Notes under the pieces: model-generated | Database searches by the model: none | The model's input: the letters and a program-made list of their open reading frames with translations, nothing else | What the model was told of the DNA's origin: nothing | Assembly (NCBI GenBank): GCA_947452785.1 | Contig: CANGDZ010000026.1 | Coordinates: 1 to 43,690 of the forward strand | Direction of reading: 5' to 3' | Source of the DNA: Comamonadaceae bacterium | GTDB lineage: Bacteria > Pseudomonadota > Gammaproteobacteria > Burkholderiales > Burkholderiaceae_C | Length of the DNA stretch: 43,690 nucleotides | Program-made: the position numbers and the translations under genes | Part shown: positions 1-43,690 of the stretch, one piece after another | Numbering within the stretch: position 1 is the first letter of the stretch | How the letters are laid out: each line of letters opens with the position of its first letter

Positions 1-605
1 ATGCCCGACTCGTCGATCATGCGCACCAGCGCTTCGGTCAGGTAGCTGGTCGAGGTGGCGGGCTTGCCGATGCAAGGCATACCGGCTAAGAAGGTCGGCG
101 CGAATTTTTCGAGCAGGCCCCAAACCGGGAAGTTGAAGGCATTGATGTGCACCGCCACACCGCGGCGTGGCACCAAAATGTGCGTGCCGGCAAAGGTGTT
201 TTTCTTGCCCAGTTGCGTGACCGGGCCTTCGTGGATCAAGTTGCCGCTGGGCAGCTCGCTGTTGCCCATGCCGGCGTAGGCAAACAAGGTGCCGGTGCCG
301 CCTTCGATGTCGACCCAACTGTCCACGCGGGTTGCGCCCGTATGGGCCGAGATGGCATACAACTCTTCTTTGCGCTCTCCCAGGTATTTGGCCAGGGCCT
401 TGAGGGCGTTGGCACGCTGCTGAAAATCCAGGGCCAGCATGCCGGTCAAGCCTGTGGCGCGGGCAAAGTGCAGGGCCTCGGCAAAGTCTAGGCTGTCCGC
501 ATGGGCATGGGCCACCACAGAACCGTTGATGGCGCTGTGCAAAGGCGCTGCGGCTTGGCTGCCGATCCAGCGGCCGCCGATGAAACTTTGAAGTACTTGG
601 GTCAT
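1..605 (-). CDS. paaZ: PaaZ, phenylacetate-pathway ring-opening enzyme, N-terminal part (runs off the window)
   Basis: Only the first ~201 residues are present; the gene continues beyond position 1. The start is the ATG at 605-603. The translated N-terminus (MTQVLQSFIGGRWIGS) and inner stretches such as DFQQRANALKALAKYLGERK, DIEGGTGTLFAY and HINAFNFPVWGLLEKFAP are typical of the aldehyde-dehydrogenase domain of PaaZ. In this family an N-terminal semialdehyde dehydrogenase is joined to a C-terminal MaoC-type oxepin-CoA hydrolase. It opens the oxepin-CoA ring and oxidises the resulting aldehyde during aerobic phenylacetyl-CoA breakdown in the cytoplasm. The hydrolase half lies outside the window, so a stand-alone dehydrogenase cannot be excluded. 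Confidence 0.85.
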   Translation of the reverse strand, partial: MTQVLQSFIGGRWIGSQAAAPLHSAINGSVVAHAHADSLDFAEALHFARATGLTGMLALDFQQRANALKALAKYLGERKEELYAISAHTGATRVDSWVDIEGGTGTLFAYAGMGNSELPSGNLIHEGPVTQLGKKNTFAGTHILVPRRGVAVHINAFNFPVWGLLEKFAPTFLAGMPCIGKPATSTSYLTEALVRMIDESG

Positions 606-1008
606 GATGAGTTGGGCTGTACAAATAGAACAAGAACGTACTCGGAATAATTAACCGACCGAGCAGACTGGAAATATTATGCATGTTTCAGACTGGATTG
701 CCCATGTTTTCATGCGCAATCAGACCTGTTTCATCCAGAATAAAGGGTTTACCCTTTGTTCTGAGTTGCCTTTTGCGCGCGTGGATCGTCGATCCGTGAG
801 TCCAAGCCAAAAGTTCAAAAAACCCCCATCTGGAGGCCTTGGTTAATTTAAGTCTGCACGCCAACTCACATGCGCAGCAACAATCCGCCAGCCTTCGTTC
901 CTTCCTTCGGATCCAAGTTTGACTTTGCAGGCCATTTCGCGGGTTTCCTGCAAATTGGAACTCCGTTTTTGCTGCAGCAAAATCGTTGCCGGTTTGGATA
1001 ATTCACGC
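606..1008. other. Non-coding spacer upstream of paaZ
   Basis: I see no credible gene here: reading frames lack a Shine-Dalgarno and resemble no family. The part nearest paaZ has an imperfect dyad, CTCGG at 641-645 and CCGAG at 659-663, around an AT-rich centre. It could be an operator for a paa regulator, but this is inference from position only. A much stronger 28-bp palindrome sits at 736-763 and is listed separately. Confidence 0.5.
736..763. promoter_or_regulatory. 28-bp palindrome upstream of paaZ
   Basis: CAGAA-t-AAAGGGT-tt-ACCCTTT-g-TTCTG has 24 of 28 positions in dyad symmetry: two 7-base inner arms around TT and two 5-base outer arms. It lies about 130 bases upstream of the paaZ start. 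Length and symmetry fit a dimeric repressor or activator site; the regulator is unknown. The core GGTTTACCCT recurs at 1512-1521. Confidence 0.5.
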
Positions 1009-1034
1009 AAAAAAAAGCGGCTTAAGGAGCCGCT
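1009..1034 (-). terminator. Rho-independent terminator of the gene at 1097-1408
   Basis: On the minus strand, AGCGGCT - CCTTA - AGCCGCT (perfect 7-bp stem) is followed directly by a run of at least seven T. It lies 63 bases past the stop codon of the small gene at 1097-1408, in the correct orientation to end its transcript. Confidence 0.85.
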
Positions 1035-1096
1035 GTGGGTTAAAGTTTTTACAGATTTGCCATTCTGAATTTCCAGAAAATTTATTTCTGAAACCG

Positions 1097-1408
1097 TTAG
1101 ATCGGCAATTGGCGAGCCAGATTGCTGCGAACCCAAGTGCTATAGCCGCTGGCCGTGGCCTTCATCGTCCATGCTTGAAAGGCTGGGTCGGCATAGATGG
1201 CATCCGTACACTTGCCGTACGCTTCATAGTTGTCGAAACGCGTCGCAAACACCATGTTGCCAATTTCACCGGCAGAAACAGACCACACAGAAACATCGGC
1301 CCCGTGCTTGCGCCATATGACGGCAGCCTCCGTCACAATCGCCAACATTTGCGCCATGTCTGCGCCAGGATTCGGCTTGAATACGGCTTGTGAAATCATT
1401 TGCGTCAT
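1097..1408 (-). CDS. Small dimeric alpha/beta-barrel-like protein, function unknown
   Basis: A 103-residue protein with a good ribosome site (AAGGA six to nine bases before the ATG) and its own terminator, so it is a real gene and probably monocistronic. The pattern (MTQMISQAVFKPNPGADM... then AVIWRKHGADVSVWSV, FATRFDNYEAYGK, DPAFQAW) resembles one ferredoxin-like unit of the dimeric alpha/beta-barrel proteins (NIPSNAP, ABM or DUF-type). These often bind or process small metabolites. There is no signal peptide and no cysteine cluster. It is divergent from the CBS/universal-stress pair and shares its FNR-like boxes. No specific reaction can be assigned. Confidence 0.75.
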   Translation of the reverse strand: MTQMISQAVFKPNPGADMAQMLAIVTEAAVIWRKHGADVSVWSVSAGEIGNMVFATRFDNYEAYGKCTDAIYADPAFQAWTMKATASGYSTWVRSNLARQLPI

Positions 1409-1482
1409 AGAGTCATCCTTGGTTAGTTTTACCGGACTTCAAATGAAGTAGGGTCGTTAATTGGATGCCAAAATTTTTATAA

Positions 1483-1496
1483 TTGATATGGGTCAA
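1483..1496. promoter_or_regulatory. FNR/Anr-like box 1
   Basis: TTGAT-ATGG-GTCAA differs from the FNR/Anr consensus TTGAT-N4-ATCAA at one position. It lies in the divergent spacer between the small gene ending its 5' side at 1408 and the CBS gene at 1678. Its centre is about 82 bases upstream of the minus-strand start codon. Confidence 0.55.
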
Positions 1497-1510
1497 GCTA
1501 AGAAATAAGT

Positions 1511-1525
1511 AAGGTTTACCCTAGG
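1511..1525. promoter_or_regulatory. Second copy of the GGTTTACCCT core
   Basis: AAGGTTTACCCTAGG carries the same ten-base core as the long palindrome at 736-763, but with shorter symmetry. It lies between the two FNR-like boxes. It may be a weaker site for the same unknown regulator, or coincidence. Confidence 0.3.
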
Positions 1526-1570
1526 ACTATCGCTGTGCGGGCATCGCCAACATTGCTTTGAGTTGGCGGC

Positions 1571-1584
1571 TTGATCCATGTCAA
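1571..1584. promoter_or_regulatory. FNR/Anr-like box 2
   Basis: TTGAT-CCAT-GTCAA again matches the FNR/Anr consensus with one mismatch. It is 88 bases (centre to centre) from box 1 and about 100 bases before the CBS gene start. FNR-family regulators commonly activate universal-stress genes under low oxygen, which fits the genes downstream. Confidence 0.6.
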
Positions 1585-1677
1585 TGTTGCAATCTAACTA
1601 AGGGAATGCCCATGCTTGAATAACTTCAAAATCTCTATACATTGAATTGAGGTCAACCACATGCAAAGGATTTCGCC

Positions 1678-2106
1678 ATGAAGACCATCAGCCAATTCTT
1701 AGACCAAAGCAAAGGGCCCATTTATTCTGTCGGCCCGGATGCCACTGTAAGAGAAGCCCTGGAGATCATGGCGCAGCACAACATAGGTGCGCTATTGGTT
1801 TTGGATGGCCAGTCATTGGCGGGCATATTTTCAGAGCGTGACTATGCCCGTAAAGTAGCCCTCAAAGGCAAGAGCAGCAGCGATGCCTTGGTCAAAGACA
1901 TCATGACCACGAAGGTCATCACTATCGATACGCGCCACACTATTGATCAGTGCATGCAAATCATGACGGACAACCACATCAGGCACTTGCCTATCGTCAA
2001 CGGCCACATCGTGCTGGGTTTAATTTCAATTGGCGATGTGGTTCGCGAAATGATTGCGTATCAAAAAACCATGATCGAACAATTACAGAGTTATATCGCT
2101 GGCTAA
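1678..2106 (+). CDS. Two-CBS-domain protein
   Basis: A 142-residue protein made almost wholly of a tandem CBS (Bateman) pair, roughly residues 8-63 and 74-130. Typical repeats are visible: DATVREALEIMAQHNIGALLV followed by LAGIFSERDYARK, then DTRHTIDQCMQIMTDNHIRHLP followed by LGLISIGDVVREMI. CBS pairs bind adenosine nucleotides and usually act as energy sensors. With no enzyme domain attached, its partner is unknown. It is followed after 79 bases by a universal stress gene in the same direction, probably one transcript. The two FNR-like boxes upstream suggest low-oxygen induction (inference). Confidence 0.9.
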   Translation: MKTISQFLDQSKGPIYSVGPDATVREALEIMAQHNIGALLVLDGQSLAGIFSERDYARKVALKGKSSSDALVKDIMTTKVITIDTRHTIDQCMQIMTDNHIRHLPIVNGHIVLGLISIGDVVREMIAYQKTMIEQLQSYIAG

Positions 2107-2185
2107 AAATTTAACAAGAGAATGGCTCCTGTCGACTTCAAGTTGAGACATTCAAAATTGCGTAAATTGATCAGGGGGATATGAG

Positions 2186-2623
2186 ATGTATCAAAAAATC
2201 ATTCTGGCCTACGACGGATCAATTGAAAGCCAGCAAGCTCTACTCAATTGCAAAGACCTGTCTCAATGGGAGCATGCCAAGGTTCATTTGCTCTCCGTGG
2301 TTCCGTACGATTCAATTGCCATGGGTTATGAAACTTCCTACTACAACGAGCAACAAGAAAAAATTGACGAAAGTCGCTACTTAGAAATACTGGGTGAAGG
2401 TGTTGAGCAATTGAACAAGGCCGGCATTGATGCCACTGGCGAGTTGCTCAAAGGTGATGCAGTGGATCAACTCGTTGAATACGCGCACAGCGTTAGCGCC
2501 GACCTGATCATGCTGGGCCACAAGCATCGTGAAAATTGGCTAGAGCGTTGGTGGAGTGGCTCTATTCCTAAGGCCTTGATTGAGCACGCGCCTTGCAGTG
2601 TCTTAGTGGTCATCATCAAATAA
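2186..2623 (+). CDS. Universal stress protein (UspA family)
   Basis: A 145-residue single Usp domain. It begins MYQKIILAYDGS, with the usual Asp of the nucleotide-binding strand, and ends with the family's C-terminal block LIMLGHKHRENWLERWWSGS ... HAPCSVLVV. The GxxxxxNxxxxxxxGS pattern approximates the ATP-binding G-2x-G-9x-G(S/T) motif, but the second Gly is not obvious, so nucleotide binding is uncertain. An AGGGGG stretch precedes the start; the ATG at 2181 is out of frame. It likely forms an operon with the CBS gene and works in stress or anaerobic survival. Confidence 0.9.
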   Translation: MYQKIILAYDGSIESQQALLNCKDLSQWEHAKVHLLSVVPYDSIAMGYETSYYNEQQEKIDESRYLEILGEGVEQLNKAGIDATGELLKGDAVDQLVEYAHSVSADLIMLGHKHRENWLERWWSGSIPKALIEHAPCSVLVVIIK

Positions 2624-2832
2624 ATTCGATGCTGCACTTTTAACAAATTCAATGTGGTGATTTGTCTTTTTCAGTCGCGTTATTTGCGCCCGATTGAGGC
2701 TCATCTGTCTTGCGATCACCCTGCACTTCTTTGAATAGGCAAAAATTCACTGCAGGAGATTTTTTTATAAGTGTTTATGACCCCTTGCTATCGAAGGGCA
2801 TCAGCGCTTGCAATCAACCTCATGAGATGCGC

Positions 2833-3678
2833 TCAATCGCAAGCCAAAGCCAGCAAACCTGTCGCCGTATTGGAAATCGGGATGTGATAATTGCTGTGCA
2901 CCTTGCGCACGGTGGGCGAGCCCACCGTCAAGGCCGCGCGCATGGCCAGCCACATCAGCAACTCCACACCTTGGGTGCCGGTTTTATCCACCAGTTCATG
3001 CACGCTGAACTGCGTGGCCCATTCCGGGTTGGTCAGCAAACTGTCCATGAACTGCAAATCAAACGCCTTGTTGATGTGACCGGCTCGCTCACCGTCAAGC
3101 TGATGGCTCAAACCGCCCGAGGCGATCACGGCGACTTTTTTGTCACTGGACCAGGACGCAATCGCCTCGCCCACCGCTTTGCCCAAGGCATAGGTACGCT
3201 TGGCCGATGGCAGCGGAAACTGCACCGTGTTGATGCAGACGGGCACCACGGTGACCGGGCATTCACCTTCGGGCCAAAACAGCTTGAGCGGCAAGGTGCA
3301 GGCATGGTCCACCAGCATTTCTTGGCAAGTGGTCACATCAAAGTCTTGTTCCATCAAGGTGTTAATCAGATGCCATGACAGATCGGTTTCGCCCTTGAAG
3401 GGTGGCAGCGTCGGGATGCCCCAGCCTTCGTCGGCATTGTTGTACTGCGGCGCCGCGCCCACCGCAAAAGTGGGCATTTTGTCGAGAAAAAAATTCAACC
3501 CGTGGTCGTTGTAGAACATGACCACCACATCAGGCTTGACCTCGGATAGCCATTGGTGAATGGGCGGAAAGCCGTCAAAAAATGGTTTCCAGTAAGGCTC
3601 TTGTTGCACGCCTTTGTGGATGGCACCGCCAATGGCGGGAATGTGCGATGTGGCCAAGCCACCAATGAGTTTGGCCAT
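2833..3678 (-). CDS. pmdB: Protocatechuate 4,5-dioxygenase, catalytic beta subunit
   Basis: A 281-residue class III extradiol dioxygenase of the LigB/PmdB type. It uses Fe(II) and O2 to cleave protocatechuate between carbons 4 and 5. The expected iron ligands are present: His12 (ATSHIP), His59 (YNDHG) and Glu239 (QGVELLMW). The catalytic His192 in GGLSHQLDGERAG and His125 in VDH are also present. It follows the alpha-subunit gene with only a three-base gap, and its AAGGA ribosome site lies within the end of pmdA. The adjacent alpha gene argues against gallate dioxygenase (DesB), a fused single chain. It probably receives protocatechuate from the quinate/shikimate module at 10983-18185. Confidence 0.88.
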   Translation of the reverse strand: MAKLIGGLATSHIPAIGGAIHKGVQQEPYWKPFFDGFPPIHQWLSEVKPDVVVMFYNDHGLNFFLDKMPTFAVGAAPQYNNADEGWGIPTLPPFKGETDLSWHLINTLMEQDFDVTTCQEMLVDHACTLPLKLFWPEGECPVTVVPVCINTVQFPLPSAKRTYALGKAVGEAIASWSSDKKVAVIASGGLSHQLDGERAGHINKAFDLQFMDSLLTNPEWATQFSVHELVDKTGTQGVELLMWLAMRAALTVGSPTVRKVHSNYHIPISNTATGLLALACD

Positions 3679-3681
3679 GGA

Positions 3682-4035
3682 TCAGTCCTTGGAGTCTTTA
3701 GCGGCTGCGCGGAGCTTGGCTTGAAAATCTGCTTTGCTCATGCCGGTTTGCTGCGCGCCGATGTCTTGCATGTCGAAGCCAAAAATACCAGCAAACTTGG
3801 CCAGGTAATACGCGTTGCCCCCGGCAGCAATCAGTTCCAACACCTGGCGCGAGCGAATGGCGGCGGCTTGCGGCGGGGTCAAACCGTATTCGCGCATATA
3901 GGCCTCTTCGTCGCTTTGGAAGGCGACGCGATTCGCCGCCGAATTGAACGAGAAACACATTTTGTTCAAGGCGTAGCCCTTTTGGGCCTGCTCGCCGTCA
4001 AACGGCGTGGTACCGGGAATGGGAGGGTTGCGCAT
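3682..4035 (-). CDS. pmdA: Protocatechuate 4,5-dioxygenase, alpha subunit
   Basis: A 117-residue LigA-type small subunit (IPGTTPFDGEQAQKGYALNK, then FNSAANRVAFQSDEEAYMRE, GLTPPQAAAI, GGNAYYLAKF and a GMSKADF tail). In LigAB this helical subunit caps the active site of the beta chain. The length is slightly short for the family, missing part of the C-terminal tail of Sphingomonas LigA. It is first in a two-gene operon with pmdB and divergent from a LysR gene 83 bases away, the usual arrangement for LysR-controlled aromatic operons. Confidence 0.87.
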   Translation of the reverse strand: MRNPPIPGTTPFDGEQAQKGYALNKMCFSFNSAANRVAFQSDEEAYMREYGLTPPQAAAIRSRQVLELIAAGGNAYYLAKFAGIFGFDMQDIGAQQTGMSKADFQAKLRAAAKDSKD

Positions 4036-4063
4036 GGTCAGTCCTGACAGAGACGGGAATTTC

Positions 4064-4078
4064 TTGCAGTATGGGCAA
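4064..4078. promoter_or_regulatory. Candidate LysR box between pmdA and the lysR-type gene
   Basis: TTGC-N7-GCAA, containing a T-N11-A core with dyad symmetry (TGC...GCA), lies in the 83-base divergent spacer. Such sites are where LysR regulators bind their own divergent targets. Assignment rests on position and pattern only. Confidence 0.45.
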
Positions 4079-4118
4079 ACTATTGCATAAAATAAACTGA
4101 TGTTTCTTCATATAAATC

Positions 4119-5024
4119 ATGAGTAAATTAGATTGGTTAGACTTGGATGTGAAGCTCTTGAGGCTACTGGTCACGGTGGTGCAGACCGGCTCCATCACGC
4201 GGGCCGCGCAACAGCTGGGGGTGACGCAATCGGCCGTCAGCCACCTGCTAGAAAAATTGCGCGCCATCACCGCTGATCCTTTGTTTGTGAAATCTGGGCG
4301 CGGCATCGTCGCCACCGCGCGCGCTTTGGCGCTGGCTGAGCAGGCCAAGGGCTTACTGGACCAACTGCACGGTTTTGTGCAAACGGGGACGTTTGAGCCG
4401 GCCACACTGAACCAGTGCATCACCATTGCCGCCAATGATTTGCAGCGGGACTTGTTGCTGCCAGCGCTGCTGCAGCGGATCCAAAACCAGGCCCCCGGCG
4501 TGAGCTTGCGCGTGATCCCCTCAGACATACCCAGCGCCGAGATGCTGCGCTCAGGGCAATGCCAATTGCTGCTCAGCCCCCGCCCACCCGAGGGCAGCGA
4601 CATCGTGCACAAACGTTTGTTCACCGACCGCTACCGTGTGTTTTACGACCCAACCCAACGCCCAGTCCCAGACACGGCCAAAGCCTATTTGGCCAGCGAG
4701 CATGTGACCGTGATTTACAGCGCCGAGCGCGGTCTGGACATTGACCAGACATTGAGCGAGCAAGGCGTGCAGCGCCGCTTTGCCGTGACAGTGACCAGCT
4801 TTGCCGGCATTGCCGCCTTCATCAATGGCTCGACGCGGCTGGCCACTTTGCCCGGCTTGTTGCGCCAAGGCCTGCTGCGCGGTTTGGCCGATGCGCCAGT
4901 TCCGGTCAAAACCCCGCCCATGCCGATGTATGCGATTTGGCATTTACGCCACCAGCAAGACCCCCTGCACCGCTGGCTGCGCCAGCAACTTTTTGCGGTA
5001 GTCCAACCGCCCTCGGCCACTTGA
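4119..5024 (+). CDS. LysR-family transcriptional regulator, probable regulator of pmdAB
   Basis: A 301-residue LysR protein. Residues about 10-68 form the winged helix-turn-helix (LRLLVTVVQTGSITRAAQQL, then GVTQSAVSHLLEKLR and the DPLFVKSGRG wing), followed by a periplasmic-binding-protein-like effector domain (ITIAANDLQRDLLLPALLQ onward). The opening DLKLLxxL-type sequence and overall pattern fit the NodD/LinR-like branch. It is transcribed away from pmdAB, so it may control protocatechuate cleavage with an aromatic effector. The sox genes follow 68 bases downstream in the same direction, so control of sox is an alternative. No strong ribosome site is visible. Confidence 0.85.
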   Translation: MSKLDWLDLDVKLLRLLVTVVQTGSITRAAQQLGVTQSAVSHLLEKLRAITADPLFVKSGRGIVATARALALAEQAKGLLDQLHGFVQTGTFEPATLNQCITIAANDLQRDLLLPALLQRIQNQAPGVSLRVIPSDIPSAEMLRSGQCQLLLSPRPPEGSDIVHKRLFTDRYRVFYDPTQRPVPDTAKAYLASEHVTVIYSAERGLDIDQTLSEQGVQRRFAVTVTSFAGIAAFINGSTRLATLPGLLRQGLLRGLADAPVPVKTPPMPMYAIWHLRHQQDPLHRWLRQQLFAVVQPPSAT

Positions 5025-5092
5025 AGCAGGCAGGGACCTCAACAAATTCCCCGCCTGCAGACTCGGCGCCAAAGTGCCACAATCACTGCTGC

Positions 5093-5533
5093 ATGAATGC
5101 CCTGACCCGCCCTCTTCAGCTTGCCACACGGCGACAAAGTACCCGCCGATATTCCCTTCCTTGTGCGCACGCAGGGCTGGCGCTGGCCGCCATGGTATTT
5201 AGCGGCCTGAGCGCCGTAGCTTCTGAGACCGCACCCCAAGAAGGCTGGCGCATCATGACCGAGCGCAGCTTGGGCAATTGCATCGCCTGCCATGCCCTGC
5301 CGGGTCAAACCGGCGTGCTCAGCAGCTTTGGCCCCTCGTTGCAAGGCGTCGGCGCGCGCTACACCGCAGCGCAATTGCAGCAATGGGTGGTGGACGCCAG
5401 GCAGATCCATGCGCAAACCTTGATGCCTCCTTTTGGTACTGCCCAGGGGCTGAACCGCGTCGCCAACGCGCAAGCCTTGCTGACGCCTGAGCAGATCACG
5501 CAAGTGCTCGCCATGCTGGCGCAGTGGCGTTGA
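5093..5533 (+). CDS. soxX: SoxX, monohaem c-type cytochrome of the thiosulfate-oxidising system
   Basis: A 146-residue exported cytochrome. A positively charged N-region and hydrophobic segment (GLALAAMVFSGLSAVASE) form the signal peptide. CIACH binds haem c, and the Met of LMPPFG is the likely sixth ligand. The block GPSLQGVGARYTAAQLQQWV is characteristic of SoxX. With SoxA it forms the periplasmic SoxAX complex, which couples thiosulfate to the SoxY cysteine. The ATG at 5093 was chosen because it gives a normal signal peptide; a longer in-frame reading into the end of lysR is implausible. It is first of four tightly packed genes. Confidence 0.85.
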   Translation: MNALTRPLQLATRRQSTRRYSLPCAHAGLALAAMVFSGLSAVASETAPQEGWRIMTERSLGNCIACHALPGQTGVLSSFGPSLQGVGARYTAAQLQQWVVDARQIHAQTLMPPFGTAQGLNRVANAQALLTPEQITQVLAMLAQWR

Positions 5534-5535
5534 CA

Positions 5536-6021
5536 ATGGTCATGAGCATGAACAATCGCATGAGCTCAGAGTTTTTAATTTCATCCACACTGGGACGGCG
5601 CGATTGCTTGCGACTGGCCGCCTCTTCGCTGCTCAGCGCCCCCGCGTGGGCCCAAGACGGCGCCGCGCCAGAAAGCGCCTTGGCCCAATCGCTCAGGCAA
5701 AAAAACTGGTCAAGTGAAGGGATTGCCTTGGAGTTTCCCGCCCTGGCCGACACCGGCAATGCCGTGCCTTTAGAAACACGCATCCAAGCGCCGCAGGGTT
5801 TAACGTTATCCAAGTTGGAAATCATCCTGCCGGAAAACCCGAACCCCATCGCGCTGGAACTGCAGTTACCGCAGCCCACCGAGCGCTTTGTCTTCAGCAC
5901 CCGGCTGCGGCTGGCGGCTTCGCAATCGATCTGGGTCGTCGTCACTTACAGCGACGCCAGCCAGCGTGCGCGCAGTGCAGCCACGGTCATCACTTCCACC
6001 GCCTGTTTGGACGGGACCTAA
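5536..6021 (+). CDS. soxY: SoxY-like sulfur carrier with an atypical C-terminus
   Basis: About 161 residues with a twin-arginine signal (LGRRDCLRLAAS, then PAWAQ). The mature part matches SoxY: an immunoglobulin-like carrier domain (NAVPLETRIQAPQGLTLSKL, ENPNPIALELQLP, FSTRLRLAASQSIWVVVTYSD). In canonical SoxY the chain ends GGCGG, and its Cys carries the sulfur intermediate. Here it ends STACLDGT: the Cys is kept but no flanking glycines. Several ATGs (5536, 5542, 5548, 5560) are possible starts and none has a clear ribosome site; 5536, just after the soxX stop, is used. Function as a thiosulfate carrier is likely but may be modified. Confidence 0.8.
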   Translation: MVMSMNNRMSSEFLISSTLGRRDCLRLAASSLLSAPAWAQDGAAPESALAQSLRQKNWSSEGIALEFPALADTGNAVPLETRIQAPQGLTLSKLEIILPENPNPIALELQLPQPTERFVFSTRLRLAASQSIWVVVTYSDASQRARSAATVITSTACLDGT

Positions 6022-6024
6022 CGC

Positions 6025-6360
6025 ATGGCTCCTCCTATTTTATCGCGCCTGAGTTTCAGCGGCGAGGTGCGAGCTGGCCGCACGATTGAGGCGCGCTGGA
6101 TTTGCAACCACCCGATGGAGACTGGCTTTCGCGTGGACGACGCGGGCCAGCGCATTGCCCGCCACATCATCACCCTGGTCCAATGTCGACTCAACGGCCA
6201 GTTGATCTTGCAAGCCACGCCCGGCACAGGCTGGTCTTCCCCCGCTTACCTGGCTTTCTCGCTGGTCGTGCCTGAACAAGGCGGTACGGTCGTGGTGAGT
6301 TGGCTGGACGACCAAGGCACGCAAGGCCAGGTGGGAAAACGCTTGGTGCTGTTGCCATGA
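6025..6360 (+). CDS. soxZ: SoxZ, partner of SoxY
   Basis: A 111-residue protein without a signal peptide, as usual for SoxZ, which is exported bound to the Tat-targeted SoxY. SoxZ-type strands are visible: FSGEVRAGRTIEARWICNHP, a conserved G-F-R stretch, and YLAFSLVVPEQGGTVVVSWLDDQG near the C-terminus. The heterodimer SoxYZ carries sulfur intermediates in the periplasm. The gene starts three bases after the soxY stop and its stop overlaps the soxA start (ATGA), so it is translationally coupled. Confidence 0.83.
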   Translation: MAPPILSRLSFSGEVRAGRTIEARWICNHPMETGFRVDDAGQRIARHIITLVQCRLNGQLILQATPGTGWSSPAYLAFSLVVPEQGGTVVVSWLDDQGTQGQVGKRLVLLP

Positions 6361-7202
6361 AGCCCTGGCGCTTTTGGGTGGTGCTGTGCGCATTGGTGCT
6401 GCCGCTGCTGGTGCCAGCGCATGAAAAATCACCAGTGCAACCGCAAACCCCAGTACAAAACCAAACCACAGCACCTTGGCCGACCACCGCCAATCTGAGT
6501 GGCCTGGCTTTTTTACCGCCAGGCCTCAAAGCCCTGAACAACGACCCGGGCAGCAACCCCATCAGCCTGTGGCTGGACCGGGGTGCGCTGGCCTGGACGG
6601 ATACTGCAAGTGGCTCCAGCTGCGCCAGCTGCCACGGCAAAGTGGAAACGCTGCGACAGGCCGTGGTCACCTACCCCCGCTTGGCGGCGGATGGCAAACG
6701 CTTGCTCAATCTTGAAGACCAAATCCAAGCCTGTCGCACGCGCAGCGGCAAAGCCGCGCAGACAGGCAGCGTAGAAAACGAAGAGGTGTTGGCCTTGAGC
6801 GCTTTGTTGCACCAGACCGCGAAGGGCCTGACCTGGGAAGTGAAAGCGCCCGCAGCCAAAGCGGCTGAACACGCCGCTTGGCAGGCGCACCTGAACCAGG
6901 GTGCCAGCTTGTTTGCGCAGCGCGTGGGCCGCATGAACCTGTCTTGTCAGCACTGCCACGACCAGAATATCGGTCGCCAACTGCGCGCCGACGTCATCAG
7001 CCCCGGCCACCCCACCGGCTTTCCGGTATACCGCCTGAGCTGGCAAGGCCTGGGCTCGGTCGAGCGGCGCCTGCGTGCTTGCTTTTCTGGCGTGCAAGCG
7101 CAGATGCCGCCACCCGGCGACCCGGTGCTGCGCGACCTGGAGCTGTATTTGAAAGTCCGCGCCAGCGGCATGCCGCTGGACGGACCATCGATCCGGCGCT
7201 AA
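6357..7202 (+). CDS. soxA: SoxA, dihaem c-type cytochrome
   Basis: 281 residues starting at the ATG that overlaps the soxZ stop. A short signal peptide (WVVLCALVLPLLVPAH) precedes two haem c motifs, CASCH (Cys89-His93) and CQHCH (Cys197-His201). Cys126 (QACR) and Cys242 (RACFSGVQAQ) are at the places of the distal thiolate haem ligands. Cys242 corresponds to the active-site cysteine that takes the persulfide in SoxAX. The set is therefore a dihaem SoxA with all key residues. SoxAX oxidatively joins thiosulfate to SoxYZ. No soxB or soxCD follows; the next genes are on the other strand. Confidence 0.87.
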   Translation: MKPWRFWVVLCALVLPLLVPAHEKSPVQPQTPVQNQTTAPWPTTANLSGLAFLPPGLKALNNDPGSNPISLWLDRGALAWTDTASGSSCASCHGKVETLRQAVVTYPRLAADGKRLLNLEDQIQACRTRSGKAAQTGSVENEEVLALSALLHQTAKGLTWEVKAPAAKAAEHAAWQAHLNQGASLFAQRVGRMNLSCQHCHDQNIGRQLRADVISPGHPTGFPVYRLSWQGLGSVERRLRACFSGVQAQMPPPGDPVLRDLELYLKVRASGMPLDGPSIRR

Positions 7203-7244
7203 AGGATCAGGCGCTGTAACCCGCCGGCACCTTAGCCCGCGCTC

Positions 7245-9461
7245 TTAGACAAAAGTAAAGCCGTGGTTCTTCAGCGGCAAGTGGCGCACCGGCTGACCGG
7301 TGGCCGCATAAATAGCGTTCATCACTGCGGGCGCGACCACGCTGATGGTCGGCTCGCCCACCCCGCCCCAGAAGTCATAGGTCGGTACCACCACCGATTC
7401 GACCTTGGGCATTTGCGGCAAGCGCATGAGTTGGTAAGTGTCAAAGTTCTTTTGCGCAATCCGGCCGTTCTCCACCGTGCACTCGCCATAGAACACCGCA
7501 CTCAAGCCAAAGGCCACAGAGCCCTCAATTTGCGCTGCGATTTGCCCCGGGTTGACCGCGTGACCACAGTTGGTCACCAAAACCATGCGATGCACTTTGA
7601 GTTCTTTGTTCTTGCCCACCGACACCTCGGCCACCGCCGCAGAGTAGCCCGCGTAACCCATGAAATGGGCGATGCCCCGGTGCCTGCCTGCAGGCAAAGG
7701 CTGGCCCCATTGGCCCTTCTCAGCCGCTGTGTTCAAGACCTCCAAGTGCTTGGGGTGGTTTTGCATCAAAGCGCGGCGAAACTCCAAAGAATCTTTACCC
7801 GCAGCCCGCGCCACCTCTTCCATGAAGCATTCCAGGTAGATCGCGTTTTGGTTGGTGTTGACACCGCGCCAAGGCCCGACCGGCACATGCGAGTTGCGAA
7901 TCGCATATTCGGTCAACAGGTTGGGAATGGTGTAGCCCATTTGGGCGTCGCCCGGATCTTTCCAAAAACCCTGCAACTGGCGCTCGTCCTTGCCGTCTTT
8001 GATGGCCGAAGGGTTCACCCAGGCGTTGATCGACTGGCCCGAGACCCGAATGTGCAAACCAGTGAGCTGGCCCTTCTCGTCCAAACCGGCGGCCATTTGG
8101 CACTGCGACAGTGGACGGTAAAAGTCGTGCGTCTGGTCTTCTTCGCGGCTCCAGATCAGCTTGATGGGCGTACCCGGAAACTGCTTGGCAATCGCCACCG
8201 CCTGGGACACATAGTCTTGCTGCCCCCCGCGGCGGCCAAAGGCACCGCCCAGGTCGGTGATGTAGACCTCGCACTTTTCCAGCGGCAAACCCGACGACTC
8301 GGACAACACTGCCAAAGAGGCCTCGGCATTTTGGCTGGGCACCCAAACCTCGGCTTTGTCAGCCGTGATCAAGGCGGTGCAGTTGTTCGGCTCCAGCGGC
8401 GAGTGGGCGAGAAACGGCGTGCTGTACAGCGCTTCCACTTTTTTAGCAGCACCCGCAATCGCTTTCACGGCGTCACCTTCTTTGCGTCCGGCGTAGTCAC
8501 CGGGGGCAGTCAATCCTTCTTTCAGGTGCGCCGCAATCGTGGCGCTGCTGGCTTTAGCATGAGGGCCTTCGTCCCAGACGATGGGCAATTGCGACAAGGC
8601 ATTTTTGGCGCGCCACCAGGTGTCGGCCACCACGGCCACCGTGGACGCATCCACACGCACCACGCGTTTGACGCCGCGCAGGCTTTTGACCTTGCTGTCG
8701 TCAAAGCTCACCATCTTGCCGCCAAACACCGGGCAGTCCATGAGGGCGGCGCACAGCATGCCGTCCAGCTTCACATCCACGCCATAGACCTTGGAGCCGT
8801 TGAGCTTGGGGGCTGTGTCCAGGCGCTTGAGCGGTTTGCCCGCCACCTTCCAGGTTCGCGGGTCTTTGAGTTGAATGCTTTTCGCGTCTGGCACGGGCAG
8901 CTTGGCCGCTGCGGCAGCCACTTTGCCGTAACTGGTTTTGCGGCCCGATGCGGCGTGGGTGATGATGCTGTCAGACACCGTCAACTCGGCCACCGGCACC
9001 TGCCACTCGTTGGCCGCCGCCTGCATGAGCATGATGCGGGCCACCGCTCCGCCCCTGCGCACATAGTCGTGCGAAGTGCGAATGCCGCGACTGCCGCCCG
9101 TGCCCATCTCGCCCCAGGCACGCTTGCGCTTCAGGTTCTGGCCGGCAGTGGGCGATTCGGTGGTGACCTTGTTCCAGTCGCATTCCAGCTCTTCGGCCAC
9201 CAACTGAGCCAAGCCGGTGCGCGTGCCCTGCCCCATCTCGGAGCGGACGATGCGAATCACGCAGGTGTCGTCGGGTTTGATGACGACCCACACGCCCACT
9301 TCGGCATCGCCTGCGGCCACGGTTTGGGCCTCAACGGTGGTGGGTGTGAGCATGTTGATGCCCAGCGCCAAGCCGCCACCGGCCAGTGCCGAGGTACCGA
9401 CAATGAAACTGCGACGCGACAAAGCCTGCAAAGACAAGTCCATGGTTTTGCTGTTGTTCAT
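7245..9461 (-). CDS. Molybdenum hydroxylase large subunit, isoquinoline 1-oxidoreductase beta (IorB) type
   Basis: A ~738-residue molybdopterin-binding subunit of the xanthine oxidase family, with a twin-arginine signal (LSRRSFIVGTSALAGGG) typical of the periplasmic IorB/aldehyde-oxidase branch. Landmarks are GQGTRTGLAQLVAEELE, PVGPWRGVNTNQNAIYLECF, and near the C-terminus GGVGEPTISVVAPAVMNAI, whose Glu is the catalytic residue beside molybdenum. Substrate (N-heterocycle or aldehyde) is not predictable. The ATG at 9461 has AAGGAG six bases upstream; the ATG at 9467 abuts the ribosome site and is less likely. It is co-transcribed with the iron-sulfur subunit. There is no FAD subunit, so electrons probably go to a cytochrome. 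Confidence 0.87.
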   Translation of the reverse strand: MNNSKTMDLSLQALSRRSFIVGTSALAGGGLALGINMLTPTTVEAQTVAAGDAEVGVWVVIKPDDTCVIRIVRSEMGQGTRTGLAQLVAEELECDWNKVTTESPTAGQNLKRKRAWGEMGTGGSRGIRTSHDYVRRGGAVARIMLMQAAANEWQVPVAELTVSDSIITHAASGRKTSYGKVAAAAAKLPVPDAKSIQLKDPRTWKVAGKPLKRLDTAPKLNGSKVYGVDVKLDGMLCAALMDCPVFGGKMVSFDDSKVKSLRGVKRVVRVDASTVAVVADTWWRAKNALSQLPIVWDEGPHAKASSATIAAHLKEGLTAPGDYAGRKEGDAVKAIAGAAKKVEALYSTPFLAHSPLEPNNCTALITADKAEVWVPSQNAEASLAVLSESSGLPLEKCEVYITDLGGAFGRRGGQQDYVSQAVAIAKQFPGTPIKLIWSREEDQTHDFYRPLSQCQMAAGLDEKGQLTGLHIRVSGQSINAWVNPSAIKDGKDERQLQGFWKDPGDAQMGYTIPNLLTEYAIRNSHVPVGPWRGVNTNQNAIYLECFMEEVARAAGKDSLEFRRALMQNHPKHLEVLNTAAEKGQWGQPLPAGRHRGIAHFMGYAGYSAAVAEVSVGKNKELKVHRMVLVTNCGHAVNPGQIAAQIEGSVAFGLSAVFYGECTVENGRIAQKNFDTYQLMRLPQMPKVESVVVPTYDFWGGVGEPTISVVAPAVMNAIYAATGQPVRHLPLKNHGFTFV

Positions 9462-9471
9462 GGGCATCTCC

Positions 9472-9969
9472 TTAAGCCGTGATGTGTTGAACCAAGGCGC
9501 TCACATCGCCTGCGTCCGCCACCTGCGTGCCCGCCGCCACATGGATGGCGATGCGAATGCGCTGGTAGGTGCCGCAGCGGCAAATGTTGGACATGGCTTC
9601 GTCAATGTCCTTGTCAGTCGGCTTGGGTTTGCGTTTGAGCAAGGCCGAAGCGGCCATGATCTGACCCGACTGGCAGTAGCCGCATTGCGGCACATCCACA
9701 TCGGCCCAGGCTTTTTGAATCGGGTGCGAGCTGTTGGCCGACAAGCCCTCAATGGTGGTGATTTTTTGCCCTGCCACTGCAGAGCCGGGTACAGAGCATG
9801 AACGCACCGCCGTACCATTCAGGTGCACCGTGCAGGCCCCGCACTGGGCAATGCCGCAACCGTATTTGGTGCCGGTCATGCCGAGCACTTCGCGCAAGAC
9901 CCACAACAAGGGCATCTCGGCTTCGGCATCCACGGCATGGACTTTGCCGTTCACATTCAGTTTGTACAT
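9472..9969 (-). CDS. [2Fe-2S] small subunit of the molybdenum hydroxylase (IorA type)
   Basis: 165 residues with the two clusters expected in this family. The plant-ferredoxin-type cluster uses Cys38, Cys43, Cys46 and Cys58 ([16 protein letters not shown]...SC). The second uses Cys96, Cys99, Cys130 and Cys132 (QCGYCQSGQ and ICRCGTYQR). It passes electrons from the molybdenum centre. It ends about ten bases before the large-subunit start, with its stop codon overlapping that gene's ribosome site. Lacking its own signal, it is presumably exported together with the Tat-targeted large subunit. Confidence 0.9.
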
Positions 9970-10099
9970 GGATACTCCGGGTTCAAAGTGGGCGATTCAA
10001 AACCGCTCAATTAAACACAAAGTCAAGCGCCTCGAACAGAGGCTTTTCCCTTTCTAAGTCTTTCCACAGTATCGGACGCGACAGTCTAGTCGCCCGCAA

Positions 10100-10174
10100 T
10101 CAATTTGTAATGTTCCAAAGCTGGCGGCCATAGTTCCAGAGCTTTTGGTCGAGGGTGTGGATCGTGGTGTTCAT
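10100..10174 (-). pseudogene. Possible 5' stub of a type I restriction methyltransferase gene (hsdM)
   Basis: A 24-codon reading frame, MNTTIHTLDQKLWNYGRQL..., whose first 15 residues resemble the N-terminus of HsdM proteins (T-LE-QKLWNYCNVLR type). Similarity stops at Tyr15 and a stop codon follows soon after. It sits just behind a broken HEPN-like gene. The match is short, so it may be chance; if real it marks a deleted restriction-modification locus. Confidence 0.3.
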
Positions 10175-10176
10175 AC

Positions 10177-10482
10177 TTAAGGTTTGAGAAGGTCTTGGCG
10201 GTTCGCATGAAGCCACTGGCGGGTTTGGCTGAGCAATTGCTGCGCATGTTTCACGCAGGTGCGCACAGCAGCCGCTTCGATCAAATAGCCAGAATAATCG
10301 TTGAGACTTCATTTTTTTCGCAGCCAATCCAGAACCACCCAAACGGCTTGCTCGACCCCCAAAGTCAGGCCTAGCGTCTGGATCATGGTTTGGTGATGCC
10401 CTGGGGTGGTGGTGGACGGCCTGTAACCATGGACCATCAAACCCAACATGGCACATTGCATGATGGCTTTGTAGGCGGCACG
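10177..10482 (-). pseudogene. Broken HEPN-like small helical protein gene
   Basis: One frame reads continuously apart from a single internal TGA. It starts AAYKAIMQCAMLGLMVHGYR, continues TPGHHQTMIQTLGLTLG and VWVVLDWLRKK, then TGA, then SLNDYSGYLIEAAAVRTC and a helical tail ending at TAA (10179-10177). From memory this pattern matches small HEPN-fold proteins with an LRKxRNxxDYSG block, so the TGA probably replaces a conserved Arg. The 5' end is also missing: a TGA lies just before the first readable codon and no start is seen. It overlaps the tail of the AbrB frame. Confidence 0.55.
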
Positions 10483-10757
10483 TCATAAGTCGCAGCAGGC
10501 TCGTTGACCATGACGAGTGGTGATTCAGATGTTGGCGCAGGCGCTCTGGCCCAAGCCACCGCTGCTGCCTTGTCATCGTCTGTCAGATTCAACTCGGCCA
10601 ACTTAGCGCGCACCGCATCGCCACGCTGAATGCGTACGGGCGTCAGGATGAGCTGCCCGCCACGTGCATCCACATCAAAGTATTCAGTCGCCCCGACGGC
10701 CTGGTTCAGGCTCTTGGGCAGGCTGAGCTGGTTTTTGGCGGTAATTTTGGCAAGCAT
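10437..10757 (-). CDS. AbrB/MazE-type DNA-binding protein, orphan antitoxin
   Basis: 106 residues from the ATG at 10757. The N-terminus MLAKITAKNQLSLPKSLNQAVG is a SpoVT/AbrB swapped-hairpin DNA-binding domain. GGQLILTPVRIQRGDAVRAKLAELNLTDDD follows, a pattern common in antitoxins paired with PIN-domain toxins. The family usually ends near the AVAWAR motif (about residue 78). The extra ~28 residues look like read-through into foreign sequence. No PIN toxin follows; instead there is a broken HEPN-like gene. A 25-bp perfect inverted repeat precedes the start and favours ATG 10757 over an upstream start at 10814. Confidence 0.7.
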   Translation of the reverse strand: MLAKITAKNQLSLPKSLNQAVGATEYFDVDARGGQLILTPVRIQRGDAVRAKLAELNLTDDDKAAAVAWARAPAPTSESPLVMVNEPAATYDVPPTKPSCNVPCWV

Positions 10758-10766
10758 GCTTTTATC

Positions 10767-10791
10767 CCAAAGTAAGGAATCATTACTTTGG
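10767..10791. promoter_or_regulatory. Inverted-repeat operator in front of the AbrB gene
   Basis: CCAAAGTAA - 7 bases - TTACTTTGG is a perfect 9-bp inverted repeat located 10 bases upstream of the AbrB start codon. Position and symmetry fit autoregulation by the antitoxin, as is usual for toxin-antitoxin operons. Confidence 0.6.
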
Positions 10792-10840
10792 CGCAAATCC
10801 AGAGATAACCGCAATTGAAATCTGGCGGTATGGTGGGCGC

Positions 10841-10864
10841 ATTCGCTATTCGCTAACAGCGAAT
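10841..10864. repeat. Three ATTCGCT repeats (two direct, one inverted)
   Basis: ATTCGCT ATTCGCT AAC AGCGAAT: two head-to-tail copies followed by an inverted copy. It lies about 85 bases upstream of the AbrB gene in an otherwise featureless spacer. It may be a second operator or the edge of the decayed islet. Confidence 0.45.
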
Positions 10865-10982
10865 TCAGTCAGCGGGCTTTCACCGCAAATAGAAAATTAC
10901 GCTTGTCTTTGTACCTGCTCGTCCTCCTGCAAAGCCCTGAATGACCGGCCCTGCTCGTCCTTCCACTCCAAGCGCCACCGAA

Positions 10983-11990
10983 TCAGGCAAAGACCTCGGT
11001 ATCCACTTCGCTGTTGGCCTGCGCGTTGTAGCGGTTGCCGCTGACGCTGCGCTCGTTGATCAGGTCTTCCAAGGCGGCTAGGGTCTCTTGGCTCAGTTTG
11101 ATTTGGTCGGCGGCCAGATCGTCGCGCAAGTGCGCCACGCTGGTGGTGCCTGGGATCGGAATGATGTGCGCCGCTTTGTGCAGCAGCCAGGCCAGGGCCA
11201 GTTGCGCCGGCGTGCAGCCGACCTGATCGGCCAAGGCTTGGTAAGGGGCCAGCAGTTTGTGGTTGCGCGCCGCGTGCTCGGCGGCAAAGCGCGGCATGCT
11301 GCGGCGAATGTCTTTGGCGTCCAGCTGCGCAGCATCAATCGGCGAACCGCACAAAAAGCCACGAGCCACCGGGCTGAAGGCCACAAAGGCCGCGCCCAGG
11401 TCTTGGCAGGCTTTGAGCACCGCGATTTCGGGGTTGCGGGTCCACAATGAATATTCAGTTTGCACCGCCGCAATCGGGTGCTCGGCATGGGCTTTGCGCA
11501 AGGTGCTGGCTGAGACTTCAGACAAGCCAATCGCACGGATCTTGCCTTGGCGCACCAAGTCGGCCATGGCGCCCACGCTCTCTTCGATCGGCACTTGTTT
11601 GTCCCAGCGGTGCAAATAGTACAAATCGATGACATCGGTTTGCAAACGACGCAGCGCATCTTCACAGGTTTGTTTGATCGTCGCGGGGCGACCGTCGATC
11701 ACGCGCACGGGTTTGCCGTCGCCATTCAAGTCCACGCCTTGCATGCCGCATTTGCTGGCCAGGGTGAACGCGTGGCGATGCGATTTAAGCACCTTACCTA
11801 CCAGGGTTTCGTTGGCGCCAAAGCCATACAGGGCTGCGGTGTCAAACATGGTCACACCGGCGTCCAGCGCGGCGAGCAGCACTTTCTCACCCTGCTCGGC
11901 CGAGACCGGGGCGCCATAGGCATGGCTCAGGTTCATGCAGCCAAGGCCCATGGCGGAGACGGTGAAGGGGCCGAGTTGTCGTTGTTTCAT
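10983..11990 (-). CDS. Aldo/keto reductase
   Basis: A 335-residue (alpha/beta)8 aldo-keto reductase that would use NADPH to reduce aldehydes or ketones, or run in reverse. The catalytic tetrad is visible: Asp50 (FDTAALYG), Tyr55, Lys80 (LASKCG) and His127 (YYLHRWD). The C-terminal GTTSVAHLRDDLAA matches the cofactor phosphate-binding site. The closest type is the AKR13-like YakC/IolS group. It is last in the minus-strand quinate/shikimate operon, four bases after the QuiC-like dehydratase. A role on a cyclohexane hydroxyl or keto intermediate is plausible but unproven. Confidence 0.88.
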   Translation of the reverse strand: MKQRQLGPFTVSAMGLGCMNLSHAYGAPVSAEQGEKVLLAALDAGVTMFDTAALYGFGANETLVGKVLKSHRHAFTLASKCGMQGVDLNGDGKPVRVIDGRPATIKQTCEDALRRLQTDVIDLYYLHRWDKQVPIEESVGAMADLVRQGKIRAIGLSEVSASTLRKAHAEHPIAAVQTEYSLWTRNPEIAVLKACQDLGAAFVAFSPVARGFLCGSPIDAAQLDAKDIRRSMPRFAAEHAARNHKLLAPYQALADQVGCTPAQLALAWLLHKAAHIIPIPGTTSVAHLRDDLAADQIKLSQETLAALEDLINERSVSGNRYNAQANSEVDTEVFA

Positions 11991-11994
11991 GGGG

Positions 11995-12882
11995 TTATTT
12001 TAGGGTCCGTGTCCAGGCCGGCAGTGGGGCCGATTTGTGCAGCACATCCTGGTGCAGCCAGGTGGCGCTTTTGCGCGCGCGCTCGGCCACGGTCTCCAGC
12101 GGCAGCTGTTGATAGTCTTCGTTAAAGACTTCAAAGCTGTAATCACCCCGGTAGCCAATGCGGTCCAGGCGCAGCACCAGGTCGGCCAGCTGCTCGCTGT
12201 GCACGCCCTCGCCCGGAAACACGCGGAAGGTGCGGGCAGTGCTCATGCGCTCTTCAAACGTCGCGGTCTCTTGCCACATGAAGTCGGACAACTGCACCAA
12301 GAAGATCTTGTCCGGGTCGAGTTCTTCAATCGCGTCCAACTCCGTCTTGGCGGCGAAGATATGGAAGGAGTCCAGGCCGATGCCCAGATTGGGGCAGTCG
12401 GCGCGGCACACCACGTCCCAGCTGGTGGTGAACTCGTTCACCGTGCGGCCCCAAGACAAGCCTTCGTAAGCGATCTTGATGCCCAGTGGAATGGCCAGCA
12501 TGGCCAGCTTCTTCAAGTCGGCTGCCAGCTCGTCCAAGTCGTCAGTCGCATGTCGCGAGGTGGACGAACACACCAGCAGCACCTTGCTGCCGGTGGCTGC
12601 GCACATCTCCAGCATGGATTTGGCGATGTCGATTTTGTAGTCGTGCAAATGGCCTGACAGACCTTCAAAATCGCGCAGCACCTGAAAGCCCGTGGGCCGC
12701 AGGCCGCTGGCTTTGACTGCCGCCACGGCACCCGCCACACCGCCGGGGTGCGTGACCAAATCGCGCGCCATCAGCATGACTTGCGAGAAACCGGCGCCCT
12801 TCATGGCCGCCAGCTTGGCCTCCAAAGAGCCGGCCATGGTGATGGTGTCCATGCCGTAACCGGCAATCAGTTGGGGGTTCAT
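11995..12882 (-). CDS. quiC: 3-dehydroshikimate dehydratase-like protein (TIM-barrel half of QuiC)
   Basis: A ~295-residue TIM barrel of the sugar-phosphate isomerase/epimerase fold. The QuiC signature FQVLRDFEG (residues 67-75) is present. So are the metal-binding residues expected for dehydroshikimate dehydratases: Glu140 (AYEGLSWG), Asp171 (GLDSFHIF), Gln197 (LVQLSD) and Glu251 (FEVFNED). It should convert 3-dehydroshikimate to protocatechuate. In fused QuiC this domain is followed by an HPPD-like domain; here that partner is the gene just upstream. The ATG at 12882 is used; a TTG at 12897 overlaps the upstream stop codon and is an alternative coupled start. Confidence 0.82.
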   Translation of the reverse strand: MNPQLIAGYGMDTITMAGSLEAKLAAMKGAGFSQVMLMARDLVTHPGGVAGAVAAVKASGLRPTGFQVLRDFEGLSGHLHDYKIDIAKSMLEMCAATGSKVLLVCSSTSRHATDDLDELAADLKKLAMLAIPLGIKIAYEGLSWGRTVNEFTTSWDVVCRADCPNLGIGLDSFHIFAAKTELDAIEELDPDKIFLVQLSDFMWQETATFEERMSTARTFRVFPGEGVHSEQLADLVLRLDRIGYRGDYSFEVFNEDYQQLPLETVAERARKSATWLHQDVLHKSAPLPAWTRTLK

Positions 12883-12893
12883 GCGCACCGCTT

Positions 12894-13793
12894 TCAATCT
12901 TGTGAAGGGCTTGCGGCTTTGTGCACCAGCTCGAACGACACCGAGCCCAGCACGCTGCGGGTGAGCGCGCCACGGTCTTCGGGGTGCAAGGCGGTGGACT
13001 CGACAAACTCCACGCCCCGCGCCCTCAAGGTGGCCACAGCGCTGGCCACGTCAGACACGCCAAAGCCCACACGTTGCAGGCATTCAGGGCTTGCGTCGGC
13101 GTCGTCCATCCACGGATCGGGCTCGATCAATTGCCACAAGAATTGACCGCAAGGGCTTTTCATCAGCTTGCCTTTGGGCAAGATACCAAAGCGCTCTTCG
13201 TCAGGAATCGGTGCAAAGTCGAACATGTGTTCGTAATAGGCCAGCCAGTCGGCGCTGCGTGCCGCGCCGATGTACTGCACCACACCAAAGTAACTCATAT
13301 CGTCCAGCGCCGGCGGATGCGGATCGACGGTGGGAATGGGTTTGAAGTCGATGTCGTAAATCGAAAACTCGTCCCAACGGTCGACAAAATAAAATCGACT
13401 GCCGCCCGGGCCATGGATGGCCGGAATGTGCAGCTCCATGGCCTGCGCATGGCTGGCCACCGACCAGGCCCCCAGCTCGATGCAGCGGCTGTGCGCCTTG
13501 AGCGCATCGCGCACGCGAAACGCCACAGCCGAGATCACGGGCTGACCGTCCACGGTCGCACTCACGCGTGCGTCGTCAGGGTTGGCGTTGACCACCAGGT
13601 TCATCGCGCCTTGCCGGTACAGCGTGATTTCGCGCGAGCGGTGCCTCGCCACAGGCCGAAAACCCATGGCCTCCAGCACCTGGCCCAGGGCCTGTGGGCG
13701 GCTGGTGGCGTACTCGATGAATTCAATGCCGGCAATGCCCAAGCGGTTGGGCATTTCAGGAACCGCTTCGCGGTGGGTGGGGTGCAAGGTCAT
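12894..13793 (-). CDS. HPPD-like (VOC fold) protein lacking the usual iron ligands
   Basis: A 299-residue protein with the two-domain vicinal-oxygen-chelate layout of 4-hydroxyphenylpyruvate dioxygenase and of the C-terminal half of QuiC. The start is the ATG at 13793, with AGGAG six bases upstream. In HPPD, iron is held by two His and one Glu. Here the first His is replaced (LDDMSYFG, Asp165), the second is Arg241 (CLQRVGFGV), and Glu288 (SFELVHK) remains. It is therefore probably not a dioxygenase. It directly precedes the dehydratase gene, and the family's fusion history suggests it supports that enzyme. Confidence 0.75.
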   Translation of the reverse strand: MTLHPTHREAVPEMPNRLGIAGIEFIEYATSRPQALGQVLEAMGFRPVARHRSREITLYRQGAMNLVVNANPDDARVSATVDGQPVISAVAFRVRDALKAHSRCIELGAWSVASHAQAMELHIPAIHGPGGSRFYFVDRWDEFSIYDIDFKPIPTVDPHPPALDDMSYFGVVQYIGAARSADWLAYYEHMFDFAPIPDEERFGILPKGKLMKSPCGQFLWQLIEPDPWMDDADASPECLQRVGFGVSDVASAVATLRARGVEFVESTALHPEDRGALTRSVLGSVSFELVHKAASPSQD

Positions 13794-13820
13794 AGAGAAC
13801 TCCTGTGCGGTCAAAGCCGT

Positions 13821-14654
13821 CTAATAACTCAATTGGGCGACACGGCGCAGCACGTCGGGCGTGGTGCTGGGCAGGCCAAAATATTCCAAGTACGCAGGAA
13901 TTTGTTCAAACAGCATGTCAGAGCCCACCTGCACGCGGCAGCCCCGGTTTTGCGCGGCTTGTAAAAAGGCTGTCATCTCGGTCTTCATCACCACCTCGCC
14001 CACAAAGGCGTCAGGGGAAATGCGGCTGATGTCCATGGGCAAAGGGTCGCCCTCATTCATGCCCATGGGCGTGGCGTTGACCACCAAGTTATGCTCCGCC
14101 GGGTCATTGGAGCCGGTACGCACATCGATCTGCGGGTAGTTGTCTTTCAAGCGCTTGGCCAGCGCTTCGGCCGAAGCAGTGTTCACATCGAACAGGCTAA
14201 TCGCTGAAATCTGCGCCCCCGCGAGCGAGGCTGCAATCGCGCAGCCCACGCCGCCGCTGCCGACCACCAGCACGCGTTTGCCGGTCAGATCAAAACCCTT
14301 GCGCTGCAAGCCGCGCACAAAACCGGCGCCATCAAACATATCACCCACCAAGCGGCCATCAGCCAAGCGCTTGACCGCATTGCACGCCCCGGCCACGCGC
14401 ACGGTGGCGGTCACCTCGTCGAGAAAGCCCACGGTGGTGACCTTGTGCGGCATGGTGATCAAGGCGCCACGGATGTTGGTCAAGTGAAAGACCGATTTCA
14501 AAAACGCGGGGTAATGTTCAACTTGGCAACCCATGGGCACCACCACCGCATTGATCCCCGCCTCAGCAAAGTACGGGTTGTAAATCATGGGGGATTTGAA
14601 GGTGTGCGTCGGGTAGCCGATGTGCGCGATCAGTTCTGTGTTGCCGTTGATCAT
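13821..14654 (-). CDS. Shikimate/quinate dehydrogenase-like protein (catabolic AroE paralogue 1)
   Basis: A 277-residue AroE-family enzyme. The catalytic pair is kept: Lys71 (ITMPHKV) and Asp108 (DMFDGAGF); Asn92 and a Rossmann glycine loop (VVGSGGVGCAIAASLAG) are also present. The substrate carboxylate site differs from true AroE: the NPIxHSxSP motif reads GYPTHTFKSP, with Phe19 in place of the first Ser and Ser21 kept. Such paralogues occur in quinate or related catabolic clusters. Here it lies between the type II dehydroquinase and the QuiC-like pair, so oxidation of quinate or shikimate with NAD(P) is the most likely task. Confidence 0.83.
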   Translation of the reverse strand: MINGNTELIAHIGYPTHTFKSPMIYNPYFAEAGINAVVVPMGCQVEHYPAFLKSVFHLTNIRGALITMPHKVTTVGFLDEVTATVRVAGACNAVKRLADGRLVGDMFDGAGFVRGLQRKGFDLTGKRVLVVGSGGVGCAIAASLAGAQISAISLFDVNTASAEALAKRLKDNYPQIDVRTGSNDPAEHNLVVNATPMGMNEGDPLPMDISRISPDAFVGEVVMKTEMTAFLQAAQNRGCRVQVGSDMLFEQIPAYLEYFGLPSTTPDVLRRVAQLSY

Positions 14655-14713
14655 GAAAAACTTAAAGACTCAGGTTATGCCTTGGCTTGAAACGTGTGGT
14701 GAGAACTGGTGAT

Positions 14714-15154
14714 TTAAGCGGCTTGTGCCGCAGAAACACCCGCACGCAATGCCAGCAGATAGCTGTCAGCACCAAAGCCGCAAATCTGGCCTTTGACGAT
14801 CTCGGCGAACACCGATTTGTGGCGGAACTCTTCACGCGCGTGGATGTTGGACATGTGCAGCTCCACGATCGGGCAGGTCAGCACGGCCAATGCATCGCGA
14901 ATGGCGTAGCTGTAATGAGTCCAGGCACCGGCATTGATGAGCACGGCATCGACCTTGTCGAAATAGCCTTGGTGAATACGCTCGCACATTGCGCCTTCGT
15001 GGTTGGTTTGGTAGCACTCAACTTCGGCGCCAAGTTCTTTGCCCAACGCTTGCAAGTTGGCGTTGATCTCATCCAAGGTGATCGTGCCGTATTGCTTGGG
15101 GTCGCGTTTGCCAAACATATTGTGGTTCACGCCGTGCAGCATCAAGACTTTCAT
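14714..15154 (-). CDS. aroQ: Type II 3-dehydroquinate dehydratase (catabolic)
   Basis: A 146-residue type II dehydroquinase, interconverting 3-dehydroquinate and 3-dehydroshikimate. Key residues are Arg17 and Tyr22 (GKRDPKQYG), Asn74 (INAGAWTH), His80, and His100 within ELHMSNIHAREEFRH; NHEGAM (51-56) is also conserved. The N-terminal GPNLNxLG block is changed to GVNHNMFG, supporting a specialised copy rather than the biosynthetic enzyme. AAGGATGAA provides a ribosome site. It lies in the operon behind the TRAP transporter genes and next to the AroE-like gene, linking quinate uptake to protocatechuate formation. Confidence 0.9.
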   Translation of the reverse strand: MKVLMLHGVNHNMFGKRDPKQYGTITLDEINANLQALGKELGAEVECYQTNHEGAMCERIHQGYFDKVDAVLINAGAWTHYSYAIRDALAVLTCPIVELHMSNIHAREEFRHKSVFAEIVKGQICGFGADSYLLALRAGVSAAQAA

Positions 15155-15219
15155 GATTCATCCTTTAATAAAACAAACAAGGCTCCGCCGCACACGCAGC
15201 AAAGCCCTAAGACGGGAAA

Positions 15220-16251
15220 TTACTTGCCCGATTTCTTCGCAGGGGCAGCCGCAGCAATGCGCACTTTTTCAATTTCAGCTTGCAATTCCTTGACCAGATC
15301 TTGACCCACAGTCACGCCATACTTGGCCGTCACAGGGCGCATCTTGTCGCGCAGCTTGGCCATTTCGGCTTCAGACAACTGCGACACTTGCATGCCGTTT
15401 TTCTTCAAGTTGTCCAAAATACTGGCTTCGAGAGCTCGGGCTTTTTCACGCTGAAACTTGGCCGACTCGGTTACGGCATCGCCCACAATTTTCTTCTCGG
15501 CAGGCAACAGCTTGTCCCAGAATTTCTTGCTGATGATGACCGATTGGGGGTTGTACTGGTGACCCGTCAAAGCCAGGTACTTTTGCACTTCATACAACTT
15601 GGCGCTGTTGATGGTGGCCACGGGGTTTTCTTGGCCGTCCACGGCCTTTTGCTCCAAAGCAGCATACAACTCGGTGAAGGGCAAGGGTGTGGGGTTGGCA
15701 CCCAAGGCCTTAACCCAGTCTACGTTGATGGGGTTGGGAATGACGCGCAGCTTCAGACCTTCCAGATCTTCCACTTTGTTGATGGCTCGCTTGCTGTTGG
15801 TGATGTTACGAAAACCCAATTCGTAGTAGCCCAGTCCGACGATGCCTTTTTCTTCCAACTTGGCGTGCAGTTTTTTGCCGAAAGCGCCGTCCACAGCGGC
15901 GTCTGCTTCTTTGCCGGAAGCGAACATGAAAGGGAAATCGAAGATGGCGAATTCTTTGACCTGCGAAGCAAAGATGCCCGAGTTCATCGAGGCCATCTCC
16001 AAGGTGCCGCCCTGGATCGCCGACACGTTGGCCTGGTCGCTGCCCAAAGTGCCACCGGGGTACAGATTGACTTTGATCTTGCCGCTGGAGTTTTTCTCAA
16101 CGATCTCTTTGAATTTTTCCATGCCCAAAACGATGGGGTGACCCGCCGTGTTTTGATTGGCAAACTTGATGGTTTTTTCTTGTGCCGATGCCCAACCTAA
16201 AGTCGCCAAAGCAACGGTTGCGATCAAGGACTTGATGAATACACGTTTCAT
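15220..16251 (-). CDS. dctP: TRAP transporter substrate-binding protein (DctP family)
   Basis: 343 residues from the ATG at 16251, with GGAG nine bases upstream. A signal peptide (KSLIATVALATLGWASAQ) is followed by a DctP fold: IKFANQNTAGHPIVLGMEKF, the NLYPGGTLGSDQA block, and GLKLRVIPNPINVDWVKALGA with the conserved Arg that salt-bridges substrate carboxylates. TRAP systems import organic acids with sodium. Linked genes for dehydroquinate metabolism suggest quinate, shikimate or a similar acid. The C-terminus has a lysine/alanine-rich tail. Confidence 0.92.
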   Translation of the reverse strand: MKRVFIKSLIATVALATLGWASAQEKTIKFANQNTAGHPIVLGMEKFKEIVEKNSSGKIKVNLYPGGTLGSDQANVSAIQGGTLEMASMNSGIFASQVKEFAIFDFPFMFASGKEADAAVDGAFGKKLHAKLEEKGIVGLGYYELGFRNITNSKRAINKVEDLEGLKLRVIPNPINVDWVKALGANPTPLPFTELYAALEQKAVDGQENPVATINSAKLYEVQKYLALTGHQYNPQSVIISKKFWDKLLPAEKKIVGDAVTESAKFQREKARALEASILDNLKKNGMQVSQLSEAEMAKLRDKMRPVTAKYGVTVGQDLVKELQAEIEKVRIAAAAPAKKSGK

Positions 16252-16344
16252 GAGTTGTCTCCAAAAATTAAGTAAATCGGACGTACGCTTTGCATCAAGT
16301 GGCAAGTGGTCTGGCGTACCCGGGTCAGACCCCCTCGCCCAAAA

Positions 16345-17622
16345 TCAATAGAACCAGCGCGCCGGCACCATCACCAAATCGGGGAATGCCACCATCAAGA
16401 ACATGATGAGGAACTGCGCAATCATGAAAGGCACCACGCCTTTTGTCACTTCGTCCATGCTGATTTTGCCAGCGCCAGCCACCGCATTGAGCACGGTGCC
16501 CACGGGCGGCGTGATCAGGCCGATCGCGTTGTTGATGATGAAGAGAACGCCAAAATAGACCGGGTCTATGCCTGCGGCCTTGACCACTGGCATGAGCACC
16601 GGGGTGAGCAGCAAAATCGTGGGCGTCATGTCCAGCGCCGTGCCCACCACCATGGTTAAAACCATGATGCACAACATGAGCAAACGCGGGCTGTCCAGCA
16701 CCGGGTTGAGCAGCTCGACAATTTGACCCGGCAAGTTGGCCACCGTGATCAACCAAGCCGACACCATGGCGGCAGCCACCAAAAACATCACCACGGCGCT
16801 GGTTTTGGAAGCGGCAATGAACAAGGGCACCAATTTCTTGAAGTTCAGCTCGCGGTAAATCACGGTCGACACAAACAGCGAGTACACCGCAGCAACCACC
16901 GCCGCCTCCGTGGGCGTAAAGATGCCAAATTTCAGGCCAAAAACAATGATGAAGGGCAACACCAAGGCCCAGGCCGCCAGGCGCAATGCCACCAAAACCT
17001 CTTTGAAGGTTTTGCGCGGTGGCGGCGTAATTTGCTCGCTGCGCACCAACCACCACCAGGTCACCACCAGCGCTGCTGCCAGCCACACGCCCGGAAAAAT
17101 ACCGGCCATGAACAACTTGGAGATCGACACACCACCGGCCACACCAAACACAACAAAGCCAATGCTCGGCGGAATAATGGGCGCAATGATGCCGCCCGCA
17201 GCGATCAAGCCGGCGGAGCGCGATTTGTCGTGGCCTGCAGCCACCATCATGGGCAAGAGCAAGGCGGTCAACGCGGCAGCGTCGGCCACGGCCGAGCCAG
17301 ACAAGGACGCCATGATGACGGCGGCCACAATGGTCACATAACCCAGGCCGCCCTTGACGTGCCCCACCAGCGCCATGGCGAAATGCACGATGCGGCGCGA
17401 CAAGCCGCCCGCGTTCATGATCTCACCTGCCAACATGAAAAAAGGCACGGCCAGCAACGAGAAACTGTTGGCACCTTCGAGCAGGTTTTGCGCCAAAATT
17501 TGCGCGTCAAAGTTGCCCATGTGCACCATCAAGGCCACACCGCAGAGCAACAACGAAAAGGCAATGGGCACGCCCAAAGCCATGGCAGCCATCAAAGAGC
17601 CGAGGAAAACGATAACGGTCAT
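16345..17622 (-). CDS. dctM: TRAP transporter large membrane subunit (DctM family)
   Basis: A 425-residue, very hydrophobic protein with about 12 membrane segments. Family motifs include LLAVPFFMLAGEIMNAGG, the GSAVADAAALTALLLPMM segment, GGIIAPIIPPSIGFVVFG, and a C-terminal NNAIGLITPPVGTVLNAV. It forms the sodium-driven channel of the TRAP importer. It begins 14 bases after dctQ and is followed by dctP after ~90 bases, a standard dctQMP order. Confidence 0.93.
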   Translation of the reverse strand: MTVIVFLGSLMAAMALGVPIAFSLLLCGVALMVHMGNFDAQILAQNLLEGANSFSLLAVPFFMLAGEIMNAGGLSRRIVHFAMALVGHVKGGLGYVTIVAAVIMASLSGSAVADAAALTALLLPMMVAAGHDKSRSAGLIAAGGIIAPIIPPSIGFVVFGVAGGVSISKLFMAGIFPGVWLAAALVVTWWWLVRSEQITPPPRKTFKEVLVALRLAAWALVLPFIIVFGLKFGIFTPTEAAVVAAVYSLFVSTVIYRELNFKKLVPLFIAASKTSAVVMFLVAAAMVSAWLITVANLPGQIVELLNPVLDSPRLLMLCIMVLTMVVGTALDMTPTILLLTPVLMPVVKAAGIDPVYFGVLFIINNAIGLITPPVGTVLNAVAGAGKISMDEVTKGVVPFMIAQFLIMFLMVAFPDLVMVPARWFY

Positions 17623-17636
17623 GTTGAACCTCGCGA

Positions 17637-18185
17637 TCAGTGTTTGGAAGGAGATGCGTCGGTTTCGCCATGGGGCGACTCTTCCGACTCTTGAATCAAC
17701 AGCAAATGTTCATCGTCAATCTGGCCGGTGACCAGGCGGAACAAGTCCATCAGCAAAATAGGAAAGCCCAGTAACGAGAACGCCATGGCACTGGCGAAAA
17801 ACCACCCCATGGAAACTTCCATCACCGGACTGACCGAGTCCACGTTGACCTTGAATTGCTCGTAAGCGCCACTGAACAACAGCCATAGGCAGTACAACAT
17901 CAACAACAGCGACAAGCCCATGCAAATTCTTTTGCCAGTAGGGCCAAGCTTGCCCACCAGCATGTCGGTGCCCAAGTGCGCGTTCTCGCGCAAAGCCACC
18001 ACGGCGCCCAAGAAGGTCAGCCAAACGAACAACCAGCGCGATAGCTCTTCAGAAACGGTAAAGCCTGAATTGAAGCCGTAGCGCATCACCACGTTGCCAA
18101 ACACCAGTGCCACCATCACCGCCATTGCGGCGGCGATCAAGTAGCCGATGACGCGGCAATACCCAGCTATGAATTTTTGAATCAC
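17637..18185 (-). CDS. dctQ: TRAP transporter small membrane subunit (DctQ family)
   Basis: 182 residues with four predicted membrane helices (VIGYLIAAAMAVMVALVFGNV, LFVWLTFLGAVVAL, GLSLLLMLYCLWLLF, MGWFFASAMAFSLLGFPIL). The motif SRWLFVWLTFLGAVVALRE is diagnostic of DctQ. The start codon is GTG at 18185 with AGGAG at ideal spacing. It is the first gene of the quinate/shikimate operon and lies just behind a putative TetR operator at 18214-18233. Confidence 0.9.
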   Translation of the reverse strand: MIQKFIAGYCRVIGYLIAAAMAVMVALVFGNVVMRYGFNSGFTVSEELSRWLFVWLTFLGAVVALRENAHLGTDMLVGKLGPTGKRICMGLSLLLMLYCLWLLFSGAYEQFKVNVDSVSPVMEVSMGWFFASAMAFSLLGFPILLMDLFRLVTGQIDDEHLLLIQESEESPHGETDASPSKH

Positions 18186-18213
18186 TTGTTTCTCCTCAAT
18201 ATGGACTTGAACT

Positions 18214-18233
18214 AATGTACGAACTGGTTAGTT
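18214..18233. promoter_or_regulatory. Putative TetR operator in the dctQMP promoter
   Basis: AATGTACGAACTGGTTAGTT matches the site at the TetR gene start (18959-18978) at 17 of 20 positions. It lies 29 bases upstream of the dctQ start, where a bound repressor would block transcription. AACTAA (18210-18215) and TTAGTT (18228-18233) also form an overlapping 6-bp dyad. Confidence 0.6.
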
Positions 18234-18284
18234 TTTTCTTCTAAGTAGTTTCCCTAGTCAGCAAAATGACTGAGGCGCTATCTG

Positions 18285-18977
18285 TTATGCCGAAATTGAA
18301 TGACCCACAAAACGCTGAATCAACTCCACCACATGCTCGCGCTGCAGCGTCTTGGCCTTGCCCTTGCTGGCCTTGCTTTGAAAAATCACGCCAAAAGTGT
18401 GCCGGTTCGAGACGTTGAAAAAAGTGAAGGCAGAAATGGCCGAATGAATGTCCACCGGATCGAGACCGGGCCTGAAGACCTTTTGCTTCACACCCCGCTC
18501 GTACACGGCGCGCACCGACTGGATGGCGTTGCTGTTGAGCGTCTGGATGTTCTTACTCTGGCGCAAATAGTCGCCGCGCTGGATGTTCTCGTTCATGACC
18601 AGTCGAATGAAATCTTCATTGTCCCGGTGGTGGTCGTAGGTGAACTCCACCAACTTGCGTAACGCATCCATTGGTGCCAGATCGTCCAGGTGCAAGTCCG
18701 CTTCGATAGCCCGCATGCGCCGGTAAGCCTCTTCAAGCACTGCCAGATACAGGCCATCCTTGCTGCCGAAGTAGTAATAAATCATGCGCTTACTGGTGCG
18801 CGTGGCCGCCGCAATCTCATCGATGCGTGCGCCCGTCAAGCCTTTGTCCGCGAACTCGTGCGTGGCTACGGCCAAGATCTCGGCCATGGTGCGCGCCGGA
18901 TCGTTGGTGCGCCCTGCTTCTTTGACCACCGGGGGGTCAGCAAGTTTGGATTTTTTGGAATGTACCAACTGGTTCAT
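18285..18977 (-). CDS. TetR-family regulator, probable repressor of the quinate/shikimate operon
   Basis: A 230-residue TetR protein. A basic N-terminal tail precedes the helix-turn-helix: TMAEILAVATHEFADKGLTG, then ARIDEIAAATRTSKRMIYYY and FGSKDGLYLAVLEEAYRRM. The C-terminal helical ligand domain follows. The ATG at 18977 is chosen; an upstream in-frame ATG at 19040 would run through two palindromes and lacks a ribosome site. It is transcribed towards the TRAP operon, 99 bases from dctQ. A near-identical 20-bp site lies at its own start and in the dctQ promoter, suggesting autorepression and control of the operon. The ligand is probably a pathway intermediate (inference). Confidence 0.88.
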   Translation of the reverse strand: MNQLVHSKKSKLADPPVVKEAGRTNDPARTMAEILAVATHEFADKGLTGARIDEIAAATRTSKRMIYYYFGSKDGLYLAVLEEAYRRMRAIEADLHLDDLAPMDALRKLVEFTYDHHRDNEDFIRLVMNENIQRGDYLRQSKNIQTLNSNAIQSVRAVYERGVKQKVFRPGLDPVDIHSAISAFTFFNVSNRHTFGVIFQSKASKGKAKTLQREHVVELIQRFVGHSISA

Positions 18978-18978
18978 T
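18959..18978. promoter_or_regulatory. Putative autoregulatory TetR operator over the tetR start codon
   Basis: AATGTACCAACTGGTTCATT is symmetric at 16 of 20 positions (AATG-n-ACCA-nn-TGGT-n-CATT) and covers the TetR start codon (complement at 18975-18977). It matches the site in front of dctQ at 17 of 20 positions. Because it also encodes the first residues of the protein, part of the symmetry could be coincidental. Confidence 0.55.
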
Positions 18979-18988
18979 TCGCGAGTAT

Positions 18989-19010
18989 AGACGGCGTTGC
19001 AATGCCGTCT
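18989..19010. promoter_or_regulatory. 22-bp palindrome in the tetR / dehydrogenase divergent spacer
   Basis: AGACGGC-g-TTGCAA-t-GCCGTCT is symmetric at 20 of 22 positions. It lies upstream of both the TetR gene and the divergent gene at 19087. It abuts a second, unrelated palindrome at 19011. Either a regulator binding site or an RNA hairpin is possible. Confidence 0.5.
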
Positions 19011-19030
19011 TATCAGGGCTTGCCCTGATA
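19011..19030. promoter_or_regulatory. 20-bp palindrome in the same divergent spacer
   Basis: TATCAGGGC-TT-GCCCTGATA has perfect 9-bp arms around TT and follows the previous palindrome without a gap. It lies 57 bases upstream of the start codon at 19087. There is no T-run, so it is not a classical terminator. Confidence 0.5.
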
Positions 19031-19086
19031 GGTTTAGCACATTGGTTATATTGGCCGCAGAGAAGTTTCAATTTTCGAAAGCACCT

Positions 19087-19968
19087 ATGAAAACAATCGG
19101 CATGATCGGCATCGGCATGATGGGCCACGGCATCGCAAGCAATTTGCTCAAGCACGGGCATAGCCTGTCGGTGCTCGAACACCCCGGCAACCAGCCACTG
19201 GACGCCTTGCTGGCCGCGGGCGCACGCACCTGCACCACGCCGCAAGCCTTGGCACAGCAATCTGATGTGATCATCCTGTGCGTCACCGGCACGCCTCAGG
19301 TCGAGGCCGTGCTCTTGGGCGACGACGGGGTGCTGAAAGGCCTGCGCCCCGGCACCATAGTCATCGACTGCTCTACGGCGGTGCCCACCTCCACCGAAAA
19401 AGTCGCGGCGCTGGTGATCGCGCAAGGCGGGCAGTTTCTGGACTCGCCCATGACACGCACGCCTAAAGAGGCCGCCGAGGGGCGCCTGAATTTACTGGTC
19501 GGCGGTGATGCGGCTTTATTTGAAAGCTGCAAACCCATCTTGTCGTGCTTTGCCGAAAACATCGTGAACACCGGCCCGATCGGTTCGGGCCACCGCATGA
19601 AGCTCTTGCACAATTACGTGTCGCTGGGCACCGTGACCTTGCTGGCCGAGGCTGCGGCTTGTGCGCAACTGGCTGGCGTGAACGCACAAACCTTTGTCGA
19701 TGTGCTGGCTATGGGCGGCGGCTGGGGGGCAGCGCTGGAGCGCCTCAAGCCCACGCTGGCCAATGGAGACACCTCGGGCCTGCGCTTTTCCATGGTCAAT
19801 GCGCTGAAAGACCTGAGTTATTACAACCAGATGGCCATCGACACCCACGCGGACCATACGGTGGCCCAGGCTGTGAAAAACACGCTGGAGGCGGCATGCC
19901 AAGAAGGCGATCCGCAAGCCTTGGTGCCCGAGCTGATCAGCTTGCTGGTCAAGCGCCAAGCGGCCTGA
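19087..19968 (+). CDS. 3-hydroxyisobutyrate dehydrogenase family oxidoreductase
   Basis: A 293-residue beta-hydroxyacid dehydrogenase. An N-terminal Rossmann fold (MIGIGMMGHGIASNLLKHGH) is followed by the linker helix and C-terminal helical domain. The catalytic Lys lies in SGHRMKLLHNY. The family's substrate motif DxPVSGG is altered to DSPMTRTPKEAAEGRLNLL, placing it in a divergent subgroup with unknown substrate. It oxidises or reduces a small hydroxy acid with NAD(P). It runs in the same direction as the IclR gene seven bases downstream, and the two probably form an operon. Confidence 0.87.
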   Translation: MKTIGMIGIGMMGHGIASNLLKHGHSLSVLEHPGNQPLDALLAAGARTCTTPQALAQQSDVIILCVTGTPQVEAVLLGDDGVLKGLRPGTIVIDCSTAVPTSTEKVAALVIAQGGQFLDSPMTRTPKEAAEGRLNLLVGGDAALFESCKPILSCFAENIVNTGPIGSGHRMKLLHNYVSLGTVTLLAEAAACAQLAGVNAQTFVDVLAMGGGWGAALERLKPTLANGDTSGLRFSMVNALKDLSYYNQMAIDTHADHTVAQAVKNTLEAACQEGDPQALVPELISLLVKRQAA

Positions 19969-19974
19969 ACGCCC

Positions 19975-20748
19975 ATGACCGCTCCCCAAGACGCGCTCGA
20001 CCCTCGCGACTGGATTGCCGGTCTGGAAAAAGGCCTGCACATCATTGAAGCCTTTGACGCCGCGCACCCGCGCTTGACGGCCACCGAGACAGGTGCGCGC
20101 TGCGGCATGACGCGCACAGCCGCCAGGCGTTACCTCAAAACTTTGGTGCATTTGGGCTATGTCGGCACCGACGGCAAGCTGTATTGGTTGATGCCGCGCA
20201 TCTTGCGACTGGGCCACGCCTACCTGGAGTCGGCCCGCTTGCCGCGCCTGGTTCAGCCTTTTTTGCAACGCATCACCTCAGGCACCGAAGAAATTGCCTA
20301 CCTGGGTGTGTTGGACGGCGGCGACACGATTTTCATTGCCCGCAGCGGGCTGCAGCGCCACATGGCCAGCGGTTATATGCCGGGCACGCGCGTGCCCACC
20401 CAAGTGACGGCGGCGGGCATGGTCATGCTGGCCAACAGCGACGAGGCCTTTGTCGATGAATGGTTGCAGTCGCACGACCTGCGTGCCTTCACCTCGTTCA
20501 CGCTCTCCAGCAAATCGGAGTTGCACAAGACACTCATGGATTTCAAACGGCAAGGCTGGGCGCTGTCTGAGCAGCAACTGGAGTTGAATTTTCGCGGCAT
20601 CGCGGTGCCCTTGCTTGACCGACAAAACACGGTGCTCGGTGCGATCAGCATCACCATGCCGATCAACCGCGAAGAAACCGACCACGCCTTGAACCGCGTC
20701 TTGCCGGTGCTGCAAGAAGCGGCGCAAAGTCTGCGCCCGCTCTTGTAA
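19975..20748 (+). CDS. IclR-family regulator, PcaR/PobR-like
   Basis: A 257-residue IclR protein. The winged helix domain reads GLEKGLHIIEAFDAAHPRLT then TGARCGMTRTAARRYLKTLV. The effector domain contains GVLDGGDTIFIARSGLQRHM, PTQVTAAGMVMLA and GIAVPLLDRQNTVLGAISI. DWIAGLEKGL and RTAARRYL are typical of the PcaR/PcaU/PobR branch controlling protocatechuate or hydroxybenzoate genes. It converges with the livF gene only nine bases away, so the Liv operon, the adjacent dehydrogenase, or the aromatic genes are its possible targets. Confidence 0.88.
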   Translation: MTAPQDALDPRDWIAGLEKGLHIIEAFDAAHPRLTATETGARCGMTRTAARRYLKTLVHLGYVGTDGKLYWLMPRILRLGHAYLESARLPRLVQPFLQRITSGTEEIAYLGVLDGGDTIFIARSGLQRHMASGYMPGTRVPTQVTAAGMVMLANSDEAFVDEWLQSHDLRAFTSFTLSSKSELHKTLMDFKRQGWALSEQQLELNFRGIAVPLLDRQNTVLGAISITMPINREETDHALNRVLPVLQEAAQSLRPLL

Positions 20749-20757
20749 AACACCGGA

Positions 20758-21513
20758 TCAAGTGGCCGGGGTGGTCGCGGTGGTGTGCGCACCGCCCAAG
20801 AACAAACGTTCCATTTGTGGGTCAGCCAAAATCTCGGCCGCTGATTTGTACAGCACCATGCGGCCCGATTCCAAGGCGATCGCGTTGTCGGAGAACTTGA
20901 GTGCGCTTTTGACGTTTTGCTCCACCATCAGCACCGTGGTGCCCTGATCAGCCAGTTTGCGCAGCAAGCGAAATACATCCAATACGACCAAAGGCGACAA
21001 ACCGATCGAGGGCTCGTCGATCAACAGCACCTTGGGGCGCAGCAGCAAGGCGCGGCCAATCTCCAATTGCTTTTGCTCACCGCCGGACAGGGCGGAGGCA
21101 CGCGAATTCATGCGCTCTTTGACACGTGGAAAAAACTCCAACACTTCCGGAATGCGTTCATGCGTGGTCTTCATGCCCAGCGTGATGCCGCCCAGCTCCA
21201 GGTTTTCATAAACGCTGAGTTGGCCAAACAGATTACGCCCTTGCGGCACAAAAGCAATGCCATCGGCCAGCAAGGCTTTTTGTGTGGCGCCGGTAATGTC
21301 CTTGCCGTTGAGCAAGACCCTGCCCTGGCGCGGCTTGAGCAAGCCAAACAAGGTTTTCAGCACGGTGGACTTGCCCGCACCGTTGGGGCCGATCAACAAG
21401 GTGATCGAGCCCTTGGGCACTTTGAACGACAGGTTGTTCAGGATCATGAAATCCTTGTAGCCTGCGACCACGTCGTCAAATTCAATGCAGGTGTCTGTGG
21501 TGTGTGTGCTCAT
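20758..21513 (-). CDS. livF: ABC transporter ATPase, LivF type
   Basis: About 251 residues from the ATG at 21513. Walker A is GPNGAGKST, the signature is LSGGEQKQLEIGRALL, Walker B is KVLLIDEPSIGLSP, and the switch His is replaced by Gln in VLMVEQNV, normal for LivF. YENLELGG and FVPQGRNLF are typical of this subfamily. It energises branched-chain amino acid or aromatic/alicyclic acid import with LivG, LivH and LivM. It is last in the livKHMGF operon, one base after the livG stop. Confidence 0.93.
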   Translation of the reverse strand: MSTHTTDTCIEFDDVVAGYKDFMILNNLSFKVPKGSITLLIGPNGAGKSTVLKTLFGLLKPRQGRVLLNGKDITGATQKALLADGIAFVPQGRNLFGQLSVYENLELGGITLGMKTTHERIPEVLEFFPRVKERMNSRASALSGGEQKQLEIGRALLLRPKVLLIDEPSIGLSPLVVLDVFRLLRKLADQGTTVLMVEQNVKSALKFSDNAIALESGRMVLYKSAAEILADPQMERLFLGGAHTTATTPAT

Positions 21514-21514
21514 T

Positions 21515-22306
21515 TCAGTTCCCCAAATAGGCGTCAAGTACCTGCTTATTGGCGCGAATTTCTTCGGGTGTGCCAATCGCCAAAACCTGACCTTCCACCA
21601 TCACCATGATGCGGTGGCACAGGTCCATGACAAAGTCCATGTTGTGCTCAATCACCACAAAGCTGCTGGCTTTACCATCGGCTCTGCGGGTTTGGTTCAA
21701 CTCTTTGAGCAAGGTGCTGATACCCCCCACCAGCGACGGGTTCACGCCGGCGCAAGGCTCATCGAGCAACACCAAATCAGGCTCGCTCATGAAAGCCATG
21801 GCGATGTCCACCAGTTTTTGCTGACCGTAGCTCAACTCACCGGCTTTCTTGTCGGCCACATGGCGAATATGGAATTGGTCGATCATGGCATCGGCCTTGG
21901 CACCCAGACCGGAGTCGGTGGGCGCAAACATGCGGCTGAACATGCTGCCCCGGTGTTCTTGTGCGGCCACGATCAAGTTGTCTCGCACCGTCATCTTGCC
22001 AAACACTTGCAGCGTCTGGAAGGTGCGGCCCACGCCGCGCCGATTCAGTTCCAAGGGGCCGAGTTTCGTCACGTCTTCGCCGTTCAGCTCGATCTGGCCT
22101 TCGTCCGGCGTGATCTGACCCAACATGCTGTTGAACAAGGTGGTCTTGCCCGAGCCGTTGGGCCCGATCACGCCAAAGATTTCGCCAGGTCGCACTTCGA
22201 AGGACACACCGCCGACAGCTTGAATCGCGCCATAGGCCTTCTTCATGTTGCTGACTTTGAGGATCGGCGCATCGTCAGGCCGTTCAGGGTGATGAGAATG
22301 CGTCAT
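21515..22306 (-). CDS. livG: ABC transporter ATPase, LivG type
   Basis: 263 residues. Walker A GPNGSGKTTLFNSMLG, the Q-loop region RTFQTLQVFGKMTVRDN, signature LSYGQQKLVDIAMAF, Walker B DLVLLDEPCAGVNP, and the switch VVIEHNMDFVMDLC are all present, as in LivG. The start overlaps the livM stop (ATGA), so translation is coupled. Confidence 0.93.
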   Translation of the reverse strand: MTHSHHPERPDDAPILKVSNMKKAYGAIQAVGGVSFEVRPGEIFGVIGPNGSGKTTLFNSMLGQITPDEGQIELNGEDVTKLGPLELNRRGVGRTFQTLQVFGKMTVRDNLIVAAQEHRGSMFSRMFAPTDSGLGAKADAMIDQFHIRHVADKKAGELSYGQQKLVDIAMAFMSEPDLVLLDEPCAGVNPSLVGGISTLLKELNQTRRADGKASSFVVIEHNMDFVMDLCHRIMVMVEGQVLAIGTPEEIRANKQVLDAYLGN

Positions 22307-23277
22307 GCTTTGACTCCTGCTGCAGCGCGGGCCGCCGAGGCCTCACGTGATTGGCGACGGGCCTTGATGCGGTCGGGGATGCTGAGCAAGCCGTCCGGCA
22401 GCCAGATCATCAGCATCACCACAGCGGTGCCGAAAACAAACAAATACCAAGCTTGTGCAAAGCGCAGCCACTCGGGCAAAACCACACCCACAGCAGCGCC
22501 CAGCACGGGGCCGAGAAAATAACCAGGGCCGCCCACCACCACCATCAAATACATCATGATGGACGCACCCACGGTGAACAAGGCCGGGTCAATAAATTGC
22601 ACCTGCGAGGCGTACAAGCCACCCGCCACACCGGCATACACCGCGCCAATGGCAAAGCTCAGCAGCGTGTAGCTGCGGGTGTCAATGCCCAGACTCTCAG
22701 CGCGAATCGCGTTGTCACGCAAAGCCGTAAACGCCTTACCCCAAGGCGAGCGCAGCAAGCCCCACAGCAAAAGCGCCAACACGATCGTGAAGCCCAGTAC
22801 CAGGTAGTAGTAAGCCAGGTTGCCATCAAAGCTGATGCCGCCCAGCGCTGGCCTTGCGATGTTGTTGATGCCGAAGGTGCCGCCCGTCAGCCACTCTTCG
22901 TTGCGCATCACCAACCACAAAGCGGTGTTGAAACCCAAGGTGGCAAAGGCCAGGTAAATCGTTTGCACCCGCAGCGCCGGAAAACCCAAGGCGAGGCCCG
23001 TGACGAAACAGATCATGGCGGCCACCGGCAAGCCCAGCCAAAAGCTGAAACCCGCTTTGAGCATGATGGCCACCGTGTAAGCACCGATACCAAAGAAAGC
23101 GGCATGGCCCAAGGACTTTTGACCGGCGTAACCCACCGTGAGGTTCAGGCCCATGGTGGCGATGATGAACACCAACCAAGTGGTGAACATGTGGATGCCG
23201 TAGTTCTTTAAAAATCCGGGCACGATCACCAGCGCGGCCAGAACGACAAGCGCCACAAACAGATTGAGTTTTTTCAT
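22303..23277 (-). CDS. livM: ABC transporter permease, LivM type
   Basis: 324 residues from the ATG at 23277, which overlaps the livH stop. About eight to ten membrane helices are evident. The LivM hallmarks GLNLTVGYAGQKSLGHAAFFGIGAY and FTALRDNAIRAESLGIDTRSY are present, as is VVGGPGYFLGPVLGAAV near the C-terminus. It forms half of the membrane channel. The C-terminus ends in a basic, alanine-rich cytoplasmic tail. Confidence 0.92.
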   Translation of the reverse strand: MKKLNLFVALVVLAALVIVPGFLKNYGIHMFTTWLVFIIATMGLNLTVGYAGQKSLGHAAFFGIGAYTVAIMLKAGFSFWLGLPVAAMICFVTGLALGFPALRVQTIYLAFATLGFNTALWLVMRNEEWLTGGTFGINNIARPALGGISFDGNLAYYYLVLGFTIVLALLLWGLLRSPWGKAFTALRDNAIRAESLGIDTRSYTLLSFAIGAVYAGVAGGLYASQVQFIDPALFTVGASIMMYLMVVVGGPGYFLGPVLGAAVGVVLPEWLRFAQAWYLFVFGTAVVMLMIWLPDGLLSIPDRIKARRQSREASAARAAAGVKA

Positions 23278-24149
23278 ACTTTGCGCTCCTCTTTGGTGCC
23301 GAGCAAGCCCTGGGGCTTGAACAGAATCACGATCATGAAAATCACCAAGGCAACCGCATCTTTGTAGGCCGGCGAGATATAGGCCGCAGCCAAGTTTTCG
23401 CACACCCCCACCAGCAAGCCGCCCAACAGCGCACCACGCGAATTATTGAAGCCGCCAATGATGGCCGCAAAGAACGCTTTGTTGCCCAGGCCCTCACCCA
23501 TGTCGAATTTCGCCAGGTAGGTCGGCGTCACCAGCAGGGCTGCAGCAGCGGCCAAGATTGCGTTGATGGCGAAGGTGTAAAAAATCATGCGCGGCACATC
23601 GATGCCCAGCACCGACGCGCTTTCGGTGTTTTGCGCCACAGCCTGCATGGCGCGTCCGGTGACCGTCTTGTTCAGGAAGGCTTGCGTCACCAGCACCAAC
23701 ACCATGGCAAAAACAAAGGTGCCCACATCGCTGGCAGAAAAAGTCACGCCGAGCACGTTGAAAATCACGTCGGGGAAGACCTGTGGAAAGGGATGCGGCT
23801 CAGCGCTGTAGCCCGCGCGCACACCATTGCGCATCGCAATCGACAAACCAATGGTGGCCACAACGATCGGCATCATGCCGAACTTGAACAAAGGGTCGAC
23901 CAAGCCGCGCTTGAACAGCCAGCCCAGGACCACGACCGACATCACGATGGACAGCGCGAAGGCGACGTACAGCGACAGACCAGAGCCCAGCAGCATCACC
24001 ATCATGAAGGCGGGCAGCATCACAAATTCGCCTTGCGCAAAATTGATGGTGCCCGACGCTTGCCACAGCAAGGTAAAGCCCAGTGCCACCAAAGCGTAAA
24101 TGCTGCCCGTGGCCAAGCCACTGAAGAAGAGTTGTAGAAAGTCGGTCAT
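23274..24149 (-). CDS. livH: ABC transporter permease, LivH type
   Basis: 291 residues from the ATG at 24149. LivH family blocks are FSGLATGSIYALVALGFTLL, ASGTINFAQGEFVMLPAF, GRAMQAVAQNTESASVLGID and a C-terminal VALVIFMIVILFKPQGLLGT. Multiple hydrophobic segments fit the expected eight-helix permease. It is separated from livK by a transcription terminator. Confidence 0.92.
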   Translation of the reverse strand: MTDFLQLFFSGLATGSIYALVALGFTLLWQASGTINFAQGEFVMLPAFMMVMLLGSGLSLYVAFALSIVMSVVVLGWLFKRGLVDPLFKFGMMPIVVATIGLSIAMRNGVRAGYSAEPHPFPQVFPDVIFNVLGVTFSASDVGTFVFAMVLVLVTQAFLNKTVTGRAMQAVAQNTESASVLGIDVPRMIFYTFAINAILAAAAALLVTPTYLAKFDMGEGLGNKAFFAAIIGGFNNSRGALLGGLLVGVCENLAAAYISPAYKDAVALVIFMIVILFKPQGLLGTKEERKV

Positions 24150-24219
24150 GGAAAGACTCCGTGGGGAAAATTCGCCGCGTATGGCGGTAGCACCTGGGAC
24201 GCGGGGCCCCATTGGATGG

Positions 24220-24250
24220 AAAAAAAGCGGACTCCGGTTGGAGTCCGCTT
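24220..24250 (-). terminator. Intra-operon terminator between livK and livH
   Basis: On the minus strand AAGCGGACTCC - AACC - GGAGTCCGC is followed by seven T: a perfect stem of at least 9 bp with a four-base loop. It lies between the binding-protein gene and the permease genes. It would end most transcripts after livK, giving more binding protein than membrane components. Confidence 0.88.
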
Positions 24251-24266
24251 CAATGCCTGAGTCGGA

Positions 24267-25397
24267 TTACTTCTTGGCGCTCAAAGGTGGCAGAGTGGCG
24301 GTAACGACTTGATGACCCCCTTTGACTTCGACCATGAAGCTGTCGCGGTCCAGGTCGCCCTTGTCGTCAAAGCACACGTCCATCAAAATGCCAGGGGTCT
24401 GTTTGGTGCTGAAGCAGCCGCCACGGATGGCCGCCGCCACGGCCTTGCGGTCAAGCTTGCCGACTTTCTCAATCGCCGCTTTCAACACGTACATGCCGGT
24501 GTAGCCCTTGATACCGTTGTGGTCGGACTCGGACTTGTATTCGGTTTTGTACTTGGCACCAAAGGCCTTGATGGGCGTTGCTTCGATCGTGAGGCCCACG
24601 TGGCCCAGCGCGCCGTTGGCGGCATCACCGGCCAGCTCGATCACTTTCTGACCGATCAGGGTGGTCTCTCCAACCAGCGGCTTCTTCACGCCTTGTTTGC
24701 GAAACTCACGCAGCATACGTGCCGATTCCTCTTCATTGGTCACGATGAAGATGGCGTCGGCATCGATCTGTTTGGCTTTGAGCACCGCAGCCGAAAAGTC
24801 GACCGCGCCAGCATCGGTAGAGATGTCAGCCACCACCTTGGTGGACGAGCCCTCCATCAGTTTGGTCAGGGTGTCACGACCACCTTTACCGAAATCGTTG
24901 TTGGCGTAAATCACGGTCAACGTTTTGTAATGGGTGTTGATGAACTTGGCCAGCTTGGGGTAAGAGATGTTTTGACCGAAGGCCGTGCGGAACACATAAG
25001 GGTTGCCTTGGGCGGTGATCGCAGCCGCTTCACCACCGGTGAAGTTAGGTGTTTCGCCGCGCTTGGATTCGGCCATGGAGACCATGATGGAGCCAGAGTA
25101 GACGGGGCCGAAGATGGCAAAGGTGTCGTTGTCCACGGCCTTTTGTGTCAAGCCCTTGGCCACGCCAGGATTGGTCTGGGTGTCTTCGGTGGTATAGCTG
25201 ATTTTCTTGCCCAAGATACCGCCCGTGGCGTTGATCTCTTTGATGGCCAGCTCAACGCCGTTTTTGAAAACGGTGCCTGCGGTGGCGCCAGGACCCGAGA
25301 GCTCAACGATGTTGGCAATCTTGATGTCTTGAGCTTGGGTCAAGCCAGACACGGCCAAAGCGGCGCAGACGGCGAGAGTTTTCAGGGTAGCTTTCAC
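24267..25397 (-). CDS. livK: ABC transporter substrate-binding protein (LivK / aromatic-acid type)
   Basis: 376 residues starting at a GTG (25397) with AGGAG at good spacing. The signal peptide is LKTLAVCAALAVSGLTQAQ. The mature part is a type I periplasmic binding protein: IKIANIVELSGPGATAGTVF, GILGKKISYTTEDTQTNP, FAIFGPVYSG, YANNDFGKGG and GYTGMYVLKAAIEK. Relatives bind leucine, amides, urea or aromatic acids. Its place among KstD-like and AroE-like genes suggests an alicyclic or aromatic acid (inference). Two cysteines near the C-terminus (GGCFSTK, MDVCFDD) could form a disulfide. Confidence 0.9.
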   Translation of the reverse strand: MKATLKTLAVCAALAVSGLTQAQDIKIANIVELSGPGATAGTVFKNGVELAIKEINATGGILGKKISYTTEDTQTNPGVAKGLTQKAVDNDTFAIFGPVYSGSIMVSMAESKRGETPNFTGGEAAAITAQGNPYVFRTAFGQNISYPKLAKFINTHYKTLTVIYANNDFGKGGRDTLTKLMEGSSTKVVADISTDAGAVDFSAAVLKAKQIDADAIFIVTNEEESARMLREFRKQGVKKPLVGETTLIGQKVIELAGDAANGALGHVGLTIEATPIKAFGAKYKTEYKSESDHNGIKGYTGMYVLKAAIEKVGKLDRKAVAAAIRGGCFSTKQTPGILMDVCFDDKGDLDRDSFMVEVKGGHQVVTATLPPLSAKK

Positions 25398-25526
25398 AGA
25401 GGTCTCCTAGTTGGTGGAATCAGGCCAGCAAACACGGCCAAGGGTTGGAAATCAATCACTTGTGCAATACAAGCCACGGGGAAATGTAGTGCGAATTGTC
25501 AAAAGCAGGGCCAGTACAAACAGTCA

Positions 25527-25570
25527 AAACGTTCGTTAATCGCGCATAAAAGATCAATCAACGAACGTTT
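25527..25570. repeat. Inverted pair of 11-bp quasi-palindromes upstream of livK
   Basis: AAACGTTCGTT (25527-25537) and its exact complement AACGAACGTTT (25560-25570) are separated by 22 bases. Each copy is itself nearly symmetric (AACG-nn-CGTT) and their centres are 33 bases apart, about three helical turns. They lie just after the flavoprotein stop codon and ~130-170 bases before livK. Two cooperating operators for the livK promoter fit best; a weak terminator stem is the alternative. Confidence 0.55.
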
Positions 25571-27312
25571 CAAGGGTTAGCACCGACGGCGCTGGCGCCC
25601 ACTGCTCGCGCGTGTTGGGTCGCCAAATAAGCGAACACCAGGCTCGGTCCAATTGTGATGCCGGGCGCCGGATACACCCCGCCCATGATGGAGTTCATGT
25701 CATTGCCCACAGCGTACAAGCCCGCAATGACTTGCCCTTGCGCATTCAGCACTTGGGCATGGGCGTTGGTTTGTAAACCTTGCGCCGCGCCAATGTCGCC
25801 GGGGTAGAGCTTGACGGCGTAATACGGCCCTTCGCTCATCGTGCCCAAATTCGGGTTGGGGCCACCCACCGCGGCATCGCCAATGTTCTGTTGGTAAGCC
25901 GTCACGCCGCGCTGAAATTGCGTGTCCACGCCGGTTTGGGCAAAGGTATTGTTGTTGGCCACCGACTGCGCCAGGCCCTCGGCGGAGATATTCAGCTTTT
26001 GCGCCAGCGCGTTCAACGTGGCGCCTTCGGTCAAATAGCCATCCGCCAAAAACGGCGCCAGCCCCTTGCCGCCCGGTCGCACCATGCCCATGCCGTAGTG
26101 GCGCAGGGCTTTGGCGTCGGCAATCAAATAGGCAGGCACCGCTTGCTGCGCCGCTTGCATGCCCAAGGCGAACAAATGGTAGGAGGTGCTTTCGTTGACG
26201 AAGCGCTCACCCGCCTGGTTCACCGTGATCATCCCGGGCTTGGCGCGGTCCATCACAAAATGCGGAAACACCGCCGTGCTGCCGTCAGCGCGTTGACGCA
26301 AAGACACGGGCGCCCAGAAGGCCGGACTTTGCGCGCCCTGCCCTTCGACGGCGCCCAAGCCGCGCGCCAGCGCCAAGGCTTCGCCGGTGTGGCCGGGTGC
26401 GGCGGGGCACCACTCGGCGGGAATACCGGGCAATTTTTCAGCGCGCAAAGCCACATCGCGGTTGAAGCCGCCACTGGCCAGCACCACGCCTTTGTGCGCC
26501 AGTACGCGGCAAACCGCACTGCCGCTGCGCAGGCGCACAGCCACCACGCGGCCACTGTCATCGCGCTCCAGCGCGTCCACCGACGTCTGCAGCGCCAGCG
26601 TGGCGTGGGTATGTTGCGCCAAAGAATGCAGCAAACGCCCCACCAGCGCATTGCCCATGACCAGGCGCGCGCCGCGGGTGTAGCGCAACCGGTCACCCAG
26701 GTGGCGCCAGACAATGCGCACCGCATGCTGAAACGAAGCCCAGGACTGCGTCATCGCCAGCAAATGGTTGATGTCGGTGCGGTCCACCATCATGCCGCCG
26801 AGCACCGTGAACTCTGGGATCGGCGGGCGCAGCAAAGAGAACAAATCGCCCAGCAATCGGCCATCAAAAGGCACGGGCTCCAGTGCGCGGCCATTCAGGG
26901 TGGAGCCGGGCAAATCACTGATGTAGTCGGGGTGCTTGGGGTAAGGCCGGAATTTCATCGAAGACCGAGATTCGATGTGAGCCACAGCTTGCGCGCCGTT
27001 GTTTAAAAACGCTTCACGCAAGGCGGCGGGCGCTTGCTCGCCCACAGCATGGTTTAGGTACTTGGCAGCTTCGGCCAGCGTGTCTGACGGATTCACAGCA
27101 GCGCTGTGGTGCGTGCCCGGCACCCAGGTGGTGCCCGCCGACCAGGCGGTGGTGCCGCCCACAAACTCGGTGTGCTCGACCACCAGCACTTTGGCGCCGT
27201 CGATGGCAGCAAACACCGCCGCCGACAAACCCGCGCCGCCCGCGCCAATGACCACCAGGTCAAATTCAGCGCCGTCTTGCAGCCCGTCCAGCCCTTGTTT
27301 TATAAGTTGCAT
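25570..27312 (-). CDS. KstD-like FAD-dependent dehydrogenase 1
   Basis: A 580-residue flavoprotein of the fumarate reductase / 3-ketosteroid Delta1-dehydrogenase group. The FAD-binding motif is VVIGAGGAGLSAAVFAAIDG (residues 21-40), and the C-terminal FAD loop is GNDMNSIMGGVYPAPGITIG. Tyrosines match those used by KstD for alpha,beta-desaturation of a cyclic ketone: Tyr130 (KHPDYISDLPGS), Tyr378 (NESTSYHLF) and Tyr497/498 (GPYYAVKLYPGD). It begins directly after the stop of an AroE-like gene (TGA-ATG), so an alcohol dehydrogenase and a ketone desaturase are co-expressed. Desaturation of a keto-cyclohexane carboxylate is the proposed role. Confidence 0.85.
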   Translation of the reverse strand: MQLIKQGLDGLQDGAEFDLVVIGAGGAGLSAAVFAAIDGAKVLVVEHTEFVGGTTAWSAGTTWVPGTHHSAAVNPSDTLAEAAKYLNHAVGEQAPAALREAFLNNGAQAVAHIESRSSMKFRPYPKHPDYISDLPGSTLNGRALEPVPFDGRLLGDLFSLLRPPIPEFTVLGGMMVDRTDINHLLAMTQSWASFQHAVRIVWRHLGDRLRYTRGARLVMGNALVGRLLHSLAQHTHATLALQTSVDALERDDSGRVVAVRLRSGSAVCRVLAHKGVVLASGGFNRDVALRAEKLPGIPAEWCPAAPGHTGEALALARGLGAVEGQGAQSPAFWAPVSLRQRADGSTAVFPHFVMDRAKPGMITVNQAGERFVNESTSYHLFALGMQAAQQAVPAYLIADAKALRHYGMGMVRPGGKGLAPFLADGYLTEGATLNALAQKLNISAEGLAQSVANNNTFAQTGVDTQFQRGVTAYQQNIGDAAVGGPNPNLGTMSEGPYYAVKLYPGDIGAAQGLQTNAHAQVLNAQGQVIAGLYAVGNDMNSIMGGVYPAPGITIGPSLVFAYLATQHARAVGASAVGANP

Positions 27313-28119
27313 TCATGCACCCATCAAAAATTCAACCATCAGGTCTTTCACCTGCGCAAACATCTCCACCCCGGTCAGGGTCTGGCAACCCAGCGCCCGC
27401 GCCGCCGCGATCATGGGCGGCACAGTGGGCGAGGTGATCACGCAGCCCACGAACATGGCTGGCGTGAATTTGTTTGAATCGATCGGGTGCGGCTCGCCCT
27501 CTTTCATGCCCATCGGCGTGGCGTTGATGGCGATGTCAAATCCCGTTGGGTCGCTGCTGCCGACCACCACCGCGCAGTGGCCCAGCGAAGCCAAGCGCTG
27601 AATCAAGGCATCGCGCCGCGCGGTGTCACCATCGTGAACAGCCAGTTCACGCACGCCGCCCGTGGCCAGCGCATAGGCAATGGCCGAACCGGCGCCGCCA
27701 GCGCCGACCAGCAAGGCCTTTTGGCCTTGCAAATTGAACCCCTTGAGCGCCAGCGCTTTGACGTAGCCCAGGCCATCAAACATATCCCCATGCCAGGAGC
27801 CATCGGCGTTGCGGCGCAGGGTGTTGATGGATTTCAAAAACGCGCCACGGTCTGAGGTGGTGGCGCACAAATCAAAGAACGCGAATTTATGCGGCACGGT
27901 GACGATGATGCCGTCGACGTTTTTGCACAGCGACACGCCTGCCGTCCATGCGGCCAGGTCGGCCGGGGCCACATGGGCGGGAATGCACAAGGCGTTCAGT
28001 CCGGCATTCTGAAAGTCCTGACTCACGCCCGCCGGCGATTTGACCTGGGCAATGGGATCTCCCACGATGAAGTGCACGCGGGAGGCACCGTCCAGATTCA
28101 GCTTGTGTGGGGTCGTCAT
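27313..28119 (-). CDS. Shikimate dehydrogenase-like protein (catabolic AroE paralogue 2)
   Basis: About 268 residues. Lys78 (VTVPHK) and the Asp in GDMFDGLGY are kept, as are Asn in SINTL and the cofactor loop LVGAGGAGSAIAYALATGG. The carboxylate-binding motif reads GDPIAQVKSP: Val26 replaces the first Ser of true AroE. It is probably an NAD(P)-dependent dehydrogenase for a shikimate-like cyclic hydroxy acid. ATGs at 28131 and 28155 are alternatives, but 28155 lies within a likely operator; no clear ribosome site is seen. It is first in an operon with KstD-like flavoprotein 1 and divergent from an IclR gene. Confidence 0.82.
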   Translation of the reverse strand: MTTPHKLNLDGASRVHFIVGDPIAQVKSPAGVSQDFQNAGLNALCIPAHVAPADLAAWTAGVSLCKNVDGIIVTVPHKFAFFDLCATTSDRGAFLKSINTLRRNADGSWHGDMFDGLGYVKALALKGFNLQGQKALLVGAGGAGSAIAYALATGGVRELAVHDGDTARRDALIQRLASLGHCAVVVGSSDPTGFDIAINATPMGMKEGEPHPIDSNKFTPAMFVGCVITSPTVPPMIAAARALGCQTLTGVEMFAQVKDLMVEFLMGA

Positions 28120-28140
28120 GGCCGTGATCATACATAAAAG

Positions 28141-28173
28141 TGGAATATCATTCAACTATTGAATTTATTTCCA
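28141..28173. promoter_or_regulatory. Putative IclR operator between the AroE-like gene and the iclR-type gene
   Basis: A 33-bp dyad with outer arms TGGAA / TTCCA and inner arms ATTCAA / TTGAAT around CTA. IclR proteins are known to bind TGGAAAT-n-ATTTCCA-like palindromes. It lies in the divergent spacer, placed to control both directions. Confidence 0.55.
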
Positions 28174-28215
28174 AAAATCAATATACTCGCCGCATCTCCA
28201 CAAGGAAGCACCCCC

Positions 28216-29049
28216 ATGAGCGGCGTCCTCGAACGAACACTGAGCATTCTGGAATTGCTATCGCAGCACGGCGAAGGCTTGGAATTGGCCGCGATAGCTG
28301 ACCAACTGGACATTCCGCGCAGCGGCACCCACCGCCTGCTGACCGACTTGGTGCGCCTGGGCTATGTGCGCCAAACGCGCGGCCATGGCGACTACCTGCT
28401 GACCACCAAGCTGGTGTCCATGGGCCTGAGCTACCTGAGCAACAGCGGCATTGTTGACATTGCCCAACCCCTGCTGAACCGCCTGGCCGAAGTCTCGGGC
28501 GAATTGGTGCGTTTGTCGGTGGTTGACGGCGAGCGCCTGACCTGGGTGGCCCGCGCCCAAGGCGCACGCCAAGGCCTGCGCTACGACCCTGACATGGGCA
28601 GCGACGCGCGCCTGTCTTGCTCGTCGTCGGGCTGGGCCTTGCTGTCCACGCTGAGTGACGACGAGGCGCTGGCCTTGGTGGCCAAACAGGGCCTGGGCCA
28701 AGCTGATGCTTTTGGCCCGGCCGCGCCCACCACGTTGCAAGCCGTGATCGAAGCCGTGCAAGCCACGCGCGAGCGCGGCTACAGCATCACCACCGACACC
28801 TACAGCATTGGCCTGAGCGCCATGTCCGCGCCGGTGCGCTTTGCCGGTCAACCCGCCTTCGGTGTGCTGACGATTGCCGGCCCGACCGTGCGCTTCACCC
28901 CCGACAAAATGGACGCCTTGGCCGCCGAGTTGCTCAGCACCGCCCAACAGCTGGCGGCATCCAGCGGCGCATCGCCCTTCTTCAGCCTCACGGCCGAGAC
29001 CAGCAAGGCCGCCCCCGTCGACGGGCGCAAACCCATTTACGCGGTCTAA
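28216..29049 (+). CDS. IclR-family regulator of the second module
   Basis: 277 residues from the ATG at 28216, with AAGGA nine bases upstream. The winged helix domain is VLERTLSILELLSQHGEGLE, then LAAIADQLDIPRSGTHRLL and TDLVRLGYVRQ. The effector domain includes GELVRLSVVDGERLTWVARA, RLSCSSSGWALLS and GLSAMSAPVRFAGQPAFGVL. It is divergent from the AroE-like/KstD pair and directly upstream of the second KstD-like gene, so it probably controls both transcription units through the dyad at 28141-28173. The effector is presumably the imported acid or an intermediate. Confidence 0.89.
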   Translation: MSGVLERTLSILELLSQHGEGLELAAIADQLDIPRSGTHRLLTDLVRLGYVRQTRGHGDYLLTTKLVSMGLSYLSNSGIVDIAQPLLNRLAEVSGELVRLSVVDGERLTWVARAQGARQGLRYDPDMGSDARLSCSSSGWALLSTLSDDEALALVAKQGLGQADAFGPAAPTTLQAVIEAVQATRERGYSITTDTYSIGLSAMSAPVRFAGQPAFGVLTIAGPTVRFTPDKMDALAAELLSTAQQLAASSGASPFFSLTAETSKAAPVDGRKPIYAV

Positions 29050-29067
29050 AGCCCGACGTCACTCGCC

Positions 29068-31491
29068 ATGTCCAACGCACCTGAGCCTCATCCTTCTGAG
29101 CCGCAACACGATTGCGACCTGCTGGTCGTCGGCTCCGGTGCGGGCGGACTGTCTGCCGCCGTGACCGCCGCGCACCTGGGCCTCAAAGTCATCGTCGTTG
29201 AAAAAGACCCGCAGTACGGCGGCACCACCGCCTGGTCGGGCGGCTGGATGTGGCTGCCGCGCAACCCGTTGGCCGTGGAAGCCGGGTTGTTGGAGCGCAT
29301 CGAAAAACCACTGTCTTATTTGCGCCGCGAACTGGGCGAGAAGTTCGACGAATCACGCGCCCGCACGTTTTTGCGCAACGGCCCGCGCATGGTCGAGTTC
29401 TTCCGCCAAAACACCGCGCTGCAGTTCATCGACGGCAACACGATTCCTGATTTTCATGGCCACACCCCCGATGCGGCCACCGGCGGTCGCTCCATCTGCG
29501 CCGCGCCCTTTGATGCTCGGCAACTGGGCGCGCGCCTGCATGACCTGAAACCCCCGCTGGACGAGACCACGCTGTGGGGCATGGGCATTGCCTCAGGCAC
29601 CGAGCTGCGCCACTTTTTGAATGCGCTGCACCAGCCTTTGTCGTTCCTGTATGTGACCCGCCAGGTGCTGCGGCATTGGAAAGACCGGCTGCTGCACGGG
29701 CGTGGCACACGCCTGGTCAATGGCAATGCGCTGATCGGTGCGCTGGCGAAATCAGCCTTTGATCGAGGCGTGGAGATTCGCCTTAACAGCCCGGTGCTGC
29801 GCTTGCTGCAAAACGAGGAGCGTGTGAATGGCGCTGTGGTGCAAACGACGCAGGGCGAGGTCACGATCCATGCCCGCTGCGGCGTGCTCCTGGCCACCGG
29901 CGGCTTTCCGCATGACCCAGCGCGCAAACAGCAACTGCTGCCGCATGCCCCAACGGGCAACGAGCACTGGTCTGCGGGCAACCGCGGCAACACGGGCGAC
30001 GGCTTGCGCCTGGGCGAGAGCGCCGGCGGCGTGGTGGCGGGCGACCTGGTGCAAGCGGCGGCGCTGGCCCCCGTGTCGCTGGTGCCGCGTGCCGATGGCA
30101 GTACCGCCCACTTTCCGCACTTGATCGAACGCGCCAAGCCCGGCCTGATCGCGGTCACCGCGCAAGGCCTGCGCTTTGCCAATGAAGCCAACTCGTACCA
30201 CGACTTCATGCAAGCCCTGCTGGCCGTCACACCGGCCGATCACAAGCCCGAGGCATGGCTGGTGTGCGACCACGCTTTCATTCACTACTACGGGCTCGGC
30301 GCCGTCAAACCCGCGCCCATGCCGCTGGGCCCTTGGCTCCAAAATGGTTATCTGAAACGCGGCCACTCATTGCACGAACTGGCGCAGGCTTGCGGCCTTC
30401 ATGCCCAAGCCCTGCAAGCCACAGTCCAACGCTACAACGCCCAAGCGCAAGAGGGCAAAGACCTCGACTTCGGCAAGGGGGACACGGCTTACAACCTCAT
30501 CCAGGGTGACGCCCTCCGCGCCAACGCCCAAGGCCTGCGCAACCCCTGCATGGGGCCGATTGAGCGTGGCCCTTTCTACGCCGTCAAAGTCGTCATGGGC
30601 AGCTTGGGCACCTTTGCCGGATTGCGCGTGAACGATCACGCACAGGTGCTCGACGCCCAAGGCCAGCCTATCACCGGCCTCTACGCCGGCGGCAACGATC
30701 TGAACAGCATGATGGGCGGCCACTACCCGGCCGGCGGCATCACGCTCGGCCCGGCCATGACATTTGGCTTTATGGCCGCACAACACGCCGCTGGGCGCGA
30801 TCCGGCGGCCACCTGCGAAAACCCGATTTCAAACCCTTCCACCCAGACGAAGAAACACCCCACCATGTATTACGAACTCGCCACCATGACCCTGCCCTTT
30901 GGCACCGCAGGCCAAGCCGCCACGAACGTGCAGGCCTTTGCCTCCGATGCGCAAGCGCAGGGCGAACTGCTCGGCTGCTGGTTCACCGACATCGGCGTGC
31001 TCAACCAAATGATTGTGCTGCGCGGTTTCAACACCTTGGAATCCCTGCAAGCCGAACGCGAACGCACCCAGCAAAGCGCAAGCCCCTTCAATTGCGGCGA
31101 GATTTTCCAAACCCTGGAGCAGCACAGCTACAAAGGCTTCCCCTGGATGAAGCCCGTGCGCCCCAGCGCCGAGTCCGGCATCGCCGGTCCGGTGTACGAA
31201 ATCCGCACCTACGGCATCAAGCCGGGCGGCGTGCAGCCCACCGTCGATTTGTGGGAACAATCGGTGCCCGCGCGCGACAAGCTCTCGCCTTGCGTGGTCG
31301 CCATGGTCGCGCTCGATGGCCCGCTGCGCTTTACCAACATCTGGGCCTACGACAGCTTGAATTCCCGCAGCCAAATCCGCGGCGAAGCGGTGGCCCAAGG
31401 CATCTGGCCGCCCAAAGGGGGCCCAGCCCATTTGACCACCCAAATGGTCTCCACCATCGCCATGCCTACCGCAGTGTCACCACTGAAATGA
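29068..31491 (+). CDS. KstD-like FAD dehydrogenase fused to a NIPSNAP-family protein
   Basis: 807 residues. Residues 1 to ~578 are a complete KstD-like flavoprotein, the same length as its paralogue at 25570-27312: FAD motif VVGSGAGGLSAAVTAAHLG, Tyr377 (NEANSYHDF), Tyr504 (GPFYAVKVVMG) and C-terminal FAD loop GNDLNSMMGGHYPAGGITLG. At the first KstD Tyr position it has Phe129 (IPDFHGHTPD). Residues 579-599 are a polar linker. From Met600 (MYYELATMTLPFG) a full ~208-residue NIPSNAP protein follows, with a second repeat near VYEIRTYGIKPGGVQPTVDL. These families are normally separate chains. The stop overlaps the next start (ATGA). Confidence 0.85.
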   Translation: MSNAPEPHPSEPQHDCDLLVVGSGAGGLSAAVTAAHLGLKVIVVEKDPQYGGTTAWSGGWMWLPRNPLAVEAGLLERIEKPLSYLRRELGEKFDESRARTFLRNGPRMVEFFRQNTALQFIDGNTIPDFHGHTPDAATGGRSICAAPFDARQLGARLHDLKPPLDETTLWGMGIASGTELRHFLNALHQPLSFLYVTRQVLRHWKDRLLHGRGTRLVNGNALIGALAKSAFDRGVEIRLNSPVLRLLQNEERVNGAVVQTTQGEVTIHARCGVLLATGGFPHDPARKQQLLPHAPTGNEHWSAGNRGNTGDGLRLGESAGGVVAGDLVQAAALAPVSLVPRADGSTAHFPHLIERAKPGLIAVTAQGLRFANEANSYHDFMQALLAVTPADHKPEAWLVCDHAFIHYYGLGAVKPAPMPLGPWLQNGYLKRGHSLHELAQACGLHAQALQATVQRYNAQAQEGKDLDFGKGDTAYNLIQGDALRANAQGLRNPCMGPIERGPFYAVKVVMGSLGTFAGLRVNDHAQVLDAQGQPITGLYAGGNDLNSMMGGHYPAGGITLGPAMTFGFMAAQHAAGRDPAATCENPISNPSTQTKKHPTMYYELATMTLPFGTAGQAATNVQAFASDAQAQGELLGCWFTDIGVLNQMIVLRGFNTLESLQAERERTQQSASPFNCGEIFQTLEQHSYKGFPWMKPVRPSAESGIAGPVYEIRTYGIKPGGVQPTVDLWEQSVPARDKLSPCVVAMVALDGPLRFTNIWAYDSLNSRSQIRGEAVAQGIWPPKGGPAHLTTQMVSTIAMPTAVSPLK

Positions 31492-32297
31492 ACCGCATTT
31501 TCTCCCTCGCCTACCTGAGCTCGCACCGCTGCACACCGGTCCAGGCCATCCAGGTCGCGGCCCAGACGGGCTACGACTTTGTGGGCCTGCGCTTATGGCC
31601 CAACGCACCGGGCGCGCCACAGCAACACCTGCTGGGACAGCCCGAGGCCTTGCGCGAAGTGCTGGCTGCGCAGCGAGACACCGGCGTGGGTGTGTTCGAT
31701 CTGGAAATCATCCGCATCGGTGAACACTTTGACCCGCACAGTTGGGACGCGTTGTACGACGCAGGCGCCGCACTGAAAGCCAAGGCTATCTTGGTGGCCG
31801 GGGACGATAGCGACGAAGCGCGCCTGACCGCGAACTATGCCCGCCTGTGCGAAATGATGCAGCCCTTTGGCATGACCGCCGATCTGGAGTTCATGCCGTG
31901 GACCGCCGTGAAGGACGCCCAATCGGCGATGCGCATCGTGCAAAACGCGGGCAGTCCGGCCAACGCAGGCATCTTGGTGGACGCGCTGCACTTTGGCCGC
32001 TCAACCACCACGCTGGAAGACATTCGCGCCATCCCACGTGCACTGCTGCATTACGCGCAAATTTGCGATGCACAGGCCGGTCTGAACTTCACGACCGAAC
32101 AAATGATCCACACCGCACGCTGCGAGCGCCTGTTACCCGGCGACGGCAACATCGATTTGCCCGCTCTGTTTGCTGCCCTGCCCGCTGACCTGCCGGTGAG
32201 TGTCGAGGTGGTGAACTTTGACCGCGAAGCGAACACCGGCGTTGCCGACTGGGCCGCCGAATGCCTGATCAAAAGCCGCCCCTTCGTGGAACGCTGA
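31488..32297 (+). CDS. TIM-barrel sugar-phosphate isomerase/epimerase-like protein
   Basis: 269 residues, starting at the ATG that overlaps the preceding stop. It shares the fold and metal-site pattern of dehydroshikimate dehydratases and xylose-isomerase-like enzymes: Glu in ADLEFMPW, Asp in ILVDALHFGR, Gln in YAQICDAQ and Glu in SVEVVNFD. It lacks the QuiC block FQxxRDFEG. It could dehydrate or isomerise a cyclic hydroxy-keto acid produced by the neighbouring dehydrogenases. The reaction cannot be fixed from sequence. It is co-transcribed with the flavoprotein fusion. Confidence 0.8.
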   Translation: MNRIFSLAYLSSHRCTPVQAIQVAAQTGYDFVGLRLWPNAPGAPQQHLLGQPEALREVLAAQRDTGVGVFDLEIIRIGEHFDPHSWDALYDAGAALKAKAILVAGDDSDEARLTANYARLCEMMQPFGMTADLEFMPWTAVKDAQSAMRIVQNAGSPANAGILVDALHFGRSTTTLEDIRAIPRALLHYAQICDAQAGLNFTTEQMIHTARCERLLPGDGNIDLPALFAALPADLPVSVEVVNFDREANTGVADWAAECLIKSRPFVER

Positions 32298-32323
32298 ACC
32301 CTCAAATTATTCTGGAGCCCCAC

Positions 32324-33484
32324 ATGGACTTTTCACTAAACGACGAACAAAAAATGATGATTGAAACGGTTCGCCGTTTCATTGCCGAGGAACTCCAACC
32401 GCTTGAAGACGAGGTCGAAGAAAAAGGATTTCTGGACAACGCCAAGTCACAGGCCATTCACACCAAGGGCAAGGCGCTGGGCCTGTACGGCATGAACATG
32501 CCGGCCGAGTTGGGCGGTGGCGGCCTGTCGAATCTGGACCGCATCTTGTGCGAAGAGCAGTTTGGCCACACCACCGACATCCTGATCCGCCGCGCCTTTG
32601 GCAATGTTTACGAGCCACTGCTGCACTGCCAGGGCGACCAGGTCGAGCGCTGGCTCAAGCCCGCCGTCGAAGGCACGCGTACCTGCGCCATCACCATCAC
32701 CGAACCAGGCGCGGGCTCTGACGCGGCAGGCATCAAAACCCACGCCAAGAAAACCGATCAAGGCTGGGTGCTCAATGGCGCCAAGCACTTCATCAGCGAC
32801 GGCGAGTGGAGCGACTTCTTTCTCGTCTCCGCCAAAACCGGTGACAAAGAAATTTCAATGTTCATGGTGGACAAGGGGCTGGCCGGTTTCACGGTGGGCA
32901 AAGACCAAAAGATGATGGGCCTGCGCGGCACGCCGCACTTAGAATTATTTTTTGACAACGTGCAGCTCGATGACGCCTGTCTGCTGGGCGAAGCCGGCCA
33001 AGGCTTCAAGCTGGCCATGGGAGCACTCAATGTGGTGCGCCTGGCCCAGGTGGGCGCGCGCGCCGTGGGCAAGGCCACGCATGTGTGCGAGTTGATGGTG
33101 AACTGGGCCAGCGAGCGCAAGCAGTTCAATACCCGCATTGGCGACTTCCAGATGGTGCAGCAGATGATCGCCGACAGCGTGATCGAGATCAACGCTGCGC
33201 GCTGGATGGTGTACCACGCGGCCTGGATGCTGGACCAAGGCATGGACGCACGTGAGCAGATCGCCATGGTCAAAGTGCAGGCTTCCGAAACCCTGGGCCG
33301 CGTGGTGGACCGCGCGGTGCAGGTGTTTGGCGGCATGGGCTTTTGCAAAGAGCTGCCGATCGAGCGCTATTACCGCGATGCCCGCATTTACCGCATCTAT
33401 GACGGCACCAGCGAAATCCACCGGGGCGTGATCGCCAAGAGCGCGATGAAAAAAGGTGCTGTGTTGTTTGATGTGAACCGCTGA
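32324..33484 (+). CDS. Acyl-CoA dehydrogenase with Asp at the catalytic-base position
   Basis: 386 residues from the ATG at 32324 (ribosome site TGGAG). Acyl-CoA dehydrogenase domains are clear: the ITITEPGAGSDAAGIKTHA flavin/substrate loop, GAKHFISDGEWSDFFLV, VARAVGKATH-like helices, and the C-terminal QVFGGMGFCKELPIERYYRD. Most family members have the base Glu in YEGTSxIQR; here the segment is IYDGTSEIHR (Asp360), as in the ACAD10/11-like branch. It desaturates or otherwise processes a CoA-bound acid. It sits between the isomerase and the CoA-transferase, so the CoA ester is probably made by that transferase. Confidence 0.88.
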   Translation: MDFSLNDEQKMMIETVRRFIAEELQPLEDEVEEKGFLDNAKSQAIHTKGKALGLYGMNMPAELGGGGLSNLDRILCEEQFGHTTDILIRRAFGNVYEPLLHCQGDQVERWLKPAVEGTRTCAITITEPGAGSDAAGIKTHAKKTDQGWVLNGAKHFISDGEWSDFFLVSAKTGDKEISMFMVDKGLAGFTVGKDQKMMGLRGTPHLELFFDNVQLDDACLLGEAGQGFKLAMGALNVVRLAQVGARAVGKATHVCELMVNWASERKQFNTRIGDFQMVQQMIADSVIEINAARWMVYHAAWMLDQGMDAREQIAMVKVQASETLGRVVDRAVQVFGGMGFCKELPIERYYRDARIYRIYDGTSEIHRGVIAKSAMKKGAVLFDVNR

Positions 33485-33490
33485 GACGAG

Positions 33491-35065
33491 ATGCAAACAA
33501 AATTCATGACCGCAGCCCAGGCTGCACAACTGATCCAAGACGGCGACACCGTGGGCCTGATGGGCGGCGGCGGTGGCCTGATGGAAGCCACCCACCTGTT
33601 TGAAGCGGTGCAAGAACGCTTTCTCAGCACCCAACAACCGCGCAAGCTGACGCTGATCCATGCCCTGGGCATTGGCGACAAAAAAACCAAAGGCATGAAT
33701 TGCTTCGCGCACGAAGGTCTGGTCAAGCGCGTGATCGGCGGGCACTGGGTTTGGTCGCCGGCCATGCAGCAACTGGCCCTGACCAACAAGATCGAGGCCT
33801 ATATTTTGCCGGGCGGCGTCTCCAGCCAGCTGATGCGCGAGATCGGCGCCGGCCGCCCCGGCCTCATCAGCCATGTGGGCCTGGGCACGGTGTGCGACCC
33901 GCGCCACGGCGGCGGCAAAATGAACGAGGCGGCGCAAGATGAGTTGGCCGAGGTGATTCACATCGACGGGCACGAATACCTGCGTTACAAGCCTTTCCCC
34001 GTCCATGTGGTCATTGTGCGCGCCAGCAGCGCCGACGAAGAAGGCAACATCAGCTTCGAGCACGAAGCCGCGAATCTGGACGCGCAATCCTTGGCCTTGG
34101 CCGCACGCGCCAGTGGAGGCAAAGTCATTGTGCAAGTCAAAGAGCGATTGCCCCAAGGCGCGCTCAAAGCCCGCGAAGTGCGCATTCCTGCAGCCTGGGT
34201 CGACGCCATCGTGGTCGACCCGAACCAGTCCGCCAGCTACGACATCCCGTTCGACCCCGCCCTGAGCGGCGAGTTGACGGACGCCGCACGCGCCGCGAGC
34301 GAAGCCGAAGATCACAGCCGTGAAGTGGCGGCCTCGCAAGAAGCCTTCAGCGAACGCCAGGCTGTGGCCCGACGTGCAGCGGTGGAGTTGTTCAACACGG
34401 GCAAGGCGCGTCCGGTCATCAACTACGGCGTGGGCGTGCCCGACGCGGTGGCCAAGCTGATCGCCGCGCGCAACGAGCAGCACCGCATTTACCAAACCAT
34501 TGAACACGGCACCTACGGCGGCACGCTGATGGACGGCGTGCTCTTTGGCTACGCCCGCAACGCCAGTGCCATGCTGGACGCCGCCACGCAGTTCGACTTT
34601 TACGGCGGCGGCGGCCTGGACATTGCCTTCTTGGGCTTTGGTGAGTTTGACGCGCAGGGCAGCGTCAACGTCTCACGCCTGGGAGGTTTCACCGTGGGCC
34701 CTGGCGGTTTCATCGACATCGCGCAGAACGCGAAAAAAGTGGTGTTCTGCGGCACGCTGGCCGCCAAGGGCGTAAAGCTGCAAACTGGCGATGGGCAGAT
34801 ACGCGTGATGGCGCAAGGCGCTGTGAAAAAGCTGGTGAACAAAGTCGATCAAATCACCTTCTCAGGCCCGCAAGGCCTGGTGCGCAAGCAAGACGTGCTG
34901 TACCTGACCGAGCGCGCCAGCTTCAGACTCACCCCCGCAGGCATCGAACTGTTCGAGATCGCGCCGGGGATTGATCTGCAGCGCGATGTGCTTGATCAAA
35001 TGGAGTTCGCGCCGCTGATCGCCAAGGACTTGAAAGTGATGGACGGGGCGCACTTTAGGGCTTAA
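33491..35065 (+). CDS. Acyl-CoA:carboxylate CoA-transferase (family I, fused alpha-beta)
   Basis: 524 residues, with both halves of a 3-oxoacid CoA-transferase in one chain (YdiF/acetoacetate CoA-transferase type). The N-terminal half has DGDTVGLMGGGGGLMEATHL and a linker region PGGVSSQLMREIGAGRPG. The C-terminal half has INYGVGVPDAVAKLI and IEHGTYGG, whose Glu (about residue 338) is expected to form the CoA thioester. It would activate the imported acid, or a ring-opened product, using acetyl- or succinyl-CoA. It follows the acyl-CoA dehydrogenase after six bases and is last in the plus-strand operon. Its end overlaps the convergent thioesterase by four bases. Confidence 0.87.
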   Translation: MQTKFMTAAQAAQLIQDGDTVGLMGGGGGLMEATHLFEAVQERFLSTQQPRKLTLIHALGIGDKKTKGMNCFAHEGLVKRVIGGHWVWSPAMQQLALTNKIEAYILPGGVSSQLMREIGAGRPGLISHVGLGTVCDPRHGGGKMNEAAQDELAEVIHIDGHEYLRYKPFPVHVVIVRASSADEEGNISFEHEAANLDAQSLALAARASGGKVIVQVKERLPQGALKAREVRIPAAWVDAIVVDPNQSASYDIPFDPALSGELTDAARAASEAEDHSREVAASQEAFSERQAVARRAAVELFNTGKARPVINYGVGVPDAVAKLIAARNEQHRIYQTIEHGTYGGTLMDGVLFGYARNASAMLDAATQFDFYGGGGLDIAFLGFGEFDAQGSVNVSRLGGFTVGPGGFIDIAQNAKKVVFCGTLAAKGVKLQTGDGQIRVMAQGAVKKLVNKVDQITFSGPQGLVRKQDVLYLTERASFRLTPAGIELFEIAPGIDLQRDVLDQMEFAPLIAKDLKVMDGAHFRA

Positions 35066-35508
35066 GGGGTCGGAAGGATCTCCAGCGCCGACACCTTGGC
35101 CACAAACGCGGCAGGCACAGCCGCCACTTTGCGGCTTTCGCGGTCAATGAAGACGATGCCGATTTTGCCGCGCGCCACTTCGCGCGCGGTGTCCAGGCAC
35201 TCCATGCGGTAGAGCAAATCGAAGCCGTATTTGTTGTAGTCCTGCGGCACCATGCTCACGCGCATGGTTTCACCGTGAAAACCTTCGGACTTGTATTGCG
35301 CCACCAGATCGCCCACCACGATCGCGAAGCCAGCCACATTGCCTTCGGTGTAGCCCAGCGCTTTGAAAAAACGCACCCACGCTTCAGACACCAGGGTCAA
35401 GAGCTGCGCATTGTCCAGGTGCCCGCCTTGATTGACGTGGCTGATGTAGATCTGAATGTCGGCGGCAAAAACAAAGTGCTCAGGCAGACTGAATTGAATG
35501 CGCGGCAT
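35062..35508 (-). CDS. Acyl-CoA thioesterase, hotdog fold (4HBT type)
   Basis: A 148-residue single hotdog domain. FAADIQIYISHVNQGGHLDNAQLLTLV aligns with the HxDxxGHvNN active-site helix of 4-hydroxybenzoyl-CoA thioesterases, but the usual first His/Asp is replaced by Ser-His-Val. It may hydrolyse a short or aromatic acyl-CoA, recycling CoA. It starts one base after the aroE stop, so the two are co-transcribed. The end overlaps the convergent CoA-transferase gene by four bases. Confidence 0.8.
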   Translation of the reverse strand: MPRIQFSLPEHFVFAADIQIYISHVNQGGHLDNAQLLTLVSEAWVRFFKALGYTEGNVAGFAIVVGDLVAQYKSEGFHGETMRVSMVPQDYNKYGFDLLYRMECLDTAREVARGKIGIVFIDRESRKVAAVPAAFVAKVSALEILPTP

Positions 35509-35509
35509 G

Positions 35510-36355
35510 TCAGACCAAGGGCACGGTCAAAGTGTCAATCACGGCGCGGGTGTCGGGGCGCACGCCGCGCCACCACAAAAAGGCCTCGGCCGCTTGCTCG
35601 GCCAGCATGCCCACGCCATCGGCCAAACGGGTCACGCCCGCTTGCTGCGCGAGTTGGAGAAACGGTGTCAAACCCTTGCCGTAAGCCAGCTCATACGCCA
35701 AGGCGCCCGGCGCAAAAGCCGACACCGGCAAGGGCGGCACTTGCGCCGTCAAGCTGGCCGAGGTGGCGTTGAACACCACATCAAACGATTCGCCTTGCAA
35801 GTCGTCATAACCGATGCCGCGCACGGGCACGCCAGCGTTCGGGTTATGGCTCTGGCTCTTTTGCGCCAGGGCCGCCAGCTCTTGGGCTTTGGCCACGGTG
35901 CGGTTCACGATCACCAACTCGGCAGGCCCTTGCATCAAGATGGGCAGCAAAGCACCCCGGGTCGCGCCGCCCGCGCCCATCACCAAGACCTTGCGCCCTT
36001 GGAGCGGGCAGCCCAGGTTGTGCACCACGTCGCGCACCAAGCCCACGCCATCAAAGTTTTCGGCAAAGACCTTGTCGCCTTCAAACTTGAGGGCGTTCAC
36101 GGCGCCAGCCAGTTGCGCGCTGGGCGCCAGGTCGGTAGCATAAGCAAAGGCATCCAACTTGAAAGGCGCGGTCACGTTCATGCCCCGCCCGCCTGCGGCG
36201 CGAAAGGCATCGACCGTTTGCGCAAACTCGCCCAAGGGTGAGAGGACCTTGGTGTAGGCCAAGTCTTGCCCTGTGACTTGGGCAAAAGCGGTGTGGATGA
36301 GCGGCGATTTGCTCTGCTCAATAGGGTTGCCGATCACGGCGTAGCGGTCAGTCAT
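35510..36355 (-). CDS. aroE: Shikimate dehydrogenase with intact substrate motifs
   Basis: 281 residues with all canonical AroE features: Ser15 and Ser17 (GNPIEQSKSP) for the shikimate carboxylate, Lys66 (NVTAPFK), Asn87 (AVNAL) and Asp102 (NFDGVG). The NADP site is VMGAGGATRGALLP with NRT after the next strand, favouring NADPH. It reduces 3-dehydroshikimate to shikimate for aromatic amino acid synthesis, or runs in reverse in shikimate catabolism. It heads an operon with the thioesterase and is divergent from the amidohydrolase gene. Of the three AroE-family genes in the window it is the best candidate for the biosynthetic enzyme. Confidence 0.9.
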   Translation of the reverse strand: MTDRYAVIGNPIEQSKSPLIHTAFAQVTGQDLAYTKVLSPLGEFAQTVDAFRAAGGRGMNVTAPFKLDAFAYATDLAPSAQLAGAVNALKFEGDKVFAENFDGVGLVRDVVHNLGCPLQGRKVLVMGAGGATRGALLPILMQGPAELVIVNRTVAKAQELAALAQKSQSHNPNAGVPVRGIGYDDLQGESFDVVFNATSASLTAQVPPLPVSAFAPGALAYELAYGKGLTPFLQLAQQAGVTRLADGVGMLAEQAAEAFLWWRGVRPDTRAVIDTLTVPLV

Positions 36356-36417
36356 GACAAAATATTCTCTAATAACAATGTTTCAATTTTATCGTCTTCA
36401 AGCACAGGCTAACTGAC

Positions 36418-37266
36418 ATGCACACTGCCCCTCCCGAACCCGCCATCGACTGCCATGTGCATGTGTTTGACCCCCAGCATTTCCCCTACGCCGCCGACGC
36501 TTGGTACCTGCCCACGCCCGCCGAAACCGGCACGGCCATGCAACTGGGCCAAGTGCTAAACGCGCAGCAGGTGCGCCATGCGGTGATCGTCGGCCCCAAC
36601 TCGGGTTATGGCCTGGACAACAGTTGCTTACTGAATGCCCTGGCGCAAGGCCAGGGTCGCTACAAAGGCATTGCCGTGGTACGCAACGATGCCAGCGTGA
36701 GCGAATTGGAAGATCTGCAAGCCCAAGGCGTGGTCGGCGTGGCATTCAACGTGGCGCTGCTGGGCACCGATTTTTATGCCAATACCGCGCCGCTCTTGCA
36801 ACGGCTGCGGGACTTGGGTCTGTGGGCCCAAGTGCAAGTTCAAGACGAGCAACTCGTGGCCATGAACGCGTTGCTGCTGGGCAGCGGTGCGAAAGTGCTG
36901 TTTGACCACTGTGGTCGACCGAATGTTTCGGCAGGCTTGGCACAGGCCGGATTTCAAACCCTGCTGCAATGGGCGGCCACCGGACGCGCCTGCGTCAAGC
37001 TCTCGGGCTGCGCCAAGTTTGCCGCCCAGCCTCACCCGTATGCTGACGCCAGGCCGTATGTGGAGGCCTTGATTCAAGCCTTCACGCCGCAGGCGCTTGT
37101 CTGGGCTTCAGACTGGCCGTTTTTACGCGCGCCGAGCCGCATCGACTACGGCCCGCTACGGGCCTTGGTGAACGATTGGTTTCCTAATGAAGAAGACCGC
37201 CACGCTGTGCTGTGGTACACCCCCAAGCGACTGTTCGGCTTTGCACCGAGCCACGACATCAATTGA
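36418..37266 (+). CDS. Amidohydrolase, 2-pyrone-4,6-dicarboxylate lactonase (LigI)-like
   Basis: A 282-residue amidohydrolase-2 TIM barrel. Metal and active-site positions are His13/His15 (DCHVHVFD), a His in LFDHCGRPNV, and Asp in WASDWPF. HVFDPQHFPY, the early YLP stretch and VIVGPNSGYGLDN follow the LigI pattern. In the protocatechuate 4,5-cleavage pathway LigI opens the pyrone dicarboxylate lactone, so this gene could act downstream of PmdAB. Other lactones are possible. It is apparently monocistronic, followed by a hairpin shared with the convergent next gene. Confidence 0.8.
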   Translation: MHTAPPEPAIDCHVHVFDPQHFPYAADAWYLPTPAETGTAMQLGQVLNAQQVRHAVIVGPNSGYGLDNSCLLNALAQGQGRYKGIAVVRNDASVSELEDLQAQGVVGVAFNVALLGTDFYANTAPLLQRLRDLGLWAQVQVQDEQLVAMNALLLGSGAKVLFDHCGRPNVSAGLAQAGFQTLLQWAATGRACVKLSGCAKFAAQPHPYADARPYVEALIQAFTPQALVWASDWPFLRAPSRIDYGPLRALVNDWFPNEEDRHAVLWYTPKRLFGFAPSHDIN

Positions 37267-37282
37267 ATCTCAGCCTAAACCC

Positions 37283-37308
37283 GAGCCGCTGGCAAGGGCC
37301 AGCGGCTC
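37283..37308. terminator. Hairpin between convergent genes
   Basis: GAGCCGCTGGC - AAGG - GCCAGCGGCTC is a perfect 11-bp stem with a four-base loop, located between two converging stop codons (37266 and 37324). There is no clear T-run on either side, so it is a probable but non-classical bidirectional terminator. Confidence 0.65.
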
Positions 37309-37323
37309 AGATGCCCCAATGCA

Positions 37324-38448
37324 TCAAGCCGTGATTTCGCGCGAACTGATGGTGTACTTGAAGCTGTCAGGCGCGTAGGAGTCCAAGCGCCCTTCGCTGG
37401 TTTCGGCCACCGGGTACATCAAGAAGCCCAAAGCGCCTTCTTTGGCGCCGGGCAACTGCACATCGTGCGCAGTGTTCCAGGCCATCCAGTTGCCTTCCCA
37501 TCCGCCAAACAGGTGGCGATTGACCGGGGCCACGACCGGGTTGTCGGTCTTTTTGATCCACTCTGGCGTCTCCAGGCGCATGACCTTGGCCACATCGGCC
37601 GGGTCCATGGCCACCCAGCCGTGGGCTTGCAAATACACCTCAGCGCGGCAATGCTGCGCGCCTTTCAGGCTGGCTGGGTTGCCCGACAACTCTTTGTAGC
37701 CAAAGGCCGAAGGCGCCAGGCGAATGCCGTACACGTCGCGTGCGGGCATGCCCACCGAGCGGCATAGGCCCACAAACAGCGCATTGATGTCGGCACACTT
37801 ACCGCCCAAATTGCCGGTCTCCAGCATGGTCTTGATGTCGCCTTCGCCGCAGCCGCGCACCTTGGGCTCACGCCAGGCGTTCTGCACCACCCAGTCGTAA
37901 ATCGCATGAGCTTTTTGCACTTCTGTCTTGGCGCCTTGCGTGGCTTTGAGGGCCGTGGTGCGCACAATACCGCCGGTGGGCAGCAGTTTTGTCGATCGGG
38001 TGTAATGGCTGAGCGTTGAGGCGTCTGCGCGCGCAAAGGCGGCCACGGCTGGGGCGTTCCATTCGGTGCTGCGGTTGCGTGTTTGCACTCGACTGGTGAT
38101 TTCAACAAAGGGTTTGACGCCATCGGCAAACTCGGTAAACAGCATGCGCGCGCCTTCGACGCCATCGCTGCCCATTTGAGATTTGCCGTTGCTGCGGTAA
38201 CTGCTTTCCAGCGAGCGTTGCCAGTCGGTATTCACACTGGGCACGGGCAACCAGATGCGGCTTGCGCCAAGGGGTTCTGCCAAGTCTACGCGGGTGGTGA
38301 CTTCAAAAGTACGCCAAGGTCCGACTTGTGGAGAGAAACGACGCTCTGCGGGAGCCATGGTCGTTTGGGCGTGCAGCCAAGTGGGCGCAACCATCAGGGC
38401 GCCCAAAGCGGCGCCCCCTTGAAGAAGAGAACGGCGAACGGGGGTCAT
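37324..38448 (-). CDS. Exported transglutaminase-like protein
   Basis: 374 residues from the ATG at 38448 with GGAG nine bases upstream. A twin-arginine-like signal (VRRSLLQGGAALGALMVAP, cleavage near WLHAQ) indicates export. The transglutaminase-like (papain-fold) core has Cys in GGKCADINALFVGLCRSVGMPAR, His in AQHCRAEVYLQAHGW and Asp in AMDPADVAKV, a full catalytic triad. An N-terminal beta domain precedes it. The substrate is unknown; such periplasmic proteins may be peptidases or cross-link breakers. It follows the TlpA-like gene by ~125 bases on the same strand. Confidence 0.85.
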   Translation of the reverse strand: MTPVRRSLLQGGAALGALMVAPTWLHAQTTMAPAERRFSPQVGPWRTFEVTTRVDLAEPLGASRIWLPVPSVNTDWQRSLESSYRSNGKSQMGSDGVEGARMLFTEFADGVKPFVEITSRVQTRNRSTEWNAPAVAAFARADASTLSHYTRSTKLLPTGGIVRTTALKATQGAKTEVQKAHAIYDWVVQNAWREPKVRGCGEGDIKTMLETGNLGGKCADINALFVGLCRSVGMPARDVYGIRLAPSAFGYKELSGNPASLKGAQHCRAEVYLQAHGWVAMDPADVAKVMRLETPEWIKKTDNPVVAPVNRHLFGGWEGNWMAWNTAHDVQLPGAKEGALGFLMYPVAETSEGRLDSYAPDSFKYTISSREITA

Positions 38449-38573
38449 CAAAAGAGCTCCGGAAAATAAAAAATCCTGTCGGCACATGCAAGGCGTTCAT
38501 CACCGAGGTGGAACACCTATGCCCCGAAGGCAGGTGGTTTGGCCGCATGCGTAATGCGCGCGACCAACAAGGA

Positions 38574-39116
38574 TTATCGCTGAGTGGAAACCGTCAAGGG
38601 CTTGAGCCAGCCCTCGGCCTCACGCCCGCTCCAGTCCACGTCGCCCAGCACGCGCCATTGCGCTTTGCCGTCCGCACCAATCAACACCGTGGTGGGGAAA
38701 ACGGTCACGCCCCATTGCTTGGCCAATTCACCTTGAGGGTCCAGCACCACCGGAAAATCCAGGCCTGTTGATTTCATGTAGCGGCTGACGCGCGATGCGG
38801 GCTCGCGCACATTGATGCCGATCACCAGCGGGTTGCCACCGCTGATCTCGTGCAGCGTTTGCAGCGAAGGCAGTTCTTCTTTGCAAGGCGCGCACCAGGT
38901 GGCCCAAAAGTTCAGCACCACCGCCCTGCCCTTGAGGCTGGCTGTGCTCCAGCGCTGGCCTTGCACATCTTGCCATTCGGTGGGCGGTGTGGCTTGGCGC
39001 ACAGGCCAACGTGTTTTGTCAAACTGCGCTTGGGCGGGCAAACTCAAAGCCAGTAAGCCCATCCCCAAACTCCATAACAAACGGTGCCCGAGTTGTCGCA
39101 ACAGACGCCGTGGCAT
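38574..39116 (-). CDS. TlpA-like periplasmic thiol-disulfide oxidoreductase
   Basis: About 180 residues from the ATG at 39116. A signal peptide or anchor (LLWSLGMGLLALSLPAQAQ) precedes a thioredoxin fold with the redox motif WCAPC in VLNFWATWCAPCKEELPSL and the cis-proline loop VFPTTVLIGADG. It reduces or forms disulfides in exported proteins, for example in cytochrome c maturation. An earlier start at 39176 would overlap alaS and is less likely. SoxW belongs to the same family, but this gene is far from the sox cluster. It lies directly behind alaS. Confidence 0.85.
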   Translation of the reverse strand: MPRRLLRQLGHRLLWSLGMGLLALSLPAQAQFDKTRWPVRQATPPTEWQDVQGQRWSTASLKGRAVVLNFWATWCAPCKEELPSLQTLHEISGGNPLVIGINVREPASRVSRYMKSTGLDFPVVLDPQGELAKQWGVTVFPTTVLIGADGKAQWRVLGDVDWSGREAEGWLKPLTVSTQR

Positions 39117-39154
39117 GGAGTGAGTTTTGAGTTGACGAACGATGACTGAGCGCG

Positions 39155-41806
39155 TCAAACGCGCTCGGCCACCCAAGCCTGCACGCTGGCCAGTGCCGCC
39201 GGCAAAGCTGCTGCGTTGGTGCCGCCGGCCATCGCCATGTCGGGCTTACCGCCGCCTTTGCCGCCCACTTGCTGGGCCACAAAATTGGCCAACTCACCGG
39301 CTTTGACCTTGCCTGTGTGGTCAGCCGTTACGCCTGCGGCGATGTTCACTTTCTCGCCATCCGCAGCTGCCAGCAAAATCACCGCAGACTTCATTTTGTC
39401 TTTGAGCTTGTCCATGGTGTCGCGCAACGTTTTGGCGTCCGCGCCATCGAGCTTGGCGACCAGCAGCTTGACGCCCTTGATGTCGACCGCTTGCGTCATC
39501 AACTCGTCGCCCTGGAAGGAAGCCAGCTTGCCTTTGAGGGCCGACATTTCTTTTTCCAGCGCCTTGACCTGATCGAGCACCTGCGCAATGCGGTGGTTCA
39601 GTTCCGCCGTGGGTGCCTTGAATGATGAAGCGGCTTGCGCCACTGTGCTTTCCAGCGACTGCAAGTACGCCAAAGCGTTCACACCGGTCACAGCTTCAAT
39701 GCGGCGCACGCCGGCGGCCACGCCGCCCTCAGCCACCACTTTGAACAAGCCAATGTCACCCGTGCGCTGCACGTGCGTGCCGCCGCACAACTCGCGGCTA
39801 GAGCCAATGTCGAGCACGCGCACGGTCTCGCCGTACTTCTCGCCGAACAGCATCATGGCGCCGGTTTTCTGTGCCGATTCAATGTCCATGACCCGCGCTT
39901 GGGCTGCGGCATTAGCTAAAATTTCGGCGTTCACCAGGGCTTCAATTTCCAAAATTTGGGCATCAGTCACCGGGGCGTTGTGCGCAAAGTCAAAGCGGGT
40001 ACGCTCGGCATTCACCAAGGAGCCTTTTTGCTGCACATGGCTGCCCAGTACTTCACGCAAGGCTTTGTGCATCAAGTGGGTGGCGCTGTGGTTGCGCACG
40101 GTGGCGGCGCGCACAGCGGAGTCCACATGGGCTTGCACGGCATCACCCACTTTCAGGCTGCCAGTTTTCAATTCACCGTGATGCCCAAAAACATCGGCCT
40201 TGATCTTGAGCGTATCGGCCACATGGAACTGGCCACCCGCGTTGTGAATCATCCCTTGGTCGCCCACCTGGCCACCAGACTCGGCGTAGAAGGTCGTGGT
40301 GTCGAGCACCACCACACCAGCCTGACCGGCTTGCAGTTCTTTCACGGCAGCGCCGTCGACGAACAGCGCCAGAACTTTGGCGTTGGCCGTCAAATCCTCA
40401 TAGCCCACAAAGTCGTTGCCTTCACCCGTGTACTCCAGCGCCTTGTCCATCTTGAACTTGCCTGCGGCGCGGGCCTGAGATTTTTGCTTTTCCATGGCGG
40501 TGGCAAACCCGGCTTCGTCCACCGACAGGCCACGCTCGCGGCACACGTCGGCCGACAGGTCGAGCGGAAAGCCATAGGTGTCATGCAGCTTGAATGCCAC
40601 TTCGCCGGGCAGCACTTTCACGCCGCCTTCAAGGGCTGCATCCAAAATTTGCATGCCGCTTTGCAGGGTTTCAAAGAAGCGCTCTTCTTCAATGCGCAAG
40701 ATCTCGGCAATGCGCTCGGCCTGGTCAGCCATGTTGGGGTAAGCCGCGCCCATGAGTTGGACGAGGTCAGGCACCAGTTTGTGGAAGAAAGGTTTTTTCT
40801 GACCCAACAAGTAACCGTGGCGAATGGCACGGCGAATGATGCGGCGCTGCACATATCCCCGGCCTTCGTTGCTCGGAACCACGCCGTCGCTCACCAAGAA
40901 AGAAGTGGCCCGGATGTGGTCGGCAATCACGCGCAGGCTCTTGTGGCCCAGGTCGGCGCAGCCGGTTTCACGCGAAGCCGCTTTGATCAGTGCGTCAAAA
41001 ATGTCGATCTCGTAGTTGCTGTGCACGTGCTGCAAGATGGCGGCCAGGCGCTCCAAGCCCATGCCAGTGTCCACGCAAGGCGCAGGCAGTGGCGTGACGG
41101 CGCCGTTCTCGTCCATGTTGAACTGCATGAACACGTTGTTCCAAATTTCAATGAAGCGGTCACCGTCTTCGTCCGGGCTGCCGGGTGGGCCGCCAGGAAT
41201 GTGGTCGCCGTGGTCATAGAAAATCTCGCTGCATGGGCCGCAAGGGCCGGTATCGGCCATCATCCAAAAGTTGTCTGACTTGTAGCGCCCGCCCTTGTTG
41301 TCGCCAATGCGGATGATGCGGGTTTCCTGCACGATGCGCTCTGGGGTCCAGCCTGCCTTGACAAAAATACCCTCCCAAATGGCATAGGCCTCATCGTCTT
41401 CCATGTACACCGTGGCATACAGCTTGTCGGCGGGAAGTTTGTACACCTCGGTCAGCAACTCCCACGCCCATTGCAGCGACTCGCGCTTGAAATAGTCGCC
41501 AAACGACCAGTTGCCCAGCATCTCAAAAAAGGTGTGGTGCCGTGCGGTGTAGCCCACGTTTTCCAAGTCGTTGTGCTTGCCACCAGCGCGCAAACAGGCT
41601 TGCACCGAGGCGGCGCGCACGTAGCTGCGTTTGTCCGAGCCCAAAAACACGTCTTTGAACTGGACCATGCCCGAGTTGGTGAACATGAGCGTAGGGTCGT
41701 TGCCGGGCACCAAGGGGCTGGACGCGACCACGGTGTGGCCTTTGGACGCAAAAAAGTCCAGAAAGGTCTTGCGAATGTCGGCGACTGAAATGACGGCTTG
41801 GCTCAT
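39155..41806 (-). CDS. alaS: Alanyl-tRNA synthetase
   Basis: 883 residues from the ATG at 41806, normal length for bacterial AlaRS. The class II catalytic domain has [34 protein letters not shown] and a motif 3 region [11 protein letters not shown]. The editing domain has the zinc site HSATHLMH with CGGTH downstream. The C-terminal Ala domain carries [15 protein letters not shown]. It charges tRNA-Ala and removes mischarged serine or glycine. It is an essential housekeeping gene and probably heads a transcript including the TlpA-like gene. Confidence 0.97.
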
Positions 41807-42147
41807 GATGTGTTTCGCTGGGGAAGCTGAAGGGAGGTGCAACCAAGCATTATAAGTTTGTGCCTCTAGGCCTCATTTCCTGCCTCATTCCCCTTTGGCG
41901 GCACCTTTTCTACACTGGACGCCATCGCAATCGGCTGCGTTCGTGTCCCCCGGCCTTCGGCCTCCTCCTTGACCTCACTGGGCCGAGCGACATGGCGTCC
42001 AGCGTGCGCCGTTGCCCTCACCCCAAACCGATACCTTGGCCCAAGACGGCATGGTGTCCGCTTTTGCGACAGCTGGCAACAGCAGACTGCGATAAGCTTT
42101 ATTTCATGGCACAATTTACTTAACAAGTTAAATAAAACGGAGATACC
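41807..42147. other. Non-coding spacer between alaS and gabD
   Basis: No gene seen. Two features stand out. An 11-bp inverted repeat CTGGACGCCAT (41915-41925) / ATGGCGTCCAG (41992-42002) encloses a small GGCC-TTC-GGCC hairpin (41953-41963), so about 88 bases could fold into a branched RNA or cruciform. GCCTCATT also repeats at 41871 and 41882. The last part before gabD is AT-rich and probably holds the gabD promoter. Confidence 0.5.
42120..42131. promoter_or_regulatory. Short dyad in the gabD promoter region
   Basis: TTAAC-AA-GTTAA lies 17 bases before the gabD start codon, with the ribosome site CGGAG between. It could be an operator (MarR- or GntR-like in look) but is short and AT-rich. 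Confidence 0.3.
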
Positions 42148-43638
42148 ATGGACATGAAAACATCACCCCTCGCCCTGCTGAACGACCCCAGCCTGCTCAA
42201 AACCGATGCGCTGATCAACGGCCAATGGGTGGCCGGCTCTAGCCGTTTTGACATCACCGACCCCGCCACCGGAGCGGTGCTGGCGAATGTGGCCAACCTT
42301 GGCCCCGCTGAAACTGAGGCCGCGATTGCTGCGGCCAACGCCGCATGGCCTGCCTGGAAAGCCAAGACCGCCAAAGAGCGCAGCATCATTTTGCGCAAGT
42401 GGTACGACTTGCTGATGGCCAACCAAGACGATTTGGGCCGCATCATGACCGCCGAGCAAGGCAAGCCACTGGCCGAAGCCAAAGGCGAAGTCGCCTACGG
42501 GGCCAGTTTTGTCGAGTGGTTTGCCGAAGAAGCCAAACGCATCAATGGCGAGACCCTGCCGCAGTTCGACAACAGCCGCCGCCTCTTGGTGCTCAAGCAG
42601 CCGATTGGTGTGTGCGCCGCCATCACGCCGTGGAACTTTCCGCTGGCCATGATTACCCGCAAAGTTGCGCCCGCCCTGGCCGCTGGTTGCCCTGTGATCA
42701 TCAAACCGGCCGAACTCACACCGCTCACCGCCCTGGCCGCCGCCGAGCTGGCAATGCGCGCCGGCATTCCGCCAGGTGTGCTGAACATGATCACCGCCGA
42801 CAGCGACAACTCGATTGCGGTGGGCAAGGTCTTGTGCGCCAGTGACGTGGTGCGCCACATCAGCTTCACCGGTTCGACCGAAGTGGGCCGCATCTTGATG
42901 GCACAGTCCGCGCCTACCGTCAAAAAAATGTCGCTGGAGCTGGGTGGCAACGCCCCCTTCATCGTCTTTGAAGACGCCGACATCGACAGCGCCGTGGAAG
43001 GCGCTTTTGCCAGCAAGTACCGCAACGCCGGCCAAACCTGCGTTTGCTCCAACCGCTTCTACGTGCAAGAAGCCGTGTACGACGAGTTTGTGAAAAAGTT
43101 CGCTGCCAAGGTGCAAACCGCCAAAGTAGGCAACGGCTTTGAAGACGGCGTGAACCAAGGCCCGTTGATCGAAGAAGCTGCGCTGGTCAAGGTGCAGCGC
43201 CATGTCGACGACGCAGTAGCCAAGGGCGGGCGCGTGCTGGTGGGCGGCAAGCGCTTGAGTGCCATGGGTTCAGGCCAATTCTTTGAACCCACTGTGGTGG
43301 CAGACGCCACCCCCGACATGCTGTGCGCCAAAGAAGAAACCTTTGGCCCGTTTGCGCCGATCTTCAAATTCAAAACCGAGCAAGAAGCGATTGATGCCGC
43401 GAACAACACCGAGTTCGGCCTGGCCAGCTACTTCTACAGCCGCGATGTGGGTCGCATCTTCCGCGTGAGCGAGGCCTTGGAGTACGGCATGGTCGGCATC
43501 AACGTGGGCATTTTGGCCACCGAACATGTGCCGTTTGGCGGCGTCAAGCAGTCTGGCCTAGGCCGCGAAGGCTCACACCACGGCATGGACGACTATGTGG
43601 AAATCAAGTACCTGTGCATGGGCGACATCCACAAGTAA
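42148..43638 (+). CDS. gabD: NAD(P)-dependent succinate-semialdehyde dehydrogenase
   Basis: 496 residues, full length for GabD. Aldehyde dehydrogenase landmarks are ITPWNFPLAMITRKVAPALAAG, the cofactor-binding FTGSTEVGRIL, the general-base Glu in LELGGNAPFIVF, and the catalytic Cys in NAGQTCVCSNRFYVQ. The C-terminal VPFGGVKQSGLGREGSHHG is typical of GabD/SSADH. A second Cys two residues after the catalytic one (TCVC) could form the redox-sensitive disulfide known in some SSADHs. It oxidises succinate semialdehyde to succinate in the cytoplasm. A ribosome site CGGAG precedes the start. No other GABA gene is in the window. Confidence 0.88.
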   Translation: MDMKTSPLALLNDPSLLKTDALINGQWVAGSSRFDITDPATGAVLANVANLGPAETEAAIAAANAAWPAWKAKTAKERSIILRKWYDLLMANQDDLGRIMTAEQGKPLAEAKGEVAYGASFVEWFAEEAKRINGETLPQFDNSRRLLVLKQPIGVCAAITPWNFPLAMITRKVAPALAAGCPVIIKPAELTPLTALAAAELAMRAGIPPGVLNMITADSDNSIAVGKVLCASDVVRHISFTGSTEVGRILMAQSAPTVKKMSLELGGNAPFIVFEDADIDSAVEGAFASKYRNAGQTCVCSNRFYVQEAVYDEFVKKFAAKVQTAKVGNGFEDGVNQGPLIEEAALVKVQRHVDDAVAKGGRVLVGGKRLSAMGSGQFFEPTVVADATPDMLCAKEETFGPFAPIFKFKTEQEAIDAANNTEFGLASYFYSRDVGRIFRVSEALEYGMVGINVGILATEHVPFGGVKQSGLGREGSHHGMDDYVEIKYLCMGDIHK

Positions 43639-43690
43639 TCCCGCACGCTAAGGTTAAGTCCACCCGTTAAAAAGGCCACCCACTGCGAAG

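What the first reader, a model, noticed from the sequence alone, without database searches (positions are those of the whole stretch)
25570..35065. Candidate alicyclic-acid aromatisation pathway with two KstD-like desaturases
One neighbourhood combines a Liv-type importer, an AroE-like alcohol dehydrogenase coupled (TGA-ATG) to a KstD-like flavoprotein, a second KstD-like flavoprotein, a TIM-barrel dehydratase/isomerase, an acyl-CoA dehydrogenase, a CoA-transferase and an IclR regulator. Known cyclohexanecarboxylate routes use a hydroxy-acid dehydrogenase and two KstD-like 4-oxocyclohexanecarboxylate desaturases to reach 4-hydroxybenzoate. The logic fits, but AroE-like dehydrogenases and a NIPSNAP fusion would be a new version.
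Basis: partly seen in the sequence, partly recalled or inferred. Interest (0 to 1): 0.7.

Follow-up and report, generated by a model that had tools for sequence, protein, structure and literature searches.

The report
Ring-acid-to-protocatechuate gene cluster
This stretch of bacterial DNA holds a set of genes, found side by side in many other bacteria, that likely takes up a hydroxylated six-membered-ring acid and would turn it step by step into protocatechuate, an aromatic compound that bacteria can break open and eat; no step has been tested in the laboratory.

Summary
In detail: all named genes are present, and the AroE-like and KstD-like genes are coupled by TGA-ATG. The block recurs. In 80 named AroE2 loci (best 80 of 435) the partners were found in: IclR2 76, KstD-A 75, KstD-B 70, NIPSNAP 65, TIM2 64. 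It also sits on Paracoccus, Rhizobium and Paraburkholderia replicons. A palindromic site between AroE2 and IclR2, perfect in the window (28142-28172), marks this promoter in 77 of 77 loci with both genes (63 at 3 or fewer mismatches) and lies nowhere else in them: likely the IclR operator. The idea of alicyclic-acid aromatisation is kept, but not the 4-oxocyclohexanecarboxylate route: both KstDs score far below the ChcC1/ChcC2 cut-offs and the window has no P450. Steroid context is not seen. The TIM barrel keeps seven of nine alignable dehydroshikimate-dehydratase residues; LigAB and quinate genes are in the window; LigA is in 27 of 27 cluster genomes against 11 of 18 others. Best reading: a hydroxylated cyclohexane-carboxylate (dihydroshikimate type) is predicted to go to protocatechuate. 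KstD-B has Phe in place of KstD's Tyr119 in 71 of 73. NIPSNAP is fused to KstD-B in 28 of 66 loci, its neighbour in 38.

The parts
20758..25397 (-). Liv-type ABC importer: LivF 20758-21513, LivG 21515-22306, LivM 22303-23277, LivH 23274-24149, substrate-binding protein 24267-25397 (inner starts by inspection)
   Evidence: ORFs; SBP Pfam Peripla_BP_6 E=5e-53; same strand and downstream of KstD-A; SBP found in 25 of 80 named loci
25570..27312 (-). KstD-A: KstD-like FAD flavoprotein with all four KstD catalytic residues (Y130, Y378, Y547, G551)
   Evidence: NCBIfam NF009477 855 bits over cut-off 758; among relatives of 50% identity or more: Y, Y, Y 76 of 76 each, G 75 of 76
27313..28119 (-). AroE2: shikimate-dehydrogenase-family alcohol dehydrogenase of the 4k28 (recalled as RifI2) type
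   Evidence: Pfam Shikimate_dh_N E=7.5e-12; best PDB match 4k28 144 bits; K79, N100, D116 kept 87 of 87; TGA-ATG coupling to KstD-A
28142..28172 (.). palindromic site GGAATNNNNTTCAACTATTGAATNNNNTTCC, likely the IclR2 operator of both divergent units
   Evidence: 0 mismatches, 0 expected in 100 shuffles; only site in the genome at up to 3 mismatches; relatives
28216..29049 (+). IclR2 regulator (ORF opens at TTG 28159)
   Evidence: IclR_C E=1e-23, HTH_IclR E=3e-16
29068..31491 (+). KstD-B fused to a tandem NIPSNAP part: FAD part about residues 1-580, NIPSNAP part from the Met at about residue 600
   Evidence: NF004789 878 bits over cut-off 747; NIPSNAP E=7e-24; Phe129 in place of KstD Tyr119
31488..32297 (+). 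TIM2: xylose-isomerase-like TIM barrel with a dehydroshikimate-dehydratase-like active site (L102, E134, D165, H168, Q191, R214, E240)
32324..33484 (+). acyl-CoA dehydrogenase (accessory; in 37 of 80 named loci)
   Evidence: Pfam
33491..35065 (+). CoA-transferase, FadX-like but below cut-off (accessory; in 35 of 80 named loci)
   Evidence: CoA_trans E=7e-23; FadX 356 bits, cut-off 750
11995..18185 (-). neighbouring quinate set: QuiC split into TIM 11995-12897 and HPPD-like 12894-13796, AroE-like 13821-14654, dehydroquinase II 14714-15154, TRAP importer 15220-18185
   Evidence: TRAP membrane parts by position and by eye
2833..4035 (-). LigAB-type ring-opening dioxygenase: LigB 2833-3678, LigA 3682-4035
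   Evidence: LigB E=3e-62, LigA E=3e-35

Best explanation
This is a conserved gene cluster around one palindromic site, likely an IclR operator, that is predicted to import a hydroxylated cyclohexane-carboxylate and would oxidise (AroE-like), desaturate (two KstD-like flavoproteins) and dehydrate (dehydroshikimate-dehydratase-like TIM barrel) its ring to protocatechuate. SHOWN by sequence: the gene content, its co-conservation, the shared site at the divergent promoter, the kept catalytic residues in KstD-A, AroE2 and TIM2, the Tyr-to-Phe change in KstD-B, and quinate and LigAB genes in the same window. INFERRED: the substrate class, the order of steps and the product. Most likely order: the importer brings in a saturated ring acid of the dihydroshikimate / 3,4-dihydroxycyclohexanecarboxylate type (lacking the 1,2 double bond of shikimate); AroE2 would oxidise the 3-hydroxyl with NAD(P)+ to a 3-ketone; a KstD would take the hydrogens from C2 and C1, which is the alpha,beta-dehydrogenation that KstD does on 3-ketosteroids, giving a dehydroshikimate-type enone; TIM2 would then lose the 5-hydroxyl as water and aromatise to protocatechuate, while the second KstD would finish substrates without a 5-hydroxyl. 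LigAB would open the ring. The NIPSNAP part is the least explained: its closeness and frequent fusion to KstD-B suggest a partner acting on the same substrate, possibly a tautomerase or aromatising step (untested). ACAD and CoA-transferase look accessory.
For: Co-conservation: in 80 named AroE2 loci (best 80 of 435 confirmed; contigs often cut) KstD-A 75, IclR2 76, KstD-B 70, NIPSNAP 65, TIM2 64; in the 34 of 299 family genomes whose KstD-B match is 54% identical or more, TIM2 lies within 4 kb in 31. Site: 0 mismatches in window, the only one in the genome at 3 or fewer; at 6 or fewer in 77 of 77 loci with both AroE2 and IclR2, 63 of them at 3 or fewer, and nowhere else in the 1,388,201 bases of the 81 loci; also in 9 of 10 loci from 9 plasmid/chromid records. 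TIM2: Leu97, Glu134, Asp165, His168, Gln191, Arg210, Glu239 of QuiC1/QsuB align with L102, E134, D165, H168, Q191, R214, E240. KstD-A: four KstD residues. Product link: LigA in 27 of 27 cluster genomes vs 11 of 18 others, Fisher p=0.0007; LigA and LigB genes within about 6 kb of KstD-A in two family relatives, L037 and L039; QuiC beside the cluster in Paracoccus alcaliphilus, QuiC and pcaDCHG beside a partial set in P. aminovorans; quinate genes in the window itself.
Confidence: 0.55

Rival explanations
1. One reading: cyclohexanecarboxylate is hydroxylated elsewhere, oxidised to 4-oxocyclohexanecarboxylate and desaturated twice to 4-hydroxybenzoate.
For: ChcC2 is among the five best NCBIfam models of both KstDs (419 and 497 bits), and scores 519-587 bits with three KstDs of relatives; the SDR of the neighbouring KstD-C module in a relative scores 185 bits to ChcB2 (cut-off 350); PobA over cut-off in 26 of 27 and a P450 match in 25 of 27 cluster genomes.
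Against: The window KstDs reach at most 55% of the ChcC1/ChcC2 cut-offs, relatives at most 65%; no P450 in the window, none in 2 of 27 cluster genomes; the route needs no dehydratase, yet TIM2 is in 64 of 80 loci; AroE2 is of the shikimate-dehydrogenase family, not an SDR.
Confidence: 0.12
2. Catabolism of a cyclitol, deoxysugar or other polyol without aromatisation: Gfo/Idh and AroE-like dehydrogenases oxidise hydroxyls, and the TIM barrel is an inosose-dehydratase or epimerase.
Against: IolI has His where TIM2 has Gln191, though Lmo2234 shares the Gln; two KstD-type flavoproteins have no role that I know of in sugar routes; quinate, QuiC, LigAB or pca genes near the block in the window and some relatives.
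Confidence: 0.12
3. A side branch of shikimate use: KstD oxidises 3-dehydroshikimate directly to gallate, which LigAB-type enzymes open.
For: Removing H4 and H5 of 3-dehydroshikimate is chemically the KstD reaction and gives gallate (inference); LigAB in the window.
Against: The window LigB fits PRK13364 (519 bits) far better than gallate dioxygenase (274, cut-off 412); TIM2 would have no place.
Confidence: 0.06
4. Steroid or terpenoid ring degradation.
For: Both flavoproteins align with KstD along their length; two of the 27 cluster genomes have HsaA-like matches of 363-369 bits, below the cut-off of 450.
Against: HsaA over cut-off in 0 of 27 cluster genomes, best in this genome 43 bits; NCBIfam KstD cut-offs missed.
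Confidence: 0.03

Closest known systems
chc pathway of Sinomonas cyclohexanicum (Yamamoto 2021, seen only as cited in a passage of the introduction of PMC9795900)
   Same: alicyclic acid, alcohol oxidised to ketone, two desaturases, aromatic product
   Different: AroE-like instead of SDR-type (ChcB2 model) dehydrogenase, added DSD-like TIM barrel and NIPSNAP, no P450 in the window, KstDs below the ChcC1/ChcC2 cut-offs
quinate/shikimate catabolism (quinate dehydrogenase, DHQase, QuiC) to protocatechuate
   Same: AroE-family dehydrogenase, QuiC-like metal site in TIM2, genes near each other in the window and a minority of relatives, protocatechuate as presumed end product
   Different: adds one or two KstD-type desaturases and NIPSNAP, as for a ring without the double bond that dehydroquinase makes; separate regulator and importer
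3-ketosteroid delta1-dehydrogenase (KstD)
   Same: fold and, in KstD-A, all four catalytic residues
   Different: KstD-B has Phe in place of Tyr119 in 71 of 73; no steroid context seen
Shikimate dehydrogenase family protein 4k28 (recalled as RifI2 of Pseudomonas putida)
   Same: identical PIAQVKSP stretch, catalytic Lys and Asp
   Different: its substrate in the cell is unknown as far as I recall; 144-bit match only
GenR-type IclR sites, ATTCC-N7(5)-GGAAT (table passage in PMC8222616)
   Same: ATTCC/GGAAT half-site words, aromatic-acid regulons
   Different: here a longer site with a TTCAAnTATTGAA core

Membership tests
4-oxocyclohexanecarboxylate desaturases ChcC1/ChcC2 | score over NF053676 (1000) or NF053677 (900) | tested here: not met
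   KstD-A 300/419, KstD-B 304/497 bits
4-oxocyclohexanecarboxylate desaturases ChcC1/ChcC2 | activity on 4-oxocyclohexanecarboxylate | not testable with these tools
   needs enzyme assay
CHC aromatisation pathway | 4-hydroxylating P450 in the cluster | tested here: not met
   only P450 match of the genome is on contig C15; G184 and G130 have none, 25 of 27 have at least one
KstD | Tyr119, Tyr318, Tyr487, Gly491 in KstD-A | tested here: met
   76, 76, 76 and 75 of 76; residues named in passages of PMC5348764
KstD | Tyr119 in KstD-B | tested here: not met
   Phe in 71 of 73, Met 1, Thr 1; other three residues kept
KstD | steroid gene context | tested here: not met
   HsaA over cut-off 0 of 27
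3-dehydroshikimate dehydratase (QuiC/AsbF) | Leu97, Glu134, Asp165, His168, Gln191, Arg210, Glu239 | tested here: met
   TIM2 L102, E134, D165, H168, Q191, R214, E240: 68-70 of 70 each
3-dehydroshikimate dehydratase (QuiC/AsbF) | Leu136 and Ser206 | tested here: not met
   Met136 (69 of 70), Ala210 (69 of 70)
3-dehydroshikimate dehydratase (QuiC/AsbF) | Arg64 | tested here: inconclusive
   outside the aligned stretch
3-dehydroshikimate dehydratase (QuiC/AsbF) | NF042435 cut-off 1200 bits | tested here: not met
   24.7 bits; a two-domain model that a single barrel could not reach
shikimate dehydrogenase AroE | NCBIfam cut-offs | tested here: not met
   best 129 bits, cut-off 252
shikimate dehydrogenase superfamily | substrate domain PF08501 and catalytic Lys/Asp | tested here: met
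   45.8 bits over 27; K79, D116 87 of 87
NIPSNAP | PF07978 over gathering score | tested here: met
   84.4 bits over 22.3
IclR regulators | HTH_IclR and IclR_C | tested here: met

The most novel reading that the evidence does not exclude
A pathway so far undescribed, spread through Beta- and Alphaproteobacteria partly by plasmids, that re-aromatises reduced shikimate-type acids to protocatechuate, in which a Tyr119-less KstD works as one unit with a NIPSNAP barrel that takes part in catalysis: the first defined metabolic job for a NIPSNAP protein.
Probability: 0.3. Interest if true: 0.8.

Novelty: new variant of a known kind. Interest (0 to 1): 0.62.

Why it matters
Saturated hydroaromatic acids arise when fermenting microbes reduce quinate and shikimate (recalled), yet I know of no defined aerobic route back to protocatechuate. 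A compact, regulated six-gene core with its own importers would supply one, would explain dozens of flavoproteins now named as fumarate-reductase-like, and would give the NIPSNAP family, whose solved bacterial members matched here are titled as of unknown function, uncharacterised or by domain name only, a substrate context that can be assayed. The conserved site gives a ready biosensor part for finding the inducer.

Tried and rejected
Rejected: the 4-oxocyclohexanecarboxylate route as such, steroid context, restriction to the window's family. A class-wide search with AroE2 found 2 of 274 genomes at E<=1e-40, the window's own and one of the same family, but plasmid/chromid records then showed the block in Paraburkholderia, Paracoccus and Rhizobium. 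Considered and not adopted: NIPSNAP as a haem enzyme. Its model (pLDDT 67.7, moderate) matches coproheme decarboxylase, chlorite dismutase and anthrone-oxidase-like barrels, a shared fold only. Bosea vestrisii L164 has only TIM-KstD and no operator. P450 presence in 25 of 27 genomes neither helps nor excludes the CHC route there.

Literature searches whose listings showed no paper on this cluster; only titles and abstract starts were seen, in a library of CC-licensed PMC papers. [quoted passage not shown] its supplements were not read and may hold this regulon, so I do not claim that the operator is unpublished.

Limits: genes were called by a simple ORF script, so small genes and starts can be wrong. 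L161 and L167 are two places of one plasmid. The operator consensus was read from the regions that and one search count, so the in-region match is not independent; the absence elsewhere and the Alphaproteobacterial and Paraburkholderia loci are. One search counted 76 loci with both genes and its base total covered five loci that it had skipped; one search is the corrected count (77 loci, all 81 scanned). L145 is doubtful (genes 8.9 kb apart) and 14 of 77 sites have 4-6 mismatches. Of the 40 unnamed loci, 21 have the site at 6 mismatches or fewer. At 7-8 mismatches one search also shows scattered hits elsewhere in L159, L160 and L162. The residue counts cover only relatives above identity limits (KstD-A 50%, KstD-B 48%, TIM2 and AroE2 35%). 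Both KstD-B exceptions to Phe are in the plasmid set (4 Phe of 6); four KstDs of 54-56% identity have Ile 2, Phe 1, Met 1.


Full report
OBSERVATION. The window is one whole contig (C26) of an unnamed draft genome. The AroE2 matches nearest to it in named genomes are mostly labelled Limnohabitans, up to 88% identical. The left unit on the minus strand runs AroE2 27313-28119, KstD-A 25570-27312, substrate-binding protein and LivHMGF 20758-25397. The right unit on the plus strand runs IclR2 (ATG 28216), KstD-B::NIPSNAP 29068-31491, TIM2 31488-32297, acyl-CoA dehydrogenase 32324-33484 and CoA-transferase 33491-35065.

CONSERVATION. KstD-B relatives (E<=1e-100) occur in 53 of 299 genomes of the family, TIM2 relatives (E<=1e-30) in 40 of 299; the three other genomes of the window's genus in that sample have neither. 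In the 34 genomes whose KstD-B match is 54% identical or more, a TIM2 gene is within 4 kb in 31; the other three are G052 (another contig), G162 (14 kb) and G272 (far). Neighbourhoods of 40 unnamed loci (up to 20 kb) and 80 named loci (up to 10 kb each side), which overlap in part, show the core KstD-A, AroE2, IclR2, KstD-B, NIPSNAP, TIM2. The transporter beside it changes: Liv type with this SBP in 25 of 80, a TctC-type binding protein in 19, another Liv SBP in 7, and TRAP genes in L046, L056 and L057. Interchangeable importers beside a fixed enzyme core are what a catabolic module looks like (inference).

The block is not confined to one family. Plasmid and chromid records hold it in Diaphorobacter, Paraburkholderia largidicola, Paracoccus alcaliphilus, P. 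methylovorus, Paracoccus sp. MA and two Rhizobium, with a partial set in P. aminovorans (identities). Rhizobium sullae carries Liv importer, AroE2, SDR, TIM, two KstDs and NIPSNAP in one run on a plasmid typed as conjugative.

REGULATION. Between AroE2 and IclR2 lies GGAATATCATTCAACTATTGAATTTATTTCC (28142-28172). None of 100 shuffles of the window gave a match. It is the only site at up to 3 mismatches in the genome. At up to 6 mismatches of 23 fixed bases it is at the AroE2-IclR2 promoter in 77 of 77 loci that hold both genes (0-3 mismatches in 63, 4-6 in 14; L145, with the genes 8.9 kb apart, is doubtful), with no other hit in the 1,388,201 bases of all 81 loci; base-shuffled loci gave 2 hits in 2,056,173 bases. 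In the plasmid set it is found with a best score of 3-5 mismatches in 9 of 10 loci; Paraburkholderia has one before the SBP-Liv-AroE2-SDR-KstD unit, one before KstD-B (6 mismatches) and a weaker one (7) before IclR2. That IclR2 binds there is inferred.

ENZYMES. KstD-A: the four residues of the KstD mechanism (Tyr119, Tyr318, Tyr487, Gly491; PMC5348764 passages) are kept in 76, 76, 76 and 75 of 76 relatives of 50% identity or more. KstD-B: Tyr318, Tyr487 and Gly491 are kept, but the Tyr119 place is Phe in 71 of 73, Met in 1, Thr in 1. More distant KstDs have Tyr (9 of 9 at 50-54% identity and 8 of 8 of the KstD-C type), while four at 54-56% have Ile 2, Phe 1, Met 1, so loss of this Tyr is a property of the KstD-B line. 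Since Tyr119 takes the proton together with Tyr318, KstD-B may act on a more acidic C-H, such as that of an enone (inference).

AroE2: nearest solved structure 4k28, with the same PIAQVKSP stretch; the first of the two serines that bind shikimate's carboxylate in AroE (recalled) is Val, while Lys79, Asn100 and Asp116 are kept in 87 of 87. The quinate-set AroE of the window is also nearest to 4k28 (171 bits).

NIPSNAP: a tandem of two beta-alpha-beta-beta-alpha-beta units. Identity to the window's copy is 77-84% in 13 of 14 relatives and 56% in one, higher than KstD-B's 60-81% in the same set of loci. Of 66 named loci with both parts, window included, they share one frame in 28 and are separate genes in 38. 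Fusion and rate of change both argue for a shared task. What it does is unknown.

SETTING. The same window carries LigAB (2833-4035), a split QuiC, AroE-like, dehydroquinase II and TRAP importer (11995-18185) and an IclR gene nearest to PcaR/PcaU though just below that cut-off (261 of 285 bits). In relatives quinate-type genes recur near the block in a minority: of 80 named loci, AroEq at 70% identity or more in 2 (L097, L105), the HPPD-like QuiC half at 64% or more in 4 (L110, L114, L136, L151); of the 40 unnamed, L036, L055, L058, L062 and L074 show one or more. QuiC also lies beside it in two Paracoccus, one with pcaDCHG. LigA was over cut-off in 27 of 27 cluster-bearing genomes (27 of the 34 known) and 11 of 18 others, the latter picked from the top of a listing (Fisher p=0.0007). 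PobA was over cut-off in 26 of 27 (no control run). These point to protocatechuate as the product, with 3,4-cleavage in one Alphaproteobacterium and 4,5-cleavage in the Betaproteobacteria (inference).

MECHANISM. A KstD acting on a 3-oxocyclohexanecarboxylate removes hydrogen from C2 (alpha) and C1 (beta) and so makes the double bond of dehydroshikimate. That gives a simple logic: AroE2 makes the ketone, KstD the enone, TIM2 removes water. Two KstDs allow aromatisation also where no hydroxyl can leave. I favour dihydroshikimate-type acids, at perhaps one in four for the exact substrate; the class of hydroxylated cyclohexane-carboxylates at 0.55. The order of KstD and TIM2 is open, since a QuiC is already present for dehydroshikimate itself.

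VERDICT. Real, conserved, very likely regulated as one unit, and without a paper found in the searches named under Tried and rejected; a new variant of the known kind alicyclic-acid aromatisation, with the chemistry still to be shown.

Noticed in passing
11995-15154 (-): The two-domain QuiC dehydratase is here two genes (TIM 11995-12897, HPPD-like 12894-13796) beside an AroE-like gene and dehydroquinase II.
   Followed up: partly
L077, L078, L085, L093, L094, L117, L125, L134, L138-L141, L143, L149: A third KstD (KstD-C) lies beside the block in 14 of 80 named loci, mostly with an SDR; a single-domain NIPSNAP gene was found in 10 of 80 and an AraC regulator in 9 of 80: a second KstD-NIPSNAP pairing.
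   Followed up: partly
28173-28215 and L075-L094: The 20 nearest named loci (L075-L094) all show a Gfo/Idh oxidoreductase match between AroE2 and IclR2 (Gfo in 37 of 80 named loci); the window has no room for one there.
   Followed up: no
L166 (Rhizobium sullae pWSM1592_2): Near-complete set with two adjacent KstDs and NIPSNAP on a plasmid typed conjugative (MOBQ, MPF_T).
   Followed up: partly
L101, L111, L124, L153, L154: Another AroE-like gene (29-37% to AroEq) and an amidohydrolase (49-53% to window 36418-37266) lie near or inside the Liv operon of some relatives.
   Followed up: no
L158: Misleading public names: AroE2 called ThiF family adenylyltransferase, KstD-B::NIPSNAP called succinate dehydrogenase/fumarate reductase flavoprotein subunit.
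   Followed up: no
7245-9467 (-): Large gene that looks like a molybdenum hydroxylase (recognised by eye, not scanned), with c-type cytochrome-like ORFs nearby.
   Followed up: no
L052 KstD-A: One relative has Asp at the Gly491 place of KstD-A.
   Followed up: no
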